In this document: piece after piece, positions 1-64,000 of the stretch | Layout of the letters: each line of letters starts with the position of its first letter | Position numbering within the stretch: the first letter of the stretch is position 1 | Source: Telluria mixta | Lineage (GTDB): Bacteria; Pseudomonadota; Gammaproteobacteria; Burkholderiales; Burkholderiaceae_D | Direction of reading: 5' to 3' | DNA length: 64,000 bases | Assembly: GCF_029223865.1 (NCBI RefSeq) | Contig: NZ_CP119520.1 | Span: 3,348,001-3,412,000, forward strand | Made by a program: the position numbers and the translations under genes | Notes under the pieces: generated by a model | What the model saw: only the letters and a program-made list of their open reading frames with translations | The model's database searches: none | What the model was told of the DNA's origin: nothing

Positions 1-206
1 GGCGGCGGCGGCGGGGGCGGCGTCTCCGGAGGTGGCGGCGGTTTTACATCTTCAATGATCTTGGTCTCCACTGCCTCGGTCACCTTGCTGATCATCTTTT
101 TGCCGAGACCAGTCACGATCCCGTAAGCAACGATCAGGTGCAAGATGATGACAATGGCGATACCAGTCAAATTCTTCCCGGGGTTCTTCTCATGCGAAAA
201 ATTCAT
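1..206 (-). CDS. tonB: TonB energy transducer, N-terminal part (cut by window edge)
   Basis: The 68 visible codons read as a short cytoplasmic N-terminus (MNFSHEKNPGKN), one membrane helix at about residues 13-33 (LTGIAIVIILHLIVAYGIV), then a periplasmic segment with EDVKPPPPPETPPPPPP. A membrane anchor followed by a Pro-rich spacer beginning 'VKPPPPP' is the standard start of TonB proteins, which carry proton-motive energy from ExbB/ExbD to outer-membrane receptors. The start codon has a good ribosome site (GGAG, 8 nt upstream). The C-terminal receptor-contact domain and any exbB/exbD genes lie outside the window, so the subtype is unknown. Confidence 0.8.
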   Translation of the reverse strand, partial: MNFSHEKNPGKNLTGIAIVIILHLIVAYGIVTGLGKKMISKVTEAVETKIIEDVKPPPPPETPPPPPP

Positions 207-736
207 CCTGCTTTCTCCAATACCAACCTTTTTTTGTTGCTACTAAACCCACAAAACACGACAAAAAGCTAAGAGCCGCATCCGGGACATCGGCGAATTA
301 TACCTACGAATTCTTTTTTGCACATACATTTTTACACCCTCAAAGTGAGCCTATTTGTCTGTAAAAACAGGCAAAGAAAGTGATCAATAAAGAAGGGCCG
401 TGGGCATGCCGATGGAGGTGGAAGTTAGTTGTTTTGCAATGTTATATGGACCCCTTTCATGATGTGTAGAAGATGAGGCGAACGCCCCCAAAACGCCAAA
501 TTTTCCATGCCTATTTTGCAGCTCAGCAAATATCATAAGAAAGACGCGTGGCGTTTCTGCCAACTATATCGAAGTTTCAAGCGGGAGCGCGTACTGTTGA
601 AGCGGTTTTGACCCCGGATAAGAGGGGTCAGCCATAACAAGTCCTTATGTCGATACAGGCACTTGATATGGCTCACTCACCACGTCAGATGTTAGTTGAA
701 CTACATCACAAGGGGAAGATGGTGTCAACAGGATGG
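207..736. other. Intergenic region between tonB and the spoVR terminator
   Basis: No convincing gene. The stretch is less GC-rich than its surroundings and should hold the tonB promoter on the minus strand. Two small dyads are visible: TTTGTCTGT/ACAGGCAAA around 353-377 and TGACCCC/GGGGTCA at 609-615 and 624-630. Neither has a T-tract. They could be operator-like or chance. I see no clear Fur box. Confidence 0.4.
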
Positions 737-770
737 AAGAAAAAAATGCCCGCGCCGAGCAGCGCGGGCA
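737..770 (-). terminator. Rho-independent terminator of the prkA-yeaH-spoVR operon
   Basis: A perfect 9-bp stem TGCCCGCGC/GCGCGGGCA (747-755 and 762-770) with a 6-nt loop is followed on the minus strand by a run of seven T (the A-run at 740-746 on the plus strand). It begins 7 bp after the spoVR stop codon. Confidence 0.9.
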
Positions 771-776
771 GGGAGA

Positions 777-2303
777 TCAGTAACGCGCGCGCTTCTCGCG
801 GCGGCACTCCAGGCTGCTGACGACACGCCCGGATGGGTCAACGGTCTCGAGGCGCACATCGAAGCCCCACAGCCGCGCGACGTGCTTCAGAACCTCATGC
901 GCCTGCTGGTTCAGGGGGCGGCGCTGGAACTGGGTGTGACGCAGCGTCAGCGCGCGGTCGTCTCGCGTGTTGACCTGCCAGACCTGGATGTTCGGCTCGC
1001 GGTTGCCGATATTATATTGATCAGCGAGCTGCTGGCGAACATAGCGGTATCCGGCCTCGTCGTGGATGGCCGAAATCGTCAGCTTGTCGCTGCGGTCGTC
1101 GTCCAGCACGGCGAAGAAGTGGAATTCCCGGATCAGCTTGGGCGACAGGTACTGGGCGATGAAGCTCTCGTCCTTGAAGTTGCGCATCGCAAAGTCGAGC
1201 GTCTTGAGCCAGTCGCTGCCCGCGATGTCCGGGAACCAGGCCTTGTCCTCGTCCGTCGGCTCTTCGCAGATGCGCTTGATGTCTGTCATCATCGCAAACC
1301 CGAGAGCATACGGATTGATGCCATTGTAATAGGGGCTCGTGGCCGGCGGCTGGTAGACGACGTTCGTATGGCTCTGCAGGAATTCCAGCATGAACCCGTC
1401 GCCGACGATTCCTTCTTTATAGAGCTCCTGCAGGATCGTGTAGTGCCAGAAGGTCGCCCAGCCTTCGTTCATCACCTGGGTCTGGCGCTGCGGATAGAAA
1501 TACTGCGAGATCTTGCGCGTGATCCGTACGAGCTCGCGCTGCCAGGGTTCGAGCAGCGGTGCGTACTTCTCGATAAAGTAGAGCAGGTTTTCCTCGGGCT
1601 CGGGCGGGAAGCGCGGCGGCGGCTGGTCCTTGATCTGTTCCTCGCGCCGCGGCAAGGTGCGCCACAGCTCGTTGACCTGCGACTGCATGTATTCCTCGCG
1701 CTCCTTCTGGCGCGCCGCTTCCTGTGCGACCGACAGCTTGGCCGGCCGTTTATACCGGTCCACGCCATAGTTCTGGATCGCGTGGCAGGAATCGAGCAAT
1801 TCCTCGACGGCATCGATACCATGCCGCTGTTCGCACTCGGCAATATAGTTCTTCGCAAAGACCATGTAGTCGACGATGGCGTCGGCATCGGTCCACGTTC
1901 GGAACAGGTAATTGCCTTTAAAGAAAGAATTATGGCCGTAGGCCGCGTGCGCGATCACGAGCGCCTGCATCGTCAGGCTGTTTTCCTCCATCAGATAGGC
2001 GATGCAGGGATTCGAGTTGATGACGATTTCGTAGGCGAGGCCCATCTGGCCACGCTTGTAACTCTTTTCCGTCGTCAGGAAATGCTTGCCGAACGACCAG
2101 TGGTTGTACGAGACGGGCATGCCGACGGACGTGTACGCGTCCATCATCTGCTCGGCCGTGATGATTTCGAGCTGGTTGGGATAGGTGTCCAGGCCGAACT
2201 TCCTGGCCACCCTGCGGATTTCCTCGTGCGCCTGTTCGATCAGGTCGAACGTCCATTCCGACTGCTCGGGCAGGGCACGCGGGTTGTTGGGATCTCTTGG
2301 CAT
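777..2303 (-). CDS. spoVR: SpoVR family protein (YcgB-like)
   Basis: 508 residues, the usual size of proteobacterial SpoVR/YcgB. The family was named from a Bacillus gene for spore cortex formation. In non-sporulating bacteria it is part of the prkA-yeaH-ycgB stress unit and its biochemical role is unknown. The N-terminal region (NQLEIITAEQMMDAY, YNHWSFGKHF) and the His-rich middle (NEGWATFWHYTILQELY) are typical of the family. It is last in a leftward operon, starting 11 bp after the yeaH stop and ending at a strong terminator, so it is probably co-transcribed. Start ATG has a weak GAGG upstream. Confidence 0.93.
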   Translation of the reverse strand: MPRDPNNPRALPEQSEWTFDLIEQAHEEIRRVARKFGLDTYPNQLEIITAEQMMDAYTSVGMPVSYNHWSFGKHFLTTEKSYKRGQMGLAYEIVINSNPCIAYLMEENSLTMQALVIAHAAYGHNSFFKGNYLFRTWTDADAIVDYMVFAKNYIAECEQRHGIDAVEELLDSCHAIQNYGVDRYKRPAKLSVAQEAARQKEREEYMQSQVNELWRTLPRREEQIKDQPPPRFPPEPEENLLYFIEKYAPLLEPWQRELVRITRKISQYFYPQRQTQVMNEGWATFWHYTILQELYKEGIVGDGFMLEFLQSHTNVVYQPPATSPYYNGINPYALGFAMMTDIKRICEEPTDEDKAWFPDIAGSDWLKTLDFAMRNFKDESFIAQYLSPKLIREFHFFAVLDDDRSDKLTISAIHDEAGYRYVRQQLADQYNIGNREPNIQVWQVNTRDDRALTLRHTQFQRRPLNQQAHEVLKHVARLWGFDVRLETVDPSGRVVSSLECRREKRARY

Positions 2304-2314
2304 AGCGGGCCTCG

Positions 2315-3586
2315 CTACTTGGGCTGCTTCTTGAACAATTCGCGGAACACCGGATAGATGTCCGCCGGCGTCACGATCTTCTGCATGGCGAAGTTCTGGT
2401 GCGTGGACGCCACTTCAGCGTACTGCTCCCACAGGTTCTGGGGCGGACCGTCGGTGATCTCGACATACGTGTAGTACTGGACCCTGGGCATGATCGCATT
2501 GCTCAGGATCTGCCTGCACAGCACGGAGTCGTTATCCCAGTTGTCGCCGTCCGAAGCCTGGGCCACGTAGCTGTTCCAGTCGCCGTTGCTGTAGCGTTCG
2601 GTGATGACCTTGTTCAGCAGGTGCAGCGCCGACGAGACGACCGTGCCGCCCGATTCGCGCGAGTGGAAGAACTCGTTTTCGTCGACCTCGGCCGCCGCCG
2701 TGTGGTGGCGGATGAAGACGACGTCGATCCGTTCGTAAACCCGCTTGAGGAACAGGTACAGCAGGATGAAGAAGCGCTTGGCGGTGTCCTTGCGGCTTTC
2801 ATCCATCGATCCGGACACGTCCATGATGCAGAACATGACGGCTGCCGTGGACGGTTTCGGGATCTTGATGCGGTTGCTGTAGCGCAGGTCGATCGGGTCG
2901 ATGAACGGGATCGCCAGCAGGCGCGTGTGCAGGTGGTGGATCTTGTGCTTCAGTTCGATCACCTGCGGGTCGTCGTCCTCCGCACCCTGTTCGCGCAGGT
3001 CGCGCAACTGGTGCTCGAGCGCAGTCAGTTGCTTGCGGGAGGGGCCGCCCACCGCGATGCGCCGGCCGAGCGCGCCGCGCAGGGAGCGCAGCACGTGGAT
3101 GTTCGACGGTGTGCCGGAAATGTTGTAGCCGGCGCGCTGGTTCTTGTATTCGACGACCTGGGTCAACTGCGTCTTGACCATGTTCGGCAGCTCGAGGTCT
3201 TCGAAGAAGTAATTCATGAATTCTTCGCGGCTGAGCTCGAAGATGAAATCGTCTTCGGTCGTCTGCTCGCTGTTGCCGGCACGGCCGCGTCCGGCGCCGC
3301 CGCCACCGCCGCGGGGACGGTTGATCGTGTCGCCTTTCTGGTATTCCGTGTTGCCGGGGTTGACGGTCTCCCAGACGCCGCCATGGGCGTGTCCGAAATG
3401 CGGCTCGCTCACGTCCTTGACGGGAATCGAGACCTTCTCGCCATTCTCTACGTCGGTGATCGAGCGACCCTTGATCGCCCGGCCCACCGCATCCTTGATT
3501 TGCGCCTTATAGCGGCGCAAGAAGCGTTCGCGGTTGACCGCAGACTTGTTCTTGCCCTGCAAGCGTCGGTCGATGAGGTAAGTCAA
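2315..3586 (-). CDS. yeaH: YeaH/YhbH family protein (DUF444, VWA-like)
   Basis: 423 residues and alignable over its full length with E. coli YeaH. The start is TTG, chosen because the protein then begins MTYLIDRRLQGKNKSAVN as the family does, and because a strong AGGAGG ribosome site lies 7 nt upstream. A Gly-rich stretch (PRGGGGGAGRGRAG, near residues 90-105) precedes a von Willebrand A-type domain with a MIDAS-like DVSGSMD motif at about residue 255. The family acts in the same pathway as the PrkA kinase in nutrient stress; its molecular role is not settled. It sits between prkA and spoVR, the usual order. Confidence 0.93.
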   Translation of the reverse strand: MTYLIDRRLQGKNKSAVNRERFLRRYKAQIKDAVGRAIKGRSITDVENGEKVSIPVKDVSEPHFGHAHGGVWETVNPGNTEYQKGDTINRPRGGGGGAGRGRAGNSEQTTEDDFIFELSREEFMNYFFEDLELPNMVKTQLTQVVEYKNQRAGYNISGTPSNIHVLRSLRGALGRRIAVGGPSRKQLTALEHQLRDLREQGAEDDDPQVIELKHKIHHLHTRLLAIPFIDPIDLRYSNRIKIPKPSTAAVMFCIMDVSGSMDESRKDTAKRFFILLYLFLKRVYERIDVVFIRHHTAAAEVDENEFFHSRESGGTVVSSALHLLNKVITERYSNGDWNSYVAQASDGDNWDNDSVLCRQILSNAIMPRVQYYTYVEITDGPPQNLWEQYAEVASTHQNFAMQKIVTPADIYPVFRELFKKQPK

Positions 3587-3770
3587 AACAGGCCTCCTGC
3601 TGAAAGTCGCGGCGGGCCGGATAAGCTTCCCGGTTCCTTACATAATATAACGCGCCGCGTCGTAACGTGGTTGGCGTCGCGGATTCGGTGGACGGCGTCG
3701 TGCCGGTCCACCGGTCCTGCCCGGCGGGCGCTCCATCGCCCGCCCCACGCTCCTGGTTTTGCGATGGCCT

Positions 3771-5693
3771 TTACGAGGACTTCCTTACGCGCAAGTACCA
3801 CTCGCACAGCAGGCGGACCTGCTTGGGCGTATAGCCTTTTTCGACCATACGGGCCACGAAGTCGGCGTGCTTGGTCGCATCTTCCGCGCTGGCTTTCGCG
3901 TTGAACGAAATCACCGGGAGCAGTTCCTCGGTATTCGAGAACATTTTCTTCTCGATCACGGTGCGGAACTTCTCGTAGCTGGTCCACGCAGGATTCTTGC
4001 CGCCGTTCGTCGCCCGCGCTCTCAGCGCGAAGTTGACGATTTCGTTGCGGAAATCCTTCGGGTTCGAAATGCCGGCCGGCTTCTCGATCTTCTCGAGCTC
4101 GGCGTTCAGCGTTTCGCGGTCGAAGCTTTCGCCCGTGTCCGGATCGCGGAATTCCTGGTCCTGGATCCAGAAGTCGGCGAACGTGACGTAGCGGTCGAAG
4201 ATGTTCTGGCCATACTCGGAATAGCTTTCCAGGTAGGCCGTCTGGATCTCCTTGCCGATGAAGTCAACGTAGCGGTTCGCCAGGTGCTCCTTGATATAGG
4301 ACATGTAGCGCTGCTCGGTCTCGCCCGGGAACTGCTCGCGCTCGATCTGCTGTTCCAGCACGTACAGCAGGTGCACGGGGTTCGCCGCCACTTCGGTGTT
4401 GTCGAAGTTGAAGACCTTGGACAGGATCTTGAACGCGAAGCGGGTCGACAGGCCGTTCATGCCTTCGTCCACGCCGGCGTAGTCGACGTATTCGTGCAGC
4501 GACTTCGCCTTCGGATCGGTGTCCTTCAGGTTCTCGCCGTCGTACACCAGCATCTTCGAATAGACGCTCGAGTTTTCCGGGTCCTTCAGGCGCGACAGGA
4601 TCGCGAACTGGGCCATCATGCGCAGCGTGCCCGGGGCGCAGGGCGCCTTGTCGAGCGAGGAATTGCGCAACAGCTTGTCGTAGATCTTGACCTCGTCCGA
4701 CACACGCAGGCAATACGGCACCTTGACGATATAGATACGGTCGAGGAATGCCTCGTTGTTGCGGTTGTTGCGGAAGGTCTTCCACTCGGATTCGTTCGAG
4801 TGCGCCAGGATGATGCCTTCGAACGGGATCGCGCCGAAGCCCTCGGTCCCTTTGTAGTTGCCTTCCTGCGTGGCCGTCAGCAGCGGGTGCAGGACCTTGA
4901 TGGGCGCCTTGAACATCTCGACGAATTCCATCAGGCCCTGGTTCGCCAGGCACAGGCCGCCGGAATAGCTGTAGGCGTCCGGATCGTCCTGGGCATAGTC
5001 TTCCAGTTTGCGGATGTCGACCTTGCCGACCAGCGAGGAAATGTCCTGGTTGTTTTCGTCGCCCGGTTCCGTCTTCGAGATCGCGATCTGCTTCAGGATG
5101 GACGGATAACGTTTTACGACGCGGAACTTGCTGATGTCGCCGCCGTATTCATGCAGGCGCTTGACGGCCCACGGGCTCGGCACCGCACGCAGGAAGCGGC
5201 GCGGGATGCCGTAGTCTTCCTCGAGAATCGCGCCGTCCTCTTCTTCGTTGAACAGGCCGAGCGGCGATTCGTTCACCGGCGAGCCTTTCAGCGCGAAGAA
5301 CGGCACCTGTTCCATCAGGTGTTTCAATTTCTCCGCGATCGACGACTTGCCGCCGCCGACGGGTCCGAGCAGATAAAGAATCTGCTTGCGCTCTTCCAGG
5401 CCTTGCGCCGCATGGCGGAAATAGGAAACGACCTGTTCGATCACTTCCTCCATGCCGTAGAACTCGCGGAATGCGGGATATACCTTGATGACCTTGTTGG
5501 CGAAGATGCGCGACAGGCGCGGGTCGAGGCGGGTGTCGACCAGGGTGGGTTCGCCGATTGCGGCCAGCATGCGCTCGGGAGCGCTGGCGTAAGTCAGGGG
5601 ATCTTTTTTGCAAAGCTGAAGGTACTCAGACAGGGAGTATTCCTCTTCCCGGGTACGCTCATAGCGGGCTGCGTAGTTATCAAAAATGGTCAT
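3771..5693 (-). CDS. prkA: PrkA-type AAA+ serine protein kinase (YeaG)
   Basis: 640 residues. An upstream in-frame ATG at 5756 would add 21 residues, but the ATG at 5693 has a good site (GAGGA, 7 nt away) and gives MTIFDNYAARYERTREEEYSL, matching the family start. The N-terminal AAA+ domain carries a Walker A motif GPVGGGKSS near residue 110; the C-terminal part is the PrkA kinase-like domain. The E. coli homologue YeaG works in adaptation to sustained nitrogen starvation. It is first in the leftward prkA-yeaH-spoVR operon, with a 184-bp gap before yeaH that shows no gene. Confidence 0.95.
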   Translation of the reverse strand: MTIFDNYAARYERTREEEYSLSEYLQLCKKDPLTYASAPERMLAAIGEPTLVDTRLDPRLSRIFANKVIKVYPAFREFYGMEEVIEQVVSYFRHAAQGLEERKQILYLLGPVGGGKSSIAEKLKHLMEQVPFFALKGSPVNESPLGLFNEEEDGAILEEDYGIPRRFLRAVPSPWAVKRLHEYGGDISKFRVVKRYPSILKQIAISKTEPGDENNQDISSLVGKVDIRKLEDYAQDDPDAYSYSGGLCLANQGLMEFVEMFKAPIKVLHPLLTATQEGNYKGTEGFGAIPFEGIILAHSNESEWKTFRNNRNNEAFLDRIYIVKVPYCLRVSDEVKIYDKLLRNSSLDKAPCAPGTLRMMAQFAILSRLKDPENSSVYSKMLVYDGENLKDTDPKAKSLHEYVDYAGVDEGMNGLSTRFAFKILSKVFNFDNTEVAANPVHLLYVLEQQIEREQFPGETEQRYMSYIKEHLANRYVDFIGKEIQTAYLESYSEYGQNIFDRYVTFADFWIQDQEFRDPDTGESFDRETLNAELEKIEKPAGISNPKDFRNEIVNFALRARATNGGKNPAWTSYEKFRTVIEKKMFSNTEELLPVISFNAKASAEDATKHADFVARMVEKGYTPKQVRLLCEWYLRVRKSS

Positions 5694-7331
<1,638 letters not shown>

Positions 7332-7336
7332 CCGCC

Positions 7337-9868
7337 ATGCTGATCCAATCCCTGCGCATGACCGCACGCGACTGGCGTGCCGGCGAACTGCGGTTCCTGC
7401 TGGTGGCGCTGGTGGTCGCGGTGTCGGCGCTGGCGGCCGTCGGCTTCTTTGTCGACCGCATGCGCGCGGGATTGAACCGCGACGCACGCCAGCTGCTCGG
7501 CGCCGACCTGCTCGTGAACGCCGACCAGCCGCTCTCCCAAGCCTGGCGCGATGAAGCGGCGCGGCGCGGCCTGGTGCTGGCGGATACCGTGACGTTTCCC
7601 AGCATGGCGCAGGCAGGGCAGGGTGACGAGTCGCAGGCGCTGCTGGCGTCCGTGAAGGCCGTGTCGACCAACTATCCGCTGCGCGGCGCCATGCGCGTGA
7701 CGACGAGCACGATCGATGCGAGCGAGGCCCTCGGCGACATCACGCACGACACGCCCGCGCCGGGCACGGTCTGGGTCGACGTCAATCTGCTGCCGCCGCT
7801 GCGGGTGAAGGTCGGCTCGACGATCCAGCTCGGCGACAAGAGTTTCAAGATTTCCCGCCTGATCGCGTCGGAGCCGGACCGCGGCGCATCGTTCGCCAAC
7901 TTCGCGCCGCGCGTGATGCTGGCGCTCGGCGACCTGAAAGCCACTGGCCTCGTCGACAACTATGCGCGCGTCACATACCGCATGCAGGTGGCGGCGAAGT
8001 CGCCCAACGACCAGGCGGCGATCGCCGATTACGAGCGCTGGCTGCGCGGCAGGATCGCGGCGGACAACGTGCGCGGCGTGCGCATCGAGACGCTGGAAAA
8101 CGGCCGCCCCGAGATGCGCTCGACGATCGACCGCGCCGAGCGCTTCCTGTCGCTCGTCGGGTTGCTGTCTGCGATGCTGGCCGCGGTGGCCGTCGCGATG
8201 GCCGCGCGCCGCTTCATGCAGCGCCACCTCGATGCCTGCGCGATGCTGCGCTGCCTCGGCATGACGCAGAACGAGGTCGGGGCGCTGTTCCTCATCGAAT
8301 TCGTCATCGTCGGACTCGCGGGCAGCGTGCTCGGCGTGCTGGTCGGCTTCGGCGCCCACTTCGTGCTGCTCGAGATGGTCAAGGGTCTGATTCCCACCGA
8401 GCTGCCGCCCGTGTCGCTGCTGCCCGCGCTGCAGGGCATCGCCACCGGCATGCTGCTGCTCGTGGGCTTCGCGCTGCCGCCCGTGCTCCAGCTGCGCAAC
8501 GTGCCGCACAACCGCGTGATCCGACGCGAACAGGCGGCGCCGAAGCCGCTCGCGCTGGTCACGTACGGCTTCGGCGCGGCCGTCTTCGTCGGGCTGCTGC
8601 TGTGGCAGGCCGGCGACCTGCAGCTCGCGCTGCTCACCGCCGGCGGCTTCGTCGGCGCGTTCGCCCTGTTCGCGCTCGTCGGCTGGCTTGCGCTGCTGTC
8701 TTTGCGCCGTCTGCGCGGCGTGTTCCGCCACCAGGCGTGGCGCTTCGCCATCACGTCGCTGCAGCGGCGTCCGGGCGCGACGGTCGTACAGATCGTGTCG
8801 CTGTCGCTGGGCCTGATGGCGCTGCTCGTGCTGACCGTCGTGCGCGGCGACCTGATGGCCGCCTGGCGCCTCGCCACGCCGCCGGATGCGCCGAACCGCT
8901 TCATCATCAACATCCAGCCCGACCAGCGCGACGGCGTCGCCGGCGCGATCCGCGCGGCCGGCGTGCCCGCCCCGACCTTGTACCCGATGATCCGCGGCCG
9001 CCTCGTCGCCGTGAACGGCAACGCGGTCACCGCGACCACGTACACGGACGAGCGCGCGAAAGGCCTCGCCGAGCGCGAATTCAACCTGTCCTCGACGCGC
9101 GACCTGCCGACGACGAACGAGATCGTGGCGGGCCGCTGGTACCGCGACGCGCCGGGCGTCGCCGAGGCCTCGGTCGAGCAGGGCCTCGCGAACACGCTGC
9201 GCCTGAAACTGGGCGATACGATGCGCTTCGACATGGGCGGCCAGATCGTCGAGGCGAAGATCACGAGCCTGCGCAAGCTGGAATGGGGCTCGATGCGGGC
9301 GAACTTCTTCGTCATCATCAACCCGGCCGCAATGAAGGATGCGCCGACGACGTACATGACCGCGTTCCACCTGGCCGCGCGCGGCATCGGCCTGGCCAAC
9401 ACGCTGACGCGCGCGTGGCCGAATCTCACCGTCATCGATGTCAGCGGCATCATCCGCCAGGTGCAGGAAGTGCTGGACCAGGTCGTCGTGGCGGTGGAAT
9501 TCCTGTTCATGTTTACGCTGGCCTCGGGCGTGCTGGTCCTGTACGCGGCACTGATGGGATCCCAGGCCGAGCGCACGCGCGAAGCGGGCCTGCTGCGCGC
9601 GCTGGGCGCCACGCGCGGCCAGCTGGCGCAGGCGCAGCGTATCGAGTTCATGCTGGTCGGCGGCCTGTCCGGGTTGCTGGCGGCATCGGGCGCGGCGGCG
9701 CTGGGCTGGGCGTTGGCCAACTACCAGTTCAAGTTCCCGTGGACGTTCGATCCGACCGTGTGGATCGCGGGACTGGTCGTGGGCGCGGTGTGCGCGCTCG
9801 TCGGCGGCTGGCTCGGACTGCGCAATGTGTTGCGGCAGCCGCCGTTGCAGACGTTGCGGGAAGCTTGA
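7337..9868 (+). CDS. FtsX/MacB-like ABC transporter permease (YbbP type)
   Basis: 843 residues. One N-terminal membrane helix (about 18-40) is followed by a large periplasmic domain. A core of helices follows at about 270-440 and 460-560, then a second periplasmic domain and a final FtsX block (about 715-835). This double-FtsX layout is that of YbbP-like permeases, which pair with a LolD/YbbA-type ATPase and act mechanically on envelope substrates or lipoproteins. No ATPase gene is adjacent, so the partner must be encoded elsewhere. Start ATG lies 5 bp after the deaminase stop. Confidence 0.85.
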   Translation: MLIQSLRMTARDWRAGELRFLLVALVVAVSALAAVGFFVDRMRAGLNRDARQLLGADLLVNADQPLSQAWRDEAARRGLVLADTVTFPSMAQAGQGDESQALLASVKAVSTNYPLRGAMRVTTSTIDASEALGDITHDTPAPGTVWVDVNLLPPLRVKVGSTIQLGDKSFKISRLIASEPDRGASFANFAPRVMLALGDLKATGLVDNYARVTYRMQVAAKSPNDQAAIADYERWLRGRIAADNVRGVRIETLENGRPEMRSTIDRAERFLSLVGLLSAMLAAVAVAMAARRFMQRHLDACAMLRCLGMTQNEVGALFLIEFVIVGLAGSVLGVLVGFGAHFVLLEMVKGLIPTELPPVSLLPALQGIATGMLLLVGFALPPVLQLRNVPHNRVIRREQAAPKPLALVTYGFGAAVFVGLLLWQAGDLQLALLTAGGFVGAFALFALVGWLALLSLRRLRGVFRHQAWRFAITSLQRRPGATVVQIVSLSLGLMALLVLTVVRGDLMAAWRLATPPDAPNRFIINIQPDQRDGVAGAIRAAGVPAPTLYPMIRGRLVAVNGNAVTATTYTDERAKGLAEREFNLSSTRDLPTTNEIVAGRWYRDAPGVAEASVEQGLANTLRLKLGDTMRFDMGGQIVEAKITSLRKLEWGSMRANFFVIINPAAMKDAPTTYMTAFHLAARGIGLANTLTRAWPNLTVIDVSGIIRQVQEVLDQVVVAVEFLFMFTLASGVLVLYAALMGSQAERTREAGLLRALGATRGQLAQAQRIEFMLVGGLSGLLAASGAAALGWALANYQFKFPWTFDPTVWIAGLVVGAVCALVGGWLGLRNVLRQPPLQTLREA

Positions 9869-9905
9869 TTTACCCGTGGTGCGTGCGTTGCGCTATCATG
9901 GATAG

Positions 9906-10334
9906 ATGTCCGATACCAACGCACCCCAAGAGTCCCAGGACGCGCAGGAAGAGACTCGCAGCCTCTACGAAATCATCGGCGGCGAAACCCGCCTGCGCGA
10001 ACTGGTCGACCGTTTCTACGACCTGATGCAACTGGAGCCGGATTTCGCCGGCATCCACGCGATGCACCCCGTCCCCAACGACAGCTCGCGCGAGAAGCTG
10101 TTCATGTTCCTGTCCGGCTGGATGGGCGGGCCGAACCTCTTCATCGAACGCTACGGTCATCCGATGCTTCGCGCGCGCCACCTGCCGTTCGCCATCGGCA
10201 CGTCCGAGCGCGACCAGTGGCTGCGCTGCATGGCGATGGCGCTGGAAGATCTCGGCTATGACTACGACCTGCGGCTCGCGCTGATGCAATCCTTTTATCA
10301 GACGGCCGACTGGATGCGGAACCGTCCGCATTAA
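9906..10334 (+). CDS. Group II truncated haemoglobin
   Basis: 142 residues. A 2-over-2 globin domain starts after a polar 17-residue N-terminus (LYEIIGGETRLRELVDRFYDLM). Family landmarks are visible: the B10 Tyr in RFYDLM, FLSGWMGGP, the proximal His in ARHLPFAIG and the group II Trp in RDQWLRC. Such proteins bind oxygen and nitric oxide; a role in NO or oxidative protection is inferred from the family. It lies 37 bp after the permease gene and 1 bp before rmuC, so it probably belongs to the same rightward unit. Confidence 0.93.
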   Translation: MSDTNAPQESQDAQEETRSLYEIIGGETRLRELVDRFYDLMQLEPDFAGIHAMHPVPNDSSREKLFMFLSGWMGGPNLFIERYGHPMLRARHLPFAIGTSERDQWLRCMAMALEDLGYDYDLRLALMQSFYQTADWMRNRPH

Positions 10335-10335
10335 T

Positions 10336-11661
10336 ATGCCAACGCTTGAATTCATCGTGCTCGCGGTGGCGCTGCTGGCCGTGCTCGGCTTGCAGGTCGT
10401 CCTCTTGAGTCGCGCGCGCCGAGGCGGCGACGAGCGCCACGCCTTCGAACGCCTGGAGCGCGAACTGCGCCAGGAATTGCAGATCAGCGCCCAGTCCACG
10501 CGCCAGGAACTGGCCGCGCATCTCGCGCAGAACCAGGCCGCCACCGTGCAGCAGCTGGACGGCATGCGCCAGCAGATCCAGTTGAATTCCCAGGGCGGCC
10601 GCGAAGAACAGGCGCGCGCGCTCAAGCGTTTTTCCGACACGCTGAACGGCGCGCTGGCGAACCTGACGGAATCGAACGCGCAGCGCATGCTGGAGATCCG
10701 CGCGACGCTCGAGGCCAAGATCCGCGACCTGCAGGACGATAACGCCAAGCGGTTGGAAGAGATGCGCCAGACCGTCGACGAAAAGCTGCACGCGACCCTG
10801 GAGACGCGTCTGACGGAATCGTTCCGCCAGGTGTCCGACCGGCTGGAAAAGGTGCACCAGGGGCTGGGCGAGATGCAGCAGCTGGCCGTAGGCGTGGGCG
10901 ACCTGAAACGCGTGCTCGTCAACGTGAAGACGCGCGGCACGTGGGGCGAAGTGCAGCTGGAGATGCTGCTCGAGCAGATCCTCACCGTCGACCAGTACGC
11001 GAAGAACGTCGAGACCGTGCGCGGCTCGAACGCGCGCGTCGAATTCGCGATCAAGCTGCCGGGCGTCGTCGACGGCGGCCCCCCGCTGTGGCTGCCCATC
11101 GACGCCAAGTTCCCGAAGGAGCAGTACGAGCGCCTGCTGGAAGCGGCCGAGCAGGGCGATGCGGACGGCGTCGCGCGCGCGGGTGCGGAACTGGAACGCG
11201 CCGTGCGTGGCGAAGCGAAGACCATCTGCGAAAAATACGTGGCCCCGCCGGCGACGACGGACTTCGCCATCCTGTTCCTGCCCACCGAGGGCCTGTACGC
11301 CGAAGTGATGCGCCGCCCGGGCCTGGCCGACGACCTGCAGCGCACGTTGCGCGTGACGATCGCGGGGCCGTCGACGCTGGCGGCGCTGCTCAACAGCCTG
11401 CAGATGGGCTTCCGCACGCTGGCGCTGGAAAAGCGGTCGTCGGAAGTGTGGCAGGTGCTGGGGGCCGTGAAGACGGAGTTCGGCAAGTTCGGCGACGTGC
11501 TGGCGCAGACCAAATTGACGCTGGAGCGCGCGGCGAAAAACATCGAAAGCGCCGAGGTGCGCAGCCGGCAGATGGCACGCAAGCTCAAGTCGGTGGAGGC
11601 GTTGCCGAGCGAGGCGGCGCAGTTGATGTTGGGCGCGTCGAACGTCGACGCCGACGATTAA
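10336..11661 (+). CDS. rmuC: DNA recombination protein RmuC
   Basis: 441 residues. An N-terminal membrane helix (about 4-20) is followed by a long coiled coil (about 25-185) and the RmuC nuclease-like domain (about 195-425), with RGTWGEVQLEMLLEQIL and DAKFPKEQYERLLEA as recognisable core segments. In E. coli rmuC limits inversions at short inverted repeats. It starts 1 bp after the globin stop. Its TAA stop overlaps the stop of the convergent mobA-moeA gene in the shared bases TTAA (11658-11661). Confidence 0.93.
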   Translation: MPTLEFIVLAVALLAVLGLQVVLLSRARRGGDERHAFERLERELRQELQISAQSTRQELAAHLAQNQAATVQQLDGMRQQIQLNSQGGREEQARALKRFSDTLNGALANLTESNAQRMLEIRATLEAKIRDLQDDNAKRLEEMRQTVDEKLHATLETRLTESFRQVSDRLEKVHQGLGEMQQLAVGVGDLKRVLVNVKTRGTWGEVQLEMLLEQILTVDQYAKNVETVRGSNARVEFAIKLPGVVDGGPPLWLPIDAKFPKEQYERLLEAAEQGDADGVARAGAELERAVRGEAKTICEKYVAPPATTDFAILFLPTEGLYAEVMRRPGLADDLQRTLRVTIAGPSTLAALLNSLQMGFRTLALEKRSSEVWQVLGAVKTEFGKFGDVLAQTKLTLERAAKNIESAEVRSRQMARKLKSVEALPSEAAQLMLGASNVDADD

Positions 11662-13526
11662 ATCAAACCTTCGAACAACAACACGTCGACCATGTCGCCG
11701 GCCTGCACCGTGCCCTGCTCGTCATGCAGCACCACCATGCAATTCGCCTCCGACATCGACCGCAGAATCCCCGACCCCTGCGCCCCCGTGATGGTGACGG
11801 TCGGCTGACCATCCGCGCCGCGGGCCAGGATGCCGCGCTGGTATTCCGTGCGGCCCGGCTTCTTGCGGATCGTCGCGGCCGAGCGGGCCCGGACCAGTTC
11901 CAGTGGCGCCTCGGCCCCCATCATGCGCAGCAGCGCCTCGCGTGCGAAGAAGTAGAACGACACCATCACCGCCACCGGATTGCCCGGCAGGCCGAACAGG
12001 AAGGCGCTGCGGCCGTTCGACGCGATGCGGCCGAAGGCCAGCGGGCGGCCCGGGCGCATGCCGATCTTCCAGAACGTCACGTCGCCCAGGCGCGCCATGA
12101 TCTGCTTCGTGTAGTCGGCCGCGCCGACCGAGACGCCGCCCGACGTGATGATGGCGTCCGCGTTTTCGCACGCGTCGCGCAGGGCCTGTTCCAGGGCCTG
12201 CGGATCGTCGCGCACGACGCCCATGTCGATCAGGTCGCAGCCCAGGCGCTGCAGCATGCCGTAGATCGTGTAGCGGTTGCTGTCGTAGACGCAGCCCTCG
12301 TCCAGCGGCTGGCCGATCGAGCGCAGTTCGTCGCCGGTCGAGAAGAAGGCCACGCGCAGGCGGCGCTGCACCGGGACTTCCGCCACGCCCAGCGACGCGA
12401 GCAGCCCGAGGTCGGCCGGACGCACGATCTTGCCGGCGCGCAGGGCGGCGCTGCCGGCCTTGAGGTCTTCGCCGGCCAGGCGGCGGTTGTCGCCGGCGCG
12501 CAGGGTGCCGGGCGCGATGACCATCGTGTCGTCCTCGACGCTGACGAATTCCTGCGGCACGACGCTGTCGCAGCCGGCCGGCATGACGGCGCCCGTCATG
12601 ATGCGCACGCATTCGCCCGGCTGCGGGCTGCCCTCGAACGCGCGGCCCGCGTACGCGGTGCCGATCACGCGCAGGCGCGCGGGCGCGTCCGCCGGCAGGT
12701 CCGATCCACGCAAGGCATAGCCGTCCATCGCCGAGTTGTCGTGGGCCGGCACGTTGATCGGCGAGATGATGTCGGCCGCGAGTACGCGGCCCAGCGCGGC
12801 GCGCAGGGCCACCATTTCCGTCGCGCGCACGGGCGTGACGAATTCGCGGATGATGCGCTGGGCGTCGCGCACGGGCAGGGCATCCGGATCGTACGCGGAC
12901 AGGCAGCTGACCACGTCGGCCAGGCGCGGCACTTTCACGGTATCGAGCGCGTGCAACTCGTCCAGCGTGTTGATGTTGCGGAAGGCGTCGGCATCGTCGA
13001 ACAGCACCTCGGTTACCTTGATCTGCGGGTACCAGCCGTCCATGCGCCGTCCGCCGCCGTCGAGATACGCGGACAGCACCGGTTCCAGACCCGCCTTCAG
13101 CAGGCAGAACACGGGGTGCACCTGGCGCCGGCCGTTTTCCTCGGTGACGGCGACGGCGAGATCGGCGCCGGCCGCGCGCAGGCCGTCGTGCAGGCGCTCC
13201 GCGAGGTCGGCCGGCAGGAACGGCGAATCGCACGGCGCCGTGAGCAGGTACGTGGTCGCGCAGCGGCGCAGGCCCGCCTGCAGGCCGGCGAGCGGGCCCG
13301 CGAAGTCGGGCGTATCGTCCGGCCAGACGGGCACCCCGTACCCGGCATACGTGTCCTCGTTGCGGTTGGCGTTGATGGCGACCGTCGCCACCTGCGGCGC
13401 GAGGCGCGCCAGCACGTGCGCGACCATGGTCGTGCCGCCGAAGGGCTGCAGGCCCTTGTCGACGTGGCCCATGCGCGTGCCGCGGCCGCCGGCGAGGATC
13501 AGGCCGCTGATGGATTCCTTGTTCAT
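11658..13526 (-). CDS. Fused MobA-MoeA molybdenum cofactor enzyme
   Basis: 622 residues in one open frame. Residues about 1-200 are a MobA-type guanylyltransferase (SGLILAGGRGTRMGHVDKG is the nucleotide-binding start), which attaches GMP to molybdopterin. Residues about 215-622 are MoeA, which inserts molybdate into adenylylated molybdopterin, with VPAHDNSAMDGYA, PQEFV and the region TSGGVSVGAADYT. The fusion joins the last two steps of MGD cofactor synthesis in one chain. It lies 4 bp after moaA, so chrA-moaA-mobA/moeA looks like one leftward unit. I see no stop or frameshift between the halves. Confidence 0.92.
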   Translation of the reverse strand: MNKESISGLILAGGRGTRMGHVDKGLQPFGGTTMVAHVLARLAPQVATVAINANRNEDTYAGYGVPVWPDDTPDFAGPLAGLQAGLRRCATTYLLTAPCDSPFLPADLAERLHDGLRAAGADLAVAVTEENGRRQVHPVFCLLKAGLEPVLSAYLDGGGRRMDGWYPQIKVTEVLFDDADAFRNINTLDELHALDTVKVPRLADVVSCLSAYDPDALPVRDAQRIIREFVTPVRATEMVALRAALGRVLAADIISPINVPAHDNSAMDGYALRGSDLPADAPARLRVIGTAYAGRAFEGSPQPGECVRIMTGAVMPAGCDSVVPQEFVSVEDDTMVIAPGTLRAGDNRRLAGEDLKAGSAALRAGKIVRPADLGLLASLGVAEVPVQRRLRVAFFSTGDELRSIGQPLDEGCVYDSNRYTIYGMLQRLGCDLIDMGVVRDDPQALEQALRDACENADAIITSGGVSVGAADYTKQIMARLGDVTFWKIGMRPGRPLAFGRIASNGRSAFLFGLPGNPVAVMVSFYFFAREALLRMMGAEAPLELVRARSAATIRKKPGRTEYQRGILARGADGQPTVTITGAQGSGILRSMSEANCMVVLHDEQGTVQAGDMVDVLLFEGLI

Positions 13527-13530
13527 TTTG

Positions 13531-14649
13531 TTATCCGCCGATGTAGGACATTTCGATTTTCTGTGCGCTCTCCGCGCGCGGCGAGAGGCCCGCCGTGTTG
13601 ACGGTGCGGGTTTCGGAGTAGCGGTCGTCGCGCGCGCGCCAGAGCCGGGCGATGGCCGTCTGCATCTCCTGGTCCGTACGCCCCGCCCGGAGCAGCTCGC
13701 GCAGGTCGTGGCCGCGCGTCGCGAACAAACAGGTGTACAGCTTGCCCTCGGTGGACAGGCGGATGCGCGAACAGTCGCGGCAGAACGCTTGCGTGACGCT
13801 GGAGATCATGCCCACTTCGCCGCCGCCGTCCACATAGCGCCAGCGCTGTGCGGTCTCGCCCGCGTAGTTGGCGCCGATCGGCTCCAGCGGCATCTCGGCC
13901 GAGATGCGGCGCACGACTTCGCCCGACGGCACGACTTCCGTCATGTTCCAGCCGTTCGACGCGCCCACGTCCATGTATTCGATGAAGCGCAGGATGGCCG
14001 GCGTGCCCTTGAAGTGGCGCGCCATCGGCAGGATCTGGTCGTCGTTCATGCCGCCCTTGACGACCATGTTGACCTTGATGGGCCCCAGGCCGGCGGCGTG
14101 GGCGGCGTCGATGCCGGCCAGGACATCGGCCACGGCGAAGTCGACGTCGTTCATGCGCTTGAACACGGCGTCGTCGATGGCGTCGAGCGAGACCGTCACG
14201 CGGTCCAGGCCCGCATCCTTGAGCAGCTGCGCTTTTTTCGCCAGCAGCGAACCGTTGGTGGTGAGCGTGAGGTCGAGCGGGCGGCCGGACGGCGTCTCGA
14301 TGGCGCGCAGCTGTTCGACCAGGCGCTCCAGGTTCTTGCGCAGCAGCGGCTCTCCGCCCGTCAGGCGGATCTTTTCGACGCCGTGCGCGACGAACAGCCG
14401 CGCCACGCGCGCGATCTCCTCGAAATTGAGGAGGGCCGAGTGGGGCAGGTAGGCGTAATCCTTGTCGAAGACTTCCTTCGGCATGCAGTACACGCAGCGG
14501 AAGTTGCAGCGGTCCGTGACGGAGATGCGCAGGTCGTGCAGGGGGCGTCCGAGGGCGTCGGCGAGCAGGCCGTTCGGTGTCTCCAGCGTGTCGGGGACGG
14601 CCAGCGCGGGGGCGCGCGCATCGGCCACCATGATGATTTTTTCAGCCAT
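13531..14649 (-). CDS. moaA: GTP 3',8-cyclase MoaA
   Basis: 372 residues. A radical-SAM enzyme that makes 3',8-cyclo-GTP, the first step of molybdopterin synthesis. The N-terminal [4Fe-4S] motif is CNFRCVYC (CxxxCxxC). [12 protein letters not shown] is the SAM-binding GGE motif. A C-terminal second cluster is indicated by [19 protein letters not shown]. The ATG at 14649 gives the normal family start; longer in-frame extensions run back through chrA. The start overlaps the end of chrA by 8 bp. Confidence 0.93.
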
Positions 14650-15970
14650 GCCAATACGATAGCAGAAGGCCGGCGAGGGCGCAGGCAAGGATGGTCTTGA
14701 TCGTCCCGGTTCTGTAGCGCAATAACGCCACCGCGGCGGCCGTGCCGATGGCGATCGCGTCCCAGCGCGGCGCGCCGTGATCGAGGAAGACGTGGGCACC
14801 GAAGAAGACGGCCAGGCTCGCGATGACGCCGACGACGGCCGCCGAGATCGCCGTCAGCGGCGCCGTCAGCCGCACGTCCCCGCGCGTGGACTCCACCAGC
14901 GGGCCGCCCGCGAGGATGAACACGAACGACGGCAGGAACGTGAAGAATGTCACGACACAAGCTGCCGCCGTGCCGGCCAGGAAGCGGGCGTCCGGACCGA
15001 ACAGCGCATGGGTCCAGCCGCCGACGAAGCCGACGAACGCGACGATCATGATCAGGGGACCCGGCGTCGTTTCGCCCAGCGCGAGGCCGTCGATCATCTG
15101 GCCGGCGTCGAGCCAGTGGTACTGCTCGACGGCGTGCTGCACGACGTATGGCAGTACGGCATAGGCGCCGCCGAACGTCAGCAGCGCCATCCTGCCGAAG
15201 AACGCGCCCATGCGCGGCAACTCGCCGTCCGGCCCGTAGACGAGGGCCAGTCCCGCCCAGCCCGCGAGCCCGATGGCGCAGCCGGCCACGCCGACCGTCA
15301 TCAGTCGCCGCCAGGTGAAGCGGGCGTGGGCCGGCGTCGGCGTCGTGTCGTCGATCAGCGCCGGCGGATGGGGCGAGCCATCGGCCGCGACCGCGTGCGC
15401 ACCGCCCAGGTCGAACAGCGCGGGCCTCCACCGGCCGCCAGCCAGTCCGACCACCGCCGCCCCGAGCACGATCAGCGGGAACGGCACGCCCAGCAGGTCG
15501 ATGCCGACGAACGCCGCGAGCGCGACGCCGACCAGCAGGCCATTGCGGAGTGTCCGGCTGCCGATGCGCCACGCGGCCGCCAGCACGATCGCGACGACGG
15601 CCGGCTTGATGCCCGTCATGATGCCGGCGATGGCGGGCACCTGGCCCCATGCCATGTAGATCCACGACAGCGCGATCAGGACGAGCAGCGACGGCAGCAC
15701 GAACAGCATCCCGGCCGCGATCCCGCCCGGCACGCGGTGCAGCAGCCAGCCGATGTAGATGGCGAGCTGTGTCGCTTCCGGCCCCGGCAGCAGCATGCAG
15801 TAATTCAGCGCGTGCAGGAACCGGCGCTCGGATATCCAGCGGCGGCGCTCGACGAGCTCGGCATGCATCATGGCGATCTGCCCGGCCGGGCCGCCGAAAC
15901 TGATGAAGCCCAGCTTGAGCCAGTAGCGCAGGGCGGTGCGGAAGGAAACGGGAGCGGGCGGGGCGGACAA
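14642..15970 (-). CDS. chrA: Chromate efflux transporter ChrA (long-chain CHR family)
   Basis: 442 residues with two homologous CHR domains. The first contains [16 protein letters not shown] and [19 protein letters not shown] (about 18-75). The second contains [21 protein letters not shown] and [19 protein letters not shown] (about 262-325). The long two-domain form is the proton-driven chromate exporter type; the true substrate is inferred from the family. Its stop lies inside the moaA start, suggesting translational coupling with cofactor genes that have no known link to chromate. Confidence 0.88.
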
Positions 15971-16012
15971 GGCGGATGGGCAACGGTTGATGAGTTGCCC
16001 ATCTTACACGCA

Positions 16013-16381
16013 TCAGGCAGGTGAGCGATGGCTTACTTCCACCAGGATGCCGCCCGGTGCGTGGACGTAGAACAGCGTCGCGCCGCGCTGGGACGAGACG
16101 GGCGGCAGGTCGGGCACGCCCGCGGCCTGCATCCGCGCGTGGGCGGCGTGCACGGCCGCGTCGGACTCGACGAGAAAGCCGATGTGGAAGTTGTCGGGAT
16201 AGTCCTGTACGCCTTCTGCGCGGCGCCGCGTGAGGACGAGTGCGAATCCACTTTCGCCGAGCAGCAGGGCGAAGCCGTTATTGCCGCGTGTGTCGAGCAG
16301 GCGGAAGCCGAAATGGGTCGTGAAGAAGGCGGCGGTGGCCGCGACGTCGGGGACGGGAAGGTCGAGGTGATTCAGTTGCAT
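16013..16381 (-). CDS. VOC/glyoxalase-bleomycin resistance domain protein
   Basis: 122 residues; a single vicinal-oxygen-chelate domain with the two beta-alpha-beta-beta-beta halves expected from MQLNHLDLPVPDVAATAAFF and FHIGFLVESDAAVHAAHARM. The C-terminal GGILVEVSH carries the usual metal-ligand Glu. Function cannot be read from the fold: such proteins include lyases, dioxygenases and drug-binding proteins. The ATG at 16381 is chosen for the GGAG site 8 nt upstream and the clean domain start. Confidence 0.85.
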   Translation of the reverse strand: MQLNHLDLPVPDVAATAAFFTTHFGFRLLDTRGNNGFALLLGESGFALVLTRRRAEGVQDYPDNFHIGFLVESDAAVHAAHARMQAAGVPDLPPVSSQRGATLFYVHAPGGILVEVSHRSPA

Positions 16382-16581
16382 GGCATGCTCCGATAGATGG
16401 GCTCGCTCGGGATGCAGGCATGCGCGAACGAACCCGTTGGGCGCAACAGCGCCGGACGGTTCGTCGCGGGTACTCATGCGCGTACGCATGGAACAGAGCT
16501 TCGGCGCATGTCGCGCGAAGGGACCGGGCTTACCAAAGACGATCCTGCCTTTTTCGACGCCGCCATCGTAGCACAGGAAGC

Positions 16582-16610
16582 AAAAAGGGAAGCCGAAGCT
16601 TCCCTTTTTT
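16582..16610 (-). terminator. Rho-independent terminator of rne (bidirectional in form)
   Basis: AAAAAGGGAAGC-CGAA-GCTTCCCTTTTTT: a 7-bp GC-containing stem extended by A-T pairs, with a tetraloop and T-runs on both strands. It lies 27 bp downstream of the rne stop on the minus strand. Confidence 0.9.
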
Positions 16611-16636
16611 ACGATGCCGACGCGCTTATTGGCTCG

Positions 16637-19600
16637 TTATTGGCGTGTATCCACCTGGATCAGCGGCTCGTCGACCGGCGGCGGCGCCGGCTTGCGCGTG
16701 CGGCGCGGACGTGCCGGCGGCTCCACCTGCGCGGCCGCTTCCTGGGCGGCGCGCAGCTTTTCCGGATCCGTCGACGCGAGCGTCAGGCCGGCTTTCTCGA
16801 GCAGGTCGTTCAGGTTGGCCGGTGCTGCGGCGACCGGTGCCGGGGCCGGTGCGGCGGCAACCGGTGCCGCTTGCGCGACGACAGGTTGTTCGGCCTCGAC
16901 CGGAGCCGATACCGGCGCCGACACAGGAGCAGGAGCAGAAGCAGGCGCAGCGGCCGGGGCTTCGACGGTGGTTTCGACCGGCTGGGCGGCTGCATCGGCC
17001 TCGGCCTTGTCGGCGACGGCGGCGGCGACCGACTCGGTGGTCGGGAACGGCCACGGCGTCTGGGCAGCCGGGGCGGCCTCGACGACAGGTTCGGCCGGCG
17101 CGGCGGCCTGCTCAGCTGCAGCCGCTGCGGCAGCGGCCGCAGCCTGTTCAGCCTGGGCGCGGGCCGCTTCCGCCTGCTCGGCGGCAGCCTTCTCGGCGGC
17201 GGCTTTCACAGCGGCAGCCTTGACCGATTCCGTGGTCGGGAACGGCCACGGACCCAGTGCGACGGCCTTGACGGGCGCCGCCTCAGGCTTGGTTTGTGCA
17301 GCTTTCGCTTCGGCCTGGACCTTGGCGGCTTCCTCGTCGGCCACCGGCGTGAAGGCCGGTGCTTCGCCTTCGACGACGTCCTGCTCGGCGCCCTCGACCT
17401 GGTCACGGTCGCGACGGTTGCGGTTGCGGCCGCCACGACGGCGACGGCGGCGCGGCTCGTCGCCATGCGCGTCCGTTTCCAGTTCCTCGTTATCCGGGCC
17501 GACGGTCGCTACCGCTGCGTTCGCCGTCACCGGCTTCAGCGCTTCCGGAATCTGCGGCTCGCCGGCCAGCGTGATGGCCGCCTGGGCCGCCACGGCCTGG
17601 GCGGCATTCAGCTCTTCGCTCTTGGCCTCGGCCGGGGCGCGTTCGGTGCGTTCCGTACGCTCGGCACGCTCGCCACCTTCACGCGGCGGGCGCGGCTGGC
17701 GCGGTGCGCGTTCCGGACGTTCGCCACGCTCCGGACGCTCGCCGCGTTCGGCACGCTCGCCTCGCGGGGCCTGCGGCTGTGCATCCGCCGTGACGGCTGC
17801 CTGTTCGCGCGGCTCGCGGGCTTCGCGCGGTTGACGCGGCTGGCGCGGCGGACGTGCCGGCTTGCCTTCGGCCTCGACCGGCTTGGCGCCTTCCACGGCG
17901 GCGTTCACATCGCGTTCCTCGCGCTCGGCGCGGTTGCGGCCATTGCCGCCGGCGGTGGCGTTGCGGCCGCCGCGGGCGTTGCGCGGGCCACGGCCGGCGC
18001 GCTCGCCGCGTTCGCCGGCAGCCGGTGCCGCTTCAGCGGGCTTGGGCGGTGCGACCGGGGCGGGTGGCGGGGCGATCGGGACCTGACGGCCGAAGAAGAA
18101 GTTGCGCAGCTTGGCGAAGAAACCTTCCTGGACCGGCGGCGCGTAGGCCGGCGCGGCGGGCGCGGCCGCTGCCGGGGCGGGCGCCTCGACCGGCTTGGCC
18201 GGCTGGCGGTCGACCACCGGTGCCGGCTGGGCCGGGGTGATCGTCTTGACGACGGCTTCCTGGCGCGGCTTCGCTTCTTCCTTCTGGCGCTTGGCGAAGG
18301 CCATGTCCGTGTCGGCCGACTCGGCCATCGTGTAGCTGGCGGCGTCGTCGTCCAGGCGCGGATCGTCGTGCTTGATGCGCTCGAGCTTGTAGTGCGGGGT
18401 TTCCAGGTGCTTGTTCGGGACCAGGATGACCGTGATGCGGTGGCGCGTCTCGATCTTGAGCACTTCGCCGCGCTTTTCGTTCAGCAGGAAAGCGGCGACG
18501 TCGACCGGGACCTGGACGTGGATCGCGGCCGAGTTCTCCTTCATCGCCTCTTCCTGGATGATGCGCAGCACCTGCAGGGCGGACGATTCGGTATCGCGGA
18601 TGTGGCCGGTGCCCGAGCAGCGCGGGCAGGTCACGTGCGAACCTTCCGACAGCGACGGACGCAGGCGCTGGCGCGACAGTTCCATCAGGCCGAAGCGCGA
18701 GATCTTGCCCATCTGGACGCGTGCACGGTCATGGTGCAGGGCATCCTTCAGGCGCTGTTCCACTTCGCGCTGGTTCTTGGCGACTTCCATGTCGATGAAG
18801 TCGATGACGATCAGGCCACCCAGGTCGCGCAGGCGCAGCTGGCGGGCCACTTCGTCGGCCGCTTCGCAGTTGGTGTTGAAGGCGGTCGTCTCGATGTCCG
18901 AACCGCGCGTCGCGCGCGCCGAGTTGACGTCGATGGAGACGAGGGCTTCCGTGTGGTCGATCACGATCGCGCCGCCGGACGGCAGCGGGACGGTGCGCGA
19001 ATACGCGGTCTCGATCTGGTGTTCGATCTGGAAACGGGAGAACAGCGGCACGTCGTCCGTGTAGCGCTTCACGCGGTGCGCCATGTCGGGCATCACGTGG
19101 CTCATGAACTGCTGGGCCTGGTCGAAGATCTCGTCGGTGTCGATCAGGACTTCGCCGATGTCAGGCTGGAAATAGTCGCGGATGGCGCGGATGACCAGCG
19201 AGGACTCTTGATAGATCAGGAACGGACCGGGGGCCGACTTGCCGGCGCCTTCGATCGCGCGCCACAGTTGCATCAGGTAATTCAGGTCCCACTGGAGTTC
19301 TTCGACGTTGCGGCCGATACCGGCGGTGCGGGCGATGACCGACATACCCTGCGGCAGGTCCAGCTTGTCCATCGTCTCGCGCAGTTCCTGGCGCTCTTCG
19401 CCTTCGACGCGGCGCGACACGCCGCCACCCCGCGGATTGTTCGGCATCAGGACCAGGTAGCGGCCGGCCAGCGAGATGAACGAGGTCAGGGCCGCGCCCT
19501 TGTTGCCGCGTTCTTCCTTTTCGACCTGGACCATGATTTCCTGGCCTTCGCGCAGGGCTTCCTTGATCGTGCAGTTGCGGACGTCGACGCCGTCGCGGAA

Positions 19601-19831
19601 ATAGGAGCGGGCAACTTCTTTGAAGGGGAGGAAACCGTGGCGCTCTTCGCCGTAGCTGACGAAGCAGGCTTCAAGAGAGGGTTCGATGCGGGTGATGACG
19701 CCTTTGTAGATATTCGACTTTCGCTGTTCGCGACCGGCGGTCTCGATATCGATGTCGATCAGTTTCTGGCCATCGACGATCGCTACGCGCAGCTCCTCTT
19801 GCTGCGTAGCGTTAAACAACATACGTTTCAT
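16637..19831 (-). CDS. rne: Ribonuclease E
   Basis: 1064 residues. The N-terminal catalytic half has an S1 domain (about 36-120) and the metal-binding aspartates corresponding to E. coli D303 and D346, here D301 ([12 protein letters not shown]) and D344 (IVIDFIDM). The Zn-link is CPRC at 402-405. It cuts single-stranded 5'-monophosphate RNA and scaffolds the degradosome. The C-terminal half (about 560-1050) is low-complexity: Arg/Glu-rich RNA-binding stretches ([20 protein letters not shown]) and Ala-rich linkers, with a duplicated [10 protein letters not shown] motif near residues 861 and 926. It is divergent from rluC, as in E. coli. Confidence 0.97.
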
Positions 19832-20653
19832 TTTTATAAACTCCGCGACCCGTGGGCCGTTTCATGCCGTCTTTATGCAAGAGCGGCGAAAGTACAGGGA
19901 TGTACGCGGGGAAGGGAGTGTTGGCGGTGGTATGCCCGGGGTGTGACACGGCATGGCCGGCCACAGGGCGCAGTGGCGTCGAACGTAATTGCCCGCGCAC
20001 GAACGTCCTTGCCGGCCCGGGCGGCCCGATCGGGGCGGCACAGGGGCTGGCAAGCGGTGCGACACAGCCAGATCTTCAGTCGGCGTGCATGCCGGGGAGC
20101 GGAAGGGTGTTGGCGAAACGGGCGCTCCGGGGCGTGAAGACCGCGGTGCGTACTGCGCACCTGCAGGATCTTCCCGGATGACTGTCTTCAACAACACTGC
20201 TACAGCTCACGACGGTCTAGCGGCTCCTTACTTCGGGTCGGGCAAACGGCAAGCGTTATCGACGCCATCACCCGGCGAGCCGACCCTGCGGCCGGCTTGC
20301 CGGTACTTATCCTTACAGTTCCAAACAATCCAATCCTGCATCCTGTGCGGCTACCCGATTGCAACTGCGGTGCAACCCAGGTTCGCACAGGAATGTGCGT
20401 ACACATCTAGAAATCCTTGAAATCCGCCGCTGCGCTTTCGCATTGTCGCTGCGATGCCGCGACACTGCTGCCGCTTGCGACGGTTTGGGGATTCCGTTTT
20501 TTTCCATCGAATTTGCATTTTGGCGGGGCCGATGGAGACGCCCCTGTGTAAAATATCGTTTTAATTCTTACACCTGCAGAGGTTTGACCGCCGCCTGTCG
20601 ATTATATATTCAAAATGAAGGACTTAGAGAGAATTTCTGGGAAGACAGAGCGA
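19832..20653. other. Long divergent leader between rne and rluC
   Basis: About 820 bp with no supported gene. In E. coli the rne leader is several hundred bases long and is the target of RNase E autoregulation; the length here fits that idea. The strongest structure is an 11-bp hairpin, CCGGCGAGCCG/CGGCTTGCCGG with one wobble pair (20272-20282 and 20293-20303), about 440 bp upstream of rne. The part near rluC (20510-20620) is AT-rich and should hold its promoter. Exact promoters not assigned. Confidence 0.45.
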
Positions 20654-21676
20654 ATGACCTTGCAAAACGATGTTGTTCCCCCTTCATCACAGACAGATAG
20701 CCGCCCCCCTGCCACTGCTCAGTTTGTCACAATCACCGAGGAAGAAGCAGGCCAGCGCATCGATAACTACCTGCTGCGCGTCTGCAAAGGTGTCCCAAAA
20801 AGCCATATTTACCGGATCCTGCGCTCTGGCGAAGTGCGCGTGAACAAAGGCCGCATCGACCAGTTGTACCGCCTGGCGACGGGCGACATCGTCCGTATCC
20901 CGCCTGTCCGCATTGCCGAAAAGGCCGCCGGCAGCGCCCCTGTGCCGGGCGCGGAATTTGCCATCGTGCACGAAGACAGCCACCTGCTCGTGATCGACAA
21001 GCCGGCTGGCGTAGCCGTGCACGGCGGTTCGGGCGTGTCGTATGGCGTCATCGAACAATTGCGTGCGGCCCGGCCGGATGCCAAATTCCTGGAACTGGTG
21101 CACCGCCTGGACCGTGAAACGTCCGGCTTGCTGCTGCTTGCAAAGAAACGTTCCGCGTTGACGAGCCTGCACGAGCAGATGCGCGACGGCACAACCGACA
21201 AGCGCTACCTGACCATGGTCGCGGGTGACTGGCGCAATCCGCGCCAGCACGTGAAATTGCCGCTACATAAATACACGACGCCGGATGGCGAGCGTCGCGT
21301 CGTCGTGCAGGCCGGCGGTCAGGAAGCACATACGGTATTCAACCTGCTGCGCAAATGGCCGGAATACGCCTTGCTGGAGGCGGAGCTCAAGACGGGGCGC
21401 ACGCACCAGATCCGCGTGCACCTGGCGTCAAGTGGCTTTCCGATCCTCGGTGACGAGAAATACGGCGATTTTGCGCTCAACAAGCAGCTTCAGAAGGCAA
21501 CCGACGCACGTGGCGCCTTGCGCCGCATGTTCCTGCACGCGTACCAGATCACGTTCCAGCATCCCGACACGGGCGAGCCGCTCACCCTGAAGGCGCCGTT
21601 GCCGGCGGAATGCGAGCGTTTCTTGGTAAGCTTGGGGCCAGCGCAGGAACTCAAAACACGCAGTACCCATCGATAA
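20654..21676 (+). CDS. rluC: 23S rRNA pseudouridine synthase RluC
   Basis: 340 residues. An S4 RNA-binding domain (GQRIDNYLLRVCKGVPKSHIYR, with GEVRVNKGRI) precedes the RluA-family catalytic domain; the catalytic Asp is in VHRLDRETSGLLLLAKK. In E. coli RluC modifies U955, U2504 and U2580 of 23S rRNA. An upstream ATG at 20615 would add 13 residues but has no ribosome site, while 20654 has GGGAAG 9 nt away; the choice is uncertain. A hairpin CCGGCGC/GCGCCGG (21691-21709) follows the gene. Confidence 0.92.
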   Translation: MTLQNDVVPPSSQTDSRPPATAQFVTITEEEAGQRIDNYLLRVCKGVPKSHIYRILRSGEVRVNKGRIDQLYRLATGDIVRIPPVRIAEKAAGSAPVPGAEFAIVHEDSHLLVIDKPAGVAVHGGSGVSYGVIEQLRAARPDAKFLELVHRLDRETSGLLLLAKKRSALTSLHEQMRDGTTDKRYLTMVAGDWRNPRQHVKLPLHKYTTPDGERRVVVQAGGQEAHTVFNLLRKWPEYALLEAELKTGRTHQIRVHLASSGFPILGDEKYGDFALNKQLQKATDARGALRRMFLHAYQITFQHPDTGEPLTLKAPLPAECERFLVSLGPAQELKTRSTHR

Positions 21677-21714
21677 CGCGGAATGAGGAGCCGGCGCCAC
21701 GAGCGCCGGGAGAC

Positions 21715-22374
21715 ATGGCAAGAAAGCAATTCGACCTGATTGTCTTCGACTGGGACGGCACGCTGATGGACAGCACCGCCACCATCGTCAAATGTATACA
21801 GTCTGCGGCCAAGGACCTGGGCCTGGCCGTCCCGAGCGACGCCGCGGCTTCGCACGTGATCGGCCTCGGCCTGGGCGAAGCCATGCAGGCCGTGATGCCG
21901 AACATCGATCCGGCCCTGTATCCGCGCATGGTCGAACGCTATCGCTACCACTTCCTGACGAAGGACCACGAATTGGTCCTGTTCCAGGGTGTGCGGGCGA
22001 TGCTGGACGCGCTTTCCCAGGAGGGGTACTTCCTTGCAGTGGCGACAGGCAAGAGCCGGGTCGGCCTGAACCGCGCCCTGAACGCGGCAGGCCTGCTGTC
22101 CGTGTTCGACGCAACCCGTTGCGCCGACGAGACATTTTCCAAACCGCACCCGGCAATGTTGCAAGAATTGACAAGGGAACTCGGCCAGGACATGCGGCGT
22201 ACCGTTATGATCGGCGACACAACGCATGACTTGCTTATGGCAAATAATGCCGGCGCCTCCGGCATCGCCGTCGAGTATGGCGCCCACCCGGTCCAGCAAC
22301 TGCAGGCATGTCATCCGGTGTTCACCGCGAAAAACGTGCCCGAATTGCACCAGTGGCTGGTCGAGAACGCATGA
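21715..22374 (+). CDS. HAD-superfamily phosphatase (Gph-like)
   Basis: 219 residues. HAD motif I is DWDGTLMDS (residues 12-20), motif II is ATGKS, motif III the Lys in FSKPHP, and motif IV GDTTHDLLMA. The cap insertion between motifs I and II is the alpha-helical type of phosphoglycolate phosphatase and beta-phosphoglucomutase relatives. In several proteobacteria such a HAD gene follows rluC, as here. The substrate is not readable from the sequence. A GC-rich hairpin (21691-21709) ends just before the ribosome site and might affect translation. The stop overlaps the next start (ATGA). Confidence 0.88.
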   Translation: MARKQFDLIVFDWDGTLMDSTATIVKCIQSAAKDLGLAVPSDAAASHVIGLGLGEAMQAVMPNIDPALYPRMVERYRYHFLTKDHELVLFQGVRAMLDALSQEGYFLAVATGKSRVGLNRALNAAGLLSVFDATRCADETFSKPHPAMLQELTRELGQDMRRTVMIGDTTHDLLMANNAGASGIAVEYGAHPVQQLQACHPVFTAKNVPELHQWLVENA

Positions 22375-22769
22375 GCGATACCGAAGACGTCTACATCTGC
22401 GATTCCGCGACCGTCGAGGATGGCGGCAAGGGCGTCCGTTTCCCCGTGCTGGCGTTCGGCGACGATGCGACCGGTTTTGTCGTGCGCTTCGGCGGCAAGA
22501 TCTACGCCTACCTCAACCGCTGTGCCCACGTGCCGGTCGAACTGGACTGGTTCAAGGGCGAATTCTTCGAATCGAGCAAGCTTTACCTCATGTGCTCGAC
22601 GCATGGCGCCATTTACTTGCCCGAGAGCGGCGCCTGCGCGGGCGGACCTTGCCGTGGCGGCAAACTGCGGCCGATCACCGTACGGGAGGCCGATAGCCGG
22701 ATTTATTGGCAACCGGACCAGCATATCCGTCCGCCGACAGCGGGCCTGCGCGACAGCCAGATGGGGTAA
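22371..22769 (+). CDS. Rieske [2Fe-2S] ferredoxin-type protein
   Basis: 132 residues. Both Rieske cluster motifs are present: CAH (in LNRCAHVPVELDW, about 45) and CSTHG (about 71), giving two Cys and two His ligands. There is no signal or membrane segment, so it is a soluble cytoplasmic electron carrier of the kind that feeds oxygenases or redox enzymes. It overlaps the phosphatase by 4 bp (ATGA) and is 15 bp before the S49 peptidase gene, so the three look co-transcribed. The partner oxidoreductase is unknown. Confidence 0.9.
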   Translation: MSDTEDVYICDSATVEDGGKGVRFPVLAFGDDATGFVVRFGGKIYAYLNRCAHVPVELDWFKGEFFESSKLYLMCSTHGAIYLPESGACAGGPCRGGKLRPITVREADSRIYWQPDQHIRPPTAGLRDSQMG

Positions 22770-22784
22770 CCACACCAGGTATCT

Positions 22785-23786
22785 ATGAGCGACAACACCA
22801 GGAACGACAATCCGAACGACAACCGGCCGGCTGCCCCGGCGACCTTCAGCAACTGGGAGCGCGAGACCCTGGAGCGTCTCGTGTTTGCCACCGTACGCGA
22901 GCAGCGGGCCTCGCGCCGCTGGGGCATCTTCTTCAAGCTGTCCTTTCTTTTGCTGGCATTTTTCGCGATCTGGGCTTATTTCGACTTCAACTTCGGTAGC
23001 TCGGATATCGAGGCGCTGGGCCGCCACACTGCGCTGATCGAAATCGACGGCGCCATCGAGGACGAAGGCAGCGGCGCCGCCGATACCGTCATCCCGTCGC
23101 TGAACAAGGCGTTTTCCGATCCGGGGTCGGCGGCCATCGTCCTGCGTATCAACAGCCCGGGCGGCAGTCCGGTACAGGCCGGCATCATCGTCGACGAAAT
23201 CCAGCGCCTCAAGAAGGGTTATCCGAACAAGCCGCTGTACGTGGTCGTGGACGAGATTTGCGCGTCCGGCGGCTATTACATCGCGGCCGCGGCCGACAAG
23301 ATCTACGTCAACAAGGCCAGTATCGTCGGGTCCGTCGGCGTACTGATGGACGGCTTCGGCTTCACGGGCCTGATGGACAAGCTCGGCATCGAACGCCGCC
23401 TGCTGACGGCGGGTGAGAACAAGGGCTTTCTGGATCCGTTCAGCCCGCAGTCCGATAAGCAGAAACAGCATGCGCTGGAAATGCTCAACGAGATCCATGA
23501 GCAATTTATTGCCGTCGTGCGTGCCGGCCGGGGCAAGCGCCTGAAGGAAAATGCGGAAATCTTCTCCGGCCTTTACTGGACCGGTGCCAAGGCGGTCGAG
23601 ATGGGGCTCGCGGATGGCTTTGGTACGGTGGACACGGTCGCGCGCGACGTCGTGAAGGCGGAAGACATCATCGACTACACGGCGCACGAAGGCTTGCCGG
23701 AGCGTGTGCTGAAGAAATTTGGCGCGTCGGTCGGCGCCGGTGCGGTGCATTCGATCTACCGGGGCGCCGTGCCCAGCTTGCGCTGA
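22785..23786 (+). CDS. S49 family signal peptide peptidase (SppA/SohB-like)
   Basis: 333 residues. A soluble N-terminus precedes one membrane helix (about 48-67) and a single S49 protease domain of the short type. The catalytic Ser is probably S161 in CASGGYY, and the general-base Lys probably K213 in GENKGFLDP, 52 residues later as in Bacillus SppA. RINSPGGSP is the conserved strand before the active site. The role is digestion of cleaved signal peptides and membrane-protein fragments. It is the last gene of the rluC-phosphatase-Rieske group. Confidence 0.93.
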   Translation: MSDNTRNDNPNDNRPAAPATFSNWERETLERLVFATVREQRASRRWGIFFKLSFLLLAFFAIWAYFDFNFGSSDIEALGRHTALIEIDGAIEDEGSGAADTVIPSLNKAFSDPGSAAIVLRINSPGGSPVQAGIIVDEIQRLKKGYPNKPLYVVVDEICASGGYYIAAAADKIYVNKASIVGSVGVLMDGFGFTGLMDKLGIERRLLTAGENKGFLDPFSPQSDKQKQHALEMLNEIHEQFIAVVRAGRGKRLKENAEIFSGLYWTGAKAVEMGLADGFGTVDTVARDVVKAEDIIDYTAHEGLPERVLKKFGASVGAGAVHSIYRGAVPSLR

Positions 23787-23825
23787 GCACGGGCGTTGAG
23801 CAACTGATATGTCTCAATATTGGGC

Positions 23826-23853
23826 TTGAAACTTACGAACGGTGGACTATAGT
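23826..23853 (+). promoter_or_regulatory. Putative sigma-70 promoter of an orphan transcript
   Basis: TTGAAA (23826-23831), a 16-bp spacer and TATAGT (23848-23853). It is in the intergenic region after the S49 gene and points at no good coding sequence but at a terminator about 150 bp away. Confidence 0.4.
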
Positions 23854-23859
23854 TGGTGT

Positions 23860-24017
23860 GTAGCTGTTTCGGCGCGAACGACATGGAAACCAGCCTGTTC
23901 CTGCCGTTGTCGGAACCGCTTCAGACCCGCATCCGTGCGGTTTCGAGAGAATTCAATTCCTCAAGCTGGAGTCCCAATAGGGAAGGAAACGACGGCGTAC
24001 GCCGTCGTTTTCATTTT
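23860..24017 (+). ncRNA. Candidate small RNA, about 155 nt
   Basis: Predicted from a promoter-like site (23826-23853) and a rho-independent terminator (23987-24017) with no credible ORF between them. The interval can fold internally: AACCGC...GCGGTT around 23915-23943, and a short AT hairpin (GAATTCAATTC, near 23948-23958). I could not match it to 6S RNA or another known family. It could instead be only the 3' untranslated region of the S49 gene. Confidence 0.35.
23987..24017 (+). terminator. Rho-independent terminator between convergent transcripts
   Basis: ACGACGGC-GTAC-GCCGTCGT (8-bp stem, 23989-23996 and 24001-24008) followed by TTTTCATTTTT on the plus strand. On the minus strand it lies directly after the stop of the small hypothetical gene and is followed by TTTCC, so it may serve both directions. 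Confidence 0.75.
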
Positions 24018-24508
24018 TGGCGTCCGTCGCCAGGCTTGCGTGGAATCGATTTCAATTCTGTTAAAGGTGAAAGCATGCCGGACGCCTCCTGACGGAGATG
24101 CGTGGCGCCGTCGCGCTCCAGTGCTGTGCCGGACGGTGCGCCCGAGGGGCGGGACATCGATCGCGGGCCGCCGTGCACGACAACTTTCCGGTTGAGCAGG
24201 GCGCGCTCGTCGGGGTGCTGGCGCGTGTCGGCGATAACGCTATCAAGACTGCCCGGTTCAGGTTGATGAAAGCCGCCTGTTTCCAGCCAGGCCTGAAAGC
24301 GGCGCTGCGCCTGCTCATACCATGCGGCGCGCATTGGCAGCTGGTGTTCGAAACAATGTACATGCGGGATGTCGCCACCGCGCGTCCAGCGCGCCAGCGC
24401 AAGCCGGGTAGGGAAAATTGCGGCATATTCCTGGGCCACCTTCGCCCCGCTGCTTTTGGCTGCGGACGAAGACGGGGTGCTGTGGTTCTGTTTTTTTTCG
24501 ATCTGCAC
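24011..24508 (-). CDS. Hypothetical protein
   Basis: 165 residues; not recognised. It starts with GTG preceded by GAGG 6 nt upstream, and ends exactly at a terminator. Codon use (CGC, GGC, CTG, GCC rich) fits real genes of this genome. The N-terminus is polar and Ser/Lys/Ala-rich (about 1-25). A compact, probably helical middle part (AAWYEQAQRRFQAWLE) follows, and the C-terminus is Pro/Ser-rich and basic. No signal peptide or membrane segment. It stands alone between the convergent S49 unit and the divergent rsuA. Confidence 0.55.
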   Translation of the reverse strand: MQIEKKQNHSTPSSSAAKSSGAKVAQEYAAIFPTRLALARWTRGGDIPHVHCFEHQLPMRAAWYEQAQRRFQAWLETGGFHQPEPGSLDSVIADTRQHPDERALLNRKVVVHGGPRSMSRPSGAPSGTALERDGATHLRQEASGMLSPLTELKSIPRKPGDGRQK

Positions 24509-24728
24509 GTTTGCCTCGTGGTTTGGGGGGTTAATCCGATGTGCCGGATGGTGCGGCCCACCTTTAGTCCTACACTCAGTAACTGTAGGTCGATTCCTAA
24601 TCAGGTTTCAGTTTATCAATGGGACATTGGCGACACTTGAGATGTGTCAAACGATTTCTTGCTTCGCATTGAAACCCTGAGATAGCTGAACTTTGACGCT
24701 TGCAATCCTTCTGCTACAGTCTCGCCCC

Positions 24729-25445
24729 ATGAGTAAACTATCCCTCGACCGCGTGCTCCAGTCCCAAGGCTTCGGCACACGCAAGTATTGCCGGGCCCTG
24801 ATCGAAGACGGCGACGTGGCCATCAACGGCGACGTCCACGATAACTACAAGACCCTCGTGGAGACGGACGGCCTCGTGCTGACCGTGTTCGACGAAGAAT
24901 GGGTGTATCGCGAACACGTCTACATCGCCTTGTACAAACCCTCCAACTTCGAGTGCTCGCGCAAGCCGAGCCACCATCCGGGGGTGCTGACATTGTTGCC
25001 GGAACAATTTACTTGGCGCGACGTGCAGCCTGTCGGCCGACTCGACCATGACACGACGGGCCTGCTGTTGATGTCGGACGACGGCCCGTTCATCCATGCG
25101 CAGTCTTCACCCAAGCGTCATATTCCGAAGGTGTACCAGGCCACCACCCAGGAGCCGGTCACCCAGGCGCTCGTCGACGAGCTACTGTCCGGCGTGCAAT
25201 TGCACGACGAACCTGCGCCGCTGGCGGCCCAGTCCTGTGTACAGCGCGGCGACCATCAGCTGGAAATCGTGCTGGAGCAGGGGAAATATCACCAAGTCAA
25301 ACGCATGCTGGCCGCGGCGGGGAACCATTGCGCCGCGTTGCATCGCTCGCAGATCGGCGGCTTGACGCTCGAGTCGCTCGGCTTGCAGGAAGGCGAGTGG
25401 TGTTTTCTGGAGCAGGCGAAGCTGGATCTGCTGGTGCCGGGCTGA
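24729..25445 (+). CDS. rsuA: 16S rRNA pseudouridine(516) synthase RsuA-like
   Basis: 238 residues. S4 domain at the N-terminus (LSLDRVLQSQGFGTRKYCR), then the RsuA/RluB/E/F catalytic domain with the active-site Asp in GRLDHDTTGLLL (about 103). E. coli RsuA makes pseudouridine 516 in 16S rRNA; other members of this subfamily have different targets, so the exact site is inferred. An upstream in-frame ATG at 24693 overlaps a promoter-like TTGACG-16-TACAGT (24693-24720). If that promoter is real, the transcript would begin almost at the ATG at 24729. Confidence 0.88.
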   Translation: MSKLSLDRVLQSQGFGTRKYCRALIEDGDVAINGDVHDNYKTLVETDGLVLTVFDEEWVYREHVYIALYKPSNFECSRKPSHHPGVLTLLPEQFTWRDVQPVGRLDHDTTGLLLMSDDGPFIHAQSSPKRHIPKVYQATTQEPVTQALVDELLSGVQLHDEPAPLAAQSCVQRGDHQLEIVLEQGKYHQVKRMLAAAGNHCAALHRSQIGGLTLESLGLQEGEWCFLEQAKLDLLVPG

Positions 25446-25455
25446 CGGCAAGAAT

Positions 25456-25509
25456 GCCCCGGTGTTCCGGGGCTGGGCCTGCCGGCCGTTCCCGTTCTGC
25501 GCCGGCAGG
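25456..25509 (+). terminator. Two GC-rich hairpins after rsuA, possible terminator
   Basis: GCCCCGG-TGTT-CCGGGGC (25456-25473) and, 4 bp later, CCTGCCGGC with GCCGGCAGG (25478-25486 and 25501-25509). Both stems are perfect but neither is followed by a T-run, so termination is only a guess. The rest of the 305-bp gap up to pldA shows nothing else I can support. Confidence 0.35.
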
Positions 25510-25750
25510 CGACATCTCCCGCGGTGCATAACGTTGGGTCCGGATCAGGTCGCACCAAAGATTGCAACTAACCGACTGCGTGGTGGTGCTAGGCGCCGGT
25601 TATGCGCCGTTGTCCGCTGCGCTACGACGCATCTGCGACGTACGCTAACGCGCTGTCGTGCGACATCGCATGCCGATTTCCGCGACACTCGTCACTCGAC
25701 TCTTGTCAATATTTTACTGAGCTGGGCAAGAGTGCCGTTCAACCTCGACG

Positions 25751-26809
25751 ATGACGATGCCCGCAACAAATCACCGCCTCTTTTTCTTCATCTCCTTTCT
25801 CGCGATAAGTCCGGCCATGGCCCAGCAGACCGATCCCGGTCTGGCGAGTTGCGCACGCGTGGCCGATGCTGCCCAGCGGCTGGCTTGCTACGACCGTCTG
25901 GCCGGTGTGGTGCCGGCGTCAACGTCCGTGCCCGTAGCGGCACCAGCGCCATCGATCCCGAATACGGATGCGCCGCCTGTCCCGGCCGCCGTCGACGATT
26001 CGCCCGAAACGATGCGGGATTTCAGCCTGGCCGACCATTGGGAGCTGGATCAGGAGCACAAGCGCGGCCTATTCAATTTCCGCCCGCACCAGGTGAACTA
26101 CCTGATGCTGACCCGCACCGCCCATCCCAACAATGAACCCTACCGGCCGTTCCGCCGCATCGCCGACCTGACGAGCGACCTCGCGCATTCAGAACTCGTG
26201 TTCCAGCTGGGATTCAAGATGAAGCTTGTCGAAAGCGCTTTCGACAAGCCCGTCGATCTGTGGTTCGGCTATACGCAGAACAGCTTCTGGCAAGCCGGCA
26301 ATCACGAGGCGTCCAGCCCCTTCCGCGAGACGAACTATCAACCCGAGCTGATGGCCGTCACTCCACTGCATTTCAGTGTACTGGGGATGAATGCGCGCTT
26401 TCTTAATCTCGGTCTGGTGCACCAGTCGAACGGCCAGACCTCGACGTTGTCGCGCAGCTGGAACCGGGTCTATGCCCAGGTCGGACTCGAGCGGGCAGGG
26501 TGGACCGTGCTGGGCCGTGTCTGGAAACGCATCAACGAGGCGGCGGCCGATGACGACAACCGTGATATCGTCGACTACATGGGGCGTGGCGATGTCATCG
26601 TCACCTACCGCAACAAAGGCAACGATTACTCGGCCTTATTGCGGCGCAATTTCTCCACTGAACGCGGCGCGTTTCAGCTCAGCTGGGCGTTTCCGCTGGC
26701 CGGGCACATCAAGGGTTACGCTCATCTATTCTCGGGCTATGGGCAGAGCCTGATCGACTACAACTATTACCAGAACACGGTGGGGCTCGGGCTGCTCGGG
26801 ACGTTCTGA
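25751..26809 (+). CDS. pldA: Outer membrane phospholipase A1 (OMPLA)
   Basis: 352 residues. A signal peptide (cleavage likely after SPAMA, about residue 24) is followed by a Pro/Ala-rich linker and a 12-strand beta-barrel ending in the outer-membrane Phe. The catalytic triad of E. coli OMPLA (H142, S144, N156) is present with identical spacing as H224, S226 and N238 in HQSNGQTS...SRSWNR. The enzyme hydrolyses phospholipids misplaced in the outer leaflet. It stands alone, with large gaps on both sides. Confidence 0.94.
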   Translation: MTMPATNHRLFFFISFLAISPAMAQQTDPGLASCARVADAAQRLACYDRLAGVVPASTSVPVAAPAPSIPNTDAPPVPAAVDDSPETMRDFSLADHWELDQEHKRGLFNFRPHQVNYLMLTRTAHPNNEPYRPFRRIADLTSDLAHSELVFQLGFKMKLVESAFDKPVDLWFGYTQNSFWQAGNHEASSPFRETNYQPELMAVTPLHFSVLGMNARFLNLGLVHQSNGQTSTLSRSWNRVYAQVGLERAGWTVLGRVWKRINEAAADDDNRDIVDYMGRGDVIVTYRNKGNDYSALLRRNFSTERGAFQLSWAFPLAGHIKGYAHLFSGYGQSLIDYNYYQNTVGLGLLGTF

Positions 26810-27300
26810 AAGAGCGGTCGTGCCCGCAGGCCGTTCCATTGCGACCCAGGCCGCTGCATGGCACTGCTGTCGCGCGCTTGCCAGTTGGCCATCACGCGGC
26901 TTACCGTCGACAGGACGGGCGAGTCACAGTTCCTTAGAGCCGAAAGCGACGGCCTGGCGGGCCCGACGGACGGCATTGTGTTTCGCGCGCCGATCGTAAC
27001 GGGATGCTGCGCATTACGATACTGGCAACACGATCTCGGCAACGCGACACTACGAAGATGTCAACAAGATAATGAAGGATTTCTAGAGTGAATTCGCGTC
27101 GGTTATAATGTCACGCTGTTTACATTGCATCTGCCCATACTCCCGAAGCCTGTTTTGCTTGCAATTATTCCCTTGAGCACTTGCTGTTGGACAGCTCGGC
27201 GCAACCTAACCCATACAGTGAAGCGCGTACCTGTCGGGAGTAACGTAACGATGACTGGATCGAGAGCGCATGGATTACCTGGCAAGTGGAGAACGTATAA
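26810..27300 (+). other. Intergenic region and leader upstream of the rfb operon
   Basis: 491 bp with no supported gene; short ORFs here lack ribosome sites. A perfect -10 hexamer lies at 27104-27109 and would start a leader of about 185 nt before rfbB. The leader contains a segment from 27181 (TTGCTG..GGACAGCTCGGCGCAAC) that resembles one at 31475-31495 upstream of kpsM. Confidence 0.4.
27104..27109 (+). promoter_or_regulatory. Putative -10 element of the rfb operon
   Basis: A perfect TATAAT hexamer at 27104-27109. The sequence 17 bp upstream (TTCTAG) is a poor -35 match, so an activator or extended contacts may be needed. It is the only strong -10 in the 490 bp before rfbB. Confidence 0.4.
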
Positions 27301-28359
27301 ATGATTTTGACAACAGGTGGCGCAGGCTTTATCGGAAGTAATTTTGTACTGGACTGGTGCGCCCTGAACGACGAGCCGGTCATCAACTTCGACAAGCTAA
27401 CGTATGCCGGCAACCTCGAGAACCTGGCGAGCCTGCGCGACAATCCCAAGCACGTGTTCGTGCACGGCGACATCGGCGACGTGGACCTCGTGCGGCGCCT
27501 GCTGCAGGAACACCAGCCGCGTGCCGTCGTGAACTTCGCGGCCGAGAGCCACGTGGACCGCAGCATCCACGGCCCGGGCGAATTCATCCAGACGAACATC
27601 GTCGGCACCTTCCACCTGCTCGAAGCCGTGCGCGAATACTGGGGCGCGCTGCCGGACGACCGCAAGGCCGCGTTCCGCTTCCTGCACGTGTCGACCGACG
27701 AAGTCTACGGCTCGCTCGGCAAGGACGACCCCGCCTTCCGCGAGACGAACCGCTACGAACCGAACAGCCCGTATTCCGCCAGCAAGGCGGCCAGCGACCA
27801 CCTCGTGCGCGCCTACCATCACACGTACGGCCTGCCGGTGCTGACCACCAATTGCTCGAACAACTATGGTCCTTACCACTTCCCGGAAAAGCTGATCCCG
27901 CTGTGCATCCACAATGCGCTGGCCGGCAAGCCGCTGCCGATCTACGGCGACGGCCAGCAGATCCGCGACTGGCTGTACGTGAAGGACCATTGCTCGGCCA
28001 TCCGCCGCGTGCTCGAAGGGGGCCAGCTGGGCGAGGTCTACAACGTCGGCGGCTGGAACGAGAAGGCCAACCTCGACGTCGTCAAAACGCTGTGCGCGAT
28101 CCTCGACGAACTGAGCCCGCGCGCGGACGGCCAGTCGTACGCGACCCAGATCACGTTCGTGACGGACCGCCCCGGCCATGACCGCCGCTACGCGATCGAT
28201 GCGACCAGGCTGGAGCGTGAGCTGGGCTGGAAGCCGGCCGAGACCTTCGAAACCGGCATCCGCAAGACGGTGCAGTGGTACCTCGACAACCAGGAATGGG
28301 TCCAGCACGTGACGAGCGGCAGCTACCGCGCCTGGGTTGGCCAACAATACGGTGCCTGA
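27301..28359 (+). CDS. rfbB: dTDP-glucose 4,6-dehydratase
   Basis: 352 residues, full family length. NAD-binding [10 protein letters not shown] at residues 6-15, the catalytic STDEVYG segment and the SDR Tyr/Lys pair in YSASKAASD. It converts dTDP-glucose to dTDP-4-keto-6-deoxyglucose, the second step toward dTDP-L-rhamnose. It is first in the rfbBDAC operon, whose products presumably feed the capsule genes downstream. rfbD starts directly after its stop codon. Confidence 0.97.
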
Positions 28360-29246
28360 ATGAAGATTCTCCTGACCGGCAAGAACGGCCAGCTCGGCTT
28401 CGAGCTGCAGCGCGCGCTGGCGCCGCTCGGCGACGTCATCGCCGTCGGCACGCAGGATTGCAACCTGGCCGATGCCGATGCGTTGCGTGCGCTGGTGCGC
28501 CGCGTCGCGCCGGACGTGATCGTCAATCCAGCGGCGTACACGGCCGTCGACAAGGCCGAGTCCGACGAAGCGACGGCCCGCGCCGTCAACGCCGTCGCCC
28601 CGGCCATCCTGGGCGAAGAGGCTGCGGCGCTGGGTGCGCTCGTGCTGCATTTCTCGACCGACTATGTGTTCGACGGCACGAAGCAGGGTGCCTACACGGA
28701 ACACGATGTGCCGGCGCCGCAGAGCGTCTACGGCCGCACCAAACTCGAGGGCGAGCAAGGTCTGGCGGCTGCCAATCCGCGCCACCTGATCCTGCGCACG
28801 AGCTGGGTCGTGGGCGCGCACGGCGGCAATTTTGCCAAGACGATGCTGCGCCTTGCCGCCGAGCGCGACAGGCTCACCGTCGTCGCCGACCAGTTCGGCG
28901 CACCGACGCCGGCCGCGCTGCTGGCCGACCTCAGCGCCCATCTCGTGCGCGAGCATGCGCGTGCGCGGGGCACCGGCTTCCCCTACGGCACCTATCACGT
29001 CGCCGCGGGTGGCGAGACGAGCTGGCACGGCTATGCGCAGTTCGTGATCGGCGAGGCGCTGGCGGCCGGCAAGGCGCTGAAGGCGACCGTCGACGCCGTT
29101 GCGCCGCTGGCCACCGAACAGTATCCGACGCCGGCCAAACGTCCCTCAATTCGCGGCTCGACACGACCCGCTTCCGTACGACGTTCGACCTGCGCCTGCC
29201 GCCGTGGCAGGAAGGCGTGCGCCACGTGCTCCGGCAAATCCTGTGA
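28360..29246 (+). CDS. rfbD: dTDP-4-dehydrorhamnose reductase, frameshifted near the 3' end
   Basis: SDR-type enzyme for the last step of dTDP-L-rhamnose synthesis: GKNGQLGFEL nucleotide motif, STDYVFDG, and catalytic Tyr/Lys in VYGRTKLEGE. The frame is normal to about residue 261 (TPAKRP). There the sequence CGTCCCTCAAT (29140-29150) lacks one base: the expected NSRLDTTRF...GVRHVLRQIL ending continues in the next frame from 29145 to the stop at 29244-29246. As written, the original frame instead runs to 29322 with a basic foreign tail (about 60 residues) that overlaps rfbA. This may be a sequencing error or a real mutation that would threaten rhamnose supply. Confidence 0.9.
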
Positions 29247-29255
29247 GAGGCAGCC

Positions 29256-30134
29256 ATGTCCCAAATCAAGCGTAAAGGCATCATCCTGGCCGGCGGCTCC
29301 GGCACGCGGCTGTATCCGGTGACGCAGGCCGTCAGCAAACAGCTGATGCCGGTCTACGACAAGCCGATGGTGTATTACCCGCTCAGCACGCTGATGCTGA
29401 GCGGCATCCGCGACGTGCTCGTCATCAGCACCCCGCAGGACACGCCCCGTTTCGCCGAGCTGCTCGGCGACGGCGCCCGCTGGGGCATGAATATCCAGTA
29501 TGCCGTGCAACCCTCGCCGGACGGCCTGGCCCAGGCGTTCATCATCGGCAAGGATTTCGTGGGGAACGATCCGAGCGCGCTGGTGCTTGGCGATAACATT
29601 TTCTACGGCCACGACTTGGTAAAACAACTGCACAGCGCCAACGAACGCACCGACAGCGCCACCGTGTTCGCCTACCACGTGCACGATCCGGAACGCTACG
29701 GCGTCGTTGAGTTCGACGCGCAGCAGCGTGCCCTGAGCATCGAGGAAAAGCCGAAGCAGCCCAAGTCGTCGTATGCCGTGACCGGACTGTACTTCTACGA
29801 CAACGACGTCTGCAACGTGGCGGCCGACATCAAGCCGTCGGCGCGTGGCGAACTGGAGATCACCGACGTCAACCGCTGCTACCTCGAGCGCGACAAGCTG
29901 AACGTCGAGATCATGGGCCGCGGCTTCGCCTGGCTCGACACAGGCACGCACGACAGCCTGCTGGAGGCGGCCAGCTTCATTGCGACCTTGCAGAAGCGGC
30001 AGGGCCTGCAGGTGGCGTGCCCGGAAGAGATCGCGTACCGCCAGGGCTGGATCGACGCGGCCGCGCTGCAGCAACTCGCGGCGCCGCTGGCCAAGAACGG
30101 CTACGGCAAATATCTTTTGAACCTGTTGAAATAA
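29256..30134 (+). CDS. rfbA: Glucose-1-phosphate thymidylyltransferase
   Basis: 292 residues. N-terminal nucleotidyltransferase signature [18 protein letters not shown], then [28 protein letters not shown] and [20 protein letters not shown], all typical of RmlA. It makes dTDP-glucose from dTTP and glucose-1-phosphate, the committed and feedback-controlled step of the pathway. GAGAGG lies upstream of the ATG; it starts 9 bp after the normal rfbD stop. Confidence 0.97.
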
Positions 30135-30141
30135 TCCGTCC

Positions 30142-30693
30142 ATGCCATATACCGTTACCCCGACCGCCATTCCCGATGTGCTGGTGCTGACGCCGAAAGT
30201 CTTCGGCGACGCGCGCGGCTTCTTTTTCGAGAGCTACAATGCGCGCGACTTCCGCGAGGCGACAGGCTTGGATGTTTCGTTCGTGCAGGACAACCACAGC
30301 AAGTCCGTGAAAGGCGTTCTGCGCGGTCTCCATTACCAGATTCAAAATGCGCAGGGAAAACTGGTGCGCGCGGTGCAGGGTAGCGTGTTCGACGTCGTCG
30401 TCGACCTGCGCAAGTCCTCCCCAACGTTCGGTCGCTGGGTCGGTGAAGTGCTGAGCGCCGAGAATCACAAGCAATTGTGGGTCCCGCCCGGTTTTGCGCA
30501 TGGGTTCGTCGTACTCAGTGAAACAGCTGAGTTTCTCTACAAGACGACTGATTACTGGTATCCGGCGCATGAGCGTTCGTTGCTGTGGAGCGATCCGGCG
30601 ATCGGTATCCAGTGGCCTATCGATTTCGAACCGCAGCTTGCCGCCAAGGATGCTGCCGGCGTGCCGCTGCAGACGGCTGACCTGTTCGACTAA
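30142..30693 (+). CDS. rfbC: dTDP-4-dehydrorhamnose 3,5-epimerase
   Basis: 183 residues, full length for RmlC. Cupin-type fold with the catalytic His in VLRGLHYQ, VVDLRKSSPTFGRWVGEVLS and the conserved VPPGFAHGFVVLS. It epimerises C3 and C5 of the keto-sugar before RfbD reduces it. It lies 7 bp after rfbA and closes the rhamnose operon. Confidence 0.97.
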   Translation: MPYTVTPTAIPDVLVLTPKVFGDARGFFFESYNARDFREATGLDVSFVQDNHSKSVKGVLRGLHYQIQNAQGKLVRAVQGSVFDVVVDLRKSSPTFGRWVGEVLSAENHKQLWVPPGFAHGFVVLSETAEFLYKTTDYWYPAHERSLLWSDPAIGIQWPIDFEPQLAAKDAAGVPLQTADLFD

Positions 30694-31717
30694 CCCTCCC
30701 GTATGCTGGTCAGGTGGCAGTCATACGGGGTTGCCGATGTTATTGCGCCAGCAACACTAGCTTCTTACCTATCACGTGACTAAGCCAGCTCACATCTCGC
30801 ACGGAATCTAAATGCATCTGTGCATTGCCGTGAATCAATCACGGCCGCTGCAAACTCATTCCGGTTGAACTTTTTGTTTGCCCTTCACGTCGGTTGGCGG
30901 CGCTAGCTCGTTCTGTGCTGTCAGTGGGCCGCGCGTTTACGCGCGTGTACCCTTGCTCAGAATGTGCTTAATTGTCCAGTGGGAAATGACGAAAATGCAT
31001 GCTCAGTGTTTGATTCGCGCAACGGAAACAAAAAATTACATTTCCTTAGAATATGTTTCCAATGGGAAAAATTTTTCTTCAGTTATGATTTTATAAACAC
31101 AAATGTGAAGTTTTAAAATACTGAACGTAAACTTAAGTGACGATATTTGCAATTATTATTTCGCGTTCGCTAATTACCTTTTGTATGGCGCTAATTCTTC
31201 TATGATTTTCCTTTAACAAGCTACTATGAATTGTTTCATGTAAATACTGAAGTGTCCCGTCACGGCATCGCCGAGCGGACAAAAAAATTCTCCAACAGGT
31301 AGAACTAAAGGTAGCTCTGAAGTAAAATTCTTGGTGACGTACATCACGCTTCGTGACCGCAAGATGATTGCGGTAACCAACTATCATGCCGGTGGTAGAG
31401 AAACTGAACCTCTCGGCAATGCCGGGTGCGCCTTCGGTGACTTCATAGCCGAGTTTCCTTAGCAGGAACAGTCTTTGCTGGACAGTTCGCTGCACTGTAG
31501 GGTTCACCCACTGTGCACTTGTCCCGGCCGGCTCCTGCACGCGTATCCATGAGGGGGCGAACGATTAAATATAGTGTTCGTCAGCATTGATAACCCTTGC
31601 AATCGAATTGGACGGCCCTTGGGAGGCGGCGGCCTTTTCCTTTTGTAAGACGCGCGTGGTGACGGTATTAGAGCTGATCAAAACTAATGAATTTTTACTC
31701 GATTTCGTATTGATAAC
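30694..31717. other. 1-kb AT-rich gap between rfbC and kpsM
   Basis: No gene I can support. A hairpin CCCGTATG/CATACGGG (30698-30705 and 30722-30729, 16-nt loop, no T-run) follows rfbC directly and may be a weak terminator. The part 30990-31300 is clearly AT-rich compared with the genome. A minus-strand ORF at 31133-31540 lacks family features. At 31475-31495 there is a segment resembling one in the rfb leader. No ops/JUMPstart (GGCGGTAG) element was found before kpsM, and no clear promoter can be assigned. Confidence 0.4.
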
Positions 31718-32506
31718 ATGACGCAGTTGACTCGCTCATCCTTACAAATTGCCTTGGCAACGTGGAAAGCGTTGTTCCTGCGGGAGGCGGTGACCAGGCT
31801 CGCCGCCGGGCGCGCGGCCTGGGTATGGCTGTTGTTCGAGCCGCTGGCTTACCTGATTTTCATCATGACCCTGTTCGGTTTCGTCTATCACAAGATGGTA
31901 GGGGGCGTCGATGGTGCCATGTTCGTCGTGACCGGCTTGTTGGGGTTCTATTTCGCGCGAAATACTTTCTTGAGAAGCATGGAGGCAATTCATGCAAACG
32001 GCGCATTGTTCACGTATCGCCAGGTCAAGCCGATCGACACCGTGCTGGTGCGTGCGGCTCTGGAAGGCTTTCTGAACCTGTTGAGTGCCATCCTGATTCT
32101 CGCCGGTGCCAGCCTGTTCCATTACAACGTGCTGCCCGACGATCCGCTGCTTGTCATGGCAACGGTGTTCGCCTTGTGGTTGTGCGGACTGGGGCTTGGG
32201 CTGATCTTGTCGGCGGCGACGAAACTCGTGGCCGAACTGGGCAAAGTGGTCAACATTCTCGTCACCCCACTGTATTTCATTTCTGGCGTAATGATTCCCG
32301 CAAGCACGATTCCTCAGCCTTACCGGGATTACCTGTTAGTGAATCCCTTTCTTCATGGTTTAGAAATTCTGCGCGGTGCATATTTTGCTCACTATCACCC
32401 GGTATCGGAAGCGAGCCTAGCCTACGTGTATGGATTTGCACTGGTCACGGTGTTTTTCGGACTCTCCCTGCATTTACGTTTTTCACGTCAGCTGGTCGCG
32501 GAATGA
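31718..32506 (+). CDS. kpsM: Capsule polysaccharide ABC transporter permease
   Basis: 262 residues. ABC-2 type permease with about six membrane helices after an amphipathic N-terminus; the segments AWVWLLFEPLAYLIFIM and ISGVMIPASTIPQPYRDYLLVNPFLHGLEILR are characteristic of KpsM/CtrC/BexB. It forms the inner-membrane channel through which the lipid-linked capsule chain is exported. Its stop overlaps kpsT by 4 bp (ATGA), so kpsMTED are translationally coupled. Confidence 0.94.
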   Translation: MTQLTRSSLQIALATWKALFLREAVTRLAAGRAAWVWLLFEPLAYLIFIMTLFGFVYHKMVGGVDGAMFVVTGLLGFYFARNTFLRSMEAIHANGALFTYRQVKPIDTVLVRAALEGFLNLLSAILILAGASLFHYNVLPDDPLLVMATVFALWLCGLGLGLILSAATKLVAELGKVVNILVTPLYFISGVMIPASTIPQPYRDYLLVNPFLHGLEILRGAYFAHYHPVSEASLAYVYGFALVTVFFGLSLHLRFSRQLVAE

Positions 32507-33168
32507 TTATTGTCGAAGACGTACACAAGCGCTACATGACGAGTCATGGCGCCGGACGCTGGATACTGAAGTCCCTGAATTTCACGATCGCGCCGAAAGT
32601 CAATGTCGGCCTGGTCGGGCGTAACGGCGCGGGCAAATCTACCCTGCTGCGCCTGATCGGCGGCATCGATACGCCCACCAAGGGCAAGATCGAACGGCAT
32701 TGCCGCGTATCGTGGCCGATGGGTTATGGCGGCGGTCTGCAGGGTTCGCTGACGGGGCGGCAGAACGCGAAGTTCGTCTGCCGCATCCATGGTCACGACC
32801 ATGACATGCAGGACCGCCTGGACTATATCCAGGATTTCGCCGGGATCGGCCATTATTTCGATCATCCGGTCAAGACTTATTCGTCGGGCATGCGCTCGCG
32901 ACTGCAATTCGCCATGTCGATGGCGTTCGATTTCGACGTCTATATTTCGGACGAAGTCACAGCAGCCGGCGATATCTCGTTCACCAACAAGGCGGCGGCG
33001 GCTTTTAAGCGCGTTGCCGATCATGCCGGTTTGATCATGGTGTCGCACAGCGAGGAAACGCTGCGCCAGTTTTGCCAGGCCGGCATCTGGCTGCATGAAG
33101 GATCCGCATACTGGTTCGACGACATTGAAGACGCATTGGCAAATTACAAGGAAAGCATAGGCGCATGA
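32503..33168 (+). CDS. kpsT: Capsule polysaccharide ABC transporter ATPase
   Basis: 221 residues. Walker A GRNGAGKST (39-47), signature YSSGMRSR (126-133), Walker B DVYISDE (146-152) followed by VTAAGD, and the switch His in VSHSEE. The short form, without the extra C-terminal glycan-binding domain of Wzt-type ATPases, is that of KpsT/CtrD/BexA. It powers export of the finished chain. Overlaps of 4 bp with kpsM and kpsE show tight coupling. Confidence 0.95.
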   Translation: MIIVEDVHKRYMTSHGAGRWILKSLNFTIAPKVNVGLVGRNGAGKSTLLRLIGGIDTPTKGKIERHCRVSWPMGYGGGLQGSLTGRQNAKFVCRIHGHDHDMQDRLDYIQDFAGIGHYFDHPVKTYSSGMRSRLQFAMSMAFDFDVYISDEVTAAGDISFTNKAAAAFKRVADHAGLIMVSHSEETLRQFCQAGIWLHEGSAYWFDDIEDALANYKESIGA

Positions 33169-34322
33169 GGGATGGCACTAAAGAAACGGTACGCGTTAAG
33201 AGCCCGAAGGCGGGCCTCGTTGCCGTTACCCGATTCGTGACGAATCAAAAGAACATATGGCGCTTCGCCGCGGCACTCTGTGTCGGCGCAACCGTGTACT
33301 GGGGCGTCATCGCGTCCGACCGTTACGTGTCGGAAGCCGATGTCCTGATCGAACACACGCAGCTCGGCGCGGAAAAGAGTGTCGATCTCGGCTCGCTGCT
33401 GGGCGGCGGCGGCGGCGGCAACAACCGGCCCGAACAGCTTCTGCTGCGCAGCTATCTGTTGTCGACCGACATGATGAAAAAGCTGGACGCGAAGATGCGC
33501 CTGAAGGCGCACTTCAGCGACCCGCGGCAGGATCCTCTGTCGCGGTTGTCGCCGTCCGCGACCCAGGAACAGTTCTATCGTTACTACCTGTCGCGTATCA
33601 GTGTCGAGTTCGACGACTACTCCGGTGTGCTGGTGATCAAGGCCCAGGCTTCCGACCCGAAGACGGCCCAGGCCATCACCCAGACGCTCCTGTCCGAAGG
33701 TGAAAACTACATGAACGAGATCGGCCATCACCTGGCCGAATCGCAGGTCACGTTCCTGGAGAAGCAGGTGGCGTCGATGGCGGCGCGTTACCAGCAGGCG
33801 CGCCTGGCCGTACTGAACTTCCAGAACAAGCACGACATGGTATCGCCGGAAAACACGGCCGAAACCGACGTCGGCAGTATTAACAAGCTGCGTGCTACGC
33901 GCGTCGAGCTGGATACCCGCCGCGTCGCGCTGCTGGCCTACCTGACGCCGGAGGCGCCGGGCGTCGTGGATCTGAACGTCCAGATCGCAGCCATTGACAA
34001 ACAGATCGCCGAGCAGCAGAGCCGCCTGACGGGCAAGAGCGGCAAGTCGCTCAACAGCACGGTCGAAGAGTACCAGCGCCTGCAGATGGAGGCCGGTTTT
34101 GCCGAGGATGTGTACAAGACCGCGCTGGCCGGCCTTGAGAAAGGCCGCGTCGAAGTCACGCGCACGCTGAAGAAGGTGTCCGTGCTCCAGGCGCCGACGC
34201 TGCCGGAAGAGTCGCTCCAGCCGCGCCGTTTGTACAACATTGTCACTTTCATTCTCGTCACGATGCTCGTGGCCGGCATTCTTACCTTGCTGGCGGCTAT
34301 CATTCGCGACCATAAGGATTAA
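33165..34322 (+). CDS. kpsE: Capsule export inner-membrane protein KpsE (PCP-3)
   Basis: 385 residues. Two membrane helices, at about 33-52 and 357-379, flank a large periplasmic domain with coiled-coil segments (about 180-345). This is the polysaccharide co-polymerase 3 / KpsE-CtrB-BexC arrangement. It links the KpsMT transporter to the outer-membrane KpsD channel. A Gly run (LLGGGGGGNN, about 80-87) in the periplasmic part is an oddity. It overlaps kpsT by 4 bp. Confidence 0.93.
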   Translation: MRDGTKETVRVKSPKAGLVAVTRFVTNQKNIWRFAAALCVGATVYWGVIASDRYVSEADVLIEHTQLGAEKSVDLGSLLGGGGGGNNRPEQLLLRSYLLSTDMMKKLDAKMRLKAHFSDPRQDPLSRLSPSATQEQFYRYYLSRISVEFDDYSGVLVIKAQASDPKTAQAITQTLLSEGENYMNEIGHHLAESQVTFLEKQVASMAARYQQARLAVLNFQNKHDMVSPENTAETDVGSINKLRATRVELDTRRVALLAYLTPEAPGVVDLNVQIAAIDKQIAEQQSRLTGKSGKSLNSTVEEYQRLQMEAGFAEDVYKTALAGLEKGRVEVTRTLKKVSVLQAPTLPEESLQPRRLYNIVTFILVTMLVAGILTLLAAIIRDHKD

Positions 34323-34325
34323 TGC

Positions 34326-36071
34326 ATGCGATTTTCTTTTGTTATGAGCTTGGCGCTGGTTGCGGCGATGTCGAACGCCGTTGCCGCGCAGCGTACCGGT
34401 AATACCCAGTCCAAGGCGAAGGAAGCGGCAGTCGAGATCAAGGCACCTGCCGGTGCCGAGGGCTCGATGTCGCTGTCGCCGGCCGCGGCCATGAACCAAT
34501 ATGGGGCAGGCACCCAGCTGGAAGCGATGAATACCGTCGAGGCCGGCGCCCCGGCACCGGAAAAATTCGACTATTCCGTGAACACGAAGAGCGACGTGTT
34601 CGGCGCCAAGCTATTCAGCGGCAGCTTCCTGCAGCAGGGCGCGATGCAGTTCAACCCGGACTACCTCATCGCGGTCGGCGACCAGCTGATGATGCGGTTC
34701 TGGGGCGGGTTCAATTTCGAGGGTGTCTTCACGGTCGACCCGAAGGGGAATGTCTTTGTTCCGCAGGTGGGGCCGGTGCAGGTGCTGGGTGTGCGCAACC
34801 GCGACCTGCAGCAGGTCGTCGAGGCATCGGTGCGCAAGGTCTTCCGTGCCAATGTGGCGGTGTATGCGAGCCTGGCTAAGGCGCAGCCCGTACGCGTTTT
34901 CGTCGGCGGCAATGTCCGGCGCCCCGGGCTGTACAACGGTACGAGCATGGACAGCCTGCTGCATTATCTCGACAGCGCTGGCGGCATCGATACCGAGCGC
35001 GGCAGTTTTTTGAACGTGGTGGTGAAGCGCGGCCAGCAGGTCCGTACCTCGGTCAACCTCTACGATTTCCTGCTGAACGGAGTGATGCCGATGATCCAGC
35101 TTGGCGACGGCGACGTGATCTTCGTCGAGCCGCGTCACCATACCGTCAAGGTGGAGGGTTTTGCCGAGAACGCCAAGCGGTTCGAGTTCGTCGACAAGTC
35201 GATCACCCTGGCCGACGTGATGGCGCTTGCCAAACCGACATCGCAGGCAACGAATGTTCGCATCGTGCGTAACTCGGGCACGGTGCGCAATATCGACTAT
35301 TATTCGCTCTCCACAGCGACGGACGTGCGCATTTTCGATGGCGACGAGGTGGAATTTACGTCCGACACCAAGCCGGGAACGATCACCGTCCGCGTCGATG
35401 GCGAGCACCAGAGCATGCGGGAATACGTGCTGCCCTACGGCGCATCGATGGGAATGCTGCTCTCGCAGATCAAGCCCTCGGCGCAATCGGATATGCAGAA
35501 CATCCAGCTGTTCCGCCACAGCGTGCAGGAGCGGCAGAAGGAGTTGCTCGACACTTCGCTGTCGAACCTGCAACAGGCCGTGCTCACCGCCCGCAGCGGC
35601 ACCGCGGAGGAAGCGCAATTGCGCAAGGAGGAAGCTGGCCTGATGCTGCAGTGGGTCGAGCGTGCGCGCAAGATCACGCCGCGCGGGCAGGTGGTGATTT
35701 CGCGTGCCGCCAACCTGAACGACCTGGTGCTGGAAAACGGCGACACCCTGCGGATTCCCGCGAAAGGTAGCCTGGTGCTGGTCAGCGGGGAAGTGCTGTT
35801 CCCGAATGCCGTGGCTTACGATCCGAAGTGGGGCCTGGAAGATTATGTGCGCGTAACCGGTGGTTTGACCCAACATGCCGACTCATCGCGTATCATCATC
35901 GCCCATCCGGATGGTAGTTTCGACGACAGTAACAATTTGTCGGCATTGAAGGCCGGCGATGAAATCATGGTATTGCCAAAAGTTGATGTGAAGTCGCGTC
36001 AGATCTGGAAGGAAGTAACGCAAGTGATTTATCAAATTGCCATCTCGGCGAAAGTTGCACTCGGATTATGA
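34326..36071 (+). CDS. kpsD: Polysaccharide export protein KpsD-like
   Basis: 581 residues. A signal peptide (cleavage about residue 21, SNAVAA) without a lipobox Cys is as in E. coli KpsD and unlike Wza. The Poly_export domain starts at [16 protein letters not shown] (about 112), followed by SLBB-type domains ([16 protein letters not shown], about 182). A helical segment (about 400-450) and a further SLBB repeat near [11 protein letters not shown] come after. It forms the periplasmic/outer-membrane conduit for the capsule. It overlaps wecB by 4 bp. Confidence 0.92.
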
Positions 36072-37207
36072 AAATATTGACTGTGTTCGGGACCCGCCCC
36101 GAGGCCATCAAAATGGCCCCCCTCGTAAAATTGCTGGCACAACAGGCTGACCTCGATGCCCGCGTGTGCGTTACCGCGCAGCACCGGCAGATGCTGGACC
36201 AGGTTCTCGAACTGTTCGAAATCACGCCGGACTACGATCTCGACATCATGAAGCCGGGCCAGACGCTGTCCGGTATCACGACCGAGATCATGACGCGCAT
36301 CGAGCCGGTGCTGACCGAGTTCCGTCCGGATCTAGTGCTGGTGCATGGCGATACCTCGACCACGTTCAGTACCACGCTGGCGTCGTTCTATCAGCGAATT
36401 GCGGTCGGCCACGTGGAAGCGGGCCTGCGTACCGGCAATTTGTTGTCGCCCTGGCCGGAGGAGGCTAATCGCAAGCTCACCGGCGCGCTGGCGGCGTTGC
36501 ATTTCGCGCCGACCCAGCAGTCGCGCGAGAATTTGCTGCGCGAAAACACAGACCAGCAAGCCGTCCACGTGACCGGTAACACCGTGATCGACGCGCTGCT
36601 CTGGGTGAAGGAAAAACTCGAACACGATGCCGCGCTCGAACACTCGCTGCGCGCCCGGTTCCCGTTCCTGCGCGACAGCGCGCGCATGGTGCTGATCACC
36701 GGCCACCGCCGGGAGAATTTCGGCGGCGGCTTCGAGCGCATCTGCGCGTCGATCCGCGACCTCGCGCAGGATTTTCCGGATACCGATTTCGTCTATCCGG
36801 TTCACTTGAACCCGAACGTGCGCGAACCCGTGGGACGCATCCTCAAGGGCCTCACCAACGTTCATCTGATCGAGCCACAGGACTACCTGCCGTTCGTCTA
36901 TCTGATGACGCGTTCGCACATCATCCTGACCGATTCGGGCGGCATCCAGGAAGAGGCACCGTCGCTCGGCAAGCCGGTGCTGGTGATGCGCGACACGACG
37001 GAACGCCCGGAGGCCGTGGCCGCCGGCACCGTCCGCCTGGTGGGTACTGACCCGGAATCGATCAAACAGGCCGTCGCTACCCTGCTGACCGACCAGCAGG
37101 AATACGATCGCATGAGTTTTGCTCACAACCCCTACGGCGATGGCACCGCGTGCCAGCGCATCGTCAATATCATTAAAACATACAAGGACCCCCATGCTGC
37201 AGCATAA
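36068..37207 (+). CDS. wecB: UDP-N-acetylglucosamine 2-epimerase (non-hydrolysing)
   Basis: 379 residues, normal length. Family start [19 protein letters not shown], then [28 protein letters not shown], and [28 protein letters not shown] near residue 280-305. It interconverts UDP-GlcNAc and UDP-ManNAc. With wecC directly downstream it should supply UDP-ManNAcA for the capsule repeat. It overlaps kpsD by 4 bp and wecC by 14 bp. Confidence 0.96.
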
Positions 37208-38471
37208 AGTGAAATCGGTATCCGTTATTGGCCTGGGCTACATTGGCTTGCCGACTGCCGCCATGTTTGCCTCCCGCAAGGTGGAGGTCATCGGCGTCGA
37301 CATTAACCAGGAAGCGGTCGATATCATCAACCAGGGGCGTATCCACATTGTCGAGCCGGATCTCGACATCATCGTACATGCCGCCGTGACCGAAGGGTAT
37401 TTGCGCGCCACTACGAAAGCGGAACCGGCCGACGCTTTCCTGATCGCGGTGCCGACGCCGTTCAAGGACAACCATGAGCCGGACCTGGCCTACGTCAAGG
37501 CGGCCGCCGAATCGATCGCACCTGTGCTTAGCAAGGGCAACACCGTGATCCTCGAGTCGACCTCGCCGGTGGGCGCCACTGAGGCGATGATCGAATGGCT
37601 GGCGGCCGCACGTCCGGACCTGCGTTTCCCGGTACCCGGTGCCAATTGCGATGAGATCGACATCCACGTCGCCTATTGCCCCGAGCGCGTCCTGCCGGGC
37701 CGTGTCGTTACCGAACTGATCGAGAACGACCGTATCATCGGCGGCATGACGCCGGCGTGCTCGCAGCGCGCGGCCGACATCTATCGCGTGTTCGTGCAGG
37801 GGCAGCTCTTGTTCAGCAATGCTCGTACGGCCGAAATGGCGAAACTGACCGAGAACGCCTTTCGCGACGTGAACATCGCGTTCGCGAACGAGTTGTCGCT
37901 GATAAGCGATAAGATCGGTATCGATGTCTGGGAACTGATCCGCCTGGCAAATCACCACCCGCGCGTCAACATCCTTCAGCCGGGCTGCGGCGTCGGTGGC
38001 CATTGCATCGCCGTCGACCCGTGGTTCATCGTTGACAAGACGCCTGAACAGGCACGCCTGATCCGCTCCGCACGCGAAGTGAACGACAGCAAGCCGGAGT
38101 GGGTGTGCGAGCGCATCCGCGCCGAAGTCGCCGCTCTGGTCGCCACCGGCAAACCGGAACAGGAGATCAAGGTGGCCGTTCTCGGTCTGGCGTTCAAACC
38201 CGATATTGACGACCTGCGTGAAAGCCCGGCGCTGCATATCGCCGAGAAGATTGCCGCTGGTTCGCGTGCGCAACTCATGTTGAGCGAGCCGAATGTCGAG
38301 CAGCTGCCGGCATCCCTGGCCAAGTTCCCGCTCGTCGCCCCGTCCGAAGCCATCGCCAACGCCGACGTGATTGCCGTGCTGGTCAAGCACCGTCCTTTCG
38401 TCGAGCTGGCGCAGCAGCTCCGCGACCATTCCCACGTGATCGATGCCGTAGGCATTCTCCACACCCGCTGA
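37194..38471 (+). CDS. wecC: UDP-N-acetyl-D-mannosamine dehydrogenase
   Basis: 425 residues. N-terminal Rossmann motif [10 protein letters not shown] (about 14-23), the central [21 protein letters not shown] helix, and catalytic Cys271 in [15 protein letters not shown]. It oxidises UDP-ManNAc to the uronic acid UDP-ManNAcA in two NAD steps. ATG at 37194 is chosen for the AAGGA site just upstream; a longer frame from 37119 lies inside wecB. Capsule composition with ManNAcA is an inference from this gene pair. Confidence 0.95.
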
Positions 38472-38575
38472 GTAGTCGGGCAGGGACGCCCATACGTTGG
38501 CTATCCCTGCCTGACCTGTGTATCTCACATTGGGCAGCCCCGAGCCGTCGACGGCTTGCCCGCGCAACCCGACCA

Positions 38576-41500
38576 ATGAAATCGTCCACTCAACCAAGCG
38601 TCCCTTCCCAAATGTCAGACAATGTTTTTGAGCTGTCGGCCGACGGCGTTTCGTACCGAATGCTGCTCCCGAACGCTGACATCGACTATATCCAGCGCAA
38701 GCTCGCGACCGAGCACGTACCGTACGAGCTGCCGATGCTTGAGGACATGCGCACCCGTCTTGCGGCCGACGACCTGGTCGTGGATGCGGGCGCGAACATC
38801 GGCAACCATACGATGTACCTTGCGGCCGTCGTCGGATGCCGGGTGGTCGCTTTTGAGCCGAATGCGAAGCTGGCTGAGGCTCTCCGCGCAAGCCTGGCGT
38901 TGAATGCGTTGGACGGCAAGGTGGACGTGCGCGAACTCGGGTTGGGCAAACGCGCCGGCCGCGGCCAGTTCGCCAAGAATATTCCGGACAACCTCGGGGC
39001 GCAGAGCATTACCGGCGGCGAGGGGCCACTCGAAATCGCACCGCTCGACAGCATCGATTTCCCGGCGCAGGTTAAGGCCGTCAAGATCGACGTCGAAGGG
39101 ATGGAACTGGATGTGCTGGAAGGTGCTGCCGGGCTGATCGGGCGTGATCGGCCGATTGTCTACGTGGAATGCGCCGACCAGGTCAGCTTCCGTCAGGTGC
39201 ACGAGTGGATGGTTGCAAAAAATTACGGTTATTGGGATACGTTCAATGCGACCCCGACCCATCTGTTCCTACCCAGTGAGCAGACCACGGTCGACCAGCG
39301 CCTGTCGCGCCTGCAATTGAAGGGGGCGCAAGATATTTATCAGTTGCAAGAACAGATCGCCAAGACGCGCGAGATGTTGGACAGCGCGAACCTGAAATAC
39401 CGAGCGGCGAACGAGCAGATCGCCAACCTGAAAGTCCAGCTGACGCAACAGGAAGCGGCTCGTACGAGGGCGGAGCAGGTCGCTAACGATGCGCAAGGCC
39501 AACTCGTGGAAATGCGCAACCGGCTGGAAGCTGAACGCGCCAGTCTGCAGCAGGAGATACAGCGCCTGAGCGGACTGGCCGAGTCGCATCGTGAGGCTGC
39601 GCACGACGCAGAAAAGCAACTCATTCGTATCGAAGCCACCCTCGAGGTCGCACGTGCCCAGGCTGCCGAGGCGACTGCCGGCCGCAACCGTGCTGAGTCC
39701 GACAGTGAACGGCAGGCCGCGGCGGTGCGTGAGCTCACGGACAAGCTGACGACGGCGAACGACCAGCTGGCCACGACGCGCGACAGCCTGCACGAGGCCA
39801 ATCGAAAATATCGCGTGGTGACCGAACAGGTGCAGGAGGTCCGCCGCAAGGCCGAACATGACGATTCCCTGACGAAGATGGCCGCCGAATCGGCCGCGAA
39901 AACCCAGGCCCAGCTCGTCGAGACCCAGGCCCGCCTGCTGGCGGAGCGCGGTGCCTTAGTCGAGGAAATCAACAAGTTGCGCCAGGACTGGCAGGAGGCC
40001 AGCAATGGTGCGCACGAGGTCGAAAAACAACTGGTGCGTGTCGAGGTCCAGTTGCAGGTCGAGAAGGATGCGCTGGCAGCCGCGAACAACAAGTATCGCG
40101 AATCGGTGAACCAGATCGCGACGCTCAAGCAGCGCGTGGCCGAGGAAGAGCAGGCAGCACGCAGCGCCGAGAAACTGTGGGGCGAGGTCCAGGCTGCGAT
40201 GGAGCAGCTGAAGGATGAACTCGGCAAAATGACGGCGCGTTATCAGGCTGAGAAAGAAGCTCTGGAAGCTGCGAACGCAATGTATCAGGCCCAGAAGGAA
40301 ACCCTCGACGCCGCGAATGCAAAATACGAGGCAGAGAAGGAAGCACGCGACGCCGCGAATGCAAAATACGAGGCCGAGAAGGAAGCGCTCGACGCCGCGA
40401 ATGCAAAATACGAGGCGGAAAGCGAAGCTCTCGATGCCGCGAATGAAAAATGTCGTCAGGCCATGACGGAGGTGACGGCGCTGAAGCAACGCGTGGCCGA
40501 GGAAGAGCAGGCGGCGCGCGGCGCTGAGCAGTTATGGGGGCACACTCAGGTCGAACTGCACCAACTGAAGAACCAGCTCGACCAGGTGACGACGAGCTAT
40601 CACACCGCCACGGAAAGCGTCAGCGACCTGAACGCAAAGATCGCGGCTGAAGCCGAGGTGCGGCGCCAGATCGAGCGGAAGGAGGAGGAAGCGCGCGCGC
40701 AGTTGACCCTCGCCCAGTTACAGTACCGTGCCGCGCAGACGGACCTGAAACAGGTCAAGACTGAGCTGAACAATACGACACAGGAGTACCGGGTCGCCAG
40801 GGAGCGCGCCACCGATCTTGGCCGTCAGCTCAACGACGTCAACTTGAAATACCGCCGGATCAACAACGAAGAGATCCCGCAGCTGAAAGCACGCGTGCAA
40901 AGCAGCCAGGCGCAAGCCTACGAACACAAGCGGCAGTTGGAGCAGCTGAAGCTTGAACTGACCAACCACAAGACAAGATTGAAGGAAACCAATCACCAGC
41001 TGGAACGGGTTCGCCAACAAAAGATGCAGGCCGAGCAGCAGGTCATCAAGACCCGTGCCAGCTTGTCGTTCCAGCTCGGCTATATCCTGATCAACGGTTT
41101 TAAGTCGGTCCGTGGTTTCATCGGCATACCGTCGGCCCTGCTTGCATGGCGCAAGGAGGTGGTCAAGCGCCGCAAGCAAAAGGAGCAGCGCCTGCAGAAA
41201 CTGCAGCCGGTTAATATCGTCCCGGCCGCGCAGGCGCCCGCGGTCGCCAGAACGGCACCGCCGCCACTGGACAAAGTCGAAAAAGCAGCACCAATCGCAC
41301 CAATCGTGTCGGACGCACAGGTCGAGGCCATGGACGTCATTGCCGAGATCAAGCAGCAGGAGCAGCCCGCGGAGGCATCCCAGGTGTTGCCGCGCGACCT
41401 GCGCCATCTGAAAGTCGCCTGCATCATGGACGAGTTCACGTTCGGTTCGTACCGGTCCGAGTGCGACCTGTTCCAACTGACGCCGGCCCACTGGCAGACC

Positions 41501-44500
41501 GAACTGGAGTCGTTCAAGCCGGAGTTGCTGTTCATCGAGTCGGCGTGGCGCGGTAAGGATGAACTGTGGGGCAGCAAGGTCGGCCACAACAGCCAGGAAC
41601 TGCAGGGTATCGTCGCATGGTGCCGCCAGCACGGCGTGCCGACCGTCTTCTGGAACAAGGAAGACCCGGTTCACTTCGAGACATTCCTGAGCACTGCCAT
41701 GCTGTTCGACTGCGTGTTCACGACCGATATCGATTGCATCCACCGCTACAAGGCGGCGCTAAAGCACGACAACGTGTTCCTGCTGCCGTTCGCATGCCAG
41801 CCGAAGAACAACCACCCGATCGAGACCTACGAACGCAAGGACGCGTTCTGCTTCGCGGGCGCCTACTATGTACGCTACCCCGACCGCACCCGGGATCTGG
41901 GCAATTTCATCAGCGAGTTGCCGGGATTCCGGCCGGTGGAAATCTACGACCGCAACTACGGCAAGAACGATCCGAATTACCAGTTTCCGCCGGAGTACCA
42001 GCCGTATATCGTCGGGACACTTCCGTTCGACCAGATCGACAAGGCTTACAAGGGCTATCGTTACGCCATTAACCTGAATTCGATCAAGCAGTCGCAGACC
42101 ATGTTTGCGCGCCGTGTGTTCGAATTGATGGCATCTAACACGATCACGGTCAGTAATTTCTCTCGTGGCATCCGTCTGATGTTCGGTGACTTGGTCATCA
42201 CGACCGACAGTGGTCACGAAATGGTGCGTCATCTCGAAACCGTCGCCGGCGATGAAGTTCGCAGCGCGAAGCTGCGCCTCGCCGCTCTGCGCAAGGTGCT
42301 GCAGGAGCATACGTACGAACAGCGCCTGGCCTACGTGTTCGCCAAGGTTTCCGGCGGCTCCGCCGAGGTCCGGCAGCCGGCGATCGCCGTGCTGGCCACT
42401 GCGGCGAACCAGACTGAACTGGACATGGTTCGTGCGAGCGTCGCGCGCCAGACCTACGCGCATTGCCGCGTGCATGTGCTGCTCGGCATGAACTTCACGC
42501 CCGTGCCTTCGACGGACGAGCGGGTACGCTTCCTGCCCCACGCCGATGCCGCAACGCTCGACATCGGCACCATCGCACAAGGCGCGGATTTCGTTGCCGG
42601 CATGGTGGCGCAGGATTACTACGGCCCCAATTACCTGCTCGACATCGCGCTGGCCACCACGTACTCTGGGGCGCAAGTCATCGGCAAGAACGCGCACTAT
42701 GCGTGGGACAACGGCGCGGTTGCCATGCATGCGGCAGGAACGGCATACCGTCCGGCTCCGCAGTTTGCCCTGCGCAGTGCGGCGGTGCGCCTGGCATGCG
42801 TCGCGGAGGCGAACGCGGCATCCTGGTTGGCCGTGTTGCCAACCTCCGCGCTGGGTACGGAACATGGGCTCGCTATCGATGAATTCAACTATTGTCGCAA
42901 TGGCCAGCACGGCGCCGATCTTGATCTGGTGACCACTGCGGTCTGCGACTTGCAGGGGTTGGACACGGGTGTCCCGGTCGCGGAACTGCTGCGCCTGGCG
43001 GAGCGCATTCCGCCCGCTGCGGAAGGCGCTGAACAAGGCGAGATGATCAGCGGCAAGCGCCTGTCCGAAGCGTTCGGCAGGGCGCCGAGCGCCGCCATTC
43101 AAGCCGAGTTCGACGGCGACAACTGGTGCTTCCGGTCGCAACTCGGGGACGGCAAGCACGAGTACCTGTATGCTACGACGGACTTTACTCTCGAAACCCT
43201 GGGCTGGACCAACAAGGCCGAGTTCTATTTCGACACGACACCCGGCCTGAATTTGCAACTGGTGCTCGTGTTCCTTGACGCGCAAAAGCAGAAGATCTCG
43301 CACGTGATCAAGCATGCGAACCGTAACCAGGACGCCGAGATTCCTCTCGGTACGGTCAGTGTGCGCATCGGGTTGCGCATCTATGCCGGCGGCAGCTGCG
43401 ATATCAAGGGTCTGATACTGGGACATCGCAACCTGCAGCCGGCCGAAATCATCGGCAAGGCGGACCGCCTGATCCTCACCAACCATTACCCGTCTTACGA
43501 CGACCTGTACCGTAACGGGTTCGTGCATAGCCGCGTGATGGCATATCGCGAGCGCGGCATCCGTTGCGACGTGTTCCGGATGCGCCCTGCCGAGCCGGTG
43601 TCGTATCACGAATTCGCAGACGTCGATGTGACAACCGGTTCGCAGGAAGTCCTGCACCAAATGCTGTCCAGCGGCCGCTACAAGACCGTGATGGTGCACT
43701 TCCTGGAGCCGGCGATGTGGGAAGTGCTGCAGCACCATATTGACCGCATCAAGGTCGTGGTCTGGGTCCATGGTGCGGAAATCCAGCCGTGGCACCGCCG
43801 TGACTACAATTACTCCACGGAAGAGGAACGTACGGTCGCCAAGATGAAGAGCGCTGCGCGTATGGAATTCTGGCAAGGCTTGCTGCGTCCGATGCCGGCT
43901 AACCTGAAACTCGTGTTCGTGTCACGTTACTTTGCCGAAGAGGTCATGGAAGATATCGGCTTCCGCATTCCGGAGGAACACTACACGATCATCCATAATC
44001 CGATCGATACGGATGTGTTCAGCTATCAGCCGAAACCGGCGGAACAGCGGACCAAGGTATTGTCGATTCGTCCCTACGCATCGGCCAAGTATGCCAATGA
44101 CCTGAGCGTGAAGGCGATTCAGCTGCTCGCCGAAAAGCCGTGGTTCCAGGACATGGAATTCCGGATGATCGGAGATGGCCCGCTGTTCGATACCCTGCTC
44201 GAACCGTTGCGCCAGTATGGCAACGTGCTCATCGAGCGGCGCTTCCTGAAACAGTCCGAGATTGCGGCGCTGCACAAGGAATACGGAATCTTCCTGTCGC
44301 CGACCCGCATGGATGCTCAGGGCGTCTCGCGCGACGAGGCGATGGCCTCCGGCCTGGTGCCGGTGACGAACGGGGTCACCGCGATTCCCGAATTCGTTGA
44401 CGAGCAATGCGGTATTCTGGCACCGGGAGAAGATGCGGTCGCAATGGCGGAAGGCATCGCCGCAATGTATGAGAATCCTGAACTGTTTATGGCGATGTCC

Positions 44501-44578
44501 GAGCAGGCCGCGCTGCGCGTAAAACGGCAGAGTGCCAAGGAAAAGATCGTCGACGCCGAAATCAAGGAGATGGCATGA
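38576..44578 (+). CDS. 2000-residue FkbM methyltransferase - coiled coil - multi-glycosyltransferase protein
   Basis: One unbroken frame. Residues about 45-235 are an FkbM-type SAM methyltransferase (motif I VVDAGANIGNHT at 68; VKIDVEGMELDVL at 168). Residues about 240-825 are a continuous coiled coil with recurring NxKYR modules (starting at 272, 409, 504, 756; a variant NEKCR at 623) and a 14-residue tandem repeat (560-629). SLSFQLGYILINGF and a basic segment follow (828-875), then a Pro/Ala linker. About 942-1255 is a CgeB-like glycosyltransferase module (TVFWNKEDPVHFE). About 1265-1460 is a GT2-like fold lacking its DxD. About 1505-1615 is a beta-sandwich. About 1630-2000 is a GT4-type GT-B transferase (SRDEAMASGLVPV, about 1918). 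No signal peptide, so cytoplasmic. Probably the capsule chain builder; precise reactions unknown. No ribosome site is visible at this ATG; M13 (38612) is an alternative. Confidence 0.88.
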   Translation: MKSSTQPSVPSQMSDNVFELSADGVSYRMLLPNADIDYIQRKLATEHVPYELPMLEDMRTRLAADDLVVDAGANIGNHTMYLAAVVGCRVVAFEPNAKLAEALRASLALNALDGKVDVRELGLGKRAGRGQFAKNIPDNLGAQSITGGEGPLEIAPLDSIDFPAQVKAVKIDVEGMELDVLEGAAGLIGRDRPIVYVECADQVSFRQVHEWMVAKNYGYWDTFNATPTHLFLPSEQTTVDQRLSRLQLKGAQDIYQLQEQIAKTREMLDSANLKYRAANEQIANLKVQLTQQEAARTRAEQVANDAQGQLVEMRNRLEAERASLQQEIQRLSGLAESHREAAHDAEKQLIRIEATLEVARAQAAEATAGRNRAESDSERQAAAVRELTDKLTTANDQLATTRDSLHEANRKYRVVTEQVQEVRRKAEHDDSLTKMAAESAAKTQAQLVETQARLLAERGALVEEINKLRQDWQEASNGAHEVEKQLVRVEVQLQVEKDALAAANNKYRESVNQIATLKQRVAEEEQAARSAEKLWGEVQAAMEQLKDELGKMTARYQAEKEALEAANAMYQAQKETLDAANAKYEAEKEARDAANAKYEAEKEALDAANAKYEAESEALDAANEKCRQAMTEVTALKQRVAEEEQAARGAEQLWGHTQVELHQLKNQLDQVTTSYHTATESVSDLNAKIAAEAEVRRQIERKEEEARAQLTLAQLQYRAAQTDLKQVKTELNNTTQEYRVARERATDLGRQLNDVNLKYRRINNEEIPQLKARVQSSQAQAYEHKRQLEQLKLELTNHKTRLKETNHQLERVRQQKMQAEQQVIKTRASLSFQLGYILINGFKSVRGFIGIPSALLAWRKEVVKRRKQKEQRLQKLQPVNIVPAAQAPAVARTAPPPLDKVEKAAPIAPIVSDAQVEAMDVIAEIKQQEQPAEASQVLPRDLRHLKVACIMDEFTFGSYRSECDLFQLTPAHWQTELESFKPELLFIESAWRGKDELWGSKVGHNSQELQGIVAWCRQHGVPTVFWNKEDPVHFETFLSTAMLFDCVFTTDIDCIHRYKAALKHDNVFLLPFACQPKNNHPIETYERKDAFCFAGAYYVRYPDRTRDLGNFISELPGFRPVEIYDRNYGKNDPNYQFPPEYQPYIVGTLPFDQIDKAYKGYRYAINLNSIKQSQTMFARRVFELMASNTITVSNFSRGIRLMFGDLVITTDSGHEMVRHLETVAGDEVRSAKLRLAALRKVLQEHTYEQRLAYVFAKVSGGSAEVRQPAIAVLATAANQTELDMVRASVARQTYAHCRVHVLLGMNFTPVPSTDERVRFLPHADAATLDIGTIAQGADFVAGMVAQDYYGPNYLLDIALATTYSGAQVIGKNAHYAWDNGAVAMHAAGTAYRPAPQFALRSAAVRLACVAEANAASWLAVLPTSALGTEHGLAIDEFNYCRNGQHGADLDLVTTAVCDLQGLDTGVPVAELLRLAERIPPAAEGAEQGEMISGKRLSEAFGRAPSAAIQAEFDGDNWCFRSQLGDGKHEYLYATTDFTLETLGWTNKAEFYFDTTPGLNLQLVLVFLDAQKQKISHVIKHANRNQDAEIPLGTVSVRIGLRIYAGGSCDIKGLILGHRNLQPAEIIGKADRLILTNHYPSYDDLYRNGFVHSRVMAYRERGIRCDVFRMRPAEPVSYHEFADVDVTTGSQEVLHQMLSSGRYKTVMVHFLEPAMWEVLQHHIDRIKVVVWVHGAEIQPWHRRDYNYSTEEERTVAKMKSAARMEFWQGLLRPMPANLKLVFVSRYFAEEVMEDIGFRIPEEHYTIIHNPIDTDVFSYQPKPAEQRTKVLSIRPYASAKYANDLSVKAIQLLAEKPWFQDMEFRMIGDGPLFDTLLEPLRQYGNVLIERRFLKQSEIAALHKEYGIFLSPTRMDAQGVSRDEAMASGLVPVTNGVTAIPEFVDEQCGILAPGEDAVAMAEGIAAMYENPELFMAMSEQAALRVKRQSAKEKIVDAEIKEMA
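40253..40462 (+). repeat. 42-bp tandem repeat, five units, in-frame in the coiled coil
   Basis: Units start at 40253, 40295, 40337, 40379 and 40421 and encode KEALEAANAMYQAQ, KETLDAANAKYEAE, KEARDAANAKYEAE, KEALDAANAKYEAE and SEALDAANEKCRQA. Each is 14 residues, exactly two heptads, so gain or loss of a unit keeps both reading frame and coiled-coil register. The middle three units are nearly identical at the DNA level, which points to recent duplication. Confidence 0.92.
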
Positions 44579-45531
44579 GATACAACCAGTCGTTCATGAA
44601 AGCACGCACGTCGTTATTCCTGATGGGTTGTCTGCTGGGCGGCAGCGCGGCTTCGGAAGATGCGCTATCGTTGCCTGCCGTGTTCACCTTCGCCGCAGGC
44701 TACAAGATCGATGTGCCGGCACCGGAAAATGTCGTCGAGCTCGGCGTCATCAAGCAATGCGGCAAAAAGGCGTGGTGCATGGACATCTCGCGTTACGACA
44801 GTGCGAAGATGCTGCCGACCGTACCGACGCGGTACGTGCACGACATGCATGCGCCTTACGGTAACAAAACGTGCTCGAATGGTCCCGTGATGACCGTCAA
44901 GGGATCGACCGATAACAAGGTGAAGGTGACGATTCAGCCGACCGGTGACGGCTTTTCAGTGGCATGGTCCGATTTCATTTACCGCTGGGTTGCCGATCCG
45001 AAGGCGCACGACGGTTATACCGTGTCAGAAATAAGGTATAAAAATGAACCGCTCGAACAGGCAGTCGGATTTGCTTTTGCCTCAGACAGCGAAATGAAGG
45101 GCAGTCTGACCAAGGCCGATCTTGCCTATTTTTACAAAGGCGAGATTTACCACAAGACGGCACTCACGCGAGTTGACGGTGCGTGGGAATACGCGCCGTC
45201 CTCGTTCGACTTCCGAACTTATCAGGAAACCGAAAACGGCAATGTCCTGATTCGCTCGTTGCCCGGAGATCAGAGGGTAGTCAAAAAATACGGCAAGCCG
45301 ATGTGGGTAGGAAGCACGATCGTATTGGCCCGGGGGGATGATTCGTTATCGCCCTTGATCCAGGAATATGGCCACGACTTCAATATGGATGGCTGCTTTG
45401 ATGAAGCGGGACACAACAAATTTATGCTTCCTATAGGAAAGGAAAGTGTCGACGCATTGATTTATGTGGAATACACGCCGGACAAGCCACGTGGCTTTCC
45501 GATGCTGTCCGTGGGACGATATTACCGGTGA
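44575..45531 (+). CDS. Exported protein of unknown function in the capsule cluster
   Basis: 318 residues; family not recognised. An N-terminal hydrophobic signal (SLFLMGCLLGGSAAS) suggests export; LMGC could be an imperfect lipobox, or cleavage may follow SAA. The mature part looks beta-rich and has several Cys (CGKKAWC, TCSNG, DGCFDE). DFNMDGCFDE resembles a calcium-loop start, without a clear last ligand. AAGGAGA precedes the ATG, which overlaps the stop of the 2000-residue gene (ATGA), so the two are coupled. A periplasmic or surface role in capsule modification or attachment is only a guess from position. Confidence 0.7.
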   Translation: MRYNQSFMKARTSLFLMGCLLGGSAASEDALSLPAVFTFAAGYKIDVPAPENVVELGVIKQCGKKAWCMDISRYDSAKMLPTVPTRYVHDMHAPYGNKTCSNGPVMTVKGSTDNKVKVTIQPTGDGFSVAWSDFIYRWVADPKAHDGYTVSEIRYKNEPLEQAVGFAFASDSEMKGSLTKADLAYFYKGEIYHKTALTRVDGAWEYAPSSFDFRTYQETENGNVLIRSLPGDQRVVKKYGKPMWVGSTIVLARGDDSLSPLIQEYGHDFNMDGCFDEAGHNKFMLPIGKESVDALIYVEYTPDKPRGFPMLSVGRYYR

Positions 45532-45538
45532 GGATGCG

Positions 45539-46585
45539 TTGACTCGATCTTGTGAATCGACACCTCGTGTCCTGATACTCGGCAGCTGCGTTTCCCGTGA
45601 TATTTTGAATTTTGCCGAAAAGGGTACGATAACCCTGACGGACTATTTCGCCCGATCATCCCTCGCGTCGATCGGCAGCGAACCATTTCGCTTGGAAGAC
45701 GATCATTACGCGCGTATCAGCTCCGATTTTCAGAGGCGGATGGTACGGCGCGACCTGGAGAAAACGCTGCTGCACGACCTGTCAACCTGCCAGGACGTCG
45801 ACATCATCCTCATCGATCTCATTGATGAACGCTTTGATCTGTACGAGGCGTCGCCGGGGGCGGTCGTGACGGTATCGAGCGAATTCCTGATGACGGGTCT
45901 CGTCACGTCAAAAGACCGTTCCAGCGAGCGCTGGATCCGCAATGGGAGCGAACGTCATCGTGAATTGTGGAAAGCGGGCGTCGACCGCCTGTTTGCGCTG
46001 CTTGCCGAACACGGCATGGCCGATCGCGTCGTCGTCAACAGGGTATTCTGGGCCGACCGCATGGAAGATGGTATGCCTTTGCCGGCACAGGAGGAGAAGC
46101 AGCGGGAAACGGCCAATAGCCTGATGGCGTGGATGTATGGGGAGCTCGAGCGATACGTGCCCGAACGGGGCTGGATGAAGTTTTCGGATGAGGTATTGCG
46201 CAGCAATCCTGCTCATCGGTGGGGAATCGCACCTTTCCATTATGTCGATGCCTACTATACAGACGCCCTGCACCAGTTGACGAACATGTGCCTGGCCATG
46301 CGTCAGGATGGTGCTCTATTGTTGAAAAGCGGCGAGCTCTTTGCGTGGTCTGGAAAGATATCCTGTCCGGCGCATCGCACCTTTTTCCTGATATTCAAAG
46401 ACAATACCTTGGTGCATAAACAGTCCTATTCGGTCGACAGGCGAATGCGCTTCGATACAAGGCATTTACCTGGAAACTACGAGGTGGTAATTTTCACACT
46501 TGTCATGGATTCGGTCGAGCCAGGCCAGATGGCCGCCAGAAGGCATAAGTCGAAATTCGCCTTTCATATCGATCAGGTTCATTGA
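45539..46585 (+). CDS. DUF6270-like protein with a C-terminal beta domain
   Basis: 348 residues. I start it at TTG 45539, 7 bp after the previous stop, because GAGG lies 6 nt upstream; the alternative ATG at 45464 is inside the previous gene. RVLILGSCVSRDILNF (about 10-25) is the hallmark of the DUF6270 family. GSCxSRD recalls the first block of SGNH-type hydrolases or transferases, but that is inference. The C-terminal part (about 262-348; VHKQSYSVDRRMRFDT, PGNYEVVIF) is related to the N-terminal domain of the hydrolase gene at 48687. Probably cytoplasmic and involved in modifying the capsule. Confidence 0.7.
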   Translation: MTRSCESTPRVLILGSCVSRDILNFAEKGTITLTDYFARSSLASIGSEPFRLEDDHYARISSDFQRRMVRRDLEKTLLHDLSTCQDVDIILIDLIDERFDLYEASPGAVVTVSSEFLMTGLVTSKDRSSERWIRNGSERHRELWKAGVDRLFALLAEHGMADRVVVNRVFWADRMEDGMPLPAQEEKQRETANSLMAWMYGELERYVPERGWMKFSDEVLRSNPAHRWGIAPFHYVDAYYTDALHQLTNMCLAMRQDGALLLKSGELFAWSGKISCPAHRTFFLIFKDNTLVHKQSYSVDRRMRFDTRHLPGNYEVVIFTLVMDSVEPGQMAARRHKSKFAFHIDQVH

Positions 46586-46712
46586 GGGAAATTCGGCCTT
46601 GGCTACATGGTCGATAGTGCAATCGACGGCGAGCGTTACCTGGTTTTCTGCTTGCCCAGCTCATGATTGCATTTTTTTTTCCGATTCTCGGTACAGCACA
46701 TTCTAAAAATAA

Positions 46713-48578
46713 ATGAATTTCCCGTCCTTTCAAAGTCCGGTGGTGGAGATACAATCGCTCGTAGTGAGCAGGCGCCCGATGTGGTTCAACGTCGAAGCAG
46801 GATATCTGGAAAAAATCGATCTTCGCGCAGCGGTGCGTTTTTTTCCGGCCGACGCGAATAACGTCGTGCTGTTCTTGTTCGAGTTCGTACAAACGCCGCC
46901 TCCAGATGTCCTGGCCGAGTACAAGATCACGAGTTCTGGAATCGGCCCGTATGTCTATATGAACGCACCGTCGCAGGCCGGAGAAGTCCAGCAGACCGTC
47001 CTGCTGCCCCATGCTGCGCTCAAACGGATCGGCGTTCGTTCGTGGAATTATCATGATCCGATCCTGCTCCAGAATCTTTCGATCAAGGCCTATGGTGCCC
47101 AACTCTCATCGGAATACAGCATTAGCGATCGCGTTTTCCTGAACGACTTCGAGGATTTCAGCAAACTGGCCCGTCCCCCCATCCTCGGACTGAGTCTGAT
47201 GGCACAAGGTGTCGACTGCAACGCGAGCTGCCATGCGATCTGCCAGCATTGGTTCGAGACGATGGATGACGTGGCGCGGCGAAGCCGTCACAGCAAGGAT
47301 GTCGGCCGGGTCAACTGCTTTCTACGCCTTGAAGATAGCGAACAGATTCCGGTAACGGTATTCAATGGTACACCGGCGATGCTTCGTATTCCGGACAGCC
47401 ATGCCAGCTATCTTGAAAAAATTGGAGACAAGGCCCGAAACATGATCCGCAAGGCGCAGCGGCAAGGTTACGCCTACAGGAAAGTCGATCCGGACGATTA
47501 CCTCGACGATGTACTGGCCATCCGGACATCGAATCCTGAGCGGCAGGGAAAGCCGATTCCGGAATACTATAAAGTGCGCCCGACCCGTATGTTTGATGAG
47601 CCGTTCCGTAACGGTTGCGAACACCATGGCGAAGGGTTTTTCGGGGTATTCAAGGATGGTCGGCTGGTTGCATATACGACCATTTTCTTTTATGGCGAAC
47701 TCGGACAGGTCAATCATATCCTCGGGCATGCCGACCACCTGCAGGAAGGCGTGATGAATTTACTGGTGAGCGAGATGGTCGGCGACATCATCGCGCACAG
47801 GCCCTGGGTCCGGGCGATCAACTACCTCTATCCGCATGCGGGAAACACGAATGCAGGCATTGGCTTGTTCAAGCGGAGCATTGGATTCATGCCGGAAAGG
47901 GTGGTGGTAACGCAAAACAAGCGCGACCTGAGCCCTTATTTTTCCAATCCGGACGACCAACATCCGGCCAAATCCACCGAGCCGCCTTCGGAAAAGAAGG
48001 TAATGCGTGCAACAACCAGCAAGGCGGTAAAAGCCTCGTCGACACATGATTTCCTTCATATGCCATTGGCAAAAAACAGGATGCTGGCGCTTGATCTCGC
48101 GCTGCAGCAGTTGAACCAGAATAACCCCGGGATCAAGTTGCTCAAATATAAGGAAGCAAGCGAACCCAAGGAGAGTGATTTCACTGCGCAGAGTGCGCAT
48201 TTGATCGTGCTTCAGGACATTCCTTTCTCCGGTCTGCAAGAATTCTTGTCGGCCGGTCTGAAGGGGCTTCGAAAGGTTCTGCCGAAGGAATCGATCCTCG
48301 TGTTCGAATTCAAGCGTGTGATCGACCGGGATTATGTTGAAAAGGTTTCCGCTTTGTCCAGGTGGTTCCCATGGACCCTGAACGAAAAAAACAGGCGCAT
48401 CAATCATAACTTGATGGATTATTTCCAGAAGCGGTTCAAGTCTGTTGACCTGTCGGTAGATGATGTCAGGACTGGCTTCAAGGGAAGCGATTACGTGGTC
48501 GCCGGCCTGGCCGACTATGAAACCAAGGCGCAGCCAAACGGGTTCGATTGCTGGCTGATCCTGCGGAAAATTCGATAA
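46713..48578 (+). CDS. FemAB/GNAT-like acyltransferase with extra N- and C-terminal domains
   Basis: 621 residues. The centre (about 215-400) is a GNAT/FemAB-like domain: SYLEKIGDKARNMIRKAQRQG (233-253) is the typical 'kxRxxirkaer' helix, followed by FFGVFKDGRLVAYTTIFFYG and a late GIGLFKRSIGF acceptor-side segment. The N-terminal 170 residues look beta-rich and are not recognised. After a polar linker (about 415-445), the C-terminal 170 residues (LIVLQDIPFSGLQEFL, VLPKESILVFEFKRV) resemble a methyltransferase fold without a clear SAM motif. It may acylate or aminoacylate a capsule sugar. No ribosome site is visible; an AT-rich -10-like stretch lies directly upstream. Confidence 0.7.
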   Translation: MNFPSFQSPVVEIQSLVVSRRPMWFNVEAGYLEKIDLRAAVRFFPADANNVVLFLFEFVQTPPPDVLAEYKITSSGIGPYVYMNAPSQAGEVQQTVLLPHAALKRIGVRSWNYHDPILLQNLSIKAYGAQLSSEYSISDRVFLNDFEDFSKLARPPILGLSLMAQGVDCNASCHAICQHWFETMDDVARRSRHSKDVGRVNCFLRLEDSEQIPVTVFNGTPAMLRIPDSHASYLEKIGDKARNMIRKAQRQGYAYRKVDPDDYLDDVLAIRTSNPERQGKPIPEYYKVRPTRMFDEPFRNGCEHHGEGFFGVFKDGRLVAYTTIFFYGELGQVNHILGHADHLQEGVMNLLVSEMVGDIIAHRPWVRAINYLYPHAGNTNAGIGLFKRSIGFMPERVVVTQNKRDLSPYFSNPDDQHPAKSTEPPSEKKVMRATTSKAVKASSTHDFLHMPLAKNRMLALDLALQQLNQNNPGIKLLKYKEASEPKESDFTAQSAHLIVLQDIPFSGLQEFLSAGLKGLRKVLPKESILVFEFKRVIDRDYVEKVSALSRWFPWTLNEKNRRINHNLMDYFQKRFKSVDLSVDDVRTGFKGSDYVVAGLADYETKAQPNGFDCWLILRKIR

Positions 48579-48686
48579 CAAATTGATGTGTGCCGATAGC
48601 GGGCATACGATAAGCCAGAGTGATGCCGCACCGGGAGGTCGCGGGCCAAGCGCATCTGAAATGATATATATTTTCTTGTTTACCCC

Positions 48687-49778
48687 ATGAGTGAAAATAA
48701 AATTCGCAGCGTCGCTGCTGAAATGAATGGTACTCAACTCAGCTGTCGAGTTACCCTGCAGGAGGGGCTTGAATCCAAAGTGGATCTCGCTTTTTATGTG
48801 TTTCGGAGCGAGACTCGGGTTCATGTGAAATGGTATTCAAAGGACTCTAGCCTCGAGTTCGATACCGAAGGCCATCCGGGCTATTACCGGGTTGCCGTGT
48901 TTGCCAAGAGGGCGGATGGCACGGTGGAAGTCGTCAAGTCGGTGCCACTGTTCATGAACCCGCTGCAAGTGACTGCCGACGAATTTCCAGAAGCCGATCC
49001 GGATAAACGCGCTTATCTGGTAGACGGCGGATTCTGGAAATGCCCCATCATGTACTATCCGGCTTCCAATAAGAAGCTGTTTGTGATGATGCCTTCAGCC
49101 GTCGAGCGTTGGCGGGTGAGGTTACCGGTATTCAGCCGCTGGACGTGGGCCAGCAAGGGGACGTTCCCCGGTCATGTGCTGTGCATCGCCGATCCAACCC
49201 TGGAAATGCACGACGACCTCGGTATCGGATGGTGTCTCGGCACGTCGGCACATCCGGCGATTGACGATATCGAACACATCATTGCCAAATTCGCGCTGGG
49301 AAAAAGGATTTCGAACGAAAACATCGTGTTCTGGGGTTCATCCGCCGGTGGTTTCGCCTCATTGGCGCTAACGGCGCGCTTCCCCGGGTCGACTGCAGTT
49401 GCGATCAATGCTCAGACCAATCCGCTCTCGTACAGCGTGCAGGAGCAGGTTGACCTCGTTCGCCAGACGTGTTTTGGGGGGCTGCCAGGTGAACGGATCC
49501 GTACGGAGTTCGGGCATCTGGTCGACATGACCCGGCGCTGGAGCCCTATGACGGGTTCGCGCGCGGTGATGATCCAGAACGAATTGGACGTGCATCACTA
49601 CGATGTGCATTTCAAGCCATTCTGGCAGGTGCTCGGTGGCAAGGTCCAGCACGGGATCTCGCACACCGGTACGCATTTGGCCTGGGTCTATACGAACGAG
49701 CACGGGCATGTGCCGGAAACACCCGAGATGGCTCAAAAGATCATCGGTATGCTGGGCGGTGACCGGGGTGCTGGATAA
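48687..49778 (+). CDS. Alpha/beta hydrolase-like protein with N-terminal beta domain
   Basis: 363 residues. The N-terminal part (about 8-95; VHVKWYSKDSSLEFDT, PGYYRVAVF) is a beta-sandwich related to the C-terminus of the DUF6270-like protein at 45539. The rest is an alpha/beta-hydrolase fold with the nucleophile elbow GSSAGG (probable Ser219) and a candidate catalytic His near SHTGTHLAW (about 327). No signal peptide, so it would act in the cytoplasm. Esterase or acyltransferase activity on a capsule substituent is plausible but unproven. No ribosome site; TATATATTTT lies just upstream of the start. Confidence 0.7.
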   Translation: MSENKIRSVAAEMNGTQLSCRVTLQEGLESKVDLAFYVFRSETRVHVKWYSKDSSLEFDTEGHPGYYRVAVFAKRADGTVEVVKSVPLFMNPLQVTADEFPEADPDKRAYLVDGGFWKCPIMYYPASNKKLFVMMPSAVERWRVRLPVFSRWTWASKGTFPGHVLCIADPTLEMHDDLGIGWCLGTSAHPAIDDIEHIIAKFALGKRISNENIVFWGSSAGGFASLALTARFPGSTAVAINAQTNPLSYSVQEQVDLVRQTCFGGLPGERIRTEFGHLVDMTRRWSPMTGSRAVMIQNELDVHHYDVHFKPFWQVLGGKVQHGISHTGTHLAWVYTNEHGHVPETPEMAQKIIGMLGGDRGAG

Positions 49779-49868
49779 GAAGCTGGCTGGCCGGCCATTC
49801 TGTGCCGCCAAACATGCTCGCAAACATGGGAGGACCAGATTCGGGATGGCGGCGAAGGAATGTATGAG

Positions 49869-50909
49869 ATGATGAGGTTATTAAAAGAATTGCATGCAGC
49901 GCGGCGCCCAGGCGCCAGCCGGCCACGCATCGCCCTGGTATCGGACGCATTGACGCAGTCCAGCCTCGAGGCGGAGTGCGACGTCATCACGGTTACGCCC
50001 CGCAATCATAAATTCGCGCTCAAGTATGGCCGGCCCGACCTGTTGCTGGTGGAGTCCGCGTGGCAGGGCCATGCGAACAAGTGGAAGTTTCGCATCGCAG
50101 CCTACCCGGATCATCCCCGGCGTTCCAACGTCACCCTCGCCGAACTGGTCACCCGTGCGCGCGACGCGGGTATCCCGACTGTGTTCTGGAACAAGGAAGA
50201 CGGCGTGCATTTCGACCGGTTCATCGACAGTGCGCGCCTGTTCGATCATGTGTTCACGGTCGATGAGAACTGCGTCGCGCGCTACCGCGCCGTGCTGGCG
50301 CCCGAGGCCACGGTCGATACGTTGCTGTTTGCGGTCCAGCCGGATACGCACAGCTTTACTGGATTCGATTTCAAATACATGCGCAGCAATTTCGTGGGCA
50401 GCTACAGCCACCACATTCACGACCGCCGCCGCTGCTGGCAGGACATGTTCTTCGGCGTGGCTACGCAGACCGGTCTGGGCGTGACGGCGGTGGACCGCAA
50501 TTCCGGTCGCAAGGCGGCCCATTACCGTTATCCGCAACTGCCCAATTTCGAGGTATTGCCCGCCGTGATCCACGCCCAGACGGCGCAGATCTACAAGGAC
50601 TACCTGGTCTCGCTGAACGTCAACACCATCGAAGATTCGGCAACAATGTTTTCGCGCCGCCTGGTGGAAATCCTGGCTTGCGGCGGCATCGCCGTGACCA
50701 ATCCGAGTCCGGCGGTAACCCGCTATTTCCAGGATTATTGCCATGTCCTGCACACAGCCGACGAGGCGCACGAACTGTTCGACCGCCTCCGGCACGGTCC
50801 CGACGCGCAGGATCTCGAGCGGGCCCGGGCCGGTGCCGAGTACGTTCTTCGCGAGCATACCTGGGCGCATCGTCTCGACGAAATCATGGCCGTGATAGGA
50901 CGACGATGA
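49869..50909 (+). CDS. Glycosyltransferase, CgeB-like, paralogue of a module in the 2000-residue protein
   Basis: About 346 residues. The start at 49869 is chosen for AAGGA 9 nt upstream; ATG 49860 in the same frame is too close to it. It matches residues about 942-1255 of the large protein along its length: LLLVESAWQGH versus LLFIESAWRGK, IPTVFWNKEDGVHFD versus VPTVFWNKEDPVHFE, and MFSRRLVEILACGGIAVTN versus MFARRVFELMASNTITVSN. It probably transfers a sugar in the cytoplasm during capsule synthesis. Its stop overlaps the kpsC start (ATGA), so it is coupled to linker synthesis. Confidence 0.8.
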   Translation: MMRLLKELHAARRPGASRPRIALVSDALTQSSLEAECDVITVTPRNHKFALKYGRPDLLLVESAWQGHANKWKFRIAAYPDHPRRSNVTLAELVTRARDAGIPTVFWNKEDGVHFDRFIDSARLFDHVFTVDENCVARYRAVLAPEATVDTLLFAVQPDTHSFTGFDFKYMRSNFVGSYSHHIHDRRRCWQDMFFGVATQTGLGVTAVDRNSGRKAAHYRYPQLPNFEVLPAVIHAQTAQIYKDYLVSLNVNTIEDSATMFSRRLVEILACGGIAVTNPSPAVTRYFQDYCHVLHTADEAHELFDRLRHGPDAQDLERARAGAEYVLREHTWAHRLDEIMAVIGRR

Positions 50910-52984
50910 CCCATTCCGCCGTTCGCATACCCATCTGGAACCATGGTCTGTGGCGCCAGGCCCATCTGGCAAGGTTCCTGGATCGCCCGATCAAGGTCGC
51001 ACTGCTGCCTTCGCGTTCCGCCGAGCAGGGCGCATGGCTGTGCTGGGGCGCCAAGCCGAGCGCGCGCCGCACGGCCTGGTATGCCGTGCGCTCGAACGAG
51101 CCTTTGCTGCGCCTGGAGGACGGCTTCCTGCGCTCGTGCGGCCTGGGCGTCGACGGGCATCCGCCGTTGGCGCTGGTCGTCGACGACCTCGGCATTTACT
51201 ACGATGCTACCCGGCCTTCGCGCCTGGAAGCATTGATTGCGTCGTCCGATCCGGAGCCAGATGCACTGGCACAGGCGCGCCGCGCGATCGGGCTGATCCG
51301 GCGTCATCGCTTGTCGAAGTACAACCATGCGCCCGAACTGGCGCTGCCGCCGCTCGCGCCCGGACGCCAGACGCGTGTGCTCGTCATCGACCAGACCCTG
51401 GGCGACGTGTCGGTGCGCCTGGGCGGCGCCGATGCAGACGTATTTGCCGCCATGCTGCGTGCCGCGCTGGCGGAAAACCCCGACGCCGAAATCTGGATCA
51501 AGACCCATCCCGACGTCGTGAGCGGGAAAAAGCGCGGCTACTTGGACGCGCCGCGGCTGGCCGACGCCGATCCGCGTATCCGCCTCATGGCCGACGACGT
51601 CTCGCCGTTGATGCTACTGGAACAGGTCGACAAGGTGTACGCGGTCACGTCGCAAATGGGTTTCGAGGCCCTCATGCTGGACAAGCCCGTCGTGTGCTTC
51701 GGGCTGCCGTGGTATGCGGGCTGGGGCCTGACCGACGACCGCAGCGCGGCGTTGGCGACCGTGCGGCCCCGTCGCATGCACCCGCGGACGGTGGAGCAGT
51801 TGTTCGACGCGGCGTATCTGCGTTATTCGCGCTACATCGATCCATTGACGGGAAAGGCAGGCACGATTTTCGACGTGATCGAATGGCTGGCGCGCAACAA
51901 GGCGCTGAACGACCAGACACGGGGCACGCTCTACTGCGTGGGCATGAGCATGTGGAAACGTGCCGTCGTGCGCCCATTCCTGACCAGCCCGTCATCGCGG
52001 CTGCATTTCGTGCGCTCGCCCGCGGCGCTGGCCCGGCGCGCACTGGCGCCGGACAGTCGGATCGTGGTGTGGGGCATCAAGCATGAGGCCGCCCTTGCCG
52101 CGCTGGCGGCGCAGCGCCGGCTGCCGGTGTGGCGGATGGAGGACGGATTTCTGCGCTCGGTTGGCCTGGGTTCCGACCTGTTTCGGCCGGTATCTCTTGT
52201 TGTGGACCAGTCCGGCATGTATTACGATCCCGCGTCGGGAAGCATGCTCGAGCGCATCATCGCGACCCAGCAGCTCGATGTCGGGGACCTGGAGCGCGCC
52301 AGGTGTTTCCGGCGAGACTACGTGAAGCTCAAGCTGAGCAAGTACAATCTGAGCCGTTCGGGCCTGAACATCGACAGCGGCGGACGCAAGGTCCTGCTCG
52401 TGCCCGGACAGGTCGAGGACGATGCGTCGATCCGGCGCGGCTCGCCGGTCGTACGCAGCAACCTGGACCTGCTGCGCGCGGTGCGCGCAGCCAATCCCGA
52501 CGCCTGCATCCTCTACAAGGCCCATCCGGACGTCGTGGCGGGTAATCGCCAGGGCGCGGTGCCGCCCGAGGAACTCGCGGCGCTGGCCGATCAGTGCGTG
52601 AACGATGCCAATATCATCGACTGCATCCTAGCGGCCGATGAAGTTCACACCATGACGTCCCTGTCCGGCTTCGAAGCACTCCTGCACGGGCGCATGGTGC
52701 ATTGCTACGGGGGGCCGTTCTATGCCGGCTGGGGACTGACCGTCGATCATTATCCCTTGCCCGCGCGCCAGCGTCGGGTTGACCTCGATGCGCTGGTATT
52801 CGCGGTGATGCTGACCTATCCGCGTTATGTACTGCCCGGGGGGCAGGGCTTCGCGTCCGCGGAGCAGGTGATGCATTTCCTGGTGGCACAGGCGGCCGGT
52901 ACCCAGGTGTCGGCCGGTAGTCATTGGGTTGGCCGTCGGGCGCGCAAGGTCAAAGCATTGATTGAGTTGCTGCGAGGCAGGTAG
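50906..52984 (+). CDS. kpsC: Capsule beta-Kdo transferase KpsC
   Basis: 692 residues, two tandem homologous modules (about 1-340 and 345-680), the normal KpsC plan. Each module has a copy of the motif LRLEDGFLRSCGLG / WRMEDGFLRSVGLG, a SKYN segment, KTHPDVVSG / KAHPDVVAG, and a TSQMGFEAL / TSLSGFEAL...FYAGWGLT ending. KpsC alternately adds beta-2,4- and beta-2,7-linked Kdo to the lyso-phosphatidylglycerol anchor, extending the linker begun by KpsS. The ATG at 50906 overlaps the previous stop; the longer open frame from 50678 is not used. Confidence 0.94.
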   Translation: MTHSAVRIPIWNHGLWRQAHLARFLDRPIKVALLPSRSAEQGAWLCWGAKPSARRTAWYAVRSNEPLLRLEDGFLRSCGLGVDGHPPLALVVDDLGIYYDATRPSRLEALIASSDPEPDALAQARRAIGLIRRHRLSKYNHAPELALPPLAPGRQTRVLVIDQTLGDVSVRLGGADADVFAAMLRAALAENPDAEIWIKTHPDVVSGKKRGYLDAPRLADADPRIRLMADDVSPLMLLEQVDKVYAVTSQMGFEALMLDKPVVCFGLPWYAGWGLTDDRSAALATVRPRRMHPRTVEQLFDAAYLRYSRYIDPLTGKAGTIFDVIEWLARNKALNDQTRGTLYCVGMSMWKRAVVRPFLTSPSSRLHFVRSPAALARRALAPDSRIVVWGIKHEAALAALAAQRRLPVWRMEDGFLRSVGLGSDLFRPVSLVVDQSGMYYDPASGSMLERIIATQQLDVGDLERARCFRRDYVKLKLSKYNLSRSGLNIDSGGRKVLLVPGQVEDDASIRRGSPVVRSNLDLLRAVRAANPDACILYKAHPDVVAGNRQGAVPPEELAALADQCVNDANIIDCILAADEVHTMTSLSGFEALLHGRMVHCYGGPFYAGWGLTVDHYPLPARQRRVDLDALVFAVMLTYPRYVLPGGQGFASAEQVMHFLVAQAAGTQVSAGSHWVGRRARKVKALIELLRGR

Positions 52985-53135
52985 GGCGTCTCGATAGCAT
53001 GTGCCTTTGTCGATCAGCATCGCCTGGTATGTACTAGTGTTGCAGGTTAGACACATTCAAGATTTTTTTGTTGCATCGCGTCAGTTTTTTTCAAGATTGT
53101 GACATTTTGCAATGTTTCGCAGCAAACCGGTTGAT

Positions 53136-53141
53136 TATAAT
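53136..53141 (+). promoter_or_regulatory. Putative -10 element of kpsS
   Basis: A perfect TATAAT 42 bp upstream of the kpsS ATG, within the 198-bp gap after kpsC. No good -35 lies 16-18 bp upstream. It suggests kpsS can be transcribed separately from kpsC. Confidence 0.4.
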
Positions 53142-53182
53142 CATGGGTTCGGTTACCTGCACTGTTCTATTGCGAATCTGGC

Positions 53183-54535
53183 ATGAATGCTCGTCTTGAC
53201 GCCAGCCAACTGGCGCGTTACCGGAATGGCGATTACAGCGTTCCCGGTTATTACAATCTCCTGCAATGCACCCGTGTCCTGATGCTGCAAGGACCGATGG
53301 GAACATTTTTCAATCGCGTCGCCGCCTGGTTGAACGATCAGGATATTGCTGTCAAGAAAATAAATTTCAGCGGCGGGGATTGGCTGTTCCATCGCAAGCT
53401 CGATGCGGTCGACTACAAGGGCGAACTGGCCGAGTTTCCGCTGTTCCTGCGTGACTTCCTGCTCGAGCACGACATCGACGGCATCGTCTGCTTCGGCGAC
53501 TGCCGCCACTATCACGCCGCCGCCAAGCCGGTGGCGGATGCGCTTGGCGTGCCATTCTTCGTGTTTGAAGAGGGCTATGTGCGCCCCGACTACATCACGC
53601 TGGAATGCGGTGGCGTGAACGCCTATTCGTCGATGCCGCGTAGTTCCGCTTTTTATCAAGCATTGCCGGATGTCGATCTTGCCCGGCCGCAACCGGCCAA
53701 CCCGCGCTTCGGCCGGGCGGCCTGGGCCTCCATGTTCTACTATGCGAGCAGCCGGGTTCTTAAGCCGTTGTACCCGCATTACGAGCATCACAAGATTCTT
53801 TCGGTGCGCTACGAGGCGCGCAACTGGTGCCGTTCGTGGGTGCGCAAGCACCTCAATCGCTGGCGCGACAAGCCGGTGATCGAACGCATCTTGAGCGAGC
53901 ACGACGGCAAATACTTCGCCGTGGCGCTGCAGGTGTACAACGACAGCCAGATCAGGTCGCATAGCCATTACGCCGACGTGCGCGACTTCATCCGCGAAGT
54001 GGTGGCGTCGTTTGCCGCCAGCGCGCACGAGGATCACCATCTCGTGTTCAAGCATCACCCGATGGACCGCGGCCAGCGCGACTATCGCCGGCTGCTGAAT
54101 ACCCTGTGCGACGAGCTCGGTATCACCGGCCGAGTGCATTACGTGCACGACGTGCACCTGCCGACGCTGCTGCGCCGTTCGCGCGGCGTGGTGACGATCA
54201 ACAGCACCGTCGGCCTCTCGGCGCTGTATCACGACAAACCCCTGAAGGTGATGGGGCGCGCGATGTACGATATGGAAGGCTTGACCTACCAAGGCGATCT
54301 GAACCAGTTTTGGACTGCGGCGCCGGCATTCGACCGCAGCCTGTGGCGCCGTTTCCGCGCATACATGATCAGCCAGACCCAGTTGAACGGTGCGTTCTAC
54401 GGCCGCGATTTCCAGAGCCTGCTGGGTGCGGAGTCGCCGGGCGCCAAGGAAAATTTGTCGACTCCGCTGGAGATCGACGCTGTCGCTCCGAAGGTCGATC
54501 TGCGCAAACGCAACCTGAAGCAGGTTGCGGTCTGA
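53183..54535 (+). CDS. kpsS: Capsule Kdo transferase KpsS
   Basis: 450 residues, related along its length to KpsS/LipB. RVLMLQGPMGTFFNRVAAWL at the N-terminus, VFEEGYVRPDYITLE near residue 130, VFKHHPMDRGQRDY near 290, and INSTVGLSALYHDKPLKVMG near 335 are family motifs. KpsS adds the first Kdo to the lysophospholipid anchor; KpsC then extends it. It starts 198 bp after kpsC with its own -10-like site and converges on pagP with 10 bp between the stops. Confidence 0.94.
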   Translation: MNARLDASQLARYRNGDYSVPGYYNLLQCTRVLMLQGPMGTFFNRVAAWLNDQDIAVKKINFSGGDWLFHRKLDAVDYKGELAEFPLFLRDFLLEHDIDGIVCFGDCRHYHAAAKPVADALGVPFFVFEEGYVRPDYITLECGGVNAYSSMPRSSAFYQALPDVDLARPQPANPRFGRAAWASMFYYASSRVLKPLYPHYEHHKILSVRYEARNWCRSWVRKHLNRWRDKPVIERILSEHDGKYFAVALQVYNDSQIRSHSHYADVRDFIREVVASFAASAHEDHHLVFKHHPMDRGQRDYRRLLNTLCDELGITGRVHYVHDVHLPTLLRRSRGVVTINSTVGLSALYHDKPLKVMGRAMYDMEGLTYQGDLNQFWTAAPAFDRSLWRRFRAYMISQTQLNGAFYGRDFQSLLGAESPGAKENLSTPLEIDAVAPKVDLRKRNLKQVAV

Positions 54536-54545
54536 TCTCGCGTTT

Positions 54546-55142
54546 TCACATCGAAAACTTCAACACCAGCGACAGCACGTTTCCTTTCTTTTTGAACATC
54601 GCAAGACGCGGCACGTAAGTGGCGAGTAACTGTGCCGAGCGGCCGCCAATCGAAGCAATCGGCAGCACGGCGGGAAAGGGGCGGCCGTCATGCCAGTCGT
54701 GGCGCCGAATGACCAGGGCGCTGAGCCCGATGCCATACTCCAGGCCGCCCTGCGACTTCAGCGGGAACATCCACTGGTACGCGTAGCCGGCCATCCATTG
54801 CGGCCGCTCGTTCGAATCGCGGATGCCCAGCACAAAGATGGCGGACTCATTGCCGCGCTCGTCGCGCAGGCTCCTCCCCAAGCCGCCACCCAAGGTCATT
54901 TCGTTAATCTTGCGCAGTTGGGCCTTGCTGTAGGTGGCACGGTCATGATATGCGTAACCTGAGAAGTAGAGATCCCAGCGCAAGGCCTTCGGCGTGTCCT
55001 CATCCAGTCTCAATGTCCGCATGAGGGGCTCGTCCGCCGGATCGGCGACGTCATCGTCCGCCCGGCAGGAGATGGCGGTTGCCAGGGTTAGCAGAAGCAA
55101 TGCTCTGATGCCGTAATGGCGTGTCGTAGCGGGCGTGTGCAT
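54546..55142 (-). CDS. pagP: Lipid A palmitoyltransferase PagP
   Basis: 198 residues from ATG 55142, which gives an N-terminal signal peptide (ALLLLTLATAIS). The outer-membrane barrel matches PagP, with the catalytic residues of E. coli (H33, D76, S77) conserved as H66 in YHDRATYS and D109-S110 in LGIRDS. LPIASIGG and the C-terminal KGNVLSLVLKFSM also match. It transfers palmitate from phospholipids to lipid A and increases resistance to cationic peptides. It is divergent from flhB and convergent with kpsS; no clear ribosome site is visible. Confidence 0.9.
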   Translation of the reverse strand: MHTPATTRHYGIRALLLLTLATAISCRADDDVADPADEPLMRTLRLDEDTPKALRWDLYFSGYAYHDRATYSKAQLRKINEMTLGGGLGRSLRDERGNESAIFVLGIRDSNERPQWMAGYAYQWMFPLKSQGGLEYGIGLSALVIRRHDWHDGRPFPAVLPIASIGGRSAQLLATYVPRLAMFKKKGNVLSLVLKFSM

Positions 55143-55337
55143 GGTGTTTTCGAATAAGAAATTGCTGAGCGGCCTCGGAATCAGTATCGAAAAACGGTTC
55201 TTCCTCTTACTCGTCTTTCCGCAAGCTTGGTGTTCGCCGAGCCCGCCAATTCGCCTATCCATGACAGGTGCCAAGGAGTCGTGTGACGTTGCCCGCATTT
55301 GGCGTATTTTTTGTTCCCTGTTCCCTGTATGGCCTCG

Positions 55338-55368
55338 AGGCAAAACGAGCCATAATGGCGTTTTGCCT
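55338..55368. promoter_or_regulatory. Long dyad between pagP and flhB
   Basis: Perfect 10-bp arms AGGCAAAACG (55338-55347) and CGTTTTGCCT (55359-55368). The loop continues the symmetry (CCAT and ATGG), giving about 14 paired positions with a 2-base bulge. It ends 28 bp before the flhB start. It could be an operator for the divergent pair, or a hairpin in the flhB leader. Confidence 0.5.
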
Positions 55369-55396
55369 GGGCAGGCGTTAACGACAGGAACTTCGG

Positions 55397-56566
55397 ATGG
55401 CAGAAGACAGCGACGCAGAACGGACCGAACCAGCATCAGAGAAACGGCTGAGGCAGGCTCGCGAAGACGGCGATATTCCCCGTTCGCGCGAAGTCGCCAC
55501 GTTCACCGTGCTGATGACGGCCGGCGCCGGCCTGTGGATGCTGGGTGGCGGCCTCATCAACAAGCTGTCCGCCGTGCTGGAGCGCGGGCTGTCGCTCGAC
55601 CGCGAGCAGATCTACAACCCGAACGTGCTGGTCGAGCGCATCCTCGCCGACGTGGTCGGCGTGCTGCTGGCCTGCCTGCCGCTGGCGGGCGCCGTCATGC
55701 TCATGATGCTGGCGTCGCCCATGCTGATCGGCGGCTGGAACTTCAGCGCCAAGGCATTCACGCCCAATTTCGGCAAGCTCAATCCGATGCGCGGCCTGGG
55801 CAACATGGTGTCGACCAATGCCCTCGTCGAGCTGCTCAAGGCCGTCGCCAAGACGCTGCTCGTCGGCGCGGTCGCGTGGTTCGTCGTGATGAGCCAGAAG
55901 GATGCCGTGATCGGCCTCGTCACCGAACCGTTCGGCACGGCCGCGCCGCACCTGGGCAGCCTGCTCGCCAAGGCGTTCCTGACGATGGTCGGCGCGCTGG
56001 GCGCCATCGCCATCCTCGATGGTCCGTACCAGATGTGGCATTACGCCGACAAGCTCAAGATGACGCGCCAGGAAGTCATCCAGGAATCGAAGGAATCGGA
56101 CGGCAACCCGCAGATCAAGGGCAAGATCCGCCAGATGCAGCGCGAGATGGCACAGAAGCGCATGATGTCCAACGTCCCGACCGCCGACGTGGTCGTGACC
56201 AACCCGACCCACTTCGCCGTCGCCCTGAAGTACGCGGACGGGCAGCGGGGCGCGCCGCGCGTCGTGGCCAAGGGTACGGACGAGGTCGCGGCGAAGATCC
56301 GCGAGATCGCGAAGGAAAACAAGGTCGCGATGCTGGAAGCGCCGGCGCTCGCCCGTGCGCTGTACAAGCACACGGAGATCGACGACGAGATTCCGGAAGC
56401 CCTGTACTCGGCCGTGGCCGAAGTGCTGGCCTACGTCTACCAGCTGCGCGCCTACAGCAAGGGGACGCTCGACCAGTATCCGGACCGTCCGAAGAAACTG
56501 CCGGTCCCGCCGGAGATGGACCCGTTCAACCCCGCGTCGCAGAAGCCGGACGAACCACGTCATTGA
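55397..56566 (+). CDS. flhB: Flagellar export switch protein FlhB
   Basis: 389 residues. Four membrane helices in the first 210 residues (MAEDSDAERTEPASEKRL is the normal start), then the cytoplasmic domain with the self-cleavage site N269-P270-T271-H272, numbered as in E. coli. Cleavage there switches the type III export gate from rod/hook to filament substrates. It is followed by flhA, as in other Burkholderiales, with an 86-bp gap. AGGA lies 7 nt upstream of the ATG. Confidence 0.97.
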   Translation: MAEDSDAERTEPASEKRLRQAREDGDIPRSREVATFTVLMTAGAGLWMLGGGLINKLSAVLERGLSLDREQIYNPNVLVERILADVVGVLLACLPLAGAVMLMMLASPMLIGGWNFSAKAFTPNFGKLNPMRGLGNMVSTNALVELLKAVAKTLLVGAVAWFVVMSQKDAVIGLVTEPFGTAAPHLGSLLAKAFLTMVGALGAIAILDGPYQMWHYADKLKMTRQEVIQESKESDGNPQIKGKIRQMQREMAQKRMMSNVPTADVVVTNPTHFAVALKYADGQRGAPRVVAKGTDEVAAKIREIAKENKVAMLEAPALARALYKHTEIDDEIPEALYSAVAEVLAYVYQLRAYSKGTLDQYPDRPKKLPVPPEMDPFNPASQKPDEPRH

Positions 56567-56652
56567 AATACGGCGGTTTTTCCCGTCTCCTTCCTGCATA
56601 GTTTCCGTCAGGCATCAGGAATAATGGCGTATCCCTGAATGATGGAGTACGC

Positions 56653-58782
56653 ATGAACGGTTTCAGACTGCCTGGCTGGCTGCAAAAGATCGGTGCCCGC
56701 GGTAACGCGCTGGCCGCGCCGATCCTGATCATCCTGCTGCTGGCAATGATGATCCTGCCGTTGCCGGCATTCGCGCTCGACCTGTTCTTCAGCTTTAACA
56801 TCGCGATGTCCGTGATCGTGCTGCTGACGGCGTTGTACACGGTCAAGCCGCTCGATTTCATGGCCTTCCCGGCCGTGCTGCTCGTGACGACCATGCTGCG
56901 CCTGTCGCTGAACGTGGCGTCCACGCGCGTCGTGCTGACCGAGGGCCACACGGGCGGCGCCGCGGCCGGCAAGGTGATCGAAGCGTTCGGCCACTTCCTG
57001 ATCGGCGGCAACTACACGGTCGGTCTCGTCGTCTTCATCATTCTCACCATCATCAACTTCACCGTCGTCACCAAGGGCGCGGGCCGTATCGCCGAGGTGG
57101 GCGCACGCTTCGCCCTGGACGCGATGCCCGGCAAGCAGATGGCGATCGACGCCGACCTGAACGCCGGCCTGATCGGCGAACAGGACGCCAAGCGCCGCCG
57201 CTCCGAAGTGTCGATGGAAGCCGAGTTCTACGGCGCAATGGACGGTGCGTCGAAGTACGTTCGCGGCGACGCCGTGGCCGGCATCCTGGTCACCGTGATC
57301 AACGTCGTCGGCGGCCTGATCGTCGGTATGGTCCAGCACGACATGGCCTTCGGCGACGCCATCAAGAACTACACGCTGCTGGCCATCGGCGACGGCCTCG
57401 TCGCGCAGATCCCGTCGCTGATCATCTCGATCGCGGCCGGTATGGTCGTCTCGCGCGTGGCCAGCGACAAGGACGTGGGTTCCCAGGTCGTCGGCCAGCT
57501 GTTCGCGAAACCGGAAGTCATGTACATCACGGGCGGCATCATCGGCGGCATGGGCCTGATCCCGGGCATGCCGAACCTCGTGTTCCTGCTGCTGGGCAGC
57601 ACGCTGTTCGGTGGCGGCTATCTGCTCGAAAAGCGGCGCAAGAACATGCCGCCGGAGGAGTTGCAGGGCGGTGCCGGTGGTGCGGGGCCGGCGGGCACGC
57701 CCGGCGGCGGCGGGGCGGCGGCGACCACGCCCGCCGAGCAGGAAGAGGCGAGCTGGCAGGATGTCATGCCGGTCGACACGCTCGGCCTGGAAGTGGGCTA
57801 CCGCCTGATCCCGCTCGTCGACAAGACGCAGAACGGCGAGCTGCTCAAGCGCATCAAGGGCATCCGCAAGAAGTTCGCGCAGGAAGTCGGCTTCCTGGCG
57901 CCGCCCGTGCACATCCGCGACAACCTGGAGCTGAAACCGTCGGCCTACCGCATCACGCTGAAGGGCGTCGAAGTGGGCAGCGGCGAGGCGATGAACGGAC
58001 AGTACCTGGCGATCAACCCGGGCATGGCCAGCGGTACACTGCCGGGCCTCGTGACGACGGATCCCGCGTTCGGCCTCCCGGCCGTCTGGATCGACGCCGC
58101 GCTGAAGGACGATGCGCAGAGCATGGGCTATACGGTCGTCGACGCCGGCACGGTCATCGCCACGCACCTGAACCACCTGATCACGACGCATGCGTCGGAA
58201 CTGCTGGGCCGCATGGAAGTGCAGGCCCTGCTGGACCACCTGGCCAAGGATGCACCGAAACTGGTCGAGGACCTGGTGCCAAAGATCGTGTCGCTGTCGA
58301 CCTTGCAGAAAGTGCTGCAGAACTTGCTGCAGGAAGGCGTGCACATCCGCGACATGCGCACGATCATCGAGACGCTGTCCGAGCATGCGGGCAGTACGCA
58401 GGATCCGAACGACCTGACGGCACTGGTCCGCGTGGCGCTGGGCCGCGCCATCGTGCAGCAACTGTTCCCGGGCACAAACGAATTGTCCGTGATGACCCTG
58501 GACAACCGCCTCGAGCGCCTGCTCGTGCAGGCCCTGAACGCGGGCGGCGACGGTACGGGCATCGAGCCGGGCCTGGCCGACACGATCGTCCAGCAGGCGG
58601 CCAATGCTGCTCAGCAGCAAGAAGCGATGGGGCTGACGCCGGTACTGCTCGTGCCGGGCCCGCTACGCACGCTGTTATCGCGCTTCCTGCGTCGTGCATT
58701 GCCGCAGCTGAAAGTGTTGTCGCATTCCGAGATTCCGGAATCGAAGACGATCCGGGTGACCAGCCTCGTGGGTGCGGCGTAA
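56653..58782 (+). CDS. flhA: Flagellar biosynthesis protein FlhA
   Basis: 709 residues. Eight membrane helices in the N-terminal 330 residues and the FHIPEP signature region VTKGAGRIAEVGARFALDA followed by MPGKQMAIDADLNAG. After a Gly/Pro/Ala-rich linker (about 335-365) comes the cytoplasmic ring domain (about 370-709). It is the proton-coupled export gate that docks chaperone-substrate complexes. GGAG lies 5 nt upstream of the start. Confidence 0.97.
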   Translation: MNGFRLPGWLQKIGARGNALAAPILIILLLAMMILPLPAFALDLFFSFNIAMSVIVLLTALYTVKPLDFMAFPAVLLVTTMLRLSLNVASTRVVLTEGHTGGAAAGKVIEAFGHFLIGGNYTVGLVVFIILTIINFTVVTKGAGRIAEVGARFALDAMPGKQMAIDADLNAGLIGEQDAKRRRSEVSMEAEFYGAMDGASKYVRGDAVAGILVTVINVVGGLIVGMVQHDMAFGDAIKNYTLLAIGDGLVAQIPSLIISIAAGMVVSRVASDKDVGSQVVGQLFAKPEVMYITGGIIGGMGLIPGMPNLVFLLLGSTLFGGGYLLEKRRKNMPPEELQGGAGGAGPAGTPGGGGAAATTPAEQEEASWQDVMPVDTLGLEVGYRLIPLVDKTQNGELLKRIKGIRKKFAQEVGFLAPPVHIRDNLELKPSAYRITLKGVEVGSGEAMNGQYLAINPGMASGTLPGLVTTDPAFGLPAVWIDAALKDDAQSMGYTVVDAGTVIATHLNHLITTHASELLGRMEVQALLDHLAKDAPKLVEDLVPKIVSLSTLQKVLQNLLQEGVHIRDMRTIIETLSEHAGSTQDPNDLTALVRVALGRAIVQQLFPGTNELSVMTLDNRLERLLVQALNAGGDGTGIEPGLADTIVQQAANAAQQQEAMGLTPVLLVPGPLRTLLSRFLRRALPQLKVLSHSEIPESKTIRVTSLVGAA

Positions 58783-58957
58783 CCGCTACATCCGGTGGGG
58801 GTAAATAGCTGCCGTGAGGAAATAGGCCTTTTTCCCCTTCCTTTTCCCGTGATGGTTTCCCACTGGCATCGTCAATAATCCTATCTAACAAAAGGGCTCT
58901 GTGCTCTTTACCCCGATAGCGACAACGACAGAAGCCTGCAAGAGCGGAGAAATCAAG

Positions 58958-60427
58958 ATGAACGTGAAGAAATTTACAGCGGCGACTTCCCGCGAGGCCC
59001 TGCGCAAAGTGCGCGAGGCCCTGGGACCGGACGCGGTCATCCTGTCGAACCGCCCGGTCGACGGCGTGGTGGAAATCCTGGCGCTGGACAACGACGACGT
59101 CGCTTCGCTGGCCTCACCGGCACCGGAATCGGAAATGGCCGCGCCGCGCCCGAACCTGCGCATGCAGGAGCCGTCGTTCGACGACCTGGAGCCGGCACCG
59201 GCACCGGCGCCGCGTCCGGCTGCCCGTCCGGCCCCGCGCGCTTTCCAGGAAGCCCCCGCTGCCCGCCAGCCGCTGGAGCGCCAGCCGCTGAACCCGTCGC
59301 TGGATTCCCTGTATGGCATGGACGAGTCGGCCGCACCGGCCGTGCCGCCGACCTACGCCAACCGCCGCGCCCCGCAGCCGGAAGCGCCGGCCTTCGACAT
59401 GGCCGCGATGACCGCGATGATGTCGGCCGCGATCGCCCAGGCCAAGGAATCCGCCGCCGCCGAAATGCACGGCATGATGAACGAGATCCGCGCCATGCGC
59501 GGCATGATGGAATCGCAGCTGGCCGAACTGTCGTGGGGCACCACCCAGCAGCGCGAGCCGCAGAAGGCCGCCGTGCTGCGCGAGATGCTGGCCGCCGGCT
59601 TTTCGGCGAGCCTGTCGCGCTACCTGATCGACAAGCTGCCGGCCGGCAAGGATGCCGCCGAGTCGCTGCGTTGGGTCAAGACTGTCCTGGCACGCAACAT
59701 CACGACGATGGCTGACGAGGATGCGATCCTCGACCGCGGCGGCGTGTTCGCGCTGGTCGGCCCGACCGGCGTCGGCAAGACGACGACCACCGCCAAGCTG
59801 GCGGCACGCTGCGTGATGCGCCATGGCCCGGAAAAGCTGGCGCTGATCACGACGGACGCCTACCGTATCGGCGGCCACGAGCAGCTGCGCATCTACGGCA
59901 AGATCCTGGGCGTGATGGTGCACTCGGTGAAGGACGAGGCCGACCTGCGCATCGCCCTGAAAGAACTGCGCAACAAGCACACCGTGCTGATCGACACGAT
60001 CGGCATGTCGCAGCGCGACCAGATGGTGACGGAGCAGGTCGCGATGCTGACGGAGTCCGGCGCCGACGTGAAGCGCCTGCTGTGCCTGAACGCGACGTCG
60101 ACCAACGAGACGCTGAACGAAGTCGTGCGCGCCTACCAGGGCTCGGGCCTGGCCGGCTGCATCATGACCAAGATGGACGAAGCCGCATCGATTGGCAACG
60201 TGCTGGACGTGCTCGTGCGCCAGAAGCTGAACCTGTACTACATCTCGAACGGCCAGCGCGTGCCGGAAGACCTGCACCTGGCCGACCGCGCGATGCTGGT
60301 CGACCGCGCCTTCCGCACCAAGCGCGACGCCGCCGCCCAGTTCGCCGACGCCGACCTGCCGCTGATGATGGCCGGCCTCGGCAACCTGAACAACGACCGT
60401 TCGCTGCGCGAGGTGTACGTTGGCTAG
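58958..60427 (+). CDS. flhF: SRP-type GTPase FlhF
   Basis: 489 residues. The start MNVKKFTAATSREALRKVREA is the conserved activator region; ATG 58958 has GGAG 8 nt upstream, while an upstream start at 58901 would add 19 unrelated residues. A long Pro/Ala-rich and helical B-domain (about 50-190) precedes the NG domain with P-loop GPTGVGKTTTTAK near 268 and DTIGMSQRD as G3. FlhF places the flagellum, usually at the pole, and is controlled by FlhG, encoded next and overlapping by 8 bp. Confidence 0.95.
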   Translation: MNVKKFTAATSREALRKVREALGPDAVILSNRPVDGVVEILALDNDDVASLASPAPESEMAAPRPNLRMQEPSFDDLEPAPAPAPRPAARPAPRAFQEAPAARQPLERQPLNPSLDSLYGMDESAAPAVPPTYANRRAPQPEAPAFDMAAMTAMMSAAIAQAKESAAAEMHGMMNEIRAMRGMMESQLAELSWGTTQQREPQKAAVLREMLAAGFSASLSRYLIDKLPAGKDAAESLRWVKTVLARNITTMADEDAILDRGGVFALVGPTGVGKTTTTAKLAARCVMRHGPEKLALITTDAYRIGGHEQLRIYGKILGVMVHSVKDEADLRIALKELRNKHTVLIDTIGMSQRDQMVTEQVAMLTESGADVKRLLCLNATSTNETLNEVVRAYQGSGLAGCIMTKMDEAASIGNVLDVLVRQKLNLYYISNGQRVPEDLHLADRAMLVDRAFRTKRDAAAQFADADLPLMMAGLGNLNNDRSLREVYVG

Positions 60428-61226
60428 TTTCGACTTCGACCAGGCGGAGGGCCTGCGCCGGATGCTGGCCGGCCCCAAGCCGCGCATCGTGACCTTCCTC
60501 TCCGCCACGCCCCAGGACGACAAGGGCGCCATGCTCGTCAACCTGGGCGCTTCGCTGGCCCAGTCCGGCAATGACGTGATGATCGTCGACGCCTGCATGC
60601 GCGAGTACGGCGTCGCCCAGCGCCTCGGCGTCGATCGCGGCCCGAGCCTCCTGCAGGTGGCGCGCCAGGAATGCGCGCTGAACCAGGTCATTCACCCCGT
60701 GCCGCAGGGCTTTTCGGTCGCCACGATGGCGCGCACGGCACCGTCCAGCGCGGACGAGGCGCGGCGCCTGGCCAAGACGTTCGACGTGCTCGTCAAGCAG
60801 GCCGGCAGCATCATCATGGTCGACGGCGAGTTTTCGGAAGATGGCACGTTCCCCGTGCCGATCATGGACTCGTCCGAGATCGTCGTGCAGGTGTCGACGA
60901 GCGCCGCGTCGATCACGAATGCCTATGCGCTGATCAAGCGCCTGTCGCAGCATCTGGGGCGTCGTCCGTTCGGTATCCTGGTCACGGGCGCTACCGAAGC
61001 CGAGGCGAAGGTGGTATACGATAATATGTCATCTGCGGCAACTCGTTACTTGGCGGTAACGCTGAGCTCCATGGGCTCCGTGCCGGCGGACGAGTACCTG
61101 CACCGCGCCGCGCGCCTCGGGCGCGCCGTGGTCGACGCATTCCCGCTGGCCGGCGCTTCGGTGGCTTTCCGCCGCCTGGCCGGGCGCTTTGCGCGGACCG
61201 GCGTGCAGCAGGGACGGGCCGCCTGA
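60420..61226 (+). CDS. flhG: FlhG/FleN-like MinD-family protein with degenerate P-loop
   Basis: 268 residues, starting with TTG inside the end of flhF (GAGG 7 nt upstream). The opening FDFDQAEGLRRMLAG is the FlhF-binding helix (DQAxGLR) typical of FlhG. The MinD-like domain follows, but the P-loop region reads SATPQDDKGAMLVNL (28-42) in place of a KGGxGKTT motif. The switch/Walker B region IIMVDGEFSEDG also lacks the usual D-x-x-A/G form. ATP binding is therefore doubtful. The position between flhF and fliA supports a role in setting flagellar number or location. Confidence 0.88.
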   Translation: MASFDFDQAEGLRRMLAGPKPRIVTFLSATPQDDKGAMLVNLGASLAQSGNDVMIVDACMREYGVAQRLGVDRGPSLLQVARQECALNQVIHPVPQGFSVATMARTAPSSADEARRLAKTFDVLVKQAGSIIMVDGEFSEDGTFPVPIMDSSEIVVQVSTSAASITNAYALIKRLSQHLGRRPFGILVTGATEAEAKVVYDNMSSAATRYLAVTLSSMGSVPADEYLHRAARLGRAVVDAFPLAGASVAFRRLAGRFARTGVQQGRAA

Positions 61227-61256
61227 CGCGGCGAAGAATAATTAATTACAGAAACC

Positions 61257-61976
61257 ATGTACACGGTCAAAGGGAAAGCGGACAAGAATTCTTTGCTGAC
61301 GGAGCACGCGCCGTTGGTGAAGCGTCTCGCCCACCAGATGAAGGCCAAGCTCCCGCCGTCCGTCGAAGTCGATGACCTGGTACAGGCAGGCATGATGGGC
61401 CTCCTCGATGCGATCAACCGCTACGAGGAGAATCACGGCGCGCAGTTCGAGACGTATGCGGTGCTGCGCATCCGCGGCGCGATGCTGGACGAGCTGCGCA
61501 GCAGCGACTGGATGCCGCGTTCCACGCGCGCCAACATGCGCAAGGTCGAGTCGGCCATGGCCGCGCTGCAACAGCAACTGGGGCGCCCGCCCAGCGAATC
61601 CGAAGTGGCGAAGTCGCTCAAGCTGTCGCTCGCCGATTACCAGGACCTGCTGGGCGATTCCGGCGGCCACCAGCTCGTGTACTACGAAGACTTCCACGAC
61701 GACGAAGGCGGCGACAGCTTCCTCGACCGGCATGCCGTGGACGACGCCGATCCGCTGAAGAGCCTGCTCGACACGGACTTCCGCCAGACCGTCATCGACG
61801 CCATCGACGCGCTGCCGCCGCGCGAGAAGATGCTGATGGGCCTGTACTATGAAGAAGAACTCAACCTCAAGGAAATCGGCGCCGTGATGGGCGTGTCGGA
61901 ATCGCGCGTCTCGCAGCTGCACACCCAGGCCGTGGCGCGCCTGCGCACGTATCTGCGGGAGCGTTCGTGGACCTGA
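61257..61976 (+). CDS. fliA: Flagellar sigma factor FliA (sigma-28)
   Basis: 239 residues. Region 2 (LVKRLAHQMKAKLPPSVEVDDLVQAGMMGLLDA, in parts), region 3 (AMAALQQQLGRPPSESEVAKSL) and region 4 with the helix-turn-helix LNLKEIGAVMGVSESRVSQLH. It directs RNA polymerase to late flagellar, motility and chemotaxis promoters and is held by FlgM until hook completion. It overlaps motC by 10 bp, so part of its regulon target set may be co-expressed with it. Confidence 0.97.
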   Translation: MYTVKGKADKNSLLTEHAPLVKRLAHQMKAKLPPSVEVDDLVQAGMMGLLDAINRYEENHGAQFETYAVLRIRGAMLDELRSSDWMPRSTRANMRKVESAMAALQQQLGRPPSESEVAKSLKLSLADYQDLLGDSGGHQLVYYEDFHDDEGGDSFLDRHAVDDADPLKSLLDTDFRQTVIDAIDALPPREKMLMGLYYEEELNLKEIGAVMGVSESRVSQLHTQAVARLRTYLRERSWT

Positions 61977-62710
61977 CCAGCCTGCTCGGTCTCGCCCTGG
62001 CGCTGGCCGGGATCTTCGTCGGGCACACGCTCGACGGCGGCAAGTTTTCCTCGCTGTTTCAGCCCGCCGCCTTCGCCATCGTCGTCGTCGGTACGTTCGG
62101 CGCCGTGTTGCTGCAGACGAAGTCGCAAGCCTTCGTGCGCGGCGTGCGCATGCTGCGCTGGGTGTTCGTGACCCCGCCCGACCGGCGCCAGGCGCTGGCC
62201 CGCGAAATCCATTTGTGGAGCCTGTCCGCGCGGCGCGACGGCCTGCTGTCGCTCGAGCAGTACATGGCCAAGGCCGATCCGTTCATCCAGAAGGGCCTGC
62301 GCCTCGTCGTCGACGGCATCCAGCCGGACAAGCTGCGCAGCCTGATGCACACGGAAATCAACAACTACGAATTCCGCGAACGCCAGGCGGCACGCATCTG
62401 GGAATCGGCGGCCGGCTATGCGCCCACCGTCGGCATCCTCGGCGCCGTGCTGGGCCTGATCCACGTGATGGAAAACCTGTCCGATCCGTCCAAGCTGGGC
62501 GCCGGCATCGCGGTCGCATTCGTGTCGACCGTGTACGGCGTCGGCCTCGCGAACCTGTTCTTTTACCCGGTCGGCAACAAGATCAAGGGCATCGTCTCCG
62601 AGCGCGTGGCCCAGTACGAGATCCTCGCCGACGTCTTCCACGACATCGCCACCGGCGACTACACGCGCGTGCTTGACGAGCGCGTCGCGTGCCTGCTGGC
62701 CGAACACTGA
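61967..62710 (+). CDS. motC: Flagellar stator protein MotC (MotA family)
   Basis: 247 residues, GTG start with GGGAG 6 nt upstream, overlapping the fliA end by 10 bp. Four membrane helices (about 2-20, 30-50, 145-165, 178-200); the conserved proline-containing helix APTVGILGAVLGLIHVMENL is where MotA couples to the proton channel. The form lacking a long cytoplasmic insertion and sitting beside motD after fliA is the MotC type known from Pseudomonas. It forms the stator with MotD. Confidence 0.93.
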   Translation: MDLTSLLGLALALAGIFVGHTLDGGKFSSLFQPAAFAIVVVGTFGAVLLQTKSQAFVRGVRMLRWVFVTPPDRRQALAREIHLWSLSARRDGLLSLEQYMAKADPFIQKGLRLVVDGIQPDKLRSLMHTEINNYEFRERQAARIWESAAGYAPTVGILGAVLGLIHVMENLSDPSKLGAGIAVAFVSTVYGVGLANLFFYPVGNKIKGIVSERVAQYEILADVFHDIATGDYTRVLDERVACLLAEH

Positions 62711-62719
62711 TTCGCGACC

Positions 62720-63454
62720 ATGGCGCGCCGCAAGAAGTACGAACAGGACAACGAGAACCACGAGCGCTGGCTGATTTCCTACGCGGACTTCATCACCCTG
62801 CTGTTCGCATTCTTCGTCGTCATGTATGCGGTGTCCGTGGTCAATATCGGCAAGTACACGGTGCTGTCGGAAGCACTGGGCGATGCGTTCGGCGGCCGCG
62901 GCGCGGCGAACAAGTCGAACACGATGGTCGAAGTGGAGGCGCTGCCGCTGTCGGCCATCCTCGCGCACAAGCGCGCGGAAGCCGCCAAGCGCGACCGCGA
63001 GCGCCTTGAGCTGCTGGCGCGGAAGCTGGACAGCATCCTGAAACCCCTCGTCAACAACGGCAAGATGCGCGTGACGCAGACCGCGCGGGGCGTCACGCTC
63101 GAGATCAATGCCAGCGCCCTGTTCGACGAGGGCGATGCCACCCTGACGCCCACCGCGCAGGAGACGCTGCGCACTGTCGCCGGCCTGCTGAAGGATGATC
63201 CGCACGGCATCGAAGTGGAAGGTTTTACGGATAACACGCCGATCGGCAATCCGGCATTCGCGTCGAACTGGGAATTGTCGGCCGTGCGCGCCACGACCGT
63301 CGTGCGCCTGTTCGCGGCGAACGGCGTGGCCGAGGCCCGCCTGGCCGCCGTCGGACGCGGCGCCAACCGCCCGATCGCCTCGAATGACGATCCCGTCGGG
63401 CGGGCGCGCAACCGGCGGGTGGCCGTCACGATCCTGTCAGGCGCCGGCACCTGA
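62720..63454 (+). CDS. motD: Flagellar stator protein MotD (MotB family)
   Basis: 244 residues. Short basic N-terminus, one membrane helix (about 17-40) with the essential proton-binding Asp at position 23 in SYADFITLLFAFF, and a periplasmic OmpA-like peptidoglycan-binding domain (about 125-240; VEGFTDNTPIGNP, GRARNRRVAVTIL). It anchors the MotC/MotD stator to the cell wall. The start lies 9 bp after motC. A second stator pair (motAB) may exist outside the window. Confidence 0.95.
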   Translation: MARRKKYEQDNENHERWLISYADFITLLFAFFVVMYAVSVVNIGKYTVLSEALGDAFGGRGAANKSNTMVEVEALPLSAILAHKRAEAAKRDRERLELLARKLDSILKPLVNNGKMRVTQTARGVTLEINASALFDEGDATLTPTAQETLRTVAGLLKDDPHGIEVEGFTDNTPIGNPAFASNWELSAVRATTVVRLFAANGVAEARLAAVGRGANRPIASNDDPVGRARNRRVAVTILSGAGT

Positions 63455-63513
63455 CGCGTGCGCGCTACAATCGTTCCAACGCGACAGCAATGTCGCTCGA
63501 ACGAGGAGGGCGG

Positions 63514-63915
63514 ATGAATCTGCACGCAAGCCTGAGCGTCGACGCAAGGCACGATAAAGTATGGATCACCTTCAAGGCGGAAAACCGCGGCGAGCGCCGG
63601 GTGTGGCTGCCGCGCGCACTGACCGATGATCCCCGGCCCGGCGGCCGCGTGTTCGACGTGCGCGTGCATCCCGGCGGTGCCCCCATCGCCTACGTGGGCG
63701 CCAATGCCGCGCGCGGCGGCGCCGACTGGTTCGAACTGCCTCCGCACTCGGCCCACACGCACACGGTCGACATCACGGCCGATTACGCGTTCCGGCCCGG
63801 CGACCACACCTATGAATTGCGCTACGCCGGCCTGGCGCTCGCCGACATCCATCATCCCGAGGCCACGACGCCGCTCGTCACCGAACCCGTGCTGTTTCGC
63901 CATATCACGCCTTAG
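63514..63915 (+). CDS. Small protein resembling the M35 peptidase N-terminal (pro)domain
   Basis: 133 residues from ATG 63514, chosen for the strong GAGGAGG site upstream. No signal peptide is visible. The sequence looks like an all-beta immunoglobulin-like fold: HASLSVDARHDKVWITFKAE, AYVGANAARGGADWFELPPH and HTVDITADYAFRPGDHTYELRY. The order of segments (beta strand with 'TN/ENRG', 'YVGxxxxRG', then 'vdItadYxfxpGxhxYxlrY') resembles the prodomain of bacterial deuterolysin-type M35 proteases. It converges on a probable M35 gene 8 bp away. The assignment is by eye and moderate. Confidence 0.6.
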   Translation: MNLHASLSVDARHDKVWITFKAENRGERRVWLPRALTDDPRPGGRVFDVRVHPGGAPIAYVGANAARGGADWFELPPHSAHTHTVDITADYAFRPGDHTYELRYAGLALADIHHPEATTPLVTEPVLFRHITP

Positions 63916-63923
63916 TTTCCACC

Positions 63924-64000
63924 TTATCGGCGGCGGAGGTTGCGATTGGGGCTGTTCTCGCCGAAGTATTCGTGCGAGTCCGCATTGTCGACGGCCCGTG
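63924..64000 (-). CDS. M35 family metallopeptidase, C-terminal end (cut by window edge)
   Basis: Only the last 24 codons and the stop (63924-63926) are visible. They read RAVDNADSHEYFGENSP, then a short basic tail. A C-terminal 'NADSYEYFAEN' segment is the hallmark end of deuterolysin / peptidyl-Lys metalloendopeptidases (M35). The catalytic HExxH and signal peptide lie outside the window, so the call rests on this one motif. Confidence 0.6.
   Translation of the reverse strand, partial: RAVDNADSHEYFGENSPNRNLRRR

Follow-up and report, generated by a model that had tools for sequence, protein, structure and literature searches.

Analysis of the window (the whole 64,000-nucleotide stretch of Telluria mixta DNA analysed) showed that its longest listed open reading frame is a single frame coding for 2000 amino acids within a complete KpsMTED-wecBC-KpsCS locus, in which KpsM, KpsT, KpsE, KpsD, KpsC and KpsS are all present, the matches of KpsM, KpsE and KpsS lying under their NCBIfam cut-offs (Table 1). 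ABC_tran was the sole Pfam domain above cut-off in KpsT (221 aa), on which no Wzt-type carbohydrate-binding module was found. The frame lies between wecC and kpsC, as an earlier note on this DNA had placed it, but five ORFs separate it from kpsC, which lies 6.3 kb downstream and so is not adjacent. The stop of the gene overlaps the start of the next gene at an ATGA (44575), and the stand-alone CgeB-type glycosyltransferase that overlaps kpsC is related to the first glycosyltransferase of the 2000-residue protein (35% to residues 946-1258). A flagellar cluster lies directly downstream of the capsule locus.

The single frame read in the earlier note was upheld, since full-length relatives with the same Pfam set share 45-50% identity with the window protein, which rules out a chance frame. 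In this genome the protein is predicted with 1988 aa (P0002), and the near relatives P0003 and P0004 start at the position of Met13; 38612 is therefore the likelier start.

Table 1. Features of the capsule locus and of the 2000-residue protein, with window coordinates.
Feature	Coordinates	Strand	Basis
KpsM, ABC exporter membrane subunit	31718..32506	+	NF050053 3.2e-41 (below its cut-off); PF01061 above cut-off
KpsT, ABC ATPase, no C-terminal extension	32503..33168	+	ABC_tran
KpsE	33165..34322	+	TIGR01010 1.5e-89, below model's cut-off
KpsD-type outer-membrane exporter	34326..36071	+	Poly_export/SLBB
wecB	36068..37207	+	TIGR00236 1.7e-161
wecC, UDP-ManNAc dehydrogenase (to UDP-ManNAcA)	37194..38471	+	NF008286 8.8e-202
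Whole gene	38576..44578	+	2000 aa ORF; probable start 38612 (1988 aa)
FkbM-family methyltransferase domain, residues about 17-233	38624..39274	+	PF05050, TIGR01444
Long coiled coil (proposed ruler), residues about 238-837	39287..41086	+	heptad analysis, one proline; model helices
42-bp tandem repeat x5 within coil	40244..40451	+	unit = 14 residues = 2 heptads
Conserved basic amphipathic foot, RASLSFQLGYILINGFKSVRGFIGIPSALLAWRKEVVKRRK	41045..41197	+	helix 851-874 in model
CgeB-type GT-B glycosyltransferase, residues about 946-1259	41411..42352	+	PF13524, model
GT-A/GT2-like domain, residues about 1270-1444	42383..42907	+	model; DxD not conserved
Beta-sandwich, putatively carbohydrate-binding-module-like, residues about 1489-1619	43040..43432	+	model strands
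GT4 glycosyltransferase, residues 1628-2000	43457..44575	+	PF13692, PF00534; D1913-x7-E1921
Protein without Pfam/NCBIfam match, start overlapping the gene's stop	44575..45531	+	
Stand-alone CgeB-type glycosyltransferase, overlaps kpsC	49860..50909	+	PF13524 2.9e-19
KpsC	50906..52984	+	PF05159
KpsS	53183..54535	+	PF05159 above cut-off; NF050054 2.2e-121 below its cut-off

The FkbM-type methyltransferase claimed at the N-terminus was recovered by profile matches over the domain (PF05050 E 2.4e-15, TIGR01444 8.6e-24) together with intact SAM-binding motifs. Pfam and NCBIfam recognised no kinase partner of the WbdD O9a kind in the window protein, an absence that is not proof. Homology of the FkbM domain to WbdD was rejected, there being no WbdD match among 5 sequences up to E 1, and an alternative-type methyltransferase from a relative (L043) matched WbdD weakly (E 0.0025, among 134 matches).

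The methyltransferase is followed by about 600 residues (the note had counted about 585) that are heptad-periodic, contain one proline (768) and keep their register apart from a few skips. The monomer model of this region gave helices of low confidence with breaks at 397-437, 602-612 and 725-733. The coiled-coil rise is 0.1485 nm per residue, and if the region forms one straight coiled coil its 595 residues would reach up to about 88 nm. By the sequence and the low-confidence model, the long coil thus carries a terminator-type enzyme, here a putative terminator, at its distal end. At the other end the conserved foot reaches a hydrophobic moment of up to 1.5 and a net charge of up to +6, and may bind the membrane.

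The model of residues 930-2000 (mean pLDDT 94.1) showed in order a GT-B fold, a GT-A-like fold, a beta-sandwich and a second GT-B fold, in line with the order read in the note; the PDB comparison of this core was dominated by the GT4 part and barely tests the other domains. The first glycosyltransferase matched the CgeB-type profile (PF13524, E 4.6e-15), and its residues R1179, R1180, N1168 and N1194 occur in 67/67 aligned sequences. The C-terminal domain combines a GT-B fold and GT4 profile matches (PF13692 E 4e-12, PF00534 E 3e-11) with an intact D1913-x7-E1921, of the form E/D-x7-E that we take to be the GT4 motif. No conserved DxD was found in the GT-A-like domain, columns 1344-1346, set by motif reading and not by structural superposition, being variable across the 67 aligned sequences. 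Therefore the three glycosyltransferase modules claimed earlier are better described as two intact enzymes and one fold that is present and probably inactive. The beta-sandwich may act like a carbohydrate-binding module. These glycosyltransferase folds stand at the opposite end of the coil from the methyltransferase in the window protein and in trans to it in split relatives, and a polymerising role is predicted for them.

A homologue search returned 793 proteins matching the window protein, full-length relatives with the same Pfam set among them, so that a unique fusion was ruled out. The loci of the best 80 of at least 579 confirmed relatives were compared and span nine named phyla; their classes were assigned by hand, a long coil being by our own criterion one of at least 90 residues. 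A methyltransferase is fused ahead of the core in 31 of these best 80 (16 FkbM, 15 another class I type) and is encoded separately nearby in 14, while eight carry a third, methyltransferase-like domain that Pfam does not recognise, and in six of these eight the coil is on a separate protein. Seven have a coil without a methyltransferase, including that of Nitrotoga (L069), and in 20, some incomplete, neither methyltransferase nor long coil was found. Weak methyltransferase matches were not counted (L039, 42 and 28 bits; L041, 57 bits, and L063, 30 bits, both on the other strand), and the last class is hard to judge in L037, L041, L054 and L060, where the contig starts near or inside the gene; the foot motif is still present in L011, L015, L022, L037 and L041 of that class. 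The split in L013 may have arisen in assembly (run of N).

The two methyltransferase families take the same coil end among the fused proteins, and at least 9 changes of methyltransferase type are needed on the tree of 80 cores (L041, L080 and L084 were left out for incomplete cores). In Alcaligenes one protein runs in the inverted order foot-coil-domain, and in L055 the coil belongs not to the FkbM protein but to its neighbour. Among the separate methyltransferases of Bacillota and Actinomycetota within the best 80, 10 of 11 are followed by a detectable coil, with a basic tail at the end in those inspected, which is the WbdD layout. The foot profile found no match in the tails of the Bacillota proteins that are encoded separately, and it hit the L046, L049 and L064 tails with E values that all exceeded 1. 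Three Actinomycetota loci carry the fused form. Neither part was found in 12 of the 21 Bacillota loci among the best 80, so that in many loci the core apparently does without a terminator.

WecB or WecC occurs in 45 and both in 35 of the 49 flank-complete loci among the best 80 of at least 579 relatives (at least 7 kb on both sides; L080 left out), against RmlA/B in 7, so that the polymer probably contains ManNAcA. The core was found with WecBC and ABC exporters from Proteobacteria to Clostridia. Genomes were searched for 15 of the 19 KpsT-less loci (L046, L049, L059 and L064 left out), and in the eight Pseudomonas/Stutzerimonas genomes with such genes KpsC/S were not matched, and KpsT matched nothing closer than distant ABC proteins. 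A role in flagellin glycosylation, suggested by the flagellar neighbours, was rejected because FlhA, FlhB or FliA matches above 60 bits occurred in 0/49 flank-complete loci.

Comparison of 74 FkbM-type sequences showed coil lengths of 117-637 residues (449-623 in the nearest relatives), while the linker from foot to glycosyltransferase was nearly constant (125-178 in 102 sequences). Close relatives show large coil-length differences with alike catalytic parts. Among the nearest pairs of different length the coil difference was a multiple of 7 in 10/28 (p 0.004) and that of the linker in 0/19; for relatives whose cores share an identity of 0.76 or more the coil figure was 6/8, the truncated P0020 (coil +42) being left out. 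The idea that all coil changes are whole heptads was ruled out by the other 18 pairs, which include a 47-residue step in Stutzerimonas.

One self-contained protein acting in cis as capsule polymerase, ruler and methyl terminator for an ABC exporter, as the earlier note had proposed, is the reading that best accounts for the architecture, for the relatives with split or inverted order and for the behaviour of coil length, with WbbB, ORF6 of Klebsiella O7 and the methyl-only WbdD of O8 as precedents. Against it stand the lack of a Wzt-like cap-reading extension on KpsT, the loci in which no methyltransferase or no Kps exporter was found, the tails that the foot profile missed, the coil-length differences that are not multiples of 7 and the broken, low-confidence model of the coil. 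We give this whole reading about an even chance and hold its polymerase part alone to be quite probable. The core would be anchored at the inner membrane by the foot and would extend a disaccharide-type repeat containing ManNAcA, supplied by WecB/WecC, on the Kdo linker built by KpsC/KpsS, with the GT-A-like domain as a non-catalytic spacer between the CgeB-type enzyme and the beta-sandwich and GT4 domains; the sugar specificity of the two enzymes is deduced. The coil would project the methyltransferase away from the membrane and so set chain length, in that a growing end long enough to reach the enzyme would receive an O-methyl cap at its terminus, would no longer be accepted by the glycosyltransferases and would be exported by KpsMT.

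FkbM-type enzymes commonly O-methylate repeat sugars, and the domain may instead methylate a sugar inside every or many repeat units, the coil being a flexible tether or scaffold that keeps it in the polymerase complex. The missing cap-reading module on KpsT and the many loci without a methyltransferase, as expected of an optional decoration, agree with this, yet a decorating enzyme does not need a 600-residue rod, nor would decoration account for different methyltransferase families recurring at the coil end distal to the core or for a coil that varies widely, partly in whole heptads, beside a nearly constant linker; we regard it as rather unlikely. Less likely still, the coil may mainly oligomerise or scaffold (as trimer or dimer), with length governed by other factors (export rate, KpsE, sugar supply), and the cap added by the methyltransferase may be minor and play no part in length. 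Far shorter coils than those of the nearest relatives (449-623 residues) suffice for oligomerisation, and close relatives with similar catalytic parts differ greatly in coil length. In favour are the seven loci with a coil and no methyltransferase found, the WbdD coil, which according to PMC3482155 is also needed for trimer formation and is important for kinase activity, and length control in Kps capsules, not understood according to PMC12220298. That the protein makes a short linker or acts on some other glycan (e.g. a protein glycan) while other glycosyltransferases of the locus polymerise the capsule is very improbable, for the second CgeB-type enzyme, the flagellar cluster and the Pseudomonas relatives outside Kps loci are outweighed by its being the sole multi-glycosyltransferase protein recognised between wecC and kpsC, by the company of WecBC and ABC exporters across phyla and by the missing flagellar matches.

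Extending the polymerase-ruler-terminator reading to the relatives, we tentatively propose, at somewhat less than even chance, a modular system, widespread among bacteria, that measures the length of ManNAcA-containing glycans. In it a conserved two-glycosyltransferase core would have been combined repeatedly with a methyltransferase on a length-variable coil; the two are mostly fused in Gram-negatives, occur as separate proteins beside ABC exporters in some Bacillota and Actinomycetota, and stand in inverted order in Alcaligenes. For at least some Kps capsules this system would supply the missing length-control factor, needing no cap-reading exporter module, and slippage of the two-heptad repeat would tune capsule thickness. 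The proposal is weakened by the fused Actinomycetota loci, the Bacillota loci with neither part and the Bacillota tails missed by the foot profile. A 2025 review calls for further work to establish whether ABC-dependent capsules are produced at dysregulated length or under a yet-unidentified length-control factor (PMC12220298); the present family is a concrete candidate, and because it offers naturally occurring coils of different length, split forms and exchanged methyltransferases, the question can be tested directly. Terminator-ruler control would reach beyond Gram-negative O-antigens if the Bacillota and Actinomycetota proteins that are encoded separately work alike.

The earlier statement that a cis arrangement was not known as described was too strong, since WbbB of Raoultella terrigena/Klebsiella pneumoniae O12 and ORF6 of Klebsiella O7 already show it for O-polysaccharides (PMC11231755). 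WbbB likewise joins an N-terminal terminator, a coil and two polymerising modules in one polypeptide, but its terminator is a beta-Kdo transferase, its modules are GT99, GT102 and GT103, and its product is a Wzm/Wzt O-polysaccharide and not a Kps capsule. ORF6 of K. pneumoniae O7 is closest in overall layout, with N-terminal methyltransferase, coil and two C-terminal glycosyltransferases in cis; its methyltransferase, however, is coupled to a kinase (methyl-phosphate cap), its modules are GT2, and a further glycosyltransferase acts in trans. Judged from sequence, the window protein differs from these described systems in its Kps capsule locus, its FkbM domain as putative terminator and an exporter without the Wzt binding module. 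No characterised account of the family was found in the open-access literature, and a 2019 chain-termination survey may list the architecture.

WbdD/WbdA of E. coli O8 and O9a share the order methyltransferase-coil-membrane region (O8 WbdD being methyl only, with no kinase), and their trans layout matches the separate proteins of Bacillota and some Actinomycetota. The polymerase is separate there, the O9a C-terminal coil region spans residues 460-708 against a coil of about 600 residues here, and a Wzt with a binding module reads the cap, whereas KpsT lacks such a module. E. coli group 2/3-type (KpsMTEDCS) capsules resemble the present locus in export and linker genes, including plasmid-borne loci with wecBC and a CgeB-type glycosyltransferase; no terminator or ruler established for them was found in the literature searched, and coil-bearing putative methyltransferase genes are mentioned for group 3 clusters (PMC13171606). 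The teichuronic acid synthetase of Micrococcus luteus, purified as an enzyme complex, makes a polymer of ManNAcA and Glc according to PMC3005890; it is likened here by polymer and not by sequence, and actinobacterial relatives of the window protein occur among the best 80 of at least 579.

Analysis of the region 38576-44578 (+) revealed one stop-free frame of 2000 residues, which shares an ATGA with the following gene, its stop codon overlapping that gene's start. Profile searches matched FkbM, CgeB and GT4 domains, and the single chain with a methyltransferase, a long coil and glycosyltransferase modules proposed in the earlier note was borne out. The start at 38612 is the likelier one because the copy predicted in the genome itself, P0002, has 1988 residues and the related proteins P0003 and P0004 start at the position corresponding to Met13. 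Directly upstream are KpsM, KpsT, KpsE, a KpsD-type exporter, wecB and wecC, while the downstream order is an unassigned ORF with the overlapping start, DUF6270, a GNAT-like ORF, a weak XcbB/CpsF match, a second CgeB-type glycosyltransferase, KpsC and KpsS. Of the position claimed between wecC and kpsC, the wecC side stood but five ORFs intervene before KpsC. Since WecB and WecC, named from profile matches, make UDP-ManNAcA, ManNAcA is likely one sugar of the repeat.

Features of the protein, its locus and related loci (L numbers, from the genome scan)
Feature	Position	Remark
FkbM methyltransferase	residues 70-219	profile searches
Coil	residues ~238-837	one proline; heptad register held over most of length, few skips
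CgeB-type glycosyltransferase	residues 1138-1254	profile searches
GT4 enzyme	about the last 320 residues	profile searches
rmlBDAC	27301-30693	upstream of capsule genes
DUF6270 protein	45464-46585	
GNAT/FemAB-like protein	46713-48578	
XcbB/CpsF-like protein	48687-49778	
CgeB-type glycosyltransferase, stand-alone	49860-50909	overlaps kpsC; kin of the core's first glycosyltransferase
Flagellar cluster	55397-63454	flhB, flhA, SRP54-type GTPase, fliA-type sigma factor, motA, motB
Third methyltransferase-like domain	L035:4665-7376, L036:4665-7376, L020:3376-5838	also L014, L016, L017, L018, L079
Nitrotoga relative	L069:7633-12153	
Other proteins with foot motif	L067:17940-19262, L012:15989-17686, L021:18812-20143, L048:8714-12939	
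Heparinase/GT4 regions	L006:14969-21852, L047:15902-25568	

The protein search scored 7989 candidates, of which 793 matched at E 1e-3, with the best 120 of the matches listed, and the genome scan confirmed at least 579 relatives among at least 598 pattern matches. The best 80 of these relatives, picked by similarity and not randomly, were analysed; all tallies of phyla, modules and neighbours refer to them, and 49 loci flanked by 7 kb or more on each side were taken as flank-complete. Nine named phyla were represented among the best 80 loci. Among 62 genomes of the genus the own genome alone carried the core, and among 60 of the family it alone carried the full protein; the core is patchy within its own lineage. 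This patchiness, and the flagellar cluster that directly follows the capsule locus, suggest an inserted island.

Flank-complete loci carried WecB or WecC in 45 of 49 cases (both in 35), a KpsT-like ATPase in 30, DUF6270 matches in 21, and XcbB-like and KpsC/S matches in 7 each; RmlA/B matches occurred in just 7, though rmlBDAC lies upstream here. The stand-alone CgeB-type glycosyltransferase, for which 9 of the 49 had matches scoring over 250 bits, could be a transition transferase joining the Kdo linker to the repeat; in an E. coli plasmid capsule locus a CgeB-type glycosyltransferase sits between a KpsE-like gene and wecB.

Across 74 FkbM-type sequences the coil ranged from 117 to 637 residues, and the linker from the basic foot to the glycosyltransferase was 125-178 residues in the 102 sequences, out of 121, that have both motifs. 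Nearest pairs with coils of different length differed by a multiple of 7 in 10 of 28 cases (binomial p 0.004), against 0 of 19 in the linker control. Among 13 relatives compared, eight had core identity of at least 0.76, and six of these differed from the window protein by multiples of 7 (+28, +7, -119, -21, -21 and -56), the other two (-146 and -115) not. Alignment gaps were multiples of 7 in 42 of 205 cases in the coil and 8 of 162 elsewhere, the pairs not being independent, while a recurrent coil step of 47 in Stutzerimonas speaks against a strict heptad rule. The window protein's coil contains a 42-bp tandem repeat in five copies, its unit equalling two heptads, which would be an obvious route for coil length change.

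The homologue search proposed earlier recovered the same domain order, with a methyltransferase fused on the N-terminal side of the core in 31 of the 80 best loci (16 FkbM, 15 of a different class I type). A separate methyltransferase gene occurred in 14, a third methyltransferase-like domain in 8 and a coil with no methyltransferase found in 7, and nothing was found in 20. Pseudomonadota loci comprised 21 fused, 1 separate, 8 of the third type, 5 with coil only and 7 with nothing; Bacillota 8 separate, 1 coil only and 12 with nothing; Actinomycetota 3 fused and 3 separate. The third domain, on or near coil proteins, was named solely from the glycine motif VxEFGSGxST, and no Pfam model recognised it in L020, L035 and L036.

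Of the 11 separate methyltransferases from Bacillota and Actinomycetota, 10 were followed by a coil, and those proteins whose sequences were inspected ended in a short basic tail, the layout of WbdD minus its kinase, adjoining a core-only polymerase. In position and charge this tail is like the fused foot; the foot profile did not recognise the tails of separate Bacillota proteins, and E was above 1 for L046, L049 and L064. In Alcaligenes a 905-residue protein showed the reversed order foot, coil and methyltransferase-like domain, the enzyme-like domain being again at the end opposite the foot, whose match was weak (E 0.002-0.008). The foot motif also occurred in other proteins of related loci and may therefore be a common tag for docking to the membrane or to a complex.

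A FastTree phylogeny of 80 cores (the window and 79 rows; weak support for 19 of the 77 inner branches) indicated at least 9 changes of methyltransferase type and at least 20 of the fused, separate or none state. That different kinds of methyltransferase have been attached to this one end again and again points to a functional connection with the polymerase. The Nitrotoga relative retained coil and foot with no recognisable methyltransferase and is possibly a natural terminator-less variant.

The genome search covered 15 of the 19 loci without KpsT within reach. PF05159 gave no match in eight of these 15 genomes, all Pseudomonas or Stutzerimonas, in which the KpsT matches were generic ABC only; no methyltransferase was found in three of the eight (L011, L015 and L022). 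As no Kps genes were detected in these eight genomes, the polymerase machine may run with a different exporter. In L006 and L047, which were examined with Pfam, a membrane protein of ~580 residues that had no match in Pfam or NCBIfam has heparinase II/III-like proteins and two GT4s on its flanks. This protein, next to which the Pseudomonas/Stutzerimonas relatives lie, has 4-7 predicted membrane spans, and one similar in size and hydropathy is present in L007, L008, L015, L033 and L073.

We are confident of the architecture and of a ManNAcA-type polymerase core, and consider the chances about even that the methyl cap is a length-measured terminator. A terminator at the far end of a coiled-coil ruler is characteristic of the ABC-dependent assembly of O-polysaccharides in most Klebsiella serotypes, and ruler and terminator are in cis in WbbB and O7 ORF6 (PMC11231755); the cis arrangement, which the earlier note did not know as described for an ABC-exported capsule, has precedents in O-polysaccharide systems. 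O8 WbdD is a simple methyltransferase (PMC3482155). In group 3 capsule clusters the putative methyltransferase genes vary in coil length, a variation thought unlikely to be critical (PMC13171606), and a SAM-dependent methyltransferase gene heads a variable region (PMC10433991). PMC12220298 leaves the control of capsule length in ABC systems open. From comparison with published WbbB, O7 ORF6 and WbdD, the window protein would work like known polymerase-terminator proteins. The KpsT of the locus has 221 residues without extension, and because the cap-reading module is absent from the exporter here, we keep the protein outside the Wzt-coupled class.
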